From Albula goreensis (taxonomy: Eukaryota; Chordata; Actinopteri; Albuliformes; Albulidae), in assembly GCA_022829145.1 (NCBI GenBank), contig CM040750.1, forward strand, positions 3,973,001 through 4,037,000: DNA of 64,000 nucleotides, read 5' to 3'. Positions 1-64,000 of the stretch are shown here, piece after piece. The translations under genes were made by a program, and so were the position numbers. The notes under the pieces were generated by a model. The model had not been told where the DNA came from. It did not search any database and saw only the letters and a list, made by a program, of their open reading frames with translations. The stretch's first letter is position 1. Each line of letters opens with the position of its first letter.

Positions 1-193
1 GGGGATTAAATCTCAGGAAAGGATACTGTTTGCACTTTGAGTCAAGGCACTTTACCCATGCAGCTTCAGGAGATCTGTTGGGAATAACACTGAAAATAGG
101 ATCTGGTATTTGTAATAATACTAATGCAATAGTTTGTATATAAGTTGTGATTTCACTGAGTTTGTTAAGTATGTATGCCTCTCGCCTTTATAG

Positions 194-7528
<7,335 letters not shown>

Positions 7529-8720
7529 TTCCCTTTGGAGGAAACCCCTGTCACATTTCTGCCAAGGGGCTTCTGTGTGTGTTTGAGTGTACTTGTGTGT
7601 ATGTGTGTGTGTACGTGTGAATGTGCAAGCACACTCATGTGAATATGCGCTTATGGACTGAGGAGCATCAATTGCATGACAGCACTAGAACGCCTCAGAA
7701 ACCTTTGTCTGTTTACCGGTCAGCTTTGATTATTTGCAAGCAATTGCCAAGGATCTGTCCCCTGAATTGGTGTCACTGACTCATTATTCAAGAGGCACAT
7801 AGGCCAGGTGTGGGGTGACATAATATAGATTGTATAGAATGACACTGGAAAGGCAGGAGGCCCTCTTACACTTCCAAGCCCTTTCATCAGTCCCCACAGA
7901 CTGTCCCTCTGATTGGTTCCATGAAATTCCTAATTAACTAAACCCTTGATCATTTGTCATTTAATTTCAGTTCATTTGCAAACACTGCAGTAACTGGAGC
8001 ATGGGTTTATGCAGGATCAGACAGGAAATGGATATATCCAAAACATTTGTTTCCAAAAGTTGTGTTTTGGAAATGTTTTTGAATATTTTCTAGGATCTGT
8101 AGTTCAACACTTGTGTTAATATACATTCCTGCATAAGCACATTGTTGACTTCCACACCAAATAACGGAATGATCCACTATTGATCCACTGTAGCCTCCGT
8201 CAGGAAATATATTGTCAATCTTATATTCAGAAGTAGCTCCCTTAGAAATTTCTGGCCATTCGACTTGAACACAGCTATTCATAAAATTAGTCTTGAATTA
8301 ATTTAAAAAACAATATTTCAAAACTCACAATTACCAATCATTTTCCCTTGTAATGATTGTGTATTTTTTCACAAATTGGAAAGTATATCCAGTAAAACTT
8401 ATGAAATCTGAAGGCAACAATCACCCATTGTGTACAGTTCCCTCCCCATGATACTGATACATTAACGACCATCACTCCAAACTGAAGAAGCATTCTCTGT
8501 GTTCCTCAATATTTTAAAATCTTCAGAGTTCTTTAGGTACATGCTCAAACATACTACCTCCAGTTAGGAAAAAGTAATGTTTAATCGTTTTGGGTTAAAA
8601 GTGTTAAATGTTCCTGTATCTAATTTTTTGATGTTCTGAGTTATTGGAATCATAATTTGCACAAATGTTTGTTGAATGAACCAATATAAAAATCTAAAAT
8701 ATAAATAAAACTGATATTAC
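7529..8720 (+). other. Probable HIF1AN 3' UTR region
   Basis: DNA directly after the HIF1AN stop. It carries a TG-rich stretch (about 7571-7622) and, near 8703, AATAAA-type signals in an AT-rich context. Where the transcript ends cannot be decided from sequence alone. Confidence 0.35.
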
Positions 8721-10815
8721 AATAAAATGCCTATGCTACAAATTTGAAGCAGCCAAAAACTCACCATATAAACAAACAGAAGCAAAAGACATAAGAAGAT
8801 AGTTTAGTGTTGGGTGGAGAAAATCTGAAATATTTACATACTGTATTCATGGATAATACTAATATGTTATTGTACATTGCTTTCATTTTATTATAAGGAT
8901 AGTCCAAGAGAACCAGGCATACTATTTTATATGTATATGATCATATGCAGGGGTGATCTAAAATAACACTGAAGCAATATTTGTAAATGTCTGAAGTGCA
9001 TGCATGCATTAGAGGTGAACAATCATAAATGCATGGTCTGTGGCAGTCCTTTGGGATACCAGAAGGCAAGATGCGGTAGCCAAGACCAGGTTTGTGGTAG
9101 TGTTGAAGGTCTGTGGTAGTGTGGAATGCCCCAAAGAAACAATAAACTATGAATGTAAATACCACATATTTACAATTTGATCAGTAAAAGATGTCAACTC
9201 AAACTGTTGCCTTGTTACTGCTATCTGTCTTCACTTTAACAGGTATGTCCAGAAATGTTTGATTTTTTTTTTTTTTTTTTTGGTCATTGTTCACTGTCAT
9301 TTAAGTTCACCGCAGAAGAGGAGTAAGGTTTCAGCTGGAATGACAGTCTATATAGACACGTCAGACCTATATATACACGCTGATGAGGTGTTTTCATGAC
9401 CTAATTCCTCTGAAAAGGCGTTGTTACTGTTGCATTAGCAGATCACACAAATAAGACAACCAGCAGTAGTAACTTGCATCTACTTTCATAAAACAGTCTT
9501 ATTGTTTAATTGCTGTTGGTGACAGGTTAAAAAAACTACAGTCAAAATGTATTTGGTCACAGTTGTGTCATGCTCTAGAGAATTTACCACCTCTATCTCT
9601 AAAGAACTGGAGACTTTGAAGAAGAGCCCAATATCCCCCAACAAACATTGGTAATAGAGTATTCCAAGTACTGATTAAGGTAATAATGGCCAGATTCTTA
9701 CTAATACTAATAAAAATACAATAAACACACAGATATATGCAGTACTGTGGTAAAATGTGACCAATCTCTTTTTTTGAGCACATTTTTTGCATGTGTACAA
9801 AAAAATATGTTTGCATATTTTAAAAAATTGATGTTGCTTCACAATGACACTAAACTTTGGTGCTTCTTTCATGTGTGTGGGGTGTTTGTGAAATTGTGAA
9901 AGCCAGTGAAGCTGAAATGCAGCTGGGTCATGCCGCAAGAACGTGTTTGTAGTGTAAACTTGCACTACAATGTGCTTTTAATGTAGACTTGCTCACAAGC
10001 AAGTCTACATTAGAATGTATTGGGAGTATCGGAGTGGTGAATTCCAGTTCTAAATCCCATTGAGAATGTGAAATGAGCTGTTCATATTCAAGAAACCCAC
10101 AAGTGTCACTAAGTGCATAGCCAAAATTCTATTCATGGACAGGCTGATCAATAACTACAGAAAGTGTTTGGTTGCAGTCTTTTCTGCTGTGGTATAACAA
10201 GTCATTGAATCTAAGAAAGTGATGACTTTGTCACATTTGCTGTTTTATAACTGTTTAATAAATGGATTAAATCTTAAAATATTGTGTTATTTGTTCACTC
10301 AGGTTCAATTTCATAAGTTGTGGATAAAGATCAGCTATGTGACAAAACGTATGCAAAAATGCATAGTTACTTTTTCATGGCATGTACATATGTATTTGTC
10401 ATTCTTTAATCTTTAAAATATTTAGTAACAGCATTCATTTTTTTGTGTTGTGGCTTCTCTAGAGGGCATTTTATCACATTTCCTCCACTGGAAGGGCAAC
10501 GAAGAGGGAACTTTATTATGTTTTCTTGTGCATGAGAGCACTTTCACTGGGTTTTTTTTTAACCAAATGGGTGCAAATAAACATGAAACAATAAAAAGAA
10601 TACATCATAAAAGATGTCTGTCATTAATTAATCCAACAGTCATCTTTTTGATGTAATCTTTTTATTGTCATTCATGTTACATTCATGCCACAAGTTCAGT
10701 CATTGATTAGAAGTCATGGAACTACACATGGACATTTAAACAGTTGGTCTTTAAAAAGAGATTGTGTTTTCACAGCAAAAACTTTGTTCAGATCATGGAT
10801 CAAATATCGGAACTA
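8721..10815. other. Intergenic, no gene recognised
   Basis: AT-rich DNA with a T-run near 9263-9282 and a short perfect inverted repeat at 9979-10012. No open frame here resembles a known protein, and no RNA gene was seen. Confidence 0.6.
9979..10012. repeat. Perfect 15-bp inverted repeat with 4-nt loop
   Basis: 9979-9993 (TAATGTAGACTTGCT) is exactly complementary to 9998-10012, with CACA between. It could form a small hairpin or be the scar of a foldback element. Confidence 0.85.
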
Positions 10816-11306
10816 CACTACAGGCCAGAGGTTTGGGCCCACCCTTGGATTTTTAAACAATAAATGATAAATTGCTTTTTCAATATTGTACTACAAGAAA
10901 CTATTAGAAACACAAAACAAATGTAACTGACTGGTTTTGAAGTGTAATGTAAGAATATACATTGTAAGTGCAACTTAATGAATGCAAGTGCTTAAATACG
11001 AGTATCATCAAAATAACCACCCCTTGCCTTCATCACAGTAGCACAGATTTGCGGCATCCTTTCCAGCAACTTTTGGAAATAACTTGTGTCCAAACCCTCC
11101 CAGCACCGTTTCAAGCTTGCAACAATTTTGTCCCATTTGCTGGATGTTCAAACTTGTCAGTCCAGCTTGTCCCATGCCAGCTCAATGGGAGAAAGATCTG
11201 GAAACTGGGGGGCCAAGACATAATTCTCAAAACTTTTTGCTTTTCTTTGGACTGGATATAATTTTGGCACGTTCCGAGGGTGGGCCCAAACTTCTGGCCT
11301 GTAGCG
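10816..11306 (-). mobile_element. Tc1/mariner-type element, internally deleted
   Basis: Terminal inverted repeats CACTACAGGCCAGAGGTTTG at the left and CGCTACAGGCCAGAAGTTTG (reverse complement) at the right are both flanked by TA, the Tc1/mariner target. The total of about 490 bp is well short of an autonomous Tc1 (about 1.3-1.6 kb). The interior keeps the 3' end of a transposase gene on the minus strand. Confidence 0.85.
10975..11235 (-). pseudogene. Tc1-family transposase, C-terminal remnant
   Basis: Reading the minus strand, short frames correspond to the conserved C-terminus of Tc1 transposases: a WPP(Q)SPDLxPIE-like stretch, then LLERMPQICATVMKARGGYF and a stop. The catalytic DDE core is largely gone and the frame is broken, so it cannot be active. 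Confidence 0.7.
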
Positions 11307-11779
11307 TATTTCTAATCTACTTTTGTTCCACATCATTTGGTAAACAAACCGAATAGTTTACTTGGTCAAGAAAAATACTGAAACATTGTCCAGTGACAAT
11401 TTCATGTATTTGGGAGTTTTACATCATGGGAAGTGAGGACAGCCTTAATTCACCTCAGGGAGCTGCCTACTGTCTCCATTATTTCTCTGCTCTTGAACTT
11501 TCACTTGTTAGTGAATCTACTGTTTCTTCCAGCAAAGAAATAATAGGCAGTTCAGTCCAAATATTGATGATTCCTGTTACGTCACGTTTTATATAATTTC
11601 ACAATGTATTCACATACATCAAAATGTTCTGAACATATACAGAAATATATACAGAAATCCCAATGAAAAACAGCAACAAGAAAATTAAGTGGAACATAGT
11701 TCATTTGTAGTTCAGTAGAATAGCAATGTATTGTTCAGTTAGTTAGCTTTTCATAAAGCAGAAAGATAATCTCAGCCTA

Positions 11780-12250
11780 GTGTCAGTAGTTATGGCGAAA
11801 CCGAGGCTTCTGAAACAGTTTACACAATTGAAGCAATTGCTTCGAAAATGTATCGATGCTCCGACGCTTCACCCAGATGGGTGAAGCATAATACAGCCCC
11901 ACAATAGAAGTTTCTTTGAGAAGAGTCCGTGGCTGAAAAACCGAGCGCATAAACTGCTGACATATAATAGAGGGACAAGGGATTGAACAATTGACAACGC
12001 TAATGCATTGGACTGGCTCAGATCGTTCCAAAACATTATCTGATGCTTTGAAACAATTAAACACTGCCACGTCATCTGAAGCTTCAAAACAATTAAAAGT
12101 GTTTCGCAACACTGCCACGCCATTTGATGCTTTGAAAAAATTTGAACTGTTTCGGAACACTGACATAGCTCACTCTTAGGAACAATCAAGACTGCAATAA
12201 GTCTGCTTTGAAGAAGTGGATATTAGTTTAGGGTTATAAACCAGTATAAT
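11780..12250. repeat. Fragment of the GTTTCGAAACACTGC minisatellite-bearing element
   Basis: It contains several about 48-bp units with GCTTTGAAACAATTA and TGTTTCGGAACACTG motifs. Its right part (about 12190-12250) reads as the reverse complement of DNA near 29460-29520. It belongs to the family seen at 12650-14815 and 28685-31595 but lies outside the collinear blocks. It also holds a small palindrome, CTTCACCCAGATGGGTGAAG, near 11868. Confidence 0.65.
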
Positions 12251-12649
12251 ATACTTCCTCAAATGTCATTATAATACGTTTTATTGAATAGCAACGACTT
12301 TGAAACGGTATTTTAAAGTAGGCCACATACATTCATAATGTTCTGGTTGTTATGCAGCATGTAACTTGCAGGAGGAAGCTACATGAGTGAAATGATAACA
12401 TAGGTTATGTGTCATATTTGCTAGACAAATTGAGGATCATTTATTTTTAAGAGGGTCATAAAATATATGCACATGAGATTATGCAACTACAAGATGCTTG
12501 AATTGTTTCATATCCCAATATATTGTTACATATGTCCAATTCTTTAATGCAGACTCATTGCAGATTACTTGTTATGACATACATTTATGTCACCAGCAGA
12601 TGTCCTCATCACAAGTATTTCAAAACAGTTCCTTGTTCCTAAGAGTCAG

Positions 12650-14815
12650 TGGCCAATGCCTTTGGAAACAGTCTTGATTGTTTCTAAGTGTCAGTTGTGG
12701 TAACGTTTGAATACAGTCCTAATTGTGTCAAAGCCTCAATTAACGGTGCAATGTTTCGAAACAGTTTTAATTGTTTCAAAGTTTCAGATGACATTTGGAG
12801 ACAGTCCTAATTGTTTCAAAGCCTCAATTAAGGGTGCAGTGTTTTGAAACAGTTATCCTTGTAAGAAGAAAAGTTTATTATGTTATGCTGTAAAGCAGTG
12901 ACTCGGTAATAACTAGGTTTATACCTTGCCTATCATCTTTGTTGTTTTCTCATTTTTATAAGTTCAGTTCCCCCATGAAGACAGAAAAAGGTTAATAAAA
13001 TCACAAAACCATGTGTGGAGCTGGTATTACATGTTACAGACACGACCAAAACTAGCAAGCACTCACTGTCAGGAGTTTATAGCCTAATTAACATGCAATG
13101 GCTATGGCAATTACAACTTATACGACATGGATAAACTTCAATAAATAGAAGCAAATTAAATGGCTTGGAAACTACTGTTTCGGAACACCAATGACAGTGA
13201 CATAGGGGTGATGAATGTCATAAATAAATGTAATATTACATCCTATTGATAACAGTGAAAAGACATTATAGTTTGGATTCAGAAAGTAGAACATTGCTAA
13301 AGGTCACAAACAGAACCCCAGAGCTTTAGCCATCAGACTATTTTGACTGATAATTGCGGCATGGGGGAAAATGCATTAAACCAATTGACAATGCTGATGC
13401 ATTGGAAAGGCTCAGATTGTGTCAAAACCTTAGCATAGCTGGGGCCTCTGAACAATTAAGACTCTGTCTAAACACTGCACCATTAATTGAGGCTTTGAAA
13501 CAATTAGGACTGTCTGAAACACTGCCACGTCACCAGAAGCTTTGAAACAATTAAAACTGTTTCAAAACACTGCACCGTTAATTGAGGCTTTGAAACAGTT
13601 AGGACTGTTTCGAGACACTGCCACGTCACCTGGTGCTTCAGAACAAAATTAAAATAATTTCAAAGCCTTACTAGGGGTGTAACTTTGGGGGGGTTGGGGG
13701 CTTGATGTCTCCACCCATGTGTGATAATATGATTATTTTTGGGGGAGGGGGTTGCATTAGCCAGTATTGATCATTTGGGGGTTATAACCCCTCATCCCAC
13801 ATAATTTACGCCCAATATTAAAAATAATGGGCAACGTCGCTGTAAGCTTATGCTTACCAAAAAACCAAAAGCACAATGAAAACAATCAATACAGTGCTTT
13901 AACTTTACTCATAATTACAAAGCACATTTCGAATTTTGCAGAAAACAATACGTTCTCACAAAGATCTCAAGGTTATGTGCGTTATTTGTAGCTATTGAAT
14001 TACTTATGTAGTGTCTTATTCCAAGAATACCCTGGTCCCAGCTAATCGAAAATGGACCCATAAGATAGGGGAAATATAGGTCATATTTCAGTGGGGTTTT
14101 ACATAATGTTATAATGTAAACATGCTGTTAACATTCTAACATTCCACATGGTTCGGAACAAGATAACATGCAAGGGACATTAAGAAAATAGGTCAAGATT
14201 CAAGAAATATTTTATTTAAGGTTCTGACAATGTTCTGACAACCAACAACTGTTAGCTGGGGTATAGCCTCCTAAGGGATATTTCGCTCAAAGTCTTTGAG
14301 AGGTCCAGTGATGTACAAAAAACGTAACAATAATTGAAGTTTCAGGAAGGCGAACAGCTGCAATTATTCAGATAGTAGCCAGACAGAAGCCTTTGAATAT
14401 TATTAAAGTTATGACCTCCAGACAGCGTGTGCTTGACAGTTTGATAGCCTGTAACATTTAAACACCAATTCCACACATAATTTTCGTGATTTTTTTCACC
14501 TTGTCTGTACTGACTGGGGAATTTACAAAACAAGAGAAAACTGCAGCAAACATGATAGACAAGAAATAAACATTGTCAATCATGAGTCATTGATTAAACA
14601 CAGAACATAATTAACTCGTCTTCTGACGCTGACGCAAACTGTTGGAAACGCTCCACATTTGATCTTGTCTATTACATCAAGTATCACACGTAATGACGTT
14701 AAGAGCGTGCTTCGGTTGGGGGCCTCCGGAGCAGTGTGCCGAAACACGGCTGCTTCGAATGATTCGACACAGCTTCGGAGCGCTGTTTCAGAGATGGGCG
14801 AACATCACTAGGTGA
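12650..14815 (-). mobile_element. Left member of a large inverted dispersed repeat
   Basis: Block by block this matches the reverse complement of 28690-29130 plus 30280-31595. The shared blocks are the terminal GAGATGGGYGAA segment with CACACTGCTCCGG, the TTCTTGGAATAAGACACTAC block, the GGGGTTATAACCCCTC block, the 48-bp minisatellite, the TTAGCCATCAGACTATTTTG block and the GTGTGGAGCTGGT block. The outer end carries AACATCACTAG, vaguely like a CACTA terminus. No transposase was seen, so the class is open. Confidence 0.8.
13400..13670. repeat. 48-bp minisatellite (left copy)
   Basis: Tandem imperfect units alternate between a TTAATTGAGGCTTTGAAACA form and a CACGTCACCnGnnGCTT form. Each is separated by a partly palindromic TTTCGAAAC-type core. 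The spacing of equivalent motifs is about 48 bp. All six frames stay open over parts of it because of the low-complexity repetition, so open frames here are not evidence of genes. Confidence 0.8.
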
Positions 14816-14824
14816 TATTTCGTT

Positions 14825-14906
14825 TTGGAACAGCGGAGGGAAGGAGGACACATAGATCAGTTTCCGGGACATACAGGAATGGAGGAGACATTTGAGTATT
14901 GGAAGT
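14825..14906 (+). mobile_element. MITE remnant with TTGAGTATTGGAAG end
   Basis: The right end TTTGAGTATTGGAAGTCAGCC and the purine-rich GGAGGGAAGGAGGA interior match the right half of the better preserved copy at 31702-31846. The left end is lost or degraded. Confidence 0.5.
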
Positions 14907-14929
14907 CAGCCATACTCTAAGGTTTTAGC

Positions 14930-15920
14930 TCGCAACCTGCTAGATGGCGACACTTTTTCCTGTGCTTAGGTTGAGATCTGAAAGCTGGCGCCTTGATACA
15001 AACAAACCTTTTCCGTCTTTATTTACGGAAGTGACGCCATATTTTTTAAACCAGAGTGTCGGCGGGTTGCAATTAGCTTGTCATTTAGATTGTGAAAACA
15101 CGTTTCATTCATTCATTCGCCAGTTGATATCAATGGATTTATGAATTTGATGTAGTTAATACTATTTAGTACTTTCACTAGTTCGGTCGAAAGGCTCTAA
15201 CTTGCGGACGAATAAAAGGTAAAGTACGTTAGCTAGCGCAAGCTAGCTAGTACTGTCTATGGGCACTGAAATGAACGTTAGCAAACTAGAATAGTACTTG
15301 GTTAACAATTTAGTAATTTTAGTTAGTTAATTTGGTAGCGTTCGCTAAATTGTTATCATCACAGGAGATTATGCGAGGGAAATTACTTGCGAGCGAGCTA
15401 CGATTGTGACAACAATGTAGCCAGCTGGCATCGATTTCGCTCGCGAGCGCTGTCTAGATAGCATATCATAACGGGCTAGCTATTTACCCTAACCCTTTCG
15501 CTACAGTCTATGCTATTAGCCATCCTCTTTTAACAATATGCTATCGCTAACTACGTGTATAACTTTGTGTACATAGCAAACATCATTTAGGGATAACTAA
15601 GTTAAGTTGTCAACGGATAAGGTTATTACTACATAGAAACGGTAAGATTGGTTAGCTTGGTCGTAGATAAGTACTAGGGTCCGGCAGAAAATGAGGTAGG
15701 ACGTATCTATCTGGCTATCATTAGCGATAGCTGTTTAGCCACGGTAGTAGTATGAACTGGCTAGCTATCGATACACATACAATTAGGCGGTTCATATACA
15801 TTTTTTGACTTTAAGGACAGCTGACCGACTAGCTTCACCATTGGCTAAAGCAGCCGATTTCCTATCTCACCATATCGACACGTTCGCCAGTTTGTAGTTA
15901 TAGCAAATGTGATAAGCTGT
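14930..15920 (+). promoter_or_regulatory. Probable CUEDC2 promoter / 5' non-coding exon region
   Basis: Relative to the AT-rich surroundings this stretch carries many CpGs (for example GCTCGCGAGCGC near 15440) and a dense set of TAGC/GCTAGC motifs. It is the only such island upstream of CUEDC2. ACGAATAAAAG followed by GTAAAG at 15219 could be the donor of a non-coding first exon, joining the acceptor at 20045. This is inference from composition and position; there is no direct evidence of a start site. Confidence 0.35.
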
Positions 15921-18900
15921 CTATCTAGCTAACGTGACCTAAGATGGGTCAAATTCTGAAGGGTAGTGTTTCGTGTTCTTGGCCATTATTCATTCAGCAT
16001 TAATTGTTATTGTGTTGGGTAGTTGACGTTACTTCGCAACTGTCAGTTATGAAATGTTTTGTTGTTAACATACTTCTTTATTAAATGGCGTTTTCCGAAA
16101 TTAACGTCGACCAGCGAGCCAGTTGACTGATTTGTCCTAGATGCTGTAGAATAAATACAGACTGGAAACATGGTGTCTTCTAACTTCTACCATACGAGAC
16201 GGTCAGTATGTTTTTGTGGTATGGTACTTGCCTGCATATATCACTGTCCAATCACTCGGGTAAGGTTTTAAAACATTGAGTATTTTGACTGACATTTATT
16301 TATTTTGTTACTCTGCGAATTTACCGATAAATATTGAACTTAATGAATACGCCTAATGTTCACCGAAGAAAATAAATCAGTGATTTTTTTTTCTTCTTGA
16401 AATTGTTAGTACTGAGTCACCAAGAGGCCTGCCTCATGAACTTTGCCAGAAGCAGACACACATGACATTTATGCATTTATTCTGTTTCTCATTTTGCTGT
16501 GTAATCACTTGAAGTATTCAGTGTCTTTACTGTCTTAAAGAGGTGTCTTGTCCACAAGTAGGTCTTGTGTTGAGGTCTGAGATGTATCAGCATTTCTCAT
16601 ATTGTGTTTTCCCTGTATGTATTCGCCCCCATTGCTTACTTGCCACAGAATTGGTAGAAAAGTGATTTATACCTTCTTGTAAAACTCATACAAAGTAGTT
16701 CAACTAGGTATTCAACTAAGTATATAATGTTGCAGCATCTAATTGTTATATGAGCACAGTTAAGGCATTTTCAAAATTCAATTGTTTGCATAGGCGATCA
16801 ATATTAGCAGAGCCAAAGCTAATGTATATTTCTTAGGTTGGATTGAAAAATAAAATTTTGTTAACCTATTCCTGCAACTATCAAGGTGGAGCAACTGAAC
16901 TTGGCTGCAAGCTCAGATGGTTGTAGCTTGAGTTTCTATTCAAAAGATTTTTTTATACTCCAGTTAAAGTAAACATTTGGCTGGTGACAGCTGCTTGTTA
17001 GCGAACTAGCTGAAACATTGTGGGAAACTAATGAGTTAATAAGGAATAGAATCAAGTGTTACTATCCATTCTGCACATTTTAGGTTAGTTATGCACAGTT
17101 ACAGTCATTACATTTAGAGGCAACTTAAAATCTTGCCAATGAAGGGCTGAGGGAAACCTAGAATCCTGTTAACCAATGTCATGAACCTATTGGATGGATG
17201 CATAGTGAATTTATCAGTCATTTTAAACCTGATCAATGTCCATGCAACTGCATACCAGATCTCAAGGTTCTACTGTACCTTTGGATTTTTAGTTTTTATG
17301 TAACTATCATGATAAGCTAACAAACCTTTACAGCAAACAAGCTCAAATATATACAGTTCATATTTGGATGACAATGGAATACCAATTTTTATGTACTTAC
17401 TCACATGTAAATGGCCTGGTACTCTTCTTGCATGTTAGGGATAAATAGTATATTCAAACATTTTTAAAAAGGTACAACCCTTTGGTTAGTCTCCAGATAA
17501 AAACACTATTAGATGACGTAACATTCTGTTGAAAATGCTTGTGTCACCTGCATAACTGACAAATGGCTTGTTGAGATGTTCCATGGAACCTTAACAAGTA
17601 CATTTATTTCTTGGGATTTCATCCACAAACTGTAATCAAAATAAATTGTAATCAAAATATATTTATATTTGGCTGGAAGCTCATAATATATTTCACCAAT
17701 AATTTACATTGGTGGGTGTGTGTAGGACTTTTCTGTCCAATTTTTCCTCATTTATGAAGTTGTCCTTGCCAGATTTTCAGTATGAGGATTAAGTTTGAGA
17801 ATGAAATTCCATATATTCCTTATCAATTGCATGAATACTTTAAACCGCTATGAACAGCTACCAGATATGGTAAGGAAATGCTTTTTGTCAAATTGTAAAC
17901 GACCACTCCATAGTCACATTTTGTTCAGGTATGATAAAGTATCTATTTGTGTTACACGGTATACCGAAACTTCTGTACTTTTGTGATACAGTACCATTTT
18001 TTTAAAAAAGTATCAGAATTTTTGACGTTAGGTACGTTTTGGTTAAATGTGTCTGGTGTTAAGAGGATAAGAGCTGTAATTTGCAATAATTTTCGCTAGA
18101 TGGCAGTACTAGCACTTAGTGAGGCAGCGCTCATTCTCGGTGATACAGCACGAACTTCGACTCAGAGTACAAACAATTAGTAATAGCTAATTACGTTAGA
18201 TAATGATTTGGTTAGAGTTTGAAGGTGATGCGGTGTTCATTGACATGATGACTAATGTAAACTTTACTATTGTAAATTGCATGCACAGGCAGTGTAACAT
18301 AGTAAAAGCATGGCATATTAAATCCCATTTCTTCACACATCTGAGACGAAGAACTTCAAAAGACTGGTCAGCTAGTTTGAATTCCAAATCATAGTTCGAA
18401 TTCCGCATCAATCAATACTGTAAAATACGTTTGTTGTTTTGGAACGATGGATGTCATGATTTTGTACCCTCTTTCTATGAGTTTAGGATAAAATTTGGGT
18501 GGAATTGTCACTGGGAAGCGTAGCTTTGTGAGATGCTTTGAGCTAGATTCATTTTAATGGAATGATGTGCAACACATTTGTAGAGGTGTGTTTGAAAGCT
18601 CTATTTAAATATTCTTAAATGGTTTGTTGTTTTTGTTTCATTTTGAAATATGTGTTTATTCCGTTTAATATTGTGTAGTTGTAACATTATAGAGCTACAT
18701 CTTGAACAGGTGTCATCTGAAAAACAGCGAATTTAAAAAATGTAATTGACCGAAAGACATTCCATCTCTGATCTGAAGGTGTTACAGAATATAAAATCAT
18801 TACAGTTCCAGTATAGAGTATAATTTTAGTACCCATTATTGAGATACTAAATCTGGTATCAGTATCGATGTCAAAATTTTGGCATCGTGACAATACTTGT

Positions 18901-20045
18901 ATGTATAACACCATTTACACCATTGGAAATGTCCCATATCCGATTTATGTTTACATTGATGTTGTGTATGAACTACTTACCTGAGTGTGCTGATGATGTG
19001 GCCAGCCAAGTCTATAGGTTATTTCAGTCATCTGGCTGTCATAAATGCCTGAGAGTGAAATTATTGTGGACCTTACATGTCTGAGTATCTTCACAGGTCA
19101 TCAGCGTAGTTACCTGAATGTTAGATAATCAGGCATGGAGAAGAGCCCTTATCGGAGCCTTGACCAATGCATTAAAACAATTTAAAACATGTTTTACCAT
19201 TTATGTCTTGATATTAAGAGATAGAACAAGCATTTTGACACTAAAGGCCTACCCGATGTGTGGTGTTCTGGAACCAAATCAAATGAAACTCTTTGAAACT
19301 TTTCATGTTCATCCACAGTATGTGGTATGTGTCTTGTGGATACTTTGTGTTGGCTTCTGTTAATGGCAAACTAATACAAATAAGTAATTGGCCACAAATG
19401 TGTAATATAGGACTGATTAAGTTGTACTGTTGTTTTATCTCCCCACAAATTGATGAATATAACCTTAGTTTGCCTCCACTGGCTAGCATCTTGTGTAGAT
19501 GAATATGTATGTAGCAGAGGTCGCATTTGTATCAGATTTAGTGCAACATATGGACTGTATGCATACGTTTAATAATGCATGATCAACTGATCAACAAGTA
19601 TATTTTGGTTAACGCAAAGAACATATTTCAGAGGAAATGCTGACATTACATTTTCACATTTTAGTGCCAAATAAACATGATATATTCCCAGAAGTCGGAT
19701 TCTATTATATACCCCTAGCCACATGCACATTAACCTTCTCATTTTGTGTTCAGATTTTTCTTTTTAGATTAAAACTACTGTTTTAAGTCATTCACTTCTA
19801 ACACTGATTGTGACTGAGGTGAGGCCATCGTTTCTCTCTCACCTACTACTAGCTCACTAAAAAAATTGTCAAATGTGTCTTGTAAATCTTGTCAAATGTA
19901 AATCTTGGTGAAAAAACAACCAACTTTAAACCAAGATTTACCAACTTTCTGACTAAAGCATCCTAAAGAACAGGCAATTCTGGTAATTGATACGAATTTA
20001 TCCAATAATTAATTACATGTGTTCTGTATCACCAGCTATAGGCAG
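15921..20045 (+). other. Probable CUEDC2 5' intron, one transposon inside
   Basis: No coding exon was recognised. It contains a transposon-like block (about 17948-18910). Position suggests an intron between a non-coding first exon near 15.2 kb and the first coding exon, but that depends on the unproven start site. Confidence 0.4.
17948..18910 (+). mobile_element. Non-autonomous DNA element (TTACACGGTATACCGAAAC family)
   Basis: The left side GTTACACGGTATACCGAAAC with GTGATACAGTACC, and the right side GGTATCAGTATCGATGTCAA then TTGGCATCGTGACAATACTT, are a combination common in fish genomes. The GGTATC/GATACC motifs near both ends suggest weak inverted subtermini. No transposase was found and the class was not determined. 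Confidence 0.5.
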
Positions 20046-20051
20046 ATCACC

Positions 20052-20125
20052 ATGGACCTCCATAAGATAATTCAGGATACACTGTGTGAGTTCATCCAAT
20101 CATACATTACCAATGCAGACCTAAG
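20052..20125 (+). CDS. cuedc2: CUEDC2 coding exon 1 (start codon)
   Basis: ATG at 20052 in a strong ACCATGG context; a TATAGGCAG acceptor ends at 20045, so the exon starts with a few 5' UTR bases. The donor GTAAGA starts at 20126. It encodes [20 protein letters not shown] then NADL plus two bases, matching the N-terminal helices of vertebrate CUEDC2. Confidence 0.93.
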
Positions 20126-20604
20126 GTAAGATAATGATACCTTTTTTCCACTTCCTCCAACATGTACTGGTTTTTCTCAATTGCTTGTACAGGCTTCATA
20201 CATGTATGGCTAATCTTCTTAAAAAAAAATAAAAAAATACACAAAGCTTAAAAAAATCACACACCTCCACAAATCTTTTGCCAAAGCAAACGCTGCATTC
20301 AGAACAGCAATATGTCTTCTCAAAATGAATTTTTTTTATCTTCAGATGACACACACTATAAAATGCATAGACATTTTTAAGAACGAGTTGAATGGTGATG
20401 TAATAAATAGAAAACACAATGATAAGCCTTTTGCATTTTCAGTGTTATACTTCATACTGTACATATAACAGTATTATGTTATTCTAAATATCCAACACAC
20501 AATAGAATTTTCTCCTGAAATACTGTATGCATTTTAGGAAACAGTTGTTTTTGTGCTCTACATTTAGAACAGACTAAAGAAAAAAGGAAGGTCTGTTGCA
20601 TATA

Positions 20605-20646
<42 letters not shown>

Positions 20647-23600
20647 AAATTAGGCTGTATCTTGCCTTTCATTTGTTCTGGCCACAGGACCTTATCAACG
20701 TCGCAGGCAATGTTCTCCTTAGCCAAGCAGTGGGGAAAGTATTGCCCGGTATGCTGAATCCACCCCTGATATGCTTCAGTAGCTGTATCATAGAGACTGT
20801 TCAAATACCTTCTAACAACCAAGCACAAAGAGAGTCCTCAAAATGGTTGAGAAATGGTGATTATAGTGGCAGACAAAGAGCAGGAAAAATGTCGGTAGTG
20901 GATGCTCCCACGTTTCGGACCAGAGCAGCCTTGTGGAAACTTGAGTTGTCCCAGAAGACAACATACGTGGGTTTTTCAGGGCCATCTATATCCTGGAGCG
21001 AGTATTTTGTGTTCTGTGTCCAGGAAAGTGAGGAGATGGGCAGTATTGTAGGGCCAAGGGTTGCATGGAGATGGAAGACACCATGGTGATTTTCTCCCCT
21101 CCCAGCCCAAAAACCTCAACAGTAGCATGCTGTCCAGTGGTAGTGCTTCCTTATTATCACCTTTGTGAGGCTGAAATCCACTTCCTTTATAAAAATAAAT
21201 TAATGGGAAACTGCATCTGCATTCAGCTTAAGAACGTGCTGAAACACCAATAACAGGAAGAGACCTATTAAAGACTATACTAAGTACAAAGCTTTACATT
21301 GTGTTTAAACTGTGCTGAATGGATGAAATCAATTGTTGTTGGAATGTATATGTGCTCAATCCTCTCTCTTTACATCCCTCTTCAAAGCTTGAGAGCTCAT
21401 CTCTGTCTCTTGTTCTGAGGTTTATGTTTATTATGTTTATGTTTTATGTTTATTTTTTCATGTGAGCAGTACGCTTGATGAAGTGATCCTTTCATACATC
21501 ACCGGTGTGCTGGAGGACTTGGGATCACAGGACAGCGTGGAGGAGAACTTTGATGTAGAGGCGTTTGTGGAAATGCTGGAGGCCTACATCCCTGGCTTTG
21601 CTGAAATCGACTGGTAGGAGATGACCTGATTCGGTTTTCAGACCTCACTTTAAACATAAACCCTTAAAAGGCTCAAGAGATATGTGTATCATGCACCAAG
21701 AATGTTCCTATCTAACTTGAATAATCTTAACATTTTTAAATAATTTGTGCCAAGCATCAGATGGCATTTAACTGCCCCAGTTCAATATAGTCTGTGACAG
21801 TGGTGACTTGCAGACCTCAGGCTTTAGTCAAACACTGATATTGGGATAAGACATAACAAACAAGAGCTTAATTAATTATCAGTTTGTATAGTTGCATTTT
21901 CTTTTTGGGGTTAGAAATGAAAGAGAAGAGGATGGAGTCTCATGCAGGATTTATTCTCTTTCAGTGTCAAAGTATGTGAGATGATGTTTAACCTTGCGTC
22001 AAAATTGGCAATAGCCAGGAACACAGGTAACATGCTTTTCGCTACAGATTTACCATGATTACAGTTTTAGACATTTTAATCGGAGGATTTGCTGCATTCT
22101 CATATAGCAGATTATTACTTCCGGAGAAGCTTTGAGATTCTTATTATTTATAATGGCTATAATAAACATTAAACCCACACATGATATATTAAATCAAAAT
22201 CAATGTATACACATACAGTGGGGTCCAAAAGTCTGAGACCACATTGAACATTTTTTTCCATACATTTTTCATGTAAACCTAGAAATAATTAGAAAGTTTT
22301 AAATTTAAACAAATGTGGTACACTGACCCTGACAATTCCTTTGTAGAAAAGATAAGGCCCCATCGAACATTTATTGGGGCAGTTAAAGGCCAAGAAAGTT
22401 TTGTGCCCTTAAAGACCATGAGATAACATGTAACAGTCAGGTTTTGTTCAAACTTGTGGAGTCCATGGCAGTTCCAGTGCACCCTGTCATTAAAGCAAAA
22501 GGGGACATACTGAAAAATAAGACATTCTGGAAATTCATTTTCAAGATACAACCTTTCACTCAAATTGTTATAATTTGTAATGAAACAATTGTATTAAATT
22601 GTAAAATAATGCAAAATAGAAGCTCTTCCACTTGTAGGCTCAGACTTTTAGACCCCACTGTATATACGGTGCCATGTGGTGATACTCACCTCCCTTGTTG
22701 AATTACATGTTATAATATACATTAGTGAATATTTTCATTCAAAAAGGAAATTTCCCCCATCTGAGCTCAAACACTGTAGAAGAGAATCATCAGTAATGGG
22801 TATTATGAACCATTTTTCATGTATTACTTCAAGCACAAGTTCAGTTTCTTGACATGAACACCAGTCCAAAACATGATTATTATGCTTATGTTTAGACTAA
22901 CATTAAGACCTTTTTGTTTTTAAAACATTTCATATGATTGTGTAAGTGGATCACTGAAAACAGTGTCTCATTTTGTAATGTGTAATAATATAATTTTCTA
23001 TTATATATGAATCAAAGAAAGTGATCAGCCGAAGACTGTGACCGACTCGCTACTGAAAAATGCTGCTACCTCTTCGTCCCTCTCCCTGCAGCAGCAGGAT
23101 TTTACAGTACAGTCACAGGGTGCCACCGCACAGGTACCAGTCACCCATCAAAGGATTAACATTTGCATGCAGCATTCTGTATGCAGCAAAAGAGGGCATT
23201 CTGAAATATGGTATAGAAATATTAATGTAGTGGACATTTGTTTTCAGGATGGTGTTGGTGTGGAGGTGAGCCAGGTGCAACACCTTCTAGAGATGTTTCC
23301 AAAGTGCAGTGTGACAGAGGCCAGAGGAGCCATGTATATCGCCAAGGGGGACATGGAGGAGGCTGTGCGACTCATCATTGAAGGAGATGTGCAGCTGAGC
23401 GATGCTCCACCTCTAAATGTGAGTAACCCAAGGAGGAATCCAACAACTGTGCTTTCATAGGCAATATCTGTAAAACTTTAGGCAGTATCTGTCTTATGAA
23501 AAGATATACAGTAATGTACCTGTTGAAATACAAAACTTTTAAAAGAAAATCGTGCCATGAATTTATTACTGTATATCATAGGTTTACAAGCAGTCAAAAT

Positions 23601-25335
23601 AGATATGTATAATGTTCTAACAGCAGTGCAAAGGACTTATTTTAACTTTGCAAGTCTTTCAGTAATTATTCTATATCTTTTTATCATTTTTCATCTAAAC
23701 GTTATCTATTTTGATCTAGCCTAGTAAGAGACTTGTAAATTCTCAAGATTCATGATATTCTACAACTCACTTAAGCTATAAATGGTAATTTGGAAGATTT
23801 ATTTAGTAAGTAACTGTATTAATATCAACAAGAACAACACAGAGTGTACTGTACATTAGCTCAAGAAATTAATTTTTGTACTTAGCTGAGTGAGTTTGAA
23901 AGCGTAGTCGAACAGCATGGCCTTAGCTGTAAGTTTACATAGCCAATAGCTGTACAGCCATTTATTTTTTGTAAAATGAAACCATATTTTGGAATCATGA
24001 TTCCATCTTACCTAGCCATTATTGTATACTGTTAACATGTATACCTATATAAATTAGGTCCCAAATCATTGCATACATTTAGCTAGGAGTATAACATTGA
24101 ATGGGGACATTTGTGATATCAAATTTGTTTGTTTTGTTTTCATTTTCTGCACCTAAATATTTTATTGCCATGCAGAATAATTAATTCTGCATGGCAATAA
24201 CATATTTCAAATATGCAAATACTCACAGAGATCTTTTCGCTTGTTTAGATTAATTTATTTTATTTATCTTATGTTTTGATGTTTTCAGGTGAACCAAAGA
24301 AAGACAGTTTCTCAACAAGCTGATGAGAAGTTGAAAGCAAGCATTCTTGAGAAGTGAGTCACTGTTCAGATATGTTTATTTATATCCTCATTCATTCTGG
24401 CAGGCTTATTCTTTTGCTGTACAGTTTTAGCCACTGTCAGCAGACCTTGTCGGTAGCACACTAAATAAAGGCACATGTTTGTGGCGAAGCTTTGTATTCA
24501 TTCATTTTTAGGGATATTGAAATATAGTTATCGATGATCTGCAACATGATGTAGACTGCTGTACAGTGTTTAATGGCTGCTTGGACTAACACCTTAAAAT
24601 CCATTTATGTGGCAGCATGAGTGAGTCTTTCGCATTTAAACATAAAGGCCAGCGATCCAACACAAAGTTGAAGGTGTCACAACTATTTTAATGTCAAATG
24701 AAATCTTTGAAGTTTGAGTGTATTCATAATGGAAATGTTAAATCAATAGGCAACAGCAGTAACACAGTGTAGTATTTATGTGTTTGTACTTTTTGCAGAT
24801 ACATGTTAGTGGACAGTGAGGAAGACAAGAAAATCCACAGGCCTGTTACTCCTAAAGATGTAAGCTACTACCTGCTTTTAGGGGCTTACAGTTCTTACTG
24901 TTGGTTATAAGTTGGAATGCAAAGAAATATGTTTTGTTTTAACACTCGTTCATTGTTTTACAGTTGTTAATTTTGTTTTTCATGATCAGGTATTGCTTTG
25001 AAATAAGTAAAATGCATGAATTTACCGTAAAAGAATGAAGCTCTCAGAATGTAACAAGTGTGATGTGCATTTTTGGTATTATGCACTGTTAGCCATTAGT
25101 TTGTGTTAATAATAGGAACAACTCATTCAGCTGTAAGGGAGAAGAGACAGATATGCAGAAAGCCAATTCCCTTGTTTACATTTGGCAGGCTCCTAAGAAG
25201 CTTGTGCGGTATCATAGCAACCAGGTGGTGACAACAAAAGGGGAACGATATCACCAGGTAAAAAAAGAGGAGGCTGAGGACATGAAGAAAACGTACATCA
25301 GTTTGAAACCTGCCCGAAAGTACAGATTCCATTGA
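20052..25335 (+). CDS. cuedc2: CUEDC2, CUE domain-containing protein 2 (complete, 8 coding exons)
   Basis: CUEDC2 is a ubiquitin-binding adaptor. The mammalian protein is linked to turnover of steroid receptors, to IKK/NF-kB dampening through PP1, and to Cdc20/APC at mitosis. I read exons 20052-20125, 21470-21613, 21965-22026, 23018-23133, 23248-23418, 24289-24353, 24799-24859 and 25189-25335. They sum to 840 nt, that is 279 residues plus TGA (human 287). Landmarks are the N-terminal [37 protein letters not shown]; a Ser/Gln-rich linker; a CUE domain at about residues 121-165 with the MFP motif and a closing acidic-LL-like segment; and the highly conserved C-terminus [16 protein letters not shown]. 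The start ATG has an ACCATGG context and lies seven bases after an acceptor. All phases join. Confidence 0.95.
20609..20643 (+). repeat. Poly(A) run of 35
   Basis: An uninterrupted A-run in CUEDC2 coding intron 1, directly left of a minus-strand transposase relic. On the relic's own strand this is poly(T), so it is not a retroposition tail for it. Confidence 0.95.
20655..21120 (-). pseudogene. DDE transposase relic (IS630/Tc1-like DDE_3 type)
   Basis: Minus-strand frames recall a widespread fish DDE_3-type transposase: [18 protein letters not shown] (with the Asp of the DN motif), then a degraded SPFLNPIE-like block, then [20 protein letters not shown] followed by [12 protein letters not shown] at the C-terminus. 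In-frame stops and shifts separate these blocks, so it is dead. It lies in CUEDC2 coding intron 1, antisense to the gene. The family call is from memory of similar proteins. Confidence 0.65.
21470..21613 (+). CDS. cuedc2: CUEDC2 coding exon 2
   Basis: The acceptor is TGTGAGCAG (ends 21469) and the donor GTAGGA starts at 21614. It encodes [17 protein letters not shown], then [20 protein letters not shown], the best conserved N-terminal block of the family. 144 nt, entering and leaving in phase 2. Confidence 0.95.
21965..22026 (+). CDS. cuedc2: CUEDC2 coding exon 3
   Basis: The acceptor is TTCTCTTTCAG (ends 21964) and the donor GTAACA starts at 22027. It encodes [20 protein letters not shown], equivalent to the human segment ending in ARN just before the linker. 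Confidence 0.92.
22216..22660 (+). mobile_element. Tc1/mariner-type element, internally deleted
   Basis: Terminal inverted repeats CAGTGGGGTCCAAAAGTCTG (left) and CAGTGGGGTCTAAAAGTCTG (right, reverse complement) are flanked by TA on both sides. The interior keeps a transposase C-terminus in the plus direction ([18 protein letters not shown], the Tc1 LVxSMPxRxxAVIxAKGG motif). At about 445 bp it is a deletion derivative. It lies in CUEDC2 coding intron 3. Confidence 0.88.
23018..23133 (+). CDS. cuedc2: CUEDC2 coding exon 4 (linker)
   Basis: It encodes a low-conservation Ser/Gln-rich linker ([20 protein letters not shown] and onward) up to the donor GTACCA at 23134. The acceptor AATCAAAG has a poor pyrimidine tract. 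I chose it because the alternative AG four bases downstream leads at once to a stop, while this one keeps phase with both neighbours. Confidence 0.8.
23248..23418 (+). CDS. cuedc2: CUEDC2 coding exon 5 (CUE domain)
   Basis: The acceptor is TTGTTTTCAG (ends 23247) and the donor GTGAGT starts at 23419. The 171-nt phase-0 exon holds the whole CUE domain: [20 protein letters not shown], then [11 protein letters not shown]. The MFP motif (ubiquitin-contacting in CUE domains) is intact. This one exon is therefore a self-contained ubiquitin-binding module. Confidence 0.95.
24162..24200. repeat. Perfect 17-bp palindrome arms, 5-nt centre
   Basis: 24162-24178 (TTATTGCCATGCAGAAT) is exactly complementary to 24184-24200, with AATTA between. 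It lies in a CUEDC2 intron about 90 bp before coding exon 6. Confidence 0.9.
24289..24353 (+). CDS. cuedc2: CUEDC2 coding exon 6
   Basis: The acceptor is GATGTTTTCAG (ends 24288) and the donor GTGAGT starts at 24354. It encodes [20 protein letters not shown] then E plus two bases, matching the human segment before QKYMMVDS. Confidence 0.92.
24799..24859 (+). CDS. cuedc2: CUEDC2 coding exon 7
   Basis: The acceptor is TTTTTGCAG (ends 24798) and the donor GTAAGC starts at 24860. It encodes (K)[20 protein letters not shown], very close to the human YMMVDSAEDQKIHRPMAPK segment. Confidence 0.95.
25189..25335 (+). CDS. cuedc2: CUEDC2 terminal coding exon
   Basis: The acceptor is TTACATTTGGCAG (ends 25188). 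It encodes [20 protein letters not shown], then an acidic stretch and [14 protein letters not shown], stopping at TGA 25333-25335. The C-terminus is nearly identical to human. Confidence 0.96.
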
Positions 25336-26552
25336 TGATAACATCCACTTCAGATGAAGCCAAGCAACTTTTGCTTTTTTTAATGCTTTCATATGCTTTC
25401 TTGGACAGAGGGAAAGTTTATCTAGTTTTGAGCCATCTTTTGTGTCTTGCTTGTTCTTTCTCAAATACATTACTGCATATTACACTTATTTAGGAAGTTT
25501 GGGGATCACTTGTATCATTGCACATTGGATTAAGCAGGCTGAAATGATTAAAGCTAAAATACAAATGATCAGTCAATAAGAAATAGTGTCACTGTGTGGT
25601 GTCATGGTCATAAGTGGTGTCATATGTGCTGAAATCATGAAACACCTGAATTTCAAGTTGAGGTGTGACTTCATGCTCAAAAAATATAAATCTACAAAGT
25701 GAATCTGTTATCCCTCTTGGCAAATACAGAGTTCATTTTAAAGGGGATTTTGTTTTTTGCTTTTATCTTCCAAATATTACAATGTAAAATGTCAGAGTAT
25801 TTGATCTGATTCTTCTGTTTTTTTGCTTTAAAGTTTGTTTGCCATGTTGTAGGATGAGGTGTTCATTGCAGCACTGAAGTATAGGGTTTTTTATACAAAA
25901 ATAACTTTTCCTCATTACCTATTGGAAATTTCCAGTGATTGTGTGTAAGATCACATTGAACAAGTGTTTCAGTAGGAATGATGTAAAACTGTTCCAACAA
26001 GCCCAGATTCAGCTGACCCACAATGGTCATTGTCATTAAGTTTGAGTAGTCTAATATAATATAATAATAATGGGATTGCTGCACTGGAATTTTTAAGCCT
26101 AACTGAACATACAGTAGCTCCTGTATAATTAGCTTATCACCTGTGGTGATATTGTAACGCTTGGTTTAGAAATATTGCCAAGAGAGTAATACTTTCACTG
26201 ATGAAGGCAGTGTCAGAAAAGTTTGATTCATTTTGATTCAATTTAGATTCATCTTCATATGTAGTCCATTGCAAATATTGTGTGGGATGTATTTTTTCCA
26301 CATTTCTTGCATCATGTCCTCTGTAATCACTAACTTACAAAAATGTATACTTATTCAAAATGAAAAATGATCTCTGGTTTGATTGAATCTGGGTCTTGTA
26401 GCATTTATAAATGTTACCCACTCAGAGTTACAAAGAGTAATATATTCAGTCAGGCTTCATAAATCTGGACATTTAGTCCTCACCAAATGCCTGCCTCTCC
26501 ACCAGTTCTGATGTACAGTGAGCACTCATTGTGCCTTACCCAGTCTGATGCA
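25336..26552 (+). other. CUEDC2 3' UTR and downstream, nothing else recognised
   Basis: The 3' UTR starts here. An ATTAAA-like signal occurs near 25547, but the poly(A) site is not certain. No further gene, RNA or clear transposon was seen. Confidence 0.4.
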
Positions 26553-26600
26553 TTGCGTCTTACCAACTGCGCTATTAATGGCGCAGTTGGTAAGACGCAA
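26553..26600. repeat. tRNA-like inverted repeat (two A-box-like arms)
   Basis: 26553-26572 is the exact reverse complement of 26581-26600 (20 bp, 8-nt loop). Each arm reads GCGCAGTTGGTAAGACGCAA in opposite directions, and with its neighbour bases gives TAGCGCAGTTGG / TGGCGCAGTTGG, which fits the tRNA A-box (TRGYNNAGYNGG). I see no B-box (GGTTCGAATCC) within 100 bp, so this is not a tRNA gene. It may be a rearranged tRNA-derived SINE or pseudogene. Confidence 0.7.
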
Positions 26601-28680
26601 CAGAGCCGTTTTTGGAAGTCAGAAGCTACTAAAATGCTAAAATGTTTAGTATTCCTGTGGAGGACAAAGTATATGCTTTCTCTTTCATTCATGATTTTCT
26701 TGTTTACTTCACCAAACCTGTGATATTGATATTTTCAACCAGGGGTACAACAATTCCTATAAAACCAGGGAGAAAATTGGAAATGAGCCCACATTAAAAT
26801 GTTTTGTCTTGTTCTGGAACTGAACCATATTTGTCCTCAAGGATTACATTCAATGGTATTAATGTTTCTTTTTTATTGTTATTATTGTATGCGTGCCATA
26901 GAGATTGCAATGAAGTACAGAAAAATGACCTTTTTTTTGGCTTAAATGTTTTTTTTCTCCCCTCATGCCTTCACATTTATTTAGAAAAATTTAGTAATAG
27001 TAAGTACTTCTTTAGTTTGTATTGTTCTAAAGGCAAACTTTCACTTTGGTGAGAATTTCACTTGCAAGTGATGCATCTACTTCTAAAATGCATGTTCTCT
27101 ATTTTTATATACAGAGATATAGATTTGAAAAGCTTTGGTATGCAATGCTACCAGTGATATTCATCAAATAGCAGAGGACAGGGGTCTTTACATAAGTTGT
27201 GGTGTGTGTACATGATTTGTCAATTTTTTTAATTTTTTTACATTTTATTTTTTGCATTGTTTTGTCTGTCCGGAATATTTTTGTATAAAGATTTCTACAA
27301 GATTTTTATAACACTGGATCTATGTTACTTGTTTGATAATGTGGTGTTAGTTTTTCTCAGTTGTAAAGCATGTTCACGAAGGACAATGCTTCCAAGTAGT
27401 ATTGGATGTTCAGTAAAATTCTTGTCATTTCGCACTATAGATTTTGATGTGGTTGGCTAGTTCAGTAAATCAGATATTTAAACATTTTTTGTTGCATGAA
27501 ATTAGTAAATACAGATTTGTTTGTTTTAGTTTTTTCTTAACTGTATTTAATCTCTAACACATGTAATATGGAAATACCCAATATGTGCCCCACCCACTTT
27601 TGCAGGTAAAAAATGGAAAAGAAATGCTATAACAAAGCATGTTTATGTATTTTTAGGATTTGTTTTTACACATGTGCAAAAACAGATTGTGTACCAAATT
27701 AGTAACATCATCATGATTCTAGTCTACCGCATAACTAACGTCAATATGTTTTACCAAAACTTAACATATTCATGTAACATGACCCTCTGTGCCCCTTGTC
27801 CCATGTGGCTGTATGAGGGACAAGTCTTGATAAAGCAGTAAAGTATTGATTTAGCTTTCTATGATCATGTATCTGACTATGATCATGCAGTTGACCATTC
27901 AACAATTGATATTTCTCAAGGAAATGTTTACATTTCACATTGTTTTATTTTTGATCCAGAAGACAGAATTTACAGTGCAAAAATTATTCATCCAGGATAA
28001 TTCAAGGGGAAATCAACAGTAATTCTAATTGTACAAATGACATGTTGAATTTAAAAGCTATTTACATATACATACAAAGGCTGCTGCAAAAGATGAAGCT
28101 GTAAAGAAAGAATGTTCTGCAACTTTATATATTTACAAAGCACACAGACATTTATATTGCCCTGAAATGGAAGACCAGATGCTTAAAGCCTGAACAGTTC
28201 ACCTAAAGCTGTTTGGGCTAGTTTGGATTGCTTATTTTTTTTCCCTGAAATCACATTGCTGCAACATACTTTCTCAGTTTGGGGGTATGGGGGTGCAAAC
28301 ATTTGATGCATGTCTTCCTAAATGTGTGAAGTCTGCAATTCAGATCAAGCTCCTGTGCCAGAGAATTTCCCAAGTAGTTGGACTGCAAATATCTGCTCCA
28401 ACGTAATTAAGAAGTCTGTAACCTAAAAGTATTTGTGCCAGTTGTATGAATGCAGTGTTGCCAGTGATCAGCAAGACTGCAAGAAATAGATGCTTATTTC
28501 AGGTATGTCGTTCCATTATATACTTTACTTCTAGTCAAACCATTTTGTTAACAACTGATGAAAGTGGAGCACAGTGCTTTCCATGAAAATGTTTTAGGCT
28601 AGAATTTGACAAAAAAAAAAAATCACAAGACAGATCAGACTGATGCTCACCTAATTTCAAAGGGGTTTAGAATTCTGACA
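26601..28680. other. Intergenic, nothing recognised
   Basis: AT-rich DNA with homopolymer runs (an A-run near 28610). No open frame resembles a known protein, no splice-linked coding series was seen, and no clear terminal repeats were found. Confidence 0.55.
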
Positions 28681-29291
28681 CTTGGAGATGGGTGAAATGA
28701 AACGGCGCTCCGAAGCGGTGTCGAATCATTCGAAGCAGCTGTGTTTCGGCACACTGCTCCGGAACCCCAACTGAAGCACGCTCTTAACGTCATCACATGT
28801 GATACTTGATGTAACGGACAAGATCAAATGTGGAGTGTTTCCAACAGTTAGTGTCAGAAGAAAAGTTAATTATGTTCTGTGTTTAATCAATGACTCATGA
28901 TTGACAAATTTTTCTTGTCTATCATGTTTGTTGCAGTTTTCTCTTGTTTTGTAAATTCCCCAGTGAGTACAGGCAAGGTGAATAAAATCACAAAAATTAT
29001 ATGTGGAGTTGGTTTTTAAATGTTACAGGCTATCAAACTGGCACTATAAGCAAGGGTATTCTTGGAATAAGACACTACATAAGTAATTCAATAGCTACAA
29101 ATAATGAACATAACCTTGAGATCTTTGTGAGAACGTATAGTTTTCTGCAAAATTCGAAGTAATTTCTGTTTCTGGAAATTAAATGTATGATTCTGTAAGA
29201 TAAAATTAAAAATTCGTACCACTTTTTGACAATTTGAAGTTCACATAAATTGGAAGACAGGACCATACCTTTGTGGGGAAAAGTAAAAATA

Positions 29292-29340
29292 AATATATAT
29301 ATATGTATTTTGTGTATATATATATATATATATATATATG
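29292..29340. repeat. (TA)n microsatellite
   Basis: A TA dinucleotide run with a short TGTATTTTGTG interruption, inside the right inverted-repeat member. Confidence 0.95.
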
Positions 29341-30000
29341 TATTTTTACATATATATACCGCTACCTGCGGCATAATAACCAGAAGCAAATACCCAGTTT
29401 TAAAGTTGTTCCTATTTTATGAAAGCTTTATTATAATGACATCTGAGGGACTATTTTATAGTTTATAACCAGATACTAATGTCCAATTCTTCAAATCAAA
29501 CTTATTTCAGACTACTTGTAATGATATTTTGCCTACATCACCAGCAGATGTCGCAAACACAAGTGTTTCAAAACAGTTCATTGTTCCCATGAGTGAGCTG
29601 GCAAAGTGTTTTGTAGCTGTCTTGATTGTTGTCTCAGATGAAATGGCAGTTTTTCATCATAATTGCGTATTAATTATGTCTTAATTGTTACTAAGAGTCA
29701 GCTGCATTTGTGTTTGGAGACCATCCTAATTGTTTCAATATGTCAATTAACGATGCAGTGTTCCAAAACAGATTTGTTTCAAAGTGTCAATTAAAGGTGC
29801 AGTGTTTCAAAACAGTTTTAATCGTTATTAAGTGTCAGATGACATTACGGTTTTTCGAAGCACTATTAATTGTTCCTAAGAGTAAGCTGCATTTCCAGAC
29901 AGTCTCATTTGTTCGGAAGCCTCAGTATTCATTTTTCAAAAGTATAAACTGTGCCAACTATTTGCATACAACCTTAATTGTTCCTAAGCATTATCTACAT

Positions 30001-30263
30001 CAGGGGTGGGCAACCCTGGTCCTTGAGTGCCAGAGCCGTTTCGGGATTTCGTTCTGCCCAAGTTCTTGAGTAGAGTTTGAGTAATTATGAAGTGCCTAAT
30101 CCTGAATGGTGAAGCTCCTCTTCCAGCTCCAGCACATGGTCAAAAGCCTGATAATTAACTCTGTCTGTTAATTAACCCCTGTCTGATTACACCGTCAGGG
30201 GTTTGGCTGGAGTGAAAACCAGAAATGTCTCTGGCCCTCAAGGACCAGGGTTGCCCACCCCTG
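30001..30263 (+). mobile_element. hAT MITE (CAGGGGTGGGCAACCCTGGT family), 263 bp
   Basis: The termini CAGGGGTGGGCAACCCTGGT and its reverse complement are near-perfect inverted repeats. Flanks carry the 8-bp duplication ATCTACAT (29993-30000 and 30264-30271). It is complete and non-coding, and it sits inside the minisatellite-bearing repeat, so it is younger than that repeat. Confidence 0.95.
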
Positions 30264-30499
30264 ATCTACATCATAACTGAAAGAAATCATAATTGTTTGG
30301 AAGAGTCAGCTAAGATAGTATGGGCGTAAATTACGTGGGATGAGGGGTTGTAACCCCCTCAATGATCAATACCGGCTAATACAACCCCTCTCCCCCTCCC
30401 CCAAAAATAATCATATCATCATACATGGGTGGAGACCTCAAGCCCCCAAGCCCCCCAAAGTGACACCCCTGCTAGTGCCTTGAAACTATTTTAATTGTT

Positions 30500-30850
30500 C
30501 CGAAGCAACAACTGTTAAGTGGGCCACAGGTGATGTGGCAGTGTTTCAAAACAGTCCTAACTGTTTCAAAGCCTCAATTAACGGTGCAGTATTTTGAAAC
30601 AGTTTTAATTGTTTCAAAGCTTCTGATGACGTGGCAGTGTTTCGAGACAGTCCTAATTGTTTCAAAGCCTCAATTAAAGGTGCCGTGTTCCGACACAGTC
30701 TTAATTGTTCCAAAATGTCAAGTAACGTTGCAGAGTTTCGAGACAGTCTTACTAATTGTTTCAAAGCCTCAATTAAAGGTGCAGTGTTTCGAAAAAGTCT
30801 TAATTGTTCTGAGGCCCCAGCTATGCTAAGGTTTCGACACAATCTGAGCC
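30500..30850. repeat. 48-bp minisatellite (right copy)
   Basis: The same units as at 13400-13670 on the opposite strand. Equivalent motifs begin at 30571, 30619 and 30667, an exact 48-bp step. Other blocks of the same unit occur at about 29580-29990 and 31400-31590. Confidence 0.85.
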
Positions 30851-31701
30851 TTTCCAATGCATCAGCGTTGTCAGTTGGTTTAATGCATTTTCCCTCATGC
30901 CGCGATTATCAGTCAAAATAGTCTGATGGCTAAAGCTCTGGGGTTCTGTGACCTTTAGCAATGTTCTACTTTCTGAATCTGAACTACAATGTCTTTTTGC
31001 TGTTATCAATAGGATGCAATATTTAATTTATTTATGGTATTCATCACCCCTAGATGTTTGGTCATTGGTGTTCCAAAACAGTAATTTCCAAGCCATTTAA
31101 TTTGCTTCTATTTATTGAAGTTTATCCATGTCGTATAAGTTGTAATTACCATAGCCATTGCATGTTAATTAGGCTATAAACTCCTGACAGTGAGTGCTTG
31201 CTAGTTTTGGTAGTGTCTGTAACATGTAGCACCAGCTCCACACATGGTTTTGTGATTTTATTAACCTTTTTCTGTCTTTACTGGGGAACTGAACTTATAA
31301 AACAAGAGAAAACAACAAAGATGATAGGCAAGATATAAACCTAGTTATTACTGAGTCACTGCTTTACAACATAGCATAATTAACTTTTCTTCTTACAATT
31401 AAGACTGTCTTGAAACACTGCCATGTCATCTGACACTTTGAAACAATTAAATTTGTTTCGAAACACTGCACCGTTAATTGAGGCTTTGACACAATTAAGG
31501 ACTGTTTCCAAATACTGCCACATCATCTGACACTCTGAAACAATTGAGACTGTTTTCAAATGTTACTACAGCTGACACTTAGGAACAATCAAGACTTCCA
31601 TGGTGAAATATTCAGTAGGATGGTCTTTTAATCTGACTGGTCATGAGCACAATGATGTCACCCAGAAATGTGAAAAGACTTCTGCAGTAGGATGCATCGA
31701 T

Positions 31702-31846
31702 GGCTGCATTCCAAGGCTGCTTTCCAATACTTTTTCTCGTCTCCTCCTTTCCTCCTCTCGTTTCCTACCCTCCTTTCCTACCCCGGAAATATTCCGGAAA
31801 TATGTGGAGGAAAGGAGGAGAGAAATTTGAGTACTAGAACGCAGCC
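31702..31846. mobile_element. MITE with GGCTGCRTTC ends
   Basis: The left end GGCTGCATTCC and the right end GAACGCAGCC (31837-31846) are inverted. The interior has a long pyrimidine tract (TCCTCCTTTCCTCC) mirrored by a purine tract (GGAGGAAAGGAGGA) around a CCGGAAATATTCCGG palindrome. No clear target duplication was seen. A related remnant lies at 14825-14906. Confidence 0.65.
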
Positions 31847-31904
31847 AATATAACTAATGTGAAGATGGAGTGAGTTTTCTCACTGTAGAACTGTCACTGT
31901 GCAT

Positions 31905-32219
31905 ATGTACATCCTGAGATGATTACAACTCGCTGCAATGATAAGACATCTCCCAATAACTAAATCTTTATTCTAAAAATATACGCTGAATGGAACAGTA
32001 CAACGACCTAAGAAATTAGACCCAAGCATTAAACATAGTGAAATGATAATGTTGACTCTGACACCAGCAGCAGTCTCTACCATGATTTCCTCACAAAGAC
32101 ACTTAACCTTCACTTGAAGAGTATAAACTCAATTTCACAGCACAAAGACCAGCCTTTGAAAAAAATTCAAATGAAGTTAACTTTTCCCAGTTTCTGCTTC
32201 CAGATATATTTCCTGACTG
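31905..32219 (-). repeat. Diverged satellite-related block, minus orientation (left of copia)
   Basis: CTCGCTGCAATGATAAGACA, then ATATACGCTGAATGGAACAG and GACCTAAGAAATTAGACCC, is a degenerate reverse complement of the satellite monomer. It is also the reverse complement of about 36840-37115. The copia element inserted at its end. Confidence 0.7.
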
Positions 32220-32224
32220 CACGA

Positions 32225-32490
32225 TGTTGACATATATGCTCTCAGTCATGGGAGATGAACTTTTATTTCTTTTAGTGTTTTGGCAAACTGAATGGGTTAC
32301 GCGGGTATTCTGTGCAATGTATGATGACAGCCAATGAGATGTATTGTTGCAGACGTGTTGTGCGCGCGTGAGTGTTAATAAAGTCATTGTAGTTCCTGCA
32401 AGGCAGAGCCGGTGTCCTACTTTGTATTTTATTCCTCCGAAGGGCTATTTTTCGGTCTGGTGCTGGGTATACACGCCAGGGCTGCTAACA
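32225..32490 (+). repeat. Copia 5' LTR
   Basis: 266 bp, from TGTTGACATATATGC to GGGCTGCTAACA. It carries AATAAA at 32377-32382 as the likely poly(A) signal. It lacks an 18-bp segment present near the 3' end of the other LTR. Confidence 0.93.
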
Positions 32491-32504
32491 GGTTATGGGC
32501 CAAG
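32491..32504 (+). other. Copia primer-binding site (half-tRNA iMet type)
   Basis: GGTTATGGGCCAAG directly follows the 5' LTR. It matches, with one mismatch, the sequence complementary to the anticodon stem-loop of initiator methionine tRNA. This is the internal, cleaved-tRNA priming used by Drosophila copia, rather than priming from the tRNA 3' end. Confidence 0.8.
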
Positions 32505-32596
32505 AGTTACCCAGGACCTCCCAAGCAGCTTGCCAGAGAGAGAAAAGTCGCAACGTACCGCGTGTCCGGTGAGAATTAGCTCGCTACGCTAGCACC

Positions 32597-33480
32597 ATGA
32601 GGAAGCGGGTCACGGAGTCGAGTAGCCGTGGTTGGTCTCGGCTAATTTTTGACGGAGATGAAAAGAATTATGAACTGTGGGACATTTTTGGGCCATCTTC
32701 GGCTGCAAGGATTAAAGGACACTATCTTAAATGAACCCATCAATGATGAAGACGAAGAGGGAGAAGAAAATGCCGAGGCATATGCGGAGCTAATCCAGTT
32801 CTTGGATGATAAAAGTTTGTCGCTGGTAATGCGGGAAGCCACAGACGATGGACGGAAAGCGCTAAAGATTTTGAGAGACTATTATGCAGGTAAAGGAAAG
32901 CCACGTATAATAAGCCTGTATTCAGAACTGACTTCACTGAAAAAATCTAGCAGTGAAAGTGTGACATTATGTGATTCGCGCAGAGACAGCCATCACAGCA
33001 TTGAGAAATGCTGGTGAAACACTGAGTGACGGGCTGCTAGTAGCAATGATTTTGAAAGGATTGCCAGAATCATTCAAACCATTTGCTATTCATGTTACTC
33101 AAAGTGAAGAGGCAATAACTTTTGCTGAATTCAAAACTAAACTGCGAAGCTACGAGGACACAGAGAAAATGCGCATAGCAGCATCTGACGACAATGTCAT
33201 GAAAGCTCAAGTGCAACCAAGAGCGAGACACACCATGGCAAGTGCAAGTCACCGGGGAGCTGAGAACGCCGACAAAGTGTGCTTCAGATGTGGTTTGAAA
33301 GGACACAAAGCCAAAACATGTCAACGCAAGCAGTGGTGTAGCCATTGTAAAAGCACCACACATCGAGACGCAAACTGCAGACGGAAACAACGGCGGGACG
33401 ACGCGTGGAAAGTTTCCGAGGAGATGAGCGGCAAGGAGTATGTATTCCGGATGAATGACAGGGACGTGGACACCCGGTCA
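32597..33480 (+). pseudogene. Copia gag (broken)
   Basis: Capsid/nucleocapsid precursor relic. The likely start is ATG 32597 (ACCATGA context), opening MRKRVTESSSRGWSRLIFDG. A frameshift near 32675-32690 moves the frame, and a second near 32965-32975 moves it again. The C-terminal part keeps two CCHC zinc knuckles, [14 protein letters not shown] (about 33279-33320) and [14 protein letters not shown] (about 33336-33377), both with the CX2CX4HX4C spacing used for RNA binding. The presence of two knuckles is notable. Confidence 0.85.
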
Positions 33481-33660
33481 GAGCGTACAGTCCAAGGGAG
33501 AGGCCTGATGGTCGACACGGGAGCAACTTCGCATATCATCACAGATATAACAAAGTTCAAGAAGTTCGACGGGTCGTTCGAGGCAGAGACACACTGCGTG
33601 GAATTGGCTGACGGCACACTGGAATCGCAGAGCGCAGAGGAGTCGCGGAGGTTTGTTTGA
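33481..33660 (+). pseudogene. Copia protease (truncated by frameshift)
   Basis: Same frame as the end of gag. VDTGATSHI, with the catalytic Asp-Thr-Gly at 33514-33522, is the retropepsin active site. The frame ends at a TGA at 33658-33660, while homologous sequence continues in another frame, so protease and integrase are no longer joined. Confidence 0.8.
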
Positions 33661-34800
33661 TCGACAGCAGACAACGATGCCACAACGCAACGCTGAGAAA
33701 GGCGTTGTATGTCCCATCATACCCGCAGGACATCTTTTCTGTGAAAGCAGCTACTGTGAATAGAGCAACAGTAATCTTCAAGGACGGTGACAGCGCCCTA
33801 ATACACAGAGACGGTACAAAGTTCGACATTCACGAGTATAACAGACTATATTACCTGCACACAGTAAAGGATGAATGTGATGATCAGAGGAAGGGGTGTT
33901 TTGATGTCCAGACATGGCATGAGATCCTAGGGCACTGTAACTATGATGACATTCAGAAATTACAGAGTGTTGTAGATGGCATGGAAATCATGAGAGAACA
34001 GACAAGCCTCTCCCACCTTGTGAAGTGTGCACTCAGGGAAAGTTTATCCAAACTAGAAACAGGGACCCTGATGTAAGAGCCAAAGTAGCTCTAGAGTTGG
34101 TACACACAGATATAGCAGGACCAATAGACCCAGAGTCCAGAGATGGGCATAGATTTGTGCTATCATTCACTGATTATTATTCCAGTGCAGTGTTTGTGTA
34201 TTTTCTGAAGAGTAAAAGTGATACAGTGCAAGCAACAGAGAAATTCTTTGCTGACACAGCCCCATATGGGAAAATTAAATGTATCAGATCTGACAATGGT
34301 ACAGAATTCACGGGAAAAAGTTACCAGGCCCTACTCAGAAGAAATCGAATCAGACATGAAACCTGAGCACCATACTCTCCACACCAAAATGCTACTGCTG
34401 AGCGAAATTGGCGCACACTGTTTGACATGGCTAGGTGTTTGCTAATAGAGAGTGAGTTACCAAAAGACTTGTGGACCTATGCAGTGCAGACAGCAGCTGT
34501 AGTGAGGAACAGATACTTTAACAAGCGCACAAAACAGACGCCTTACTTAATGCTGACAGGAAAACGGCCTAACCTTTCCAGGATGCAAAAGTTTGGGTCA
34601 GTGTGTTATGCCTATAAACAGGACAAGAAAAAATTGGATTCAAAGTGTGAGCAGGGAATCTTTGTTGGGTACGACAAAAATAGCCCAGCCTACATGATCC
34701 CAGCCTACATGAATCCTGACAGTGGGAGAGTGCAGAAGCACAGACTGGTGAAGTCTGTGAACAAAACAACAGTTGAGCGACAGGTACAGACTGACTTGAC
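33661..34800 (+). pseudogene. Copia integrase (catalytic triad readable, frame broken)
   Basis: A GAG-pre-integrase segment with WHEILGHC comes first, in one frame. A shift near 34020 then leads into the core. There, HTDIAGP (Asp codon 34109), RSDNGTEF (Asp codon 34292) and NATAERNW (Glu codon 34400) form a DD35E triad with the expected 35-residue spacing. An in-frame TGA at 34364-34366 interrupts the core before the Glu. The C-terminal part (RMQKFGSVCYAYKQDKKK, then GIFVGYD) follows intact. Confidence 0.88.
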
Positions 34801-35077
34801 GCCTGATGACGAAGACTGTGAGCTACAGAATAGAGCTAGCAGGACTGGGAAAAATACTGATGTGAGTACAGAACATACTCAGGGTCAAGATCCAGTAATT
34901 ATGCCTGATGTGAGCAGCCAAACACCGACAGATGAAACCAACCAAGAACCTTCACAATATCCTTCTAGAGTGAGGAAGAAACCAGGTTATTTGAGTGAAT
35001 ATGTATCTGGCAAAGATAGTGATGATCAGATACTGACTAATATAGATTACTGTTACAGATTGATGTGTAACATCCCC

Positions 35078-35587
35078 CTAACATTCAGGGAAGCTGTGAC
35101 CTCAACTCAGTCAAGGGCATGGCTGAATGCAGTGGATGACGAGATGCAGTCACTGAGAGACAATAACACATTTACCCTAACCAACTTGCCTGAGGGTAAG
35201 AAAGCAGTGGGGGGTAGATGGGTGTATGCCATTAAGAACAATGTAGACGGATTTGACAAATACAAGGCACGGTATGTAGCTAAAGGATACAGTCAAAAGA
35301 TAGGTGTAGACTATGAGGAGACATTTTCTCCTACTGCTAACCTAACCAGTATCAGAGTGCTGATGCAAAAAGCAGCACCGGAAAACCTGATTTTACATCA
35401 GATGGATGTCAAAACTGCCTACTTACATGCACCAATAGATTGCGAGATTTACATAGAACAACCAGAGGGTTATGAGGTGAAATCTAGCTCAAATGAAAAG
35501 TTGGTGTACAGGTTAGAAAAGTCTCTCTATGGGCTAAAACAGTCAGGCAGAAATTGGAACAGAACACGTTCTTGTTGCAGTAGGTAG
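35078..35587 (+). pseudogene. Copia reverse transcriptase, C-terminally deleted
   Basis: The RVT_2 N-terminal half is well kept: AWLNAVDDEMQSL, GGRWVYAIK, YKARYVAKGYSQ, DYEETFSPTA, MDVKTAYLHA and LEKSLYGLKQS. After NWN (about 35558) the frame runs into unrelated residues and stops at 35585-35587. The YVDD box that carries two catalytic Asp residues is absent from the whole element. The DNA resumes at RNase H-proximal sequence from about 35580, so several hundred bases were lost internally. Confidence 0.9.
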
Positions 35588-36217
35588 CCTTATCTATCTG
35601 ACCACATGTACAAGACCCGATCTGAGTTTTGTAGTGAGTTAACTGTCACAGTATTTTACTGAGCCAACAGAAGAACAATGGGCTACTGTGGAGCATGTAC
35701 TGAAATATTTGAAAGGCACAAGTGACAAAGAGTTGTGTTACAGAAAATGGTACTATGAAAAATTGAAAATACAAGCATACAGTGATGCAGATTGGGCAGC
35801 TGATGTAACAGACAGACGAAGTACAACTGGTTATTGTGTGAGCCTGAACAAAGATGGACCAAAAAGCAGTCCACTGTTGCACTGTCTACCTGTGAGGCAA
35901 AATATATGGCATTAGCCGCGACCACACAGGAGTGTATGTACTTAGTGCAACTACTTGAAGGTATTGATGGACACCAATATGCACCACCTAAGGTTTATGA
36001 AGATAATCAAGGTGCGATAGCATTAGCGAAGAATCCTGTGAGTAGACAGAGATGCAAGCATGTTGATATTAAGTATCATTTTGTAAGATCAACTGTAAGT
36101 GAAGGAAAAATAAGTTTGGAGTATTGTCCGACAGATAAGATGGTAGCAGATGTAATGACAAAACCTGCAACAAAATTTAAGTTGAATGAGTTTGCAAAGT
36201 TTATGTTTGGAGACTAA
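35580..36217 (+). pseudogene. Copia RNase H (broken)
   Basis: It resumes with TCTRPDLSF in one frame and has an in-frame TAA at 35640-35642. It then continues with EHVLKYLKGT, YSDADWA and RRSTTGYC, and shifts near 35860 into the frame with STCEAKYMALAA, YEDNQGAIAL and KHVDIKYHFV. The acidic residues of SDAD, CEAK and EDNQ are the usual copia RNase H catalytic set. The stop TAA is at 36215-36217. Confidence 0.9.
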
Positions 36218-36284
36218 CCATGTAAAAGTTTACATGATGGAATGTGAAAAACCATATGTTTTTGTTTGTTGAAAAGGATAATCT

Positions 36285-36299
36285 GAGAGCAAGTGGGGG
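36285..36299 (+). other. Copia polypurine tract
   Basis: GAGAGCAAGTGGGGG abuts the 3' LTR, in the position required for plus-strand priming. Confidence 0.8.
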
Positions 36300-36585
36300 T
36301 GTTGACATATATGCTCTCAGTCATGGGAGATGAACTTTTATTTCTTTTTAGTGTTTTGGCAAACTGAATGGGTTTACGCGGGTATTCTGCGCAATGTATG
36401 ATGACAGCCAATGAGATGTATTGTTGCAGATGTGTTGTGTGCGCGTGACTGTTAATAAAGTAGTAGTAGTTCCTGCAAGGCAGAGCCGGTGTCCTACTTT
36501 GTATGTTATTCCTCCAAAGGGCTATTTTTCGGTCTGGTGCTGGGTATACACGCCAGGGCTGCTGCACAACCATCCTCTGCTAACA
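36300..36585 (+). repeat. Copia 3' LTR
   Basis: 286 bp, with AATAAA at 36454-36459. It resembles the 5' LTR except for about ten substitutions, single-base indels, and an 18-bp segment (GCACAACCATCCTCTGCT) near its end that the 5' LTR lacks. The segment is bordered by GCT repeats, so slippage deletion in the 5' copy is the simple explanation. Confidence 0.93.
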
Positions 36586-36590
36586 CACGA

Positions 36591-36755
36591 TGACAAAATG
36601 TTACAAATGTCCTTTGAATTGTGATTTGGCAGTTGAGTGTTTGTCAGCTCCTTAGAAATTGCATTCACTCGGCCTTGCACTGTGTAGGCAAATACTAAGT
36701 TAAGGAACTTAAAAGATAAACTTTGTAAGCTACGCACTTGCCAACTACACTAAAT
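36591..36755 (-). repeat. Diverged satellite-related block, minus orientation (right of copia)
   Basis: Continues the block cut by the copia insertion (31905-32219). TCAGCTCCTTAGAAATTGCA and AAGCTACGCACTTGCCAACT appear in reverse complement at about 37280-37390. Confidence 0.65.
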
Positions 36756-36774
36756 GTCCATACATTGCATGACC

Positions 36775-37520
36775 GAGCAAATATGATCCTAAGGAGATGA
36801 CAAATACTCAAGTGCCATATTGCAGTTCAAATGACATTTCCTTTCATTCCGTTCAAAGGCTGGTCTTTGTGTTGAGAAATTGAGTATATAGCCTTCGAGT
36901 GAAGGTTCAGTGTCTTTGTGAGGAAATCATGGCAGAGATTGCTGCGGGTGACAAAGTCAACCTAATCATTTCACTATGTGTAAAGGTTTAAGTATCATGT
37001 GAATTTCTTTGGTCGTTGAACTGTTCCATTCAGCATATACTTTAAGATGATGATATAGTTACTGTGAGATGTCTTATCATTGCAGCGACTTGTAATGGTC
37101 TCAGGAAATACGTGCACACACAGTTAGAGTTCCACTGTTTAAAACAGAGAACTGAGCTCTTCCATAGTCTCATGATGAGAACTCTACCTTAAAGTGAAAT
37201 TGTTGCTTGCAAATATTTAACTGCGTCTACAGAAGTCCTCCAAGCCTATACACTGTAAGCTTTAATCTGTAAGGACATTTACTTTAGTTGGCAAGTGCGT
37301 AACTTACAAACATCATCTTTTAAGTTCCTCAGCTTAGTATTCGCGCACACTGCATCACAGAGCGAATGCAATTTCTAAGGAGCTGACAAACACTCAAGAG
37401 CAAAATCGCAATTCAAATGACATTTCCTTTTATTCGTAACATGTTTGTCATCGTGCAGTCAAGAAATATATGAGGAAGAAGAAATTCGGAAAAGTTAACT
37501 TTTAAAATTTTTTTCAAAGG
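36775..37520 (+). repeat. Diverged satellite-related block, plus orientation
   Basis: Reads in the same direction as the main array but is strongly diverged (for example ACTGTGAGATGTCTTATCAT near 37055). With the minus block to its left it forms an imperfect palindrome centred near 36760. Confidence 0.65.
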
Positions 37521-37524
37521 CTAG

Positions 37525-38920
37525 TTGGTGTGCGTGTAGTTTCATTCTGAGAGCAGTACAACTCTCTGCAATGAAAAGAACTCTCACAGTGATTGAATCT
37601 TCACTCTAACAGTATACGCTGAATTGTACCTGGCAAAGACCTGAGAAATCACATGAGTGTGAAAAGCATTCAACAACAATGAACATTTTCAGCTTCTACT
37701 TCTTCATACACTTCCCAGTGAGCACTTGCTCCTGTGCTGTACACGCGTTAAGGGAGCCAAAAAAAATTACAGTGAGAAAAGGAAAACGTTTTCAATATTG
37801 GGACATGCCAACTACTCCAAATGTGTATACGGATGCAAGATTACAGATTCCAAGCTCGTAGGACCTTAGGAAACTAGTTTTTCTAGTGTTTTTCTTTCTA
37901 ACATTGTCATGTATTGATGATTTTTCATTCTGTGACTTGCAAAATTTCAGGTCTCCGTTCAGACCAGAGGAAGAGTAAGGTACACTTGTAGGTTCATTCT
38001 TAGAGCAGGACAGCTCTCTCCCCATGAAAAGAATCCTTACTGTGACTGAATCTTCAGTCTAACACTGTATGCTGAATTGTACCTCGCCAAGACCCAAGAA
38101 ATTACATCCGTGTGTAAAGCATTCAGCCAAAGAGAACATTTTCAGTTTCTGCTTCTTCATACACTTCCCATCCTGTATGATGACAAACATTACACCGATG
38201 AAAGGAAAAGTTGTTTTCGCGATATGGCACTTGTGTGTTTCTGAGGTGCTTAGGAACCACGTTCACTCGCTCCTGTGCTCTACATGTGCAATAAGAGAGC
38301 CAAAAAAGTTAAAGTGAGAAAAGGAAAACGTGTTCACTGTCAGTTGCCTACATGCCAACTTAAGTTAAAGTGAGGAAAGGAAAACGTATTCACGATCAGT
38401 ACACGCCAAAAAATATGCAAATGCGTATACAGATGCAAGATTACAGTTTCCATTCTTGTAGAACCTCTGGAAAATTACTTTTGTGTTTTGCTAACTTACA
38501 ATGTCATGTATAGAATATTTTTTCTTTCTGCGACTTGCAAAACTTTAGGTCTCCGTTTTGGCTGGTGGAAGTGTAAGGTGTGTGTTTAGGTTCATTCTGA
38601 GAGCAGGACAGCTCTCTCCATTGAAACGACTCCTTCCAGTGACTGGATCTTCAGTCAAACAGTTTTTATTGAATTTGTACCTCGCAACGACCTAAGAAAC
38701 TACCTGCGTGTGTAAAGCATTCAACAAAAGTGAACATTTTCAGTTTCTGCTTCTTCATACACTTCCGGGCCTGTGTGATGACAAACATTAAGCCGATGAA
38801 AGGAAATTTTGTTCTAAATGCGATATGTCTCTTGTGTGTTTGTAAAGATCTTAGGAACCATGTTGACTCACTCCTGTGCCTTACCGGAGCCAAAAAAGTT
38901 AAAGTGAGAGAAGGAAAACG
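37525..38920 (-). repeat. Three diverged satellite monomers, minus orientation
   Basis: Three successive copies carry GAGAGCAG-ACA-CTCTC, then a T-rich ACATTTTCAG-TTCTGCTTCTT segment and ACAGTGAAAACG-like motifs. All are the reverse complement of the main monomer; the third breaks off near 38920. A local tandem duplication of the AAAGTGAG-AAAGGAAAACG segment lies at about 38300-38385. No intact protein-coding signature was found. Confidence 0.75.
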
Positions 38921-39372
38921 TTTGAGAACAGACAATCCCTCTGTTTTCAAAAAGCGAAATAGAATGCAATTGGATCCACTCAACATTAATTAAATACAAC
39001 ACAATAATACAAAAAATATTTCTATCAAGAAGAATCAATGACAAATTTATACACAAAATATGAAAACATCCTCATGTTCAGAGTAGTTTTCTTTAAAAAA
39101 AAAAATAATAAAGAATGGAACACAGGTCAAGAACTACTGATTGGCAAAAGAAAAAAACATTGAATACATGTTAGTCCATGTATTCAATACTCAAAAGAAA
39201 AAGTCACTGTGGTGATTTGGAACTCTCCAGTTGCTCTCCATTTATTCCTTCACTTGGATTTCAAATCCAGAAGCCTGGCTCCGCCTTCTGGACACACCTT
39301 CGCAGCAGGTTCACCAATCCCGCAGTTTCATTTTACTGAGGTGGTGAAAAAGTGGGATAGTCTGTTCTCAAA
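38921..39372. mobile_element. MITE with TTTGAGAACAGAC ends
   Basis: 38921-38939 and 39354-39372 are inverted repeats of 19 bp with one mismatch. The interior (about 452 bp in total) includes a perfect 12-bp hairpin at 39159-39188 and an A-run. Satellite-like DNA in minus orientation lies on both sides, so it was inserted into a monomer. The superfamily is not known. Confidence 0.65.
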
Positions 39373-39547
39373 GAGACTGACAGTGGATGTCAGTACAGGC
39401 CAACGAAGGCAAATGTGTGTACGGATGCAAGACTCCAGTTTCCAAGCTTGTAGGACCTCAGGAAACTTAGTTTTGTGTTTTGCTTTCTAACATTGTCATG
39501 TATTGATGATTTTTCATTCTTGGAGTTGCAAAACTTCAGGTCTCCAT
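39373..39547 (-). repeat. Diverged satellite fragment, minus orientation
   Basis: GTGTACGGATGCAAGACTCC and TTTGTGTTTTGCTTTCTAAC match the minus-oriented monomers at 37525-38920. Orientation flips to plus directly after it, near 39547. Confidence 0.7.
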
Positions 39548-39687
39548 TGTTCACTTTTCTTGAATGCTTTCAACACACATGCAGTTTCTTAGGTCTGCCA
39601 AGCACATTTCAGCACACACTGTTAGACTGAAGATTCAGTCACTGTGAGAGTTCTTTTCATAGCAGAGAGCTGAACTGCTCTCAGAAT
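39548..39687 (+). repeat. Diverged satellite monomer, plus orientation, split by hAT
   Basis: TTCTTGAATGCTTTCAACAC and AGATTCAGTCACTGTGAGAG are clear monomer motifs in array orientation. The monomer is interrupted at CTCAGAAT and resumes at 41129. Confidence 0.8.
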
Positions 39688-41128
39688 CAGTGGCGGCTGC
39701 TGGTCTTTGAAAGAGGGGAAGCTCATTGTCGGCTTACATCATAAAATTTGTCAGTTTATTTATACATAAATTCTGCCCTCCGTACCTTTTCAAGAAAATG
39801 GTCTGTGACCCTATCATGTTTCTGTGAACTCCCTGTAATTCCCCTTGTTGGATGATTCACTACTCTCATCATGCCCCCTAAATTGAAGCTCCTGCCGGCC
39901 AAGCAAGGAAGTCACATCAATAAGGCGGTTTAGGAAGGCCCTGTATTGTTTGACTGTTTCATAATGTTTTGCCTCTTGAATGCAAGCACCTTCATTAACT
40001 GCATGTTAAACCCTGACCCTGCCTAGGCAACTTAACCTTGCACTCACATGTTCATTGTTCTTTTCATGTCTTTAATATGCTTGGTCAAAGTTAGACAGAT
40101 CCCCAAAACCCAATTTTGACCAGACAAGACATCCCTGAGATGGTTTCATCAAGAGGCATGGCCAACAGTACATTTTCTTTGTACTGTACATTGTACAGTA
40201 CATTGACAACACAGCCCTTCCAGTCAGCCAGCTAACTTTGTCATACCAGGAGAGCTGAAAAGACTTGTTACTTTTCCCTACTTTTTGCACCAAATCAATC
40301 TCAGGTGTTGATCTGCCCTGCTGTTTAATTCTAAGTTTCTCCTTGTAAGGAAGACTATCAAATGGCTTCGCCAAAATCAGGTCGACAATATTAGCATTGT
40401 CTGCCATCGTGTGCACCTTGCTAGCTAGCTAGTTCACTCCGACCTAGCCAACAGTATGACTGATTGAACGATATTAAACTCTAACAAGGAAATGTTGAAA
40501 TTATGTTAAACTGAAACAAGGAAATACTATGTGTGTTTTATTTGCAGTGTAAGAAATGAACAAGTAATTTCGCCATGCAAATACCAACAAATTGCTTGTA
40601 GTTTGTCTTTCCACTTCACTTCAAGTGACGGTGTATATCTCAAAACAGCTGTCAATCAAAACGGGATTCAGCCTTTCGACTGATCCTCCAATCATCATGC
40701 GGAAGCTCAGCGTCCAGGCCAGCCGAGGCCCACCCACAGCTCCATTCACTCCCAGAGACGCTGAGCGTCCGGGGGCGGGACAAAATCATGGCATTTATCC
40801 AATTACCGTAGAGTTTCGAGGCAATGAAAAAAACTGTTCCATGCAGTCCCATAGAAGCGCATGGATGCTCAGCGTCTACGGGCAAATGCATTGACCATAG
40901 ACTGTATAAAAAAACGGCGCTATGGGAATTTATGAGAAGTTAACAACATCGAGTCAGTCGATTTGTAATAAGTAGCTGATTCTGAACGAACTCGTCTTCG
41001 AGATGAACGTGTTCTAACGCATTTGTAGTCAATGAAATGTTAACACAACCGTACATATTTCACCATTTAATTTTTGACATTTTAGGGGAAGCTGAGCTTC
41101 CCTTGCAGTCTTAGAGAAATCGCCTCTG
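39688..41128 (-). mobile_element. hAT transposon, deletion derivative, in a satellite monomer
   Basis: The ends CAGTGGCG and (reverse complement) CAGAGGCG are short inverted termini. The 8-bp duplication CTCAGAAT flanks them (39680-39687 and 41129-41136). At 1441 bp it keeps only an N-terminal transposase fragment on the minus strand. Related GGGGAAGCTC motifs lie near both ends. Confidence 0.9.
40072..40407 (-). pseudogene. hAT transposase N-terminal (TTF-type zinc finger) fragment
   Basis: ATG at 40407 on the minus strand gives MADNANIVDLILAKPFDSLP, then QGRSTPEIDLVQ, SFQLSWYDKVSWLTG and MYCWPCLLMK. This is the TTF-type zinc-finger start of fish hAT transposases, often annotated as ZMYM1- or TTF-like proteins. 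It stops after SNFDQAY at about 111 residues, where full-length proteins run to several hundred. The catalytic hAT domain is absent, so this could at most bind DNA. Confidence 0.8.
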
Positions 41129-41919
41129 CTCAGAATGAACCTACATGTGTACCTTACACTTTCACGGGCTTAAACGCAGACCTGAAGTGTTGAAAGTAAC
41201 AGAATGAAAAATGATCAATACATGACAATGTTAGAAAGCAAAACACAAAACTAAGTTTACGAATGTCCTACCAGCTTGGAAACTGTAATTTTGTATCCGT
41301 ACACACATTTGCATTAGTTGGCGTGTACTGTCAGTGAAAATGTTTTCCTTCTCTTACTTTAACTTTGTTGGCACCCTTAACACATGCACAGCACAGGTGC
41401 GAGTGAACGTGGTTCCAAAGCACCTTACAAACACACGTGTCATATCGCGTTTGAAACAACATTACTTTTCATCGGCTTAATGTTTGTCATCATACAGACT
41501 GGGAAGTGTATGAAGAAGCAGAAACTGAAAAAGTTCACTTTTGTTGAATACTTTACACACGCATGTCGTTTCTTAGGTGTTGGCGAGGTCCAATTCAGCA
41601 TACACTGTTGGACAGAAGATTCAGTCACTGTGAGAGTTCTTTCCATTGCAGGGAACTGTACTGCTCTCAGAATGAACCTTCAAGTGTACCTTACACTTCC
41701 ACGGGCCTAAACGGAGATGTGAAGTGTTGAATGTCCCAGAATGAAAAATCATTACTACATGACATTGTTACTGAACCAAACACAAAACTAAGTTTTCTTA
41801 GTCCCAACAAGCTTTGAAACTTGGATCTTGCATCCGTACACACTTTTGCATTTGTTGGAGTGTATTGACAGTGAAAACGTTTTCCTTCACTCACTTTAAG
41901 TTTTTTGGCTTTCTTAACT
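41129..41919 (+). repeat. Diverged edge monomers of the satellite array
   Basis: Plus-oriented monomers with many substitutions relative to the core. The anchor motif CATGnACAGCACAGG is at 41383 and its diverged form at 41920, so the register (537 bp) already equals that of the array. Confidence 0.85.
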
Positions 41920-44900
41920 CATGTAAGGCACAGGGGCGAATGAAAGTATTTCATGAGCACCTTAGAAACTCACAAGTCCCATATCGCGTTTTCAACAACA
42001 TTTCATTTCATCAGTGAAATGTTTGTCATCGCACAGATTGGGAAGTGTACGATGAAGCAGAAACTGAAAATGTTGACTTTTGTTTAATGCTTTACTTTCT
42101 TAAGTCTTGGCGAGGTACAATCCAGCGTATACTGTCAGAGTAAAGATTCAGTCACTGTGAGAGTTCTTTTCATTGCAGACAGCTGTACTGCTCTCACAAT
42201 GAAGAGAAACATGAACCTTACACTGGCACTGGCCAAGAAGGAAAACTGAAGTGTTGCAAGTCCAGGAATGAGAAATCATTTATACCTGACTTTGTTTGTG
42301 AGCCAAACACAAAACTAAGTTTTCTTAGTCAAACAAGCTTGGAAACTTGGATCTTGCATCCGTATGCACTTTTGCAGTTGTTGGAGTGTACTGACAGTGA
42401 AAACGTTTTCCTTCACTCACTTTAAGTTTTTTGGCTTTCTTCACTCATGTACAGCACAGGAGCGAATGAACGTGTTTCATGCGCACCTTAGAAACTCGCA
42501 AGTGCCATATCGCGTTTAGAACAACATTTCGTTTCATCGGTGTTACGTTTGTCACCGCACAGACTGGAAAGTGTACGATGAAGCAGAAACTGAAAATGTT
42601 GACTTTTGTTGAATGCTTTACAACACGCATGTACTTTCTTAAGTCTTGGCGAGGTGCGATCCAGCGTATACTGTCAGAGTAAAGATTCAGTCACTGTGAG
42701 AGTTCTTTTCATTGCAGAGAGCTGTACTGCTCTCACAATGAAGAGAAACATGAACCTTACACTGGCACTGGCCAAGAATGAAAACTGAAGTGTTGCAAGT
42801 CCAGGAATGAGAAATCATTTATACCCTAGTTTGTTTGTGAGCCAAACACAAAACTAAGTTTTCTTAGTCAAACAAGGTTGGAAACTTGGATCTTGCATCC
42901 GTATGCACTATTGCAGTTGTACTGACAGGAAAAATGTTTTCCTTCACTCACTTAAGTTTTTTGGCTTTCTTAACTCATGTACAGCACAGGAGCGAATGAA
43001 CGTGTTTCATGCGCACCTTAATATCTCGCAAGTGCCATATCGCGTTTAGAACAACATTTCGTTTCATCGGTGTTATGTTTGTCACCGCACAGACTCGAAA
43101 AGGTATGATGAAGCAGAAACTGAACATGTTGACTTTTGTTGAATGCTTTACAACACGCTTGTACTTTCTTAAGTCTTTGCGAGGTGCGATCCAGCGAATA
43201 CTGTCAGAGTAAAGATTCAGTCACTGTGAGAGTTCTTTTCATTGCAGAGAGCTGTACTACTCTCACAACGAAGAGAAACATGAACCTTACACTGGCACTG
43301 ATCAAGAAGGAAAACTGAAGTGTTGCAAGTCCAGGAATGACAAATCATTTATACCTGACTTTGTTTGTGAGCCAAACACAAAACTAAGTTTTCTTAGTCA
43401 AACAAGCTTGGAAACTTGGATCTTGCATACATATGCACTTTTGCAGTTGTTGGAGTGTACTGACAGTGAAAACGTTTTCTTTCACTCACTTAAGTTTTTT
43501 GGCTTTCTTAACTCATGTACAGCACAGGAGCGAATGAACGTGTTTCATGCGCACCTTAGAAACTCGCAAGTGCCATATCGCGTTTAGAAGAACATTTCGT
43601 TTCATCGGTGTTATGTTTGTCACCGCACAGACTGGAAAAGGTACGATGAAGCAGAAACTGAAAATGTTGACTTTTGTTGAATGCTTTACACACGCATGTA
43701 CTTTCTTAAGTCTTTGCGAGGTGCGATCCAGCGTATACTGTCAGAGTAAAAATTCAGTCACTGTGAGAGTTCTTTTCATTGCAGAGAGCTGTACTGCTCT
43801 CACAATGAAGAGAAACATGAACCTTACACTGGCACTGGCCAAGAAGGAAAACTGAAGTGTTGCAAGTCCAGGAATGACAAATCATTTATACCTGACTTTG
43901 TTTGTGAGCCAAACACAAAACTAAGTTTTCTTAGTCAAACAAGCTTGGAAACTTGGATCTTGCATCCATATGCACTTTTGCAGTTGTTGGAGTGTACTGA
44001 CAGTAAAAATGTTTTCCTTCACTCACTTTAAGTTTTTTGGCTTTCTTAACTCATGTACAGCACAGGAGCGAATGAACGTGTTTCATGCGCACCTTAGAAA
44101 CTCGCAAGTGCCATATCGCGTTTAGAACAACATTTCGTTTCATCGGTGTTATGTTTGTCACCGCACAGACTGGAAAAGTGTACGATGAAGCAGAAACTGA
44201 AAATGTTGACTTTTGTTGAATGCTTTACAACACGCATGTACTTTCTTAAGTCTTGGCGAGGTGCGATCCAGCGTATACTGTCAGAGTAAAGATTCAGTCA
44301 CTGTGAGAGTTCTTTTCATTGCAGAGAGCTGTACTGCTCTCACAATGAAGAGAAACATGAACCTTCACTGGCACTGGCCAAGAAGGAAAACTGAAGTGTT
44401 GCAAGTCCAGGAATGAGAAATCATTTATACCTGAGTTTGTTTGTGAGCCAAACACAAAACTAAGTTTTCTTAGTCAAACAAGCTTGGAAACTTGGATCTT
44501 GCATCCATATGCACTTTTGCAGTTGTTGGAGTGTACTGACAGTAAAAACGTTTTCTTTCACTCACTTTAAGTTTTTTGGCTTTCTTAACTCATGTACAGC
44601 ACAGGAGCGAATGAATGTGTTTCATGCGCACCTTAGAAACTCGCAAGTGCCATATCGCGTTTAGAACAACATTTCGTTTCATCGGTGTTATGTTTGTCAC
44701 CGCACAGACTGGAAAAGGTACGATGAAGCAGAAACTGAAAATGTTGACTTTTGTTGAATGCTTTACACACGCATGTACTTTCTTAAGTCTTTGCGAGGTG
44801 CGATCCAGCGTATACTGTCAGAGTAAAGATTCAGTCACTGTGAGAGTTCTTTTCATTGCAGAGAGCTGTACTGCTCTCACAATGAAGAGAAACATGAACC

Positions 44901-45661
44901 TTACACTGGCACTGGCCAAGAAGAAAACTGAAGTGTTGCAAGTCCAGGAATGAGAAATCATTTATACCTGACTTTGTTTGTGAGCCAAACACAAAACTAA
45001 GTTTTCTTAGTCAAACAAGCTTGAAACTTGGATCTTGCATCCATATGCACTTTGCAGTTGTTGGAGTGTACTGACAGTGAAAACGTTTTCTTTCACTCAC
45101 TTTAAGTTTTTGGCTTTCTTAACTCATGTACAGCACAGGAGCGAATGAACGTGTTTCATGCGCACCTTAGAAACTCGCAAGTGCCATATCGCGTTTAGAA
45201 CAACATTTCGTTTCATCGGTGTTATGTTTGTCACCGACAGACTGGAAAAGGTACGATGAAGCAGAAACTGAAAATGTTGACTTTTGTTCAATGCTTTACA
45301 ACACGCATGTACTTTCTTAAGTCTTTGCGAGGTGCGATCCAGCGAATACTGTCAGAGTAAAGATTCAGTCACTGTGAGAGTTCTTTTCATTGCAGAGAGC
45401 TGTACTGCTCTCACAATGAAGAGAAACATGAACCTTACACTGGCACTGGCCAAGAAGGAAAACTGAAGTGTTGCAAGTCCAGGAATGAGAAATCATTTAT
45501 ACCTGAGTTTGATTGTGAGCCAAACACAAAACTAAGTTTTCTTAGTCAAACAAGCTTGAAACTTGGATCTTGCATCCATATGCACTTTTGCAGTTGTTGG
45601 AGTGTACTGACAGTAAAAATGTTTTCCTTCACTCACTTTAGGTTTTTTGGCTTTCTTATCT

Positions 45662-47271
45662 CATGTACAGCACAGGAGCGAATGAACGTGTTTCATGCGC
45701 ACCTTAGAAACTCGCAAATGCCATATCGCGTTTAGAACAACATTTCGTTTCATCGGTGTTATGTTTGTCACCGCACAGACTGGAAAGTGTACGATGAAGC
45801 AGAAACTGAAAATGTTGACTTTTGTTGAATGCTTTACAACACGCATGTACTTTCTTAAGTTTTGCGAGGTGCGATCCAGCGTATACTGTCAGAGTAAAGA
45901 TTCAGTCACTGTGAGAGTTCTTTTCATTGCAGAGAGCTGTACTGCTCTCACAATGAAGAGAAACATGAACCTTCCACTGGCACTGGCCAAGAAGGAAAAC
46001 TGAAGTGTTGCAAGTCCAGGAATGAGAAATCATTTATACCTAGTTTGTTTGTGAGCCAAACACAAAACTAAGTTTTCTTAGTCAAACAAGCTTGGAAACT
46101 TGAATCTTGCATCCAAATGCACTTTTGCAGTTGTTGCAGTGTACTGACAGTAAAAAATGTTTTCCTTCACTCACTTTAAGTTTTTTGGCTTTCTTAACTC
46201 ATGTACAGCACAGGAGCGAATGAATGTGTTTCATGCGCACCTTAGAAACTCGCAAGTGCCATATCGCGTTTAGAACAACATTTCGTTTCATCGGTGTTAT
46301 GTTTGTCACCGCACAGACTGGAGAAGGTACGATGAAGCAGAAACTGAAAATGTTGACTTTTGTTGAATGCTTTACAACACGCATGTACTTTCTTAAGTCT
46401 TTGCGAGGTGCGATCCAGCGAAAACTGTCAGAGTAAAGATTCAGTCACTGTGAGAGTTCTTTTCATTTCAGAGAGGTGTACTGCTCTCACAATGAAGAGA
46501 AACATGAACCTTACACTGGCACTGGCCAAGAATGAAAACTGAAGTGTTGCAAGTCCAGGAATGAGAAATCATTTATACCTGAGTTTGTTTGTGAGCCAAA
46601 CACAAAACTAAGTATTCTTAGTCAAACAAGCTTGGAAACTTGATCTTGCATCCATATGCACTTTTGCAGTTGTTGGAGTGTACTGACAGGAAAATGTTTT
46701 ACTTCAATCACTTAAGTTTTTTGGCTTTCTTAACTCATGTACAGCACAGGAGCGAATGAACGTGTTTCATGCGCACCTTAGAAACTCGCAAGTGCCATAT
46801 CGCGTTTAGAACAACATTTCGTTTCATCGGTGTTCTGTTTGTCACTGACAGACTGGAAAAGGTACGATGAAGCAGAAACTGAAAATGTTGACTTTTGTTG
46901 AATGCTTTACAACACGCATGTACTTTCTTAAGTCTTTGCGAGGTGCGATCCAGCGTACTGTCAGAGTAAAGATTCAGTCACTGTGAGAGTTCTTTTCATT
47001 GCAGAGAGCTGTACTGCTCTCACAATGAAGAGAAACATGAACCTTACACTGGCACTGGCCAAGAAGGAAAACTGAAGTGTTGCAAGTCCAGGAATGACAA
47101 ATCATTTATACCTGACTTTGTTTGTGAGCCAAACACAAAACTAAGTTTTCTTAGTCAAACAAGCTTGGAAACTTGGATCTTGCATCCATATGCACTTTTG
47201 CAGTTGTTGGAGTGTGCTGACAGTGAAAACGTTTTCCTTCACTCACTTTAGGTTTTTTGGCTTTCTTAACT
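45662..47271 (+). repeat. Satellite higher-order unit (early K-E-F trimer)
   Basis: Three consecutive monomers with the diagnostic variants K (AACCTTCCACTGG), E (GAATGAATGTG, CTGGAGAAGG, GCGAAAACTG, CATTTCAGAGAGGTG) and F (GTGTTCTGTTTGTCACTGAC). 1610 bp. The F monomer lacks the AAGTGTCATATCG variant seen in later copies. Confidence 0.7.
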
Positions 47272-50200
47272 CATGTACAGCACAGGAGCGAATGAACGTG
47301 TTTCATGCGCACCTTAGAAACTCGCAAGTGCCATATCGCGTTTAGAACAACATTTCGTTTCATCGGTGTTATGTTTGTCACCGCACAGACTGGAAAGTGT
47401 ACGATGAAGCAGAAACTGAAAATGTTGACTTTTGTTGAATGCTTTACAACACGCATGTACTTTCTTAAGTCTTTGCGAGGTGCGATCCAGCGTATACTGT
47501 CAGAGTAAAGATTCAGTCACTGTGAGAGTTCTTTTCATTGCAGAGAACTGTACTGCTCTCACAATGAAGAGAAACATGAACCTTACACTGGCACTGGCCA
47601 AGAAGGAAAACTGAAGTGTTGCAAGTCCAGGAATGAGAAATCATTTATACCTGAGTTTGATTGTGAGCCAAACACAAAACTAAGTTTTCTTAGTCAAACA
47701 AGCTTGGAAACTTGGATCTTGCATCCATATGCACTTTTGCAGTTGTTGGAGTGTACTGACAGTAAAAATGTTTTCCTTCACTCACTTTAAAGTTTTTTGG
47801 CTTTCTTATCTCATGTACAGCACAGGAGCGAATGAACGTGTTTCATGCGCACCTTAGAAACTCGCAAATGCCATATCGCGTTTAGAACAACATTTCGTTT
47901 CATCGGTGTTATGTTTGTCACCGCACAGACTGGAAAGTGTACGATGAAGCAGAAACTGAAAATGTTGACTTTTGTTGAATGCTTTACAACACGCATGTAC
48001 TTTCTTAAGTCTTTGCGAGGTGTGATCCAGCGTATACTGTCAGAGTAAAGATTCAGTCACTGTGAGAGTTCTTTTCATTGCAGAGAGCTGTACTGCTTTC
48101 ACAATGAAGAGAAACATGAACCTTACACTGGCACTGGCCAAGAAGGAAAACTGAAGTGTTGCAAGTCCAGGAATGAGAAATCATTTATACCTAGTTTGTT
48201 TGTGAGCCAAACACAAAACTAAGTTTTCTTAGTCAAACAAGCTTGGAAACTTGGATCTTGCATCCATATGCACTTTTGCAGTTGTTGGAGTGACTGGAGT
48301 AAAATGTTTTCCTTCACTCACTTTAAGTTTTTGGCTTTCTTAACTCATGTACAGCACAGGAGCGAATGAACGTGTTTCATGCGCACCTTAGAAACTCACG
48401 CAAGTGCCATATCGCGTTTAGAACAACATTTCGTTTCATCGGTGTTATGTTTGTCACCGCACAGACTGGAAAGTGTACGATGAAGCAGAAACTGAAAATG
48501 TTGACTTTTGTTGAATGCTTTACAACACGCATGTACTTTCTTAAGTCTTTGCGAGGTGCGATCCAGCGTATACTGTCAGAGTAAAGATTCAGTCACTGTG
48601 AGAGTTCTTTTCATTGCAGAGAGCTGTACTGCTCTCACAATGAAGAGAAACATGAACCTTACACTGGCACTGGCCAAGAAGGAAAACTGAAGTGTTGCAA
48701 GTCCAGGAATGAGAAATCATTTATACCTGACTTTGTTTGTGAGCCAAACACAAAACTAAGTTTTCTTAGTCAAACAAGCTTGGAAACTTGGATCTTGCAT
48801 CCGTATGCACTTTTGCAGTTGTTGGAGTGTACTGACAGTAAAAATGTTTTCCTTCACTCACTTTAAGTTTTTTGGCTTTCTTAACTCATGTACAGCACAG
48901 GAGCGAATGAACGTGTTTCATGCGCACCTTAGAAACTCGCAAGTGCCATATCGCGTTTAGAACAACATTTCGTTTCATCGGTGTTATGTTTGTCACCGCA
49001 CAGACTGGAAAAGGTACGATGAAGCAGAAACTGAAAATGTTGACTTTTGTTGAATGCTTTACACACGCATGTACTTTCTTAAGTCTTTGCGAGGTGCGAT
49101 CCAGCGTATACTGTCAGAGTAAAGATTCAGTCACTGTGAGAGTTCTTTTCATTGCAGAGAGCTGTACTGCTCTCACAATGAAGAGAAACATGAACCTTAC
49201 ACTGGCACTGGCCAAGAAGGAAAACTGAAGTGTTGCAAGTCCAGGAATGAGAAATCATTTATACCTGAGTTTGTTTGTGAGCCAAACACAAAACTAAGTT
49301 TTCTTAGTCAAACAAGCTTGGAAACTTGGATCTTGCATCCATATGCACTTTTGCAGTTGTTGGAGTGTACTGACAGTGAAAACGTTTTCTTTCACTCACT
49401 TTAAGTTTTTTGGCTTTCTTAACTCATGTACAGCACAGGAGCGAATGAACGTGTTTCATGCGCACCTTAGAAACTCGCAAGTGCCATATCGCGTTTAGAA
49501 CAACATTTCGTTTCATCGGTGTTATGTTTGTCACCGCACAGACTGGAAAAGGTACGATGAAGCAGAAACTGAAAATGTTGACTTTTGTTGAATGCTTTAC
49601 ACACGCATGTACTTTCTTAAGTCTTTGCGAGGTGCGATCCAGCGAAAACTGTCAGAGTAAAGATTCAGTCACTGTGAGAGTTCTTTTCATTTCAGAGAGC
49701 TGTACTGCTCTCACAATGAAGAGAAACATGAACCTTACACTGGCACTGGCCAAGAATGAAAACTGAAGTGTTGCAAGTCCAGGAATGAGAAATCATTTAT
49801 ACCTGAGTTTGATTGTGAGCCAAACACAAAACTAAGTTTTCTTAGTCAAACAAGCTTGGAAACTTGGATCTTGCATCCGTATGCACTTTTGCAGTTGTTG
49901 GAGTGTACTGACAGTAAAAATGTTTTCCTTCAATCACTTAAGTTTTTGGCTTTCTTAACTCATGTACAGCACAGGAGCGAATGAACGTGTTTCATGCGCA
50001 CCTTAGAAACTCGCAAGTGCCATATCGCGTTTAGAACAACATTTCGTTTCATCGGTGTTATGTTTGTCACCGCACAGACTGGAAAAGGTACGATGAAGCA
50101 GAAACTGAAAATGTTGACTTTTGTTCAATGCTTTACAACACGCATGTACTTTCTTAAGTCTTTGCGAGGTGCGATCCAGCGAATACTGTCAGAGTAAAGA

Positions 50201-51576
50201 TTCAGTCACTGTGAGAGTTCTTTTCATTGCAGAGAGCTGTACTGCTCTCACAATGAAGAGAAACATGAACCTTACACTGGCACTGGCCAAGAATGAAAAC
50301 TGAAGTGTTGCAAGTCCAGGAATGAGAAATCATTTATACCTGAGTTTGATTGTGAGCCAAACACAAAACTAAGTTTTCTTAGTCAAACAAGCTTGGAAAC
50401 TTGGATCTTGCATCCGTATGCACTTTTGCAGTTGTTGGAGTGTACTGACAGGATAAAATGTTTTCCTTCACTCACTTTAAGTTTTTGGCTTTCTTAACTC
50501 ATGTACAGCACAGGAGCGAATGAACGTGTTTCATGCGCACCTTAGAAACTCGCAAGTGCCATATCGCGTTTAGAACAACATTTCGTTTCATCGGTGTTAT
50601 GTTTGTCACCGCACAGACTGGAAAAGGTACGATGAAGCAGAAACTGAAAATGTTGACTTTTGTTGAATGCTTTACAACACGCATGTACTTTCTTAAGTCT
50701 TTGCGAGGTGCGATCCAGCGAATACTGTCAGAGTAAAGATTCAGTCACTGTGAGAGTTCTTTTCATTGCAGAGAGCTGTACTGCTCTCACAATGAAGAGA
50801 AACATGAACCTTACACTGGCACTGGCCAAGAAGGAAAACTGAAGTGTTGCAAGTCCAGGAATGACAAATCATTTATACCTGACTTTGTTTGTGAGCCAAA
50901 CACAAAACTAAGTTTTCTTAGTCAAACAAGCTTGGAAACTTGGATCTTGCATCCATATGCACTTTTGCAGTTGTTGGAGTGTGCTGACAGTAAAAATGTT
51001 TTCCTTCACTCACTTTAGGTTTTTGGCTTTCTTATCTCATGTACAGCACAGGAGCGAATGAACGTGTTTCATGCGCACCTTAGAAACTCGCAAGTGCCAT
51101 ATCGCGTTTAGAACAACATTTCGTTTCATCGGTGTTATGTTTGTCACCGCACAGACTGGAAAGTGTACGATGAAGCAGAAACTGAAAATGTTGACTTTTG
51201 TTGAATGCTTTACAACACGCATGTACTTTCTTAAGTCTTTGCGAGGTGCGATCCAGCGTATACTGTCAGAGTAAAGATTCAGTCACTGTGAGAGTTCTTT
51301 TCATTGCAGAGAGCTGTACTGCTCTCACAATGAAGAGAAACATGAACCTTACACTGGCACTGGCCAAGAAGGAAAACTGAAGTGTTGCAAGTCCAGGAAT
51401 GAGAAATCATTTATCCCTGAGTTTGTTTGTGAGCCAAACACAAAACTAAGTTTTCTTAGTCAAACAAGCTTGGAAACTTGAATCTTGCATCCATATGCAC
51501 TTTTGCAGTTGTTGGAGTGTGCTGACAGTAAAAACGTTTTCCTTCACTCACTTTAGGTTTTTTGGCTTTCTTAACT

Positions 51577-53180
51577 CATGTACAGCACAGGAGCGAATGA
51601 ACGTGTTTCATGCGCACCTTAGAAACTCGCAAGTGCCATATCGCGTTTAGAACAACATTTCGTTTCATCGGTGTTATGTTTGTCACCGCACAGACTGGAA
51701 AGGTACGATGAAGCAGAAACTGAAAATGTTGACTTTTGTTGAATGCTTTACAACACGCATGTACTTTCTTAAGTCTTTGCGAGGTGCGATCCAGCGATAC
51801 TGTCAGTAAAGATTCAGTCACTGTGAGAGTTCTTTTCATTGCAGAGAGCTGTACTGCTCTCACAATGAAGAGAAACATGAACCTTCCACTGGCACTGGCC
51901 AAGAAGAAAACTGAAGTGTTGCAAGTCCAGGAATGAGAAATCATTTATACCTAGTTTGTTTGTGAGCCAAACACAAAACTAAGTATTCTTAGTCAAACAA
52001 GCTTGGAAACTTGAATCTTGCATCCATATGCACTTTTGCAGTTGTTGCAGTGTACTGTCAGTAAAAACGTTTTCCTTCACTCACTTTAAGTTTTTTGGCT
52101 TTCTTAACTCATGTACAGCACAGGAGCGAATGAATGTGTTTCATGCGCACCTTAGAAACTCGCAAGTGCCATATCGCGTTTAGAACAACATTTCGTTTCA
52201 TCGGTGTTCTGTTTGTCACCGACACAGACTGGAGAAGGTACGATGAAGCAGAAACTGAAAATGTTGACTTTTGTTGAATGCTTTACACACGCATGTACTT
52301 TCTTAAGTCTTTGCGAGGTGCGATCCAGCGAAAACTGTCAGAGTAAAGATTCAGTCACTGTGAGAGTTCTTTTCATTTCAGAGAGGTGTACTGCTCTCAC
52401 AATGAAGAGAAACATGAACCTTACACTGGCACTGGCCAAGAATGAAAACTGAAGTGTTGCAAGTCCAGGAATGAGAAATCATTTATACCTGAGTTTGTTT
52501 GTGAGCCAAACACAAAACTAAGTATTCTTAGTCAAACAAGCTTGGAAACTTTGATCTTGCATCCGTATGCACTATTGCAGTTGTACTGACAGGAAAAATG
52601 TTTTACTTCAATCACTTAAGTTTTTTGGCTTTCTTAACTCATGTACAGCACAGGAGCGAATGAACGTGTTTCATGCGCACCTTAGAAACTCGCAAGTGTC
52701 ATATCGCGTTTAGAACAACATTTCGTTTCATCGGTGTTCTGTTTGTCACTGACACAGACTGGAAAAGGTACGATGAAGCAGAAACTGAAAATGTTGACTT
52801 TTGTTCAATGCTTTACAACACGCATGTACTTTCTTAAGTCTTTGCGAGGTGCGATCCAGCGAATACTGTCAGAGTAAAGATTCAGTCACTGTGAGAGTTC
52901 TTTTCATTGCAGAGAGCTGTACTGCTCTCACAATGAAGAGAAACATGAACCTTACACTGGCACTGGCCAAGAAGGAAAACTGAAGTGTTGCAAGTCCAGG
53001 AATGAGAAATCATTTATACCTGAGTTTGATTGTGAGCCAAACACAAAACTAAGTTTTCTTAGTCAAACAAGCTTGGAAACTTGGATCTTGCATCCGTATG
53101 CACTTTTGCAGTTGTTGGAGTGTGCTGACAGTAAAAATGTTTTCCTTCACTCACTTTAGGTTTTTTTGGCTTTCTTATCT
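51577..53180 (+). repeat. Satellite higher-order unit (K-E-F trimer)
   Basis: Monomers at 51577 (K-like, AACCTTCCACTGG), 52110 (E, all four markers) and 52640 (F, with AAGTGTCATATCG and TGTTCTGTTTGTCACTGAC). 1604 bp. Confidence 0.8.
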
Positions 53181-54784
53181 CATGTACAGCACAGGAGCGA
53201 ATGAACGTGTTTCATGCGCACCTTAGAAACTCGCAAGTGCCATATCGCGTTTAGAACAAACATTTCGTTTCATCGGTGTTATGTTTGTCACCGCACAGAC
53301 TGGAAAGTGTACGATGAAGCAGAAACTGAAAATGTTGACTTTTGTTGAATGCTTTACAACACGCATGTACTTTCTTAAGTTTTGGCGAGGTGCGATCCAG
53401 CGTATACTGTTAGAGTAAAGATTCAGTCACTGTGAGAGTTCTTTTCATTGCAGAGAGCTGTACTGCTCTCACAATGAAGAGAAACATGAACCTTCCACTG
53501 GCACTGGCCAAGAAGGAAAACTGAAGTGTTGCAAGTCCAGGAATGAGAAATCATTTATCCCTAGTTTGTTTGTGAGCCAAACACAAAACTAAGTATTCTT
53601 AGTCAAACAAGCTTGGAAACTTGAATCTTGCATCCATATGCACTTTTGCAGTTGTTGCAGTGTACTGTCAGTAAAAACGTTTTCCTTCACTCACTTTAAG
53701 TTTTTTGGCTTTCTTAACTCATGTACAGCACAGGAGCGAATGAATGTGTTTCATGCGCACCTTAGAAACTCGCAAGTGCCATATCGCGTTTAGAACAACA
53801 TTTCGTTTCATCGGTGTTATGTTTGTCACCGCACAGACTGGAGAAGGTACGATGAAGCAGAAACTGAAAATGTTGACTTTTGTTGAATGCTTTACACACG
53901 CATGTACTTTCTTAAGTCTTTGCGAGGTGCGATCCAGCGAAACTGTCAGAGTAAAGATTCAGTCACTGTGAGAGTTCTTTTCATTGCAGAGAGTGTACTG
54001 CTCTCACAATGAAGAGAAACATGAACCTTACACTGGCACTGGCCAAGAATGAAAACTGAAGTGTTGCAAGTCCAGGAATGAGAAATCATTTATACCCTAG
54101 TTTGTTTGTGAGCCAAACACAAAACTAAGTATTCTTAGTCAAACAAGCTTGGAAACTTTGATCTTGCATCCGTATGCACTATTGCAGTTGTACTGACAGG
54201 AAAAATGTTTTACTTCAATCACTTAAGTTTTTTGGCTTTCTTAACTCATGTACAGCACAGGAGCGAATGAACGTGTTTCATGCGCACCTTAGAAACTCGC
54301 AAGTGTCATATCGCGTTTAGAACAACATTTCGTTTCATCGGTGTTCTGTTTGTCACTGACCGACTGGAAAAGGTACGATGAAGCAGAAACTGAAAATGTT
54401 GACTTTTGTTCAATGCTTTACAACACGCATGTACTTTCTTAAGTCTTTGCGAGGTGCGATCCAGCGAATACTGTCAGAGTAAAGATTCAGTCACTGTGAG
54501 AGTTCTTTTCATTGCAGAGAGCTGTACTGCTCTCACAATGAAGAGAAACATGAACCTTACACTGGCACTGGCCAAGAAGGAAAACTGAAGTGTTGCAAGT
54601 CCAGGAATGAGAAATCATTTATACCTGACTTTGTTTGTGAGCCAAACACAAAACTAAGTTTTCTTAGTCAAACAAGCTTGGAAACTTGGATCTTGCATCC
54701 GTATGCACTTTTGCAGTTGTTGGAGTGTACTGACAGTAAAAATGTTTTCCTTCACTCACTTTAGGTTTTTTGGCTTTCTTACCT
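53181..54784 (+). repeat. Satellite higher-order unit (K-E-F trimer)
   Basis: Monomers at 53181 (K: TTAAGTTTTGGCGAGG, TACTGTTAGAG, TTTATCCCTAG), 53720 (E, with small deletions at two markers) and 54247 (F). 1604 bp, directly next to the preceding trimer. Confidence 0.8.
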
Positions 54785-55323
54785 CATGTACAGCACAGGA
54801 GCGAATGAACGTGTTTCATGCGCACCTTAGAAACTCGCAAGTGCCATATCGCGTTTAGAACAACATTTCGTTTCATCGGTGTTATGTTTGTCACCGCACA
54901 GACTGGAAAAGTGTACGATGAAGCAGAAACTGAAAATGTTGACTTTTGTTGAATGCTTTACAACACGCATGTACTTTCTTAAGTCTTTGCGAGGTGCGAT
55001 CCAGCGTATACTGTCAGAGTAAAAATTCAGTCACTGTGAGAGTTCTTTTCATTGCAGAGAGCTGTACTGCTCTCACAATGAAGAGAAACATGAACCTTAC
55101 ACTGGCACTGGCCAAGAAGGAAAACTGAAGTGTTGCAAGTCCAGGAATGACAAATCATTTATACCTGACTTTGTTTGTGAGCCAAACACAAAACTAAGTT
55201 TTCTTAGTCAAACAAGCTTGAAACTTGGATCTTGCATCCGTATGCACTTTTGCAGTTGTTGGAGTGTGCTGACAGTAAAAATGTTTTCCTTCACTCACTT
55301 TAGGTTTTTTGGCTTTCTTATCT

Positions 55324-56926
55324 CATGTACAGCACAGGAGCGAATGAACGTGTTTCATGCGCACCTTAGAAACTCGCAAGTGCCATATCGCGTTTAGAAC
55401 AACATTTCGTTTCATCGGTGTTATGTTTGTCACCGCACAGACTGGAAAGTGTACGATGAAGCAGAAACTGAAAATGTTGACTTTTGTTGAATGCTTTACA
55501 ACACGCATGTACTTTCTTAAGTTTTGGCGAGGTGCGATCCAGCGTATACTGTCAGAGTAAAGATTCAGTCACTGTGAGAGTTCTTTTCATTGCAGAGAGC
55601 TGTACTGCTCTCACAATGAAGAGAAACATGAACCTTCCACTGGCACTGGCCAAGAAGGAAAACTGAAGTGTTGCAAGTCCAGGAATGAGAAATCATTTAT
55701 CCCTAGTTTGTTTGTGAGCCAAACACAAAACTAAGTATTCTTAGTCAAACAAGCTTGGAAACTTGATCTTGCATCCATATGCACTTTTGCAGTTGTTGCA
55801 GTGTACTGTCAGTAAAAACGTTTTCCTTCACTCACTTTAAGTTTTTTGGCTTTCTTAACTCATGTACAGCACAGGAGCGAATGAATGTGTTTCATGCGCA
55901 CCTTAGAAACTCGCAAGTGCCATATCGCGTTTAGAACAACATTTCGTTTCATCGGTGTTATGTTTGTCACCGCACAGACTGGAAAAGGTACGATGAAGCA
56001 GAAACTGAAAATGTTGACTTTTGTTGAATGCTTTACAACACGCATGTACTTTCTTAAGTCTTTGCGAGGTGCGATCCAGCGAAAACTGTCAGAGTAAAGA
56101 TTCAGTCACTGTGAGAGTTCTTTTCATTTCAGAGAGGTGTACTGCTCTCACAATGAAGAGAAACATGAACCTTACACTGGCACTGGCCAAGAATGAAAAC
56201 TGAAGTGTTGCAAGTCCAGGAATGAGAAATCATTTATACCCTAGTTTGTTTGTGAGCCAAACACAAAACTAAGTATTCTTAGTCAAACAAGCTTGGAAAC
56301 TTTGATCTTGCATCCGTATGCACTATTGCAGTTGTACTGACAGGAAAAATGTTTTACTTCAATCACTTAAGTTTTTGGCTTTCTTAACTCATGTACAGCA
56401 CAGGAGCGAATGAACGTGTTTCATGCGCACCTTAGAAACTCGCAAGTGTCATATCGCGTTTAGAACAACATTTCGTTTCATCGGTGTTCTGTTTGTCACT
56501 GACCGACTGGAAAAGGTACGATGAAGCAGAAACTGAAAATGTTGACTTTTGTTCAATGCTTTACAACACGCATGTACTTTCTTAAGTCTTTGCGAGGTGC
56601 GATCCAGCGAATACTGTCAGAGTAAAGATTCAGTCACTGTGAGAGTTCTTTTCATTGCAGAGAGCTGTACTGCTCTCACAATGAAGAGAAACATGAACCT
56701 TACACTGGCACTGGCCAAGAAGGAAAACTGAAGTGTTGCAAGTCCAGGAATGAGAAATCATTTATACCTGAGTTTGATTGTGAGCCAAACACAAAACTAA
56801 GTTTTCTTAGTCAAACAAGCTTGAAACTTGGATCTTGCATCCGTATGCACTTTTGCAGTTGTTGGAGTGTACTGACAGTAAAAATGTTTTCCTTCACTCA
56901 CTTTAGGTTTTTTGGCTTTCTTAACT
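55324..56926 (+). repeat. Satellite higher-order unit (K-E-F trimer)
   Basis: Monomers at 55324 (K), 55861 (E, but CTGGAAAAGG) and 56390 (F). 1603 bp. One non-trimer monomer (54785) separates it from the preceding unit. Confidence 0.8.
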
Positions 56927-58535
56927 CATGTACAGCACAGGAGCGAATGAACGTGTTTCATGCGCACCTTAGAAACTCGCAAGTGCCATATCGCGTTTAG
57001 AACAACATTTCGTTTCATCGGTGTTATGTTTGTCACCGCACAGACTGGAAAGGTACGATGAAGCAGAAACTGAAAATGTTGACTTTTGTTGAATGCTTTA
57101 CAACACGCATGTACTTTCTTAAGTCTTTGGCGAGGTGCGATCCAGCGAATACTGTCAGAGTAAAGATTCAGTCACTGTGAGAGTTCTTTTCATTGCAGAG
57201 AGCTGTACTGCTCTCACAATGAAGAGAAACATGAACCTTCCACTGGCACTGGCCAAGAAGGAAAACTGAAGTGTTGCAAGTCCAGGAATGAGAAATCATT
57301 TATACCCTAGTTTGTTTGTGAGCCAAACACAAAACTAAGTATTCTTAGTCAAACAAGCTTGGAAACTTGATCTTGCATCCATATGCACTTTGCAGTTGTT
57401 GTGTACTGACAGGAAAAATGTTTTCTTCACTCACTTAAGTTTTTTGGCTTTCTTAACTCATGTACAGCACAGGAGCGAATGAACGTGTTTCATGCGCACC
57501 TTAGAAACTCGCAAGTGCCATATCGCGTTTAGAACAACATTTCGTTTCATCGGTGTTATGTTTGTCACCGACAGACTGGAAAAGGTACGATGAAGCAGAA
57601 ACTGAAAATGTTGACTTTTGTTCAATGCTTTACAACACGCATGTACTTTCTTAAGTCTTTGCGAGGTGCGATCCAGCGAATACTGTCAGAGTAAAGATTC
57701 AGTCACTGTGAGAGTTCTTTTCATTGCAGAGAGCTGTACTGCTCTCACAATGAAGAGAAACATGAACCTTACACTGGCACTGGCCAAGAAGGAAAACTGA
57801 AGTGTTGCAAGTCCAGGAATGAGAAATCATTTATACCTGACTTTGTTTGTGAGCCAAACACAAAACTAAGTTTTCTTAGTCAAACAAGCTTGAAACTTGG
57901 ATCTTGCATCCATATGCACTTTTGCAGTTGTTGGAGTGTACTGACAGTAAAAAATGTTTTCCTTCACTCACTTTAAGTTTTTTGGCTTTCTTAACTCATG
58001 TACAGCACAGGAGCGAATGAACGTGTTTCATGCGCACCTTAGAAACTCGCAAGTGCCATATCGCGTTTAGAACAACATTTCGTTTCATCGGTGTTATGTT
58101 TGTCACCGCACAGACTGGAAAAGGTACGATGAAGCAGAAACTGAAAATGTTGACTTTTGTTCAATGCTTTACAACACGCATGTACTTTCTTAAGTCTTTG
58201 CGAGGTGCGATCCAGCGAATACTGTCAGAGTAAAGATTCAGTCACTGTGAGAGTTCTTTTCATTGCAGAGAGCTGTACTGCTCTCACAATGAAGAGAAAC
58301 ATGAACCTTACACTGGCACTGGCCAAGAAGGAAAACTGAAGTGTTGCAAGTCCAGGAATGACAAATCATTTATACCTGAGTTTGTTTGTGAGCCAAACAC
58401 AAAACTAAGTTTTCTTAGTCAAACAAGCTTGGAAACTTGGATCTTGCATCCGTATGCACTTTTGCAGTTGTTGGAGTGTACTGACAGTAAAAATGTTTTC
58501 CTTCACTCACTTTAGGTTTTTTGGCTTTCTTATCT

Positions 58536-60140
58536 CATGTACAGCACAGGAGCGAATGAACGTGTTTCATGCGCACCTTAGAAACTCGCAAGTGCCATAT
58601 CGCGTTTAGAACAACATTTCGTTTCATCGGTGTTATGTTTGTCACCGCACAGACTGGAAAGTGTACGATGAAGCAGAAACTGAAAATGTTGACTTTTGTT
58701 GAATGCTTTACAACACGCATGTACTTTCTTAAGTTTTGGCGAGGTGCGATCCAGCGTATACTGTTAGAGTAAAGATTCAGTCACTGTGAGAGTTCTTTTC
58801 ATTGCAGAGAGCTGTACTGCTCTCACAATGAAGAGAAACATGAACCTTCCACTGGCACTGGCCAAGAAGGAAAACTGAAGTGTTGCAAGTCCAGGAATGA
58901 GAAATCATTTATCCCTAGTTTGTTTGTGAGCCAAACACAAAACTAAGTATTCTTAGTCAAACAAGCTTGGAAACTTGAATCTTGCATCCATATGCACTTT
59001 TGCAGTTGTTGCAGTGTACTGTCAGTAAAAACGTTTTCCTTCACTCACTTTAAGTTTTTTGGCTTTCTTAACTCATGTACAGCACAGGAGCGAATGAATG
59101 TGTTTCATGCGCACCTTAGAAACTCGCAAGTGCCATATCGCGTTTAGAACAACATTTCGTTTCATCGGTGTTATGTTTGTCACCGCACAGACTGGAGAAG
59201 GTACGATGAAGCAGAAACTGAAAATGTTGACTTTTGTTGAATGCTTTACACACGCATGTACTTTCTTAAGTCTTTGCGAGGTGCGATCCAGCGAAAACTG
59301 TCAGAGTAAAGATTCAGTCACTGTGAGAGTTCTTTTCATTTCAGAGAGGTGTACTGCTCTCACAATGAAGAGAAACATGAACCTTACACTGGCACTGGCC
59401 AAGAATGAAAACTGAAGTGTTGCAAGTCCAGGAATGAGAAATCATTTATACCCTAGTTTGTTTGTGAGCCAAACACAAAACTAAGTATTCTTAGTCAAAC
59501 AAGCTTGGAAACTTTGATCTTGCATCCGTATGCACTATTGCAGTTGTACTGACAGGAAAAATGTTTTACTTCAATCACTTAAGTTTTTTGGCTTTCTTAA
59601 CTCATGTACAGCACAGGAGCGAATGAACGTGTTTCATGCGCACCTTAGAAACTCGCAAGTGTCATATCGCGTTTAGAACAACATTTCGTTTCATCGGTGT
59701 TCTGTTTGTCACTGACCGACTGGAAAAGGTACGATGAAGCAGAAACTGAAAATGTTGACTTTTGTTCAATGCTTTACAACACGCATGTACTTTCTTAAGT
59801 CTTTGCGAGGTGCGATCCAGCGAATACTGTCAGAGTAAAGATTCAGTCACTGTGAGAGTTCTTTTCATTGCAGAGAGCTGTACTGCTCTCACAATGAAGA
59901 GAAACATGAACCTTACACTGGCACTGGCCAAGAAGGAAAACTGAAGTGTTGCAAGTCCAGGAATGAGAAATCATTTATACCTGAGTTTGATTGTGAGCCA
60001 AACACAAAACTAAGTTTTCTTAGTCAAACAAGCTTGGAAACTTGGATCTTGCATCCGTATGCACTTTTGCAGTTGTTGGAGTGTGCTGACAGTAAAAATG
60101 TTTTCCTTCACTCACTTTAGGTTTTTTGGCTTTCTTATCT
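58536..60140 (+). repeat. Satellite higher-order unit (K-E-F trimer)
   Basis: Monomers at 58536 (K with TACTGTTAGAG), 59074 (E, all markers) and 59602 (F). 1605 bp. It is followed by another K (60141) and an E-like hybrid (60678). Confidence 0.8.
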
Positions 60141-61754
60141 CATGTACAGCACAGGAGCGAATGAACGTGTTTCATGCGCACCTTAGAAACTCGCAAGTGC
60201 CATATCGCGTTTAGAACAACATTTCGTTTCATCGGTGTTATGTTTGTCACCGCACAGACTGGAAAGTGTACGATGAAGCAGAAACTGAAAATGTTGACTT
60301 TTGTTGAATGCTTTACAACACGCATGTACTTTCTTAAGTTTTGGCGAGGTGCGATCCAGCGTATACTGTTAGAGTAAAGATTCAGTCACTGTGAGAGTTC
60401 TTTTCATTGCAGAGAGCTGTACTGCTCTCACAATGAAGAGAAACATGAACCTTCCACTGGCACTGGCCAAGAAGGAAAACTGAAGTGTTGCAAGTCCAGG
60501 AATGAGAAATCATTTATCCCTAGTTTGTTTGTGAGCCAAACACAAAACTAAGTATTCTTAGTCAAACAAGCTTGAAACTTGAATCTTGCATCCATATGCA
60601 CTTTTGCAGTTGTTGCAGTGTTCTGTCAGTAAAAACGTTTTCCTTCACTCACTTTAAGTTTTTTGGCTTTCTTAACTCATGTACAGCACAGGAGCGAATG
60701 AATGTGTTTCATGCGCACCTTAGAAACTCGCAAGTGCCATATCGCGTTTAGAACAACATTTCGTTTCATCGGTGTTATGTTTGTCACCGCACAGACTGGA
60801 GAAGGTACGATGAAGCAGAAACTGAAAATGTTGACTTTTGTTGAATGCTTTACACACGCATGTACTTTCTTAAGTCTTTGCGAGGTGCGATCCAGCGAAT
60901 ACTGTCAGAGTAAAGATTCAGTCACTGTGAGAGTTCTTTTCATTGCAGAGAGCTGTACTGCTCTCACAATGAAGAGAAACATGAACCTTACACTGGCACT
61001 GGCCAAGAAGGAAAACTGAAGTGTTGCAAGTCCAGGAATGAGAAATCATTTATACCTGACTTTGTTTGTGAGCCAAACACAAAACTAAGTTTTCTTAGTC
61101 AAACAAGCTTGGAAACTTGGATCTTGCATCCATATGCACTTTTGCAGTTGTTGGAGTGTGCTGACAGTAAAAATGTTTTCCTTCACTCACTTTAGGTTTT
61201 TTGGCTTTCTTATCTCATGTACAGCACAGGAGCGAATGAACGTGTTTCATGCGCACCTTAGAAACTCGCAAGTGCCATATCGCGTTTAGAACAACATTTC
61301 GTTTCATCGGTGTTATGTTTGTCACCGCACAGACTGGAAAGTGTACGATGAAGCAGAAACTGAAAATGTTGACTTTTGTTGAATGCTTTACAACACGCAT
61401 GTACTTTCTTAAGTTTTGGCGAGGTGCGATCCAGCGTATACTGTCAGAGTAAAGATTCAGTCACTGTGAGAGTTCTTTTCATTGCAGAGAGCTGTACTGC
61501 TCTCACAATGAAGAGAAACATGAACCTTACACTGGCACTGGCCAAGAAGGAAAACTGAAGTGTTGCAAGTCCAGGAATGAGAAATCATTTATCCCTAGTT
61601 TGTTTGTGAGCCAAACACAAAACTAAGTATTCTTAGTCAAACAAGCTTGGAAACTTGAATCTTGCATCCATATGCACTTTTGCAGTTGTTGGAGTGTACT
61701 GACAATAAAAACGTTTTCCTTCACTCACTTGTAGTTTTTTGTGCTTTCTTAACT

Positions 61755-62238
61755 CATGTACAGCACAGGAGCAATGAAGCAGAAAAACTGAAAATTTAGT
61801 TGCTTTTGTTAATTTGTCACCGCACAGACTGGAAAGGTACAAGCAGAAACTGAAAATGTTGACTTTTGTTGAATGTCAACACGCATGTACTTTCTTAAGT
61901 CTTTGAGGTGCGATCCAGCGAATACTGTCAGAGTAAAGATTCAGTCACTGTGAGAGTTCTTTTCATTGCAGAGAGCTGTACTGCTCTCACAATGAAGAGA
62001 AACATGAACCTTACACTGGCACTGGCCAAGAATGAAAACTGAAGTGTTGCAAGTCCAGGAATGAGAAATCATTTATACCTGACTTTGTTTGTGAGCCAAA
62101 CACAAAACTAAGTTTTCTTAGTCAAACAAGCTTGAAACTTGGATCTTGCATCCGTATGCACTTTTGCAGTTGTTGGAGTGTACTGACAGTAAAAATGTTT
62201 TCCTTCACTCACTTTAAGTTTTTTGTGCTTTCTTAACT
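61755..62238 (+). repeat. Truncated, rearranged satellite monomer
   Basis: The only short step in the array (484 bp). Between about 61770 and 61880 the sequence loses the GTTTCATGCGCACC and TATCGCGTTTAG segments and repeats a CAGAAA-CTGAAAAT piece, then rejoins the normal register. Confidence 0.85.
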
Positions 62239-63759
62239 CATGTACAGCACAGGAGCGAATGAACGTGTTTCATGCGCACCTTAGAAACTCGCAAGTGCCA
62301 TATCGCGTTTAGAACAACATTTCGTTTCATCGGTGTTATGTTTGTCACCGCACAGACTGGAAAAGGTACGATGAAGCAGAAACTGAAAATGTTGACTTTT
62401 GTTGAATGCTTTACACACGCATGTACTTTCTTAAGTCTTTGCGAGGTGCGATCCAGCGAATACTGTCAGAGTAAAGATTCAGTCACTGTGAGAGTTCTTT
62501 TCATTGCAGAGAGCTGTACTGCTCTCACAATGAAGAGAAACATGAACCTTACACTGGCACTGGCCAAGAAGGAAAACTGAAGTGTTGCAAGTCCAGGAAT
62601 GAGAAATCATTTATACCTGACTTTGTTTGTGAGCCAAACACAAAACTAAGTTTTCTTAGTCAAACAAGCTTGGAAACTTGGATCTTGCATCCATATGCAC
62701 TTTTGCAGTTGTTGGAGTGTACTGACAGTGAAAACGTTTTCCTTCACTCACTTTAAGTTTTTTGGCTTTCTTAACTCATGTACAGCACAGGAGCGAATGA
62801 ACGTGTTTCATGCGCACCTTAGAAACTCGCAAGTGCCATATCGCGTTTAGAACAACATTTCGTTTCATCGGTGTTATGTTTGTCACCGCACAGACTGGAA
62901 AGTGTACGATGAAGCAGAAACTGAAAATGTTGACTTTTGTTGAATGCTTTACAACACGCATGTACTTTCTTAAGTTTTGGCGAGGTGCGATCCAGCGTAT
63001 ACTGTCAGAGTAAAGATTCAGTCACTGTGAGAGTTCTTTTCATTGCAGAGAGCTGTACTGCTCTCACAATGAAGAAAACATGAACCTTACACTGGCACTG
63101 GCCAAGAAGGAAAACTGAAGTGTTGCAAGTCCAGGAATGAGAAATCATTTATACCTGACTTTGTTTGTGAGCCAAACACAAAACTAAGTTTTCTTAGTCA
63201 AACAAGCTTGAAACTTGGATCTTGCATCCATATGCACTTTTGCAGTTGTTGGAGTGTACTGACAGTGAAAACGTTTTCTTTCACTCACTTTAAGTTTTTG
63301 GCTTTCTTAACTCATGTACAGCACAGGAGCGAATGAACGTGTTTCATGCGCACCTTAGAAACTCGCAAGTGCCATATCGCGTTTAGAACAACATTTCGTT
63401 TCATCGGTGTTATGTTTGTCACCGCACAGACTGGAAAGGTACGATGAAGCAGAAACTGAAAATGTTGACTTTTGTTGAATGCTTTACAACACGCATGTAC
63501 TTTCTTAAGTCTTTGCGAGGTGCGATCCAGCGAATACTGTCAGAGTAAAGATTCAGTCACTGTGAGAGTTCTTTTCATTGCAGAGAGCTGTACTGCTCTC
63601 ACAATGAAGAGAAACATGAACCTTACACTGGCACTGGCCAAGAAGGAAAACTGAAGTGTTGCAAGTCCAGGAATGAGAAATCATTTATACCTGACTTTGT
63701 TTGTGAGCCAAACACAAAACTAAGTTTTCTTAGTCAAACAAGCTTGGAAACTTGGATCT

Positions 63760-64000
63760 NNNNNNNNNNNNNNNNNNNNNNNNNNNNNNNNNNNNNNNNN
63801 NNNNNNNNNNNNNNNNNNNNNNNNNNNNNNNNNNNNNNNNNNNNNNNNNNNNNNNNNNNNNNNNNNNNNNNNNNNNNNNNNNNNNNNNNNNNNNNNNNNN
63901 NNNNNNNNNNNNNNNNNNNNNNNNNNNNNNNNNNNNNNNNNNNNNNNNNNNNNNNNNNNNNNNNNNNNNNNNNNNNNNNNNNNNNNNNNNNNNNNNNNNN
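63760..64000. other. Assembly gap (run of N)
   Basis: Unresolved bases directly after a satellite monomer. The gap falls where assembly commonly fails, inside a long near-identical tandem array. Confidence 1.

Follow-up and report, generated by a model that had tools for sequence, protein, structure and literature searches.

The window, by which we mean the whole 64,000-nucleotide stretch of Albula goreensis DNA analysed here, carries the gene CUEDC2, remnants of old satellite units and a satellite array (Table 1). The genome assembly comprises 932 Mb and has 25 chromosome-sized contigs, of which C1 is the largest.

Table 1. Satellite units, insertions and scaffold gap in the window
Feature	Position	Strand	Remark
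Very decayed unit pieces	31900–37503	both	31900–32224, 36588–36676 and 36771–37503, flanking the copia insertion
Broken Ty1/copia element within decayed satellite	32225–36585	+	5-bp duplication CACGA; outer end 36585 from letters
Decayed inverted units	37527–39547	−	77–85% to consensus; broken by insertion 38924–39369
Part of first plus-strand unit	39548–39687	+	separated from 41129–41390 by transposon
hAT-like insertion	39688–41128	.	8-bp target duplication CTCAGAAT at 39680 and 41129
Satellite array, 42 units of ≈ 537 bp	41391–63759	+	blast; last unit (m42) cut by N run
Edge units m01 and m02	41391–42453	+	83% and 92% to array consensus; age gradient at array edge
Partial forerunner, m09–m11	45670–47279	+	K-like, E-like, F-like start
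K-E-F trimer 1, m20–m22	51585–53188	+	1604 bp
K-E-F trimer 2, m23–m25	53189–54792	+	1604 bp; adjoins trimer 1
K-E-F trimer 3, m27–m29	55332–56934	+	1603 bp
Hybrid unit m30	56935–57466	+	5′ part K-like, 3′ part E-like
K-E-F trimer 4, m33–m35	58544–60148	+	1605 bp
Extra K unit	60149–60685	+	directly after trimer 4
Hybrid unit m37	60686–61223	+	5′ part E-like, then B/F-like
Short unit m39	61763–62246	+	484 bp; rearranged internally
Scaffold gap	63760–64000	.	500 N including next stretch (63760–64259 in window coordinates)

The array and its left flank

A blast search with one 538-bp unit as query identified 42 contiguous, head-to-tail units over 22.4 kb. The autocorrelation of the array was maximal at lag 538; the array was absent from the output of Tandem Repeats Finder, in which the longest period was 500. 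The mean pairwise identity of units m04–m41 (m39 left out) was 0.964 over 666 pairs, and the array is thus a long head-to-tail run of near-identical copies, as is satellite DNA. Identity to the array consensus climbs inward from the edge (83, 92, 96, 97 and 99%). The interval 41920–63759, which the sequence-only reading had described as a single-orientation array of more than 21 kb, contains 41 of the 42 units, 40 of them with a full 5′ part; m39 aligned to unit positions 95–538 only. The array stands, but the single orientation is limited to its young part, since decayed inverted units lie on the left and, past the gap, C10-type units are found on the minus strand.

On the left, the strands switch at 39547/39548 without a gap. 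The insertion at 39688–41128 is presumably a hAT element, to judge from its 8-bp duplication and end letters; its ORF at 40072–40428 had no Pfam match. The end repeats of the copia element are 95.8% identical (264 aligned bases), and gag and pol are broken across several frames. The array had also been placed less than 20 kb from a conserved gene pair. This holds for CUEDC2, which ends at 25332, ≈ 16 kb short of the first full unit and 6.6 kb short of the first decayed piece; a human ACTR1A sequence, used as query for the second gene, gave no match. The flank of the array nearest CUEDC2 consists of decayed satellite and transposon insertions.

The K-E-F trimers

Four ordered K-E-F trimers were recovered at the expected length of 1603–1605 bp; the starts given previously, eight bases lower, reflect a choice of phase. 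Two of the four are adjacent, and trimers 3 and 4 come after one and three other units, respectively. The earlier version of the trimer proposed near 45662 was confirmed as a partial forerunner, in which some of the alleles of K, E and F are present. As in a higher-order repeat, the trimer copies are far more alike in the same register (mean 0.990; 18 pairs, 0.981–0.998) than in different registers (0.944; 36 pairs, 0.932–0.957), values that describe rather than test the pattern because the trimers were picked beforehand. The mean of the six best three-unit block matches was equalled by 0 of 1000 shuffled orders (m03–m41, m39 left out). Three trimers were reached by 0 of 200,000 shuffles of the K/E/F labels, in a script that took its labels from consensuses of the same monomers and counted three trimers, not four, because m20 fell below its 88% cut. 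The trimers account for 12 of the 42 units, and most of the array is not made up of trimers in tandem.

The prediction that monomers three apart would be more alike than neighbours was borne out in part: over m04–m41, identity at lag 3 (0.968) exceeded that of neighbours (0.962), but lags 18 and 24 were equally high (0.968 and 0.969). Within m20–m38 the values for lags 1, 3 and 6 were 0.951, 0.965 and 0.968. The difference between lags 3 and 1 was reached by 196 of 20,000 shuffles in this region and by 421 of 20,000 in m04–m38; m04–m19 had no lag-3 excess (0.970 vs 0.972). An IQ-TREE monomer tree, which left out m01, m02, m39 and m42, supported two of the three expected clusters, E (UFBoot 95; 100 with m10) and F (99). 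The K cluster was weak: the four K monomers alone formed no split, and K with m36 and m38 formed one at UFBoot 68. The 8-bp deletion of E is present also in m03 at the array edge, which falls outside the E group in the tree.

Could the trimer order be an artefact of repeat contigs wrongly joined or duplicated during assembly? The array ends in the 500-N gap, which lies at 4036760 on C10; the sequence between it and a further gap at 4116255 is perhaps mis-oriented, and the private differences of m04–m41 (m39 left out) comprise 22 indel columns against 31 substitutions. Nine of these indels lie beside the same base, and some raw sequence error is therefore possible. The trimer copies, however, are 0.2–1.9% apart with substitutions common to copies, the array is free of N, and one shortened-homopolymer form of a core word was found only once in the genome, which argues against frequent homopolymer error. 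We regard an artefact as very unlikely. Still less credible is an array of exon-bearing or transcribed genes in place of a plain satellite: the units differ by common 8-bp and 1-bp indels, the one frame searched (56626–57000) had no Pfam match and the window had no Rfam match at gathering score, even though a splice-acceptor-like stretch recurs and 124-aa stop-to-stop frames are present at 43213, 45361, 55023 and 56626. A search for tRNAs in the window found none.

Amplification of the trimer by unequal exchange is supported by the trimers themselves and by the hybrid units m30 and m37, which could be leftovers of such exchange. Where units misalign, unequal exchange and gene conversion would keep the array of each chromosome homogeneous and would occasionally copy a multi-unit block. 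On this view the K-E-F trimer would be one of these blocks and would have been copied three times or more; out-of-register exchanges would leave hybrid units behind. No separate function need be assumed for the trimers. The term 'emerging higher-order repeat' is a liberal one: the four trimers cover only ≈ 10 kb, and marker words for E and F (≤ 1 mismatch, whole assembly) occurred inside the window's array only (5 of 5 and 4 of 4 places). Smaller repeated two-unit blocks were seen by eye, from informative columns, on C21 and C7; K-E-F is thus the strongest case seen of a process that extends beyond this array. The trimers look like an ordinary product of unequal exchange, not an established higher-order array. 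On C21, a dimer periodicity suggested by spacing was weak in 10 kb (even–odd difference reached by 144 of 5000 shuffles); applied to two stretches of C7 and to the C10 minus-strand units, this test yielded 4882, 1733 and 303 of 5000, respectively.

The satellite family and its chromosomal position

The core 26-mer has 3257 copies in the genome at ≤ 2 mismatches (1755 plus, 1502 minus); its reversed control had 0. Assuming one 26-mer per 537 bp, the family amounts to ≈ 1.75 Mb (0.19% of the assembly). Exact 26-mer matches numbered 0 in both the viral and the prokaryote collections. The places listed are a sample (e.g. 100 of 3257). Among the matches listed, 16 of the 25 chromosome-sized contigs have one site each (C1, C2, C5, C7, C8, C10, C11, C12, C14, C16, C17, C18, C20, C21, C22 and C23, with one listed place each on C11, C12 and C23) and nine are without a listed place. 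Places on smaller contigs, beyond the 25 largest, are not part of this count (C60, C78, C82, C93, C102, C136, C180 and C194). Four further places (C1:1497008, C4:29785435, C18:26898041 and C22:25653370) were not counted as loci, their letters being unlike the unit outside the varied positions.

Eight consensus bases (unit positions 91, 102, 115, 126, 222, 228, 367 and 452) are common to the window (37 units) and the C10 minus-strand units (16) and are not consensus in C7 (31 units) or C1 (9 units). Likewise, mean identity of the window units was 0.969 to the C10 minus-strand units and 0.917–0.931 to those of C1 and C7. A motif search for the old units yielded three places, all on C10.

We consider it likely that the window contains the edge of a chromosome-specific 537-bp satellite array at a (peri)centromeric-type locus found on many, perhaps all, chromosomes, with K-E-F a block copied by unequal exchange. 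The array probably serves as or adjoins a centromere. The suggested (peri)centromeric nature of the family gains indirect support, short of proof, from one listed site on each of 16 contigs, mostly near one end and mid-contig on C1, together with the chromosome-specific alleles. The best match to a CENP-B box had two mismatches and was equalled by 600 of 1000 shuffles; this box is common in mammals but not universal.

Listed places lie within 1.2 Mb of one end on 12 of the 16 contigs, which would also suit a subtelomeric or chromosome-end satellite. The site on C1, which is internal (32.95 of 72.1 Mb) on a contig 1.4 times the length of C2, would then be a relic of end-to-end fusion. This is unlikely in our view: among the matches listed, none of the 16 contigs has places at both ends, and on C8, C10 and C12 the distance to an end is 3.3, 4.0 and 6.8 Mb, respectively. 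Moreover, acrocentric chromosomes whose assemblies break off at or close to the centromere would look no different. Gap-free strand switches were found at four loci (C1, C2, C10 and C21), that of C10 between decayed units. The C2 and C21 junctions are homologous (91–92%), and in both a diverged unit occupies the inversion site; no match to this type of junction was found across the C1 or C10 switch. At C2 the locus forms an inverted duplication, the 3.7-kb arms of which extend into the flanking DNA. We are doubtful that the centromeric arrays are macro-dyads, in which the plus-strand units of each chromosome give way to minus-strand ones at a conserved, diverged inversion-site unit, this unit having passed from chromosome to chromosome. 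If this were general, vertebrates would have a counterpart to the organisation in Tribolium, and the conserved feature of the locus would be satellite orientation, not sequence; the strand-switch pattern would then be of broader interest.

Relation to known satellites

Human alpha satellite has a unit of ≈ 171 bp and forms higher-order repeat arrays. In the marmoset T2T report, alpha satellite has higher-order repeats and a layered age structure (PMC13041921). As in primate alpha satellite so described, the Albula family has tandem units, chromosome-specific variants, local multimers and older units at the edge; it differs in its 537-bp unit, a multimer of only four copies and a CENP-B box not above chance, and the likeness is one of organisation. 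The medaka centromeric satellite, with assembled stretches of 20–345 kb and monomer groups common to chromosome sets in the portion of the account used (PMC5705604), is likewise of teleost centromere type; the likeness is one of description, in which a 537-bp unit does not figure.

Macro-dyad organisation is reported to have been documented only in Tribolium (PMC13081366). Like those arrays, the Albula loci have opposite-strand sub-arrays, a diverged inversion-site unit (C2 and C21) and a junction with homology between arrays, but gap-free switches are shown at four loci only, that of C10 between decayed units, and the C2 arms are 92% alike. Brachypodium centromeres also carry a single satellite in oppositely oriented blocks and have retrotransposon insertions near less similar units (PMC10910784); they differ in being from a plant, with 156–157 bp units and CENH3 mapped, whereas the Albula array is known from sequence alone. 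A word search of titles and abstract starts, which a satellite of other length or name could escape, found no description of a 537–538-bp fish satellite.

The locus provides a compact record of centromere-type satellite evolution, 32 kb beside a conserved gene. It spans decayed inverted remnants, transposon insertions, a sharp age gradient, chromosome-specific alleles, a forerunner, its likely descendant in four copies and hybrids of out-of-register exchange, and could serve as a marker for the birth of a multimer across individuals of one species.

Within the unit, a 35-bp palindrome (positions 255–289) was considered as a specially conserved element and rejected: its identity in decayed copies is 0.87, which 7% of windows equal. 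Folded as single-stranded DNA, one unit (48895–49432) gave a stronger structure than its shuffles (z = −3.6; 0 of 100).

A local K-E-F multimer in the array

The blast of one 538-bp unit against the window gave 42 contiguous plus-strand units (m01–m42) of the ∼537-bp satellite, and a run of N starts where they end. This run truncates m42, and m39 is without the normal unit positions 1–94. By eye, the 5' end of m39 is scrambled: a piece like unit positions 122–155 abuts position 10, followed by position 95 onward. Mean pairwise monomer identity was 0.964 (m04–m41 minus m39; 666 pairs). The array consensus contains a 35-bp near-palindrome, TTCATTGCAGAGAGC...GCTCTCACAATGAA, at unit positions 255–289.

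The linked monomer variants K, E and F form four ordered trimers of 1603–1605 bp, as the sequence-only reading had proposed. Identity was 0.990 in register (18 pairs) versus 0.944 out of register (36 pairs), and the mean of the six best three-unit block matches was matched by none of 1000 shuffled orders. The suggested earlier version of the trimer, m09–m11, has part of the K-E-F alleles. The expectation that monomers three apart resemble each other more than neighbours do held in m20–m38, where lags 3 and 6 exceeded lag 1 (lag 3–lag 1 difference equalled in 196 of 20,000 shuffles), but not in m04–m19. Over the whole array, lag 3 averaged 0.968 versus 0.962 for neighbours; because lags 18 and 24 were equally high, the trimer period is local. 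In the monomer tree, E and F clustered with support of 95 and 99, but the K group reached just 68 and needed m36 and m38. The satellite in the window is genuine and contains a genuine local multimer. This kind of array is already known; word searches of the literature found no earlier description of the 537-bp family.

Two trimers abut (m20–m25), and the other two come after one and three other units. There is a lone K unit (m36), and m30 and m37 are hybrids. Adjacent and spaced trimers together with the lone K unit and the hybrids are the pattern that out-of-register exchange or conversion would produce. Genome-wide, at ≤ 1 mismatch, all five places of one E marker word (which also matches m03) and all four of one F word (which matches m11 at one mismatch) lie inside the window; m22, an F unit, has too many mismatches for the F word. 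One K word was not found past the gap in C10:4037001–4057000 and 4107001–4123000, the sequence examined there. Two-unit blocks repeat, by eye, in 8–10 kb stretches of contigs C21 and C7, and three consecutive C1 units of 432–438 bp share a ∼100 bp deletion (unit positions 110–209), which is a local amplification. Local block copying is therefore not limited to the window array; K-E-F is its strongest instance among the stretches examined.

Coordinates of the satellite and neighbouring features (window positions unless a contig is named)
Feature	Position	Remark
Element copies, inverted-facing	12670–14790; 28698–31596	85–90%
CUEDC2 exons	20052–25332	query: human protein
Decayed unit pieces	out to 31900	heavily decayed
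Broken copia element	32225–36585	end repeats 95.8% identical; 5-bp duplication
Insertion in inverted units	38924–39369	inverted ends
C10 strand switch	39547/39548	no N; inverted units beyond, 77–85%
Plus-strand array	41391–63759	n = 42
K-E-F trimer starts	51585; 53189; 55332; 58544	
m39	61763–62246	
Gap	after 63759	500 N
Minus-strand units	C10:4052266–4053017	1.4 units
Minus-strand unit place	C10:4061962	
Minus-strand satellite	C10:4107001–4116254	C10 alleles; then second 500 N
C1 strand switch	C1:32958747	no N
C1 deletion units	C1:32984341–32985647	three units
C2 strand switch	C2, ∼ 58.04–58.09 kb	no N
C2 inverted arms	C2:52556–56232/61873–58189	92.2% identical over 3.7 kb, flanking DNA included
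C21 strand switch	C21, ∼ 92.3 kb	no N
C21 repeated junction	C21:91001–97000	flanks 500-N gap

Placement of the family in the genome

The assembly (931.9 Mb) includes 25 contigs of 23.7–72.1 Mb; C26 measures 0.75 Mb. A core 26-mer from the unit has 3,257 genome-wide copies at ≤ 2 mismatches (reversed control, 0). Placement was sampled with variant patterns, and the figures cover the matches listed (first 100 per search), four chance-like places being left out of the locus count. Among these matches, the satellite occurs on at least 16 of the 25 contigs, at one site per contig, and on 12 of the 16 it lies ≤ 1.2 Mb from one end; on C8, C10 and C12 the distance is 3.3, 4.0 and 6.8 Mb. C7 starts inside a satellite array, and C18 and C20 each open with 60 bases that look like unit sequence by eye. 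We infer from this placement a (peri)centromeric satellite in a mostly acrocentric karyotype; a (peri)centromeric role is likely but unproven. C1, with its site at 32.95 of 72.1 Mb, could be metacentric or a fusion product. Chromosome-specific consensus alleles set C10 apart from C7 and C1.

Edges of the array and strand switches

Identity to the array consensus rises over the first five units (0.829, 0.924, 0.961, 0.967 and 0.989). To their left, one unit is interrupted by a hAT-like insertion, which is flanked by an 8-bp target duplication, followed by the strand switch, the inverted units with another insertion, and decayed pieces among which the broken copia element sits. Because of this anatomy, two earlier descriptions need qualifying: a single orientation by the switch and the inverted decayed units at the left edge, and a position outside any obvious heterochromatic block by the decayed satellite and transposon insertions there. 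A relative of the copia element lies just past the gap (96.6% over 3.4 kb). The element on either side of CUEDC2 has 44–48-bp internal repeats of the TTTCGAAAC type and is perhaps a fold-back-like transposon family.

The first 20 kb past the gap contain transposons, among them this copia relative, whose 970-aa stop-to-stop frame is uninterrupted, and a hAT C-terminal domain. In the C10 sequence examined between the two gaps, every satellite unit is minus-strand; turning the sequence around would leave the young array uniformly plus. For C10, mis-orientation between the gaps seems somewhat more likely than a true macro-dyad, that is, paired inverted sub-arrays around an inversion site. According to PMC13081366, macro-dyads had been documented solely in Tribolium. 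Satellite blocks on opposite strands in Brachypodium (PMC10910784) and implied inversions inside active macaque arrays (PMC13041921) indicate that opposite-strand blocks as such are already known.

Strand switches without N occur at four loci, on C1, C2, C21 and C10. The junction on C2 is homologous to that on C21, where two copies match it at 91.5% and 92.4% over ∼ 470 bases spanning the switch; nothing comparable was found across the C1 or C10 switch. A 25-base word from this junction has five exact matches (one on C2, one on C18 and three on C21); six further places match it with a single mismatch and may be ordinary units. C17 and C20 likewise have listed places on either strand, possibly separated by N gaps. 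At the C2 and C21 switches, the minus-strand part starts near the 35-bp near-palindrome. C2:52556–61873 is an inverted duplication enclosing a small satellite array, with its flanking DNA mirrored. On C21, two oppositely directed copies of the inversion junction (95% identical over 1.75 kb) flank a 500-N gap, possibly an assembly break at a palindrome.
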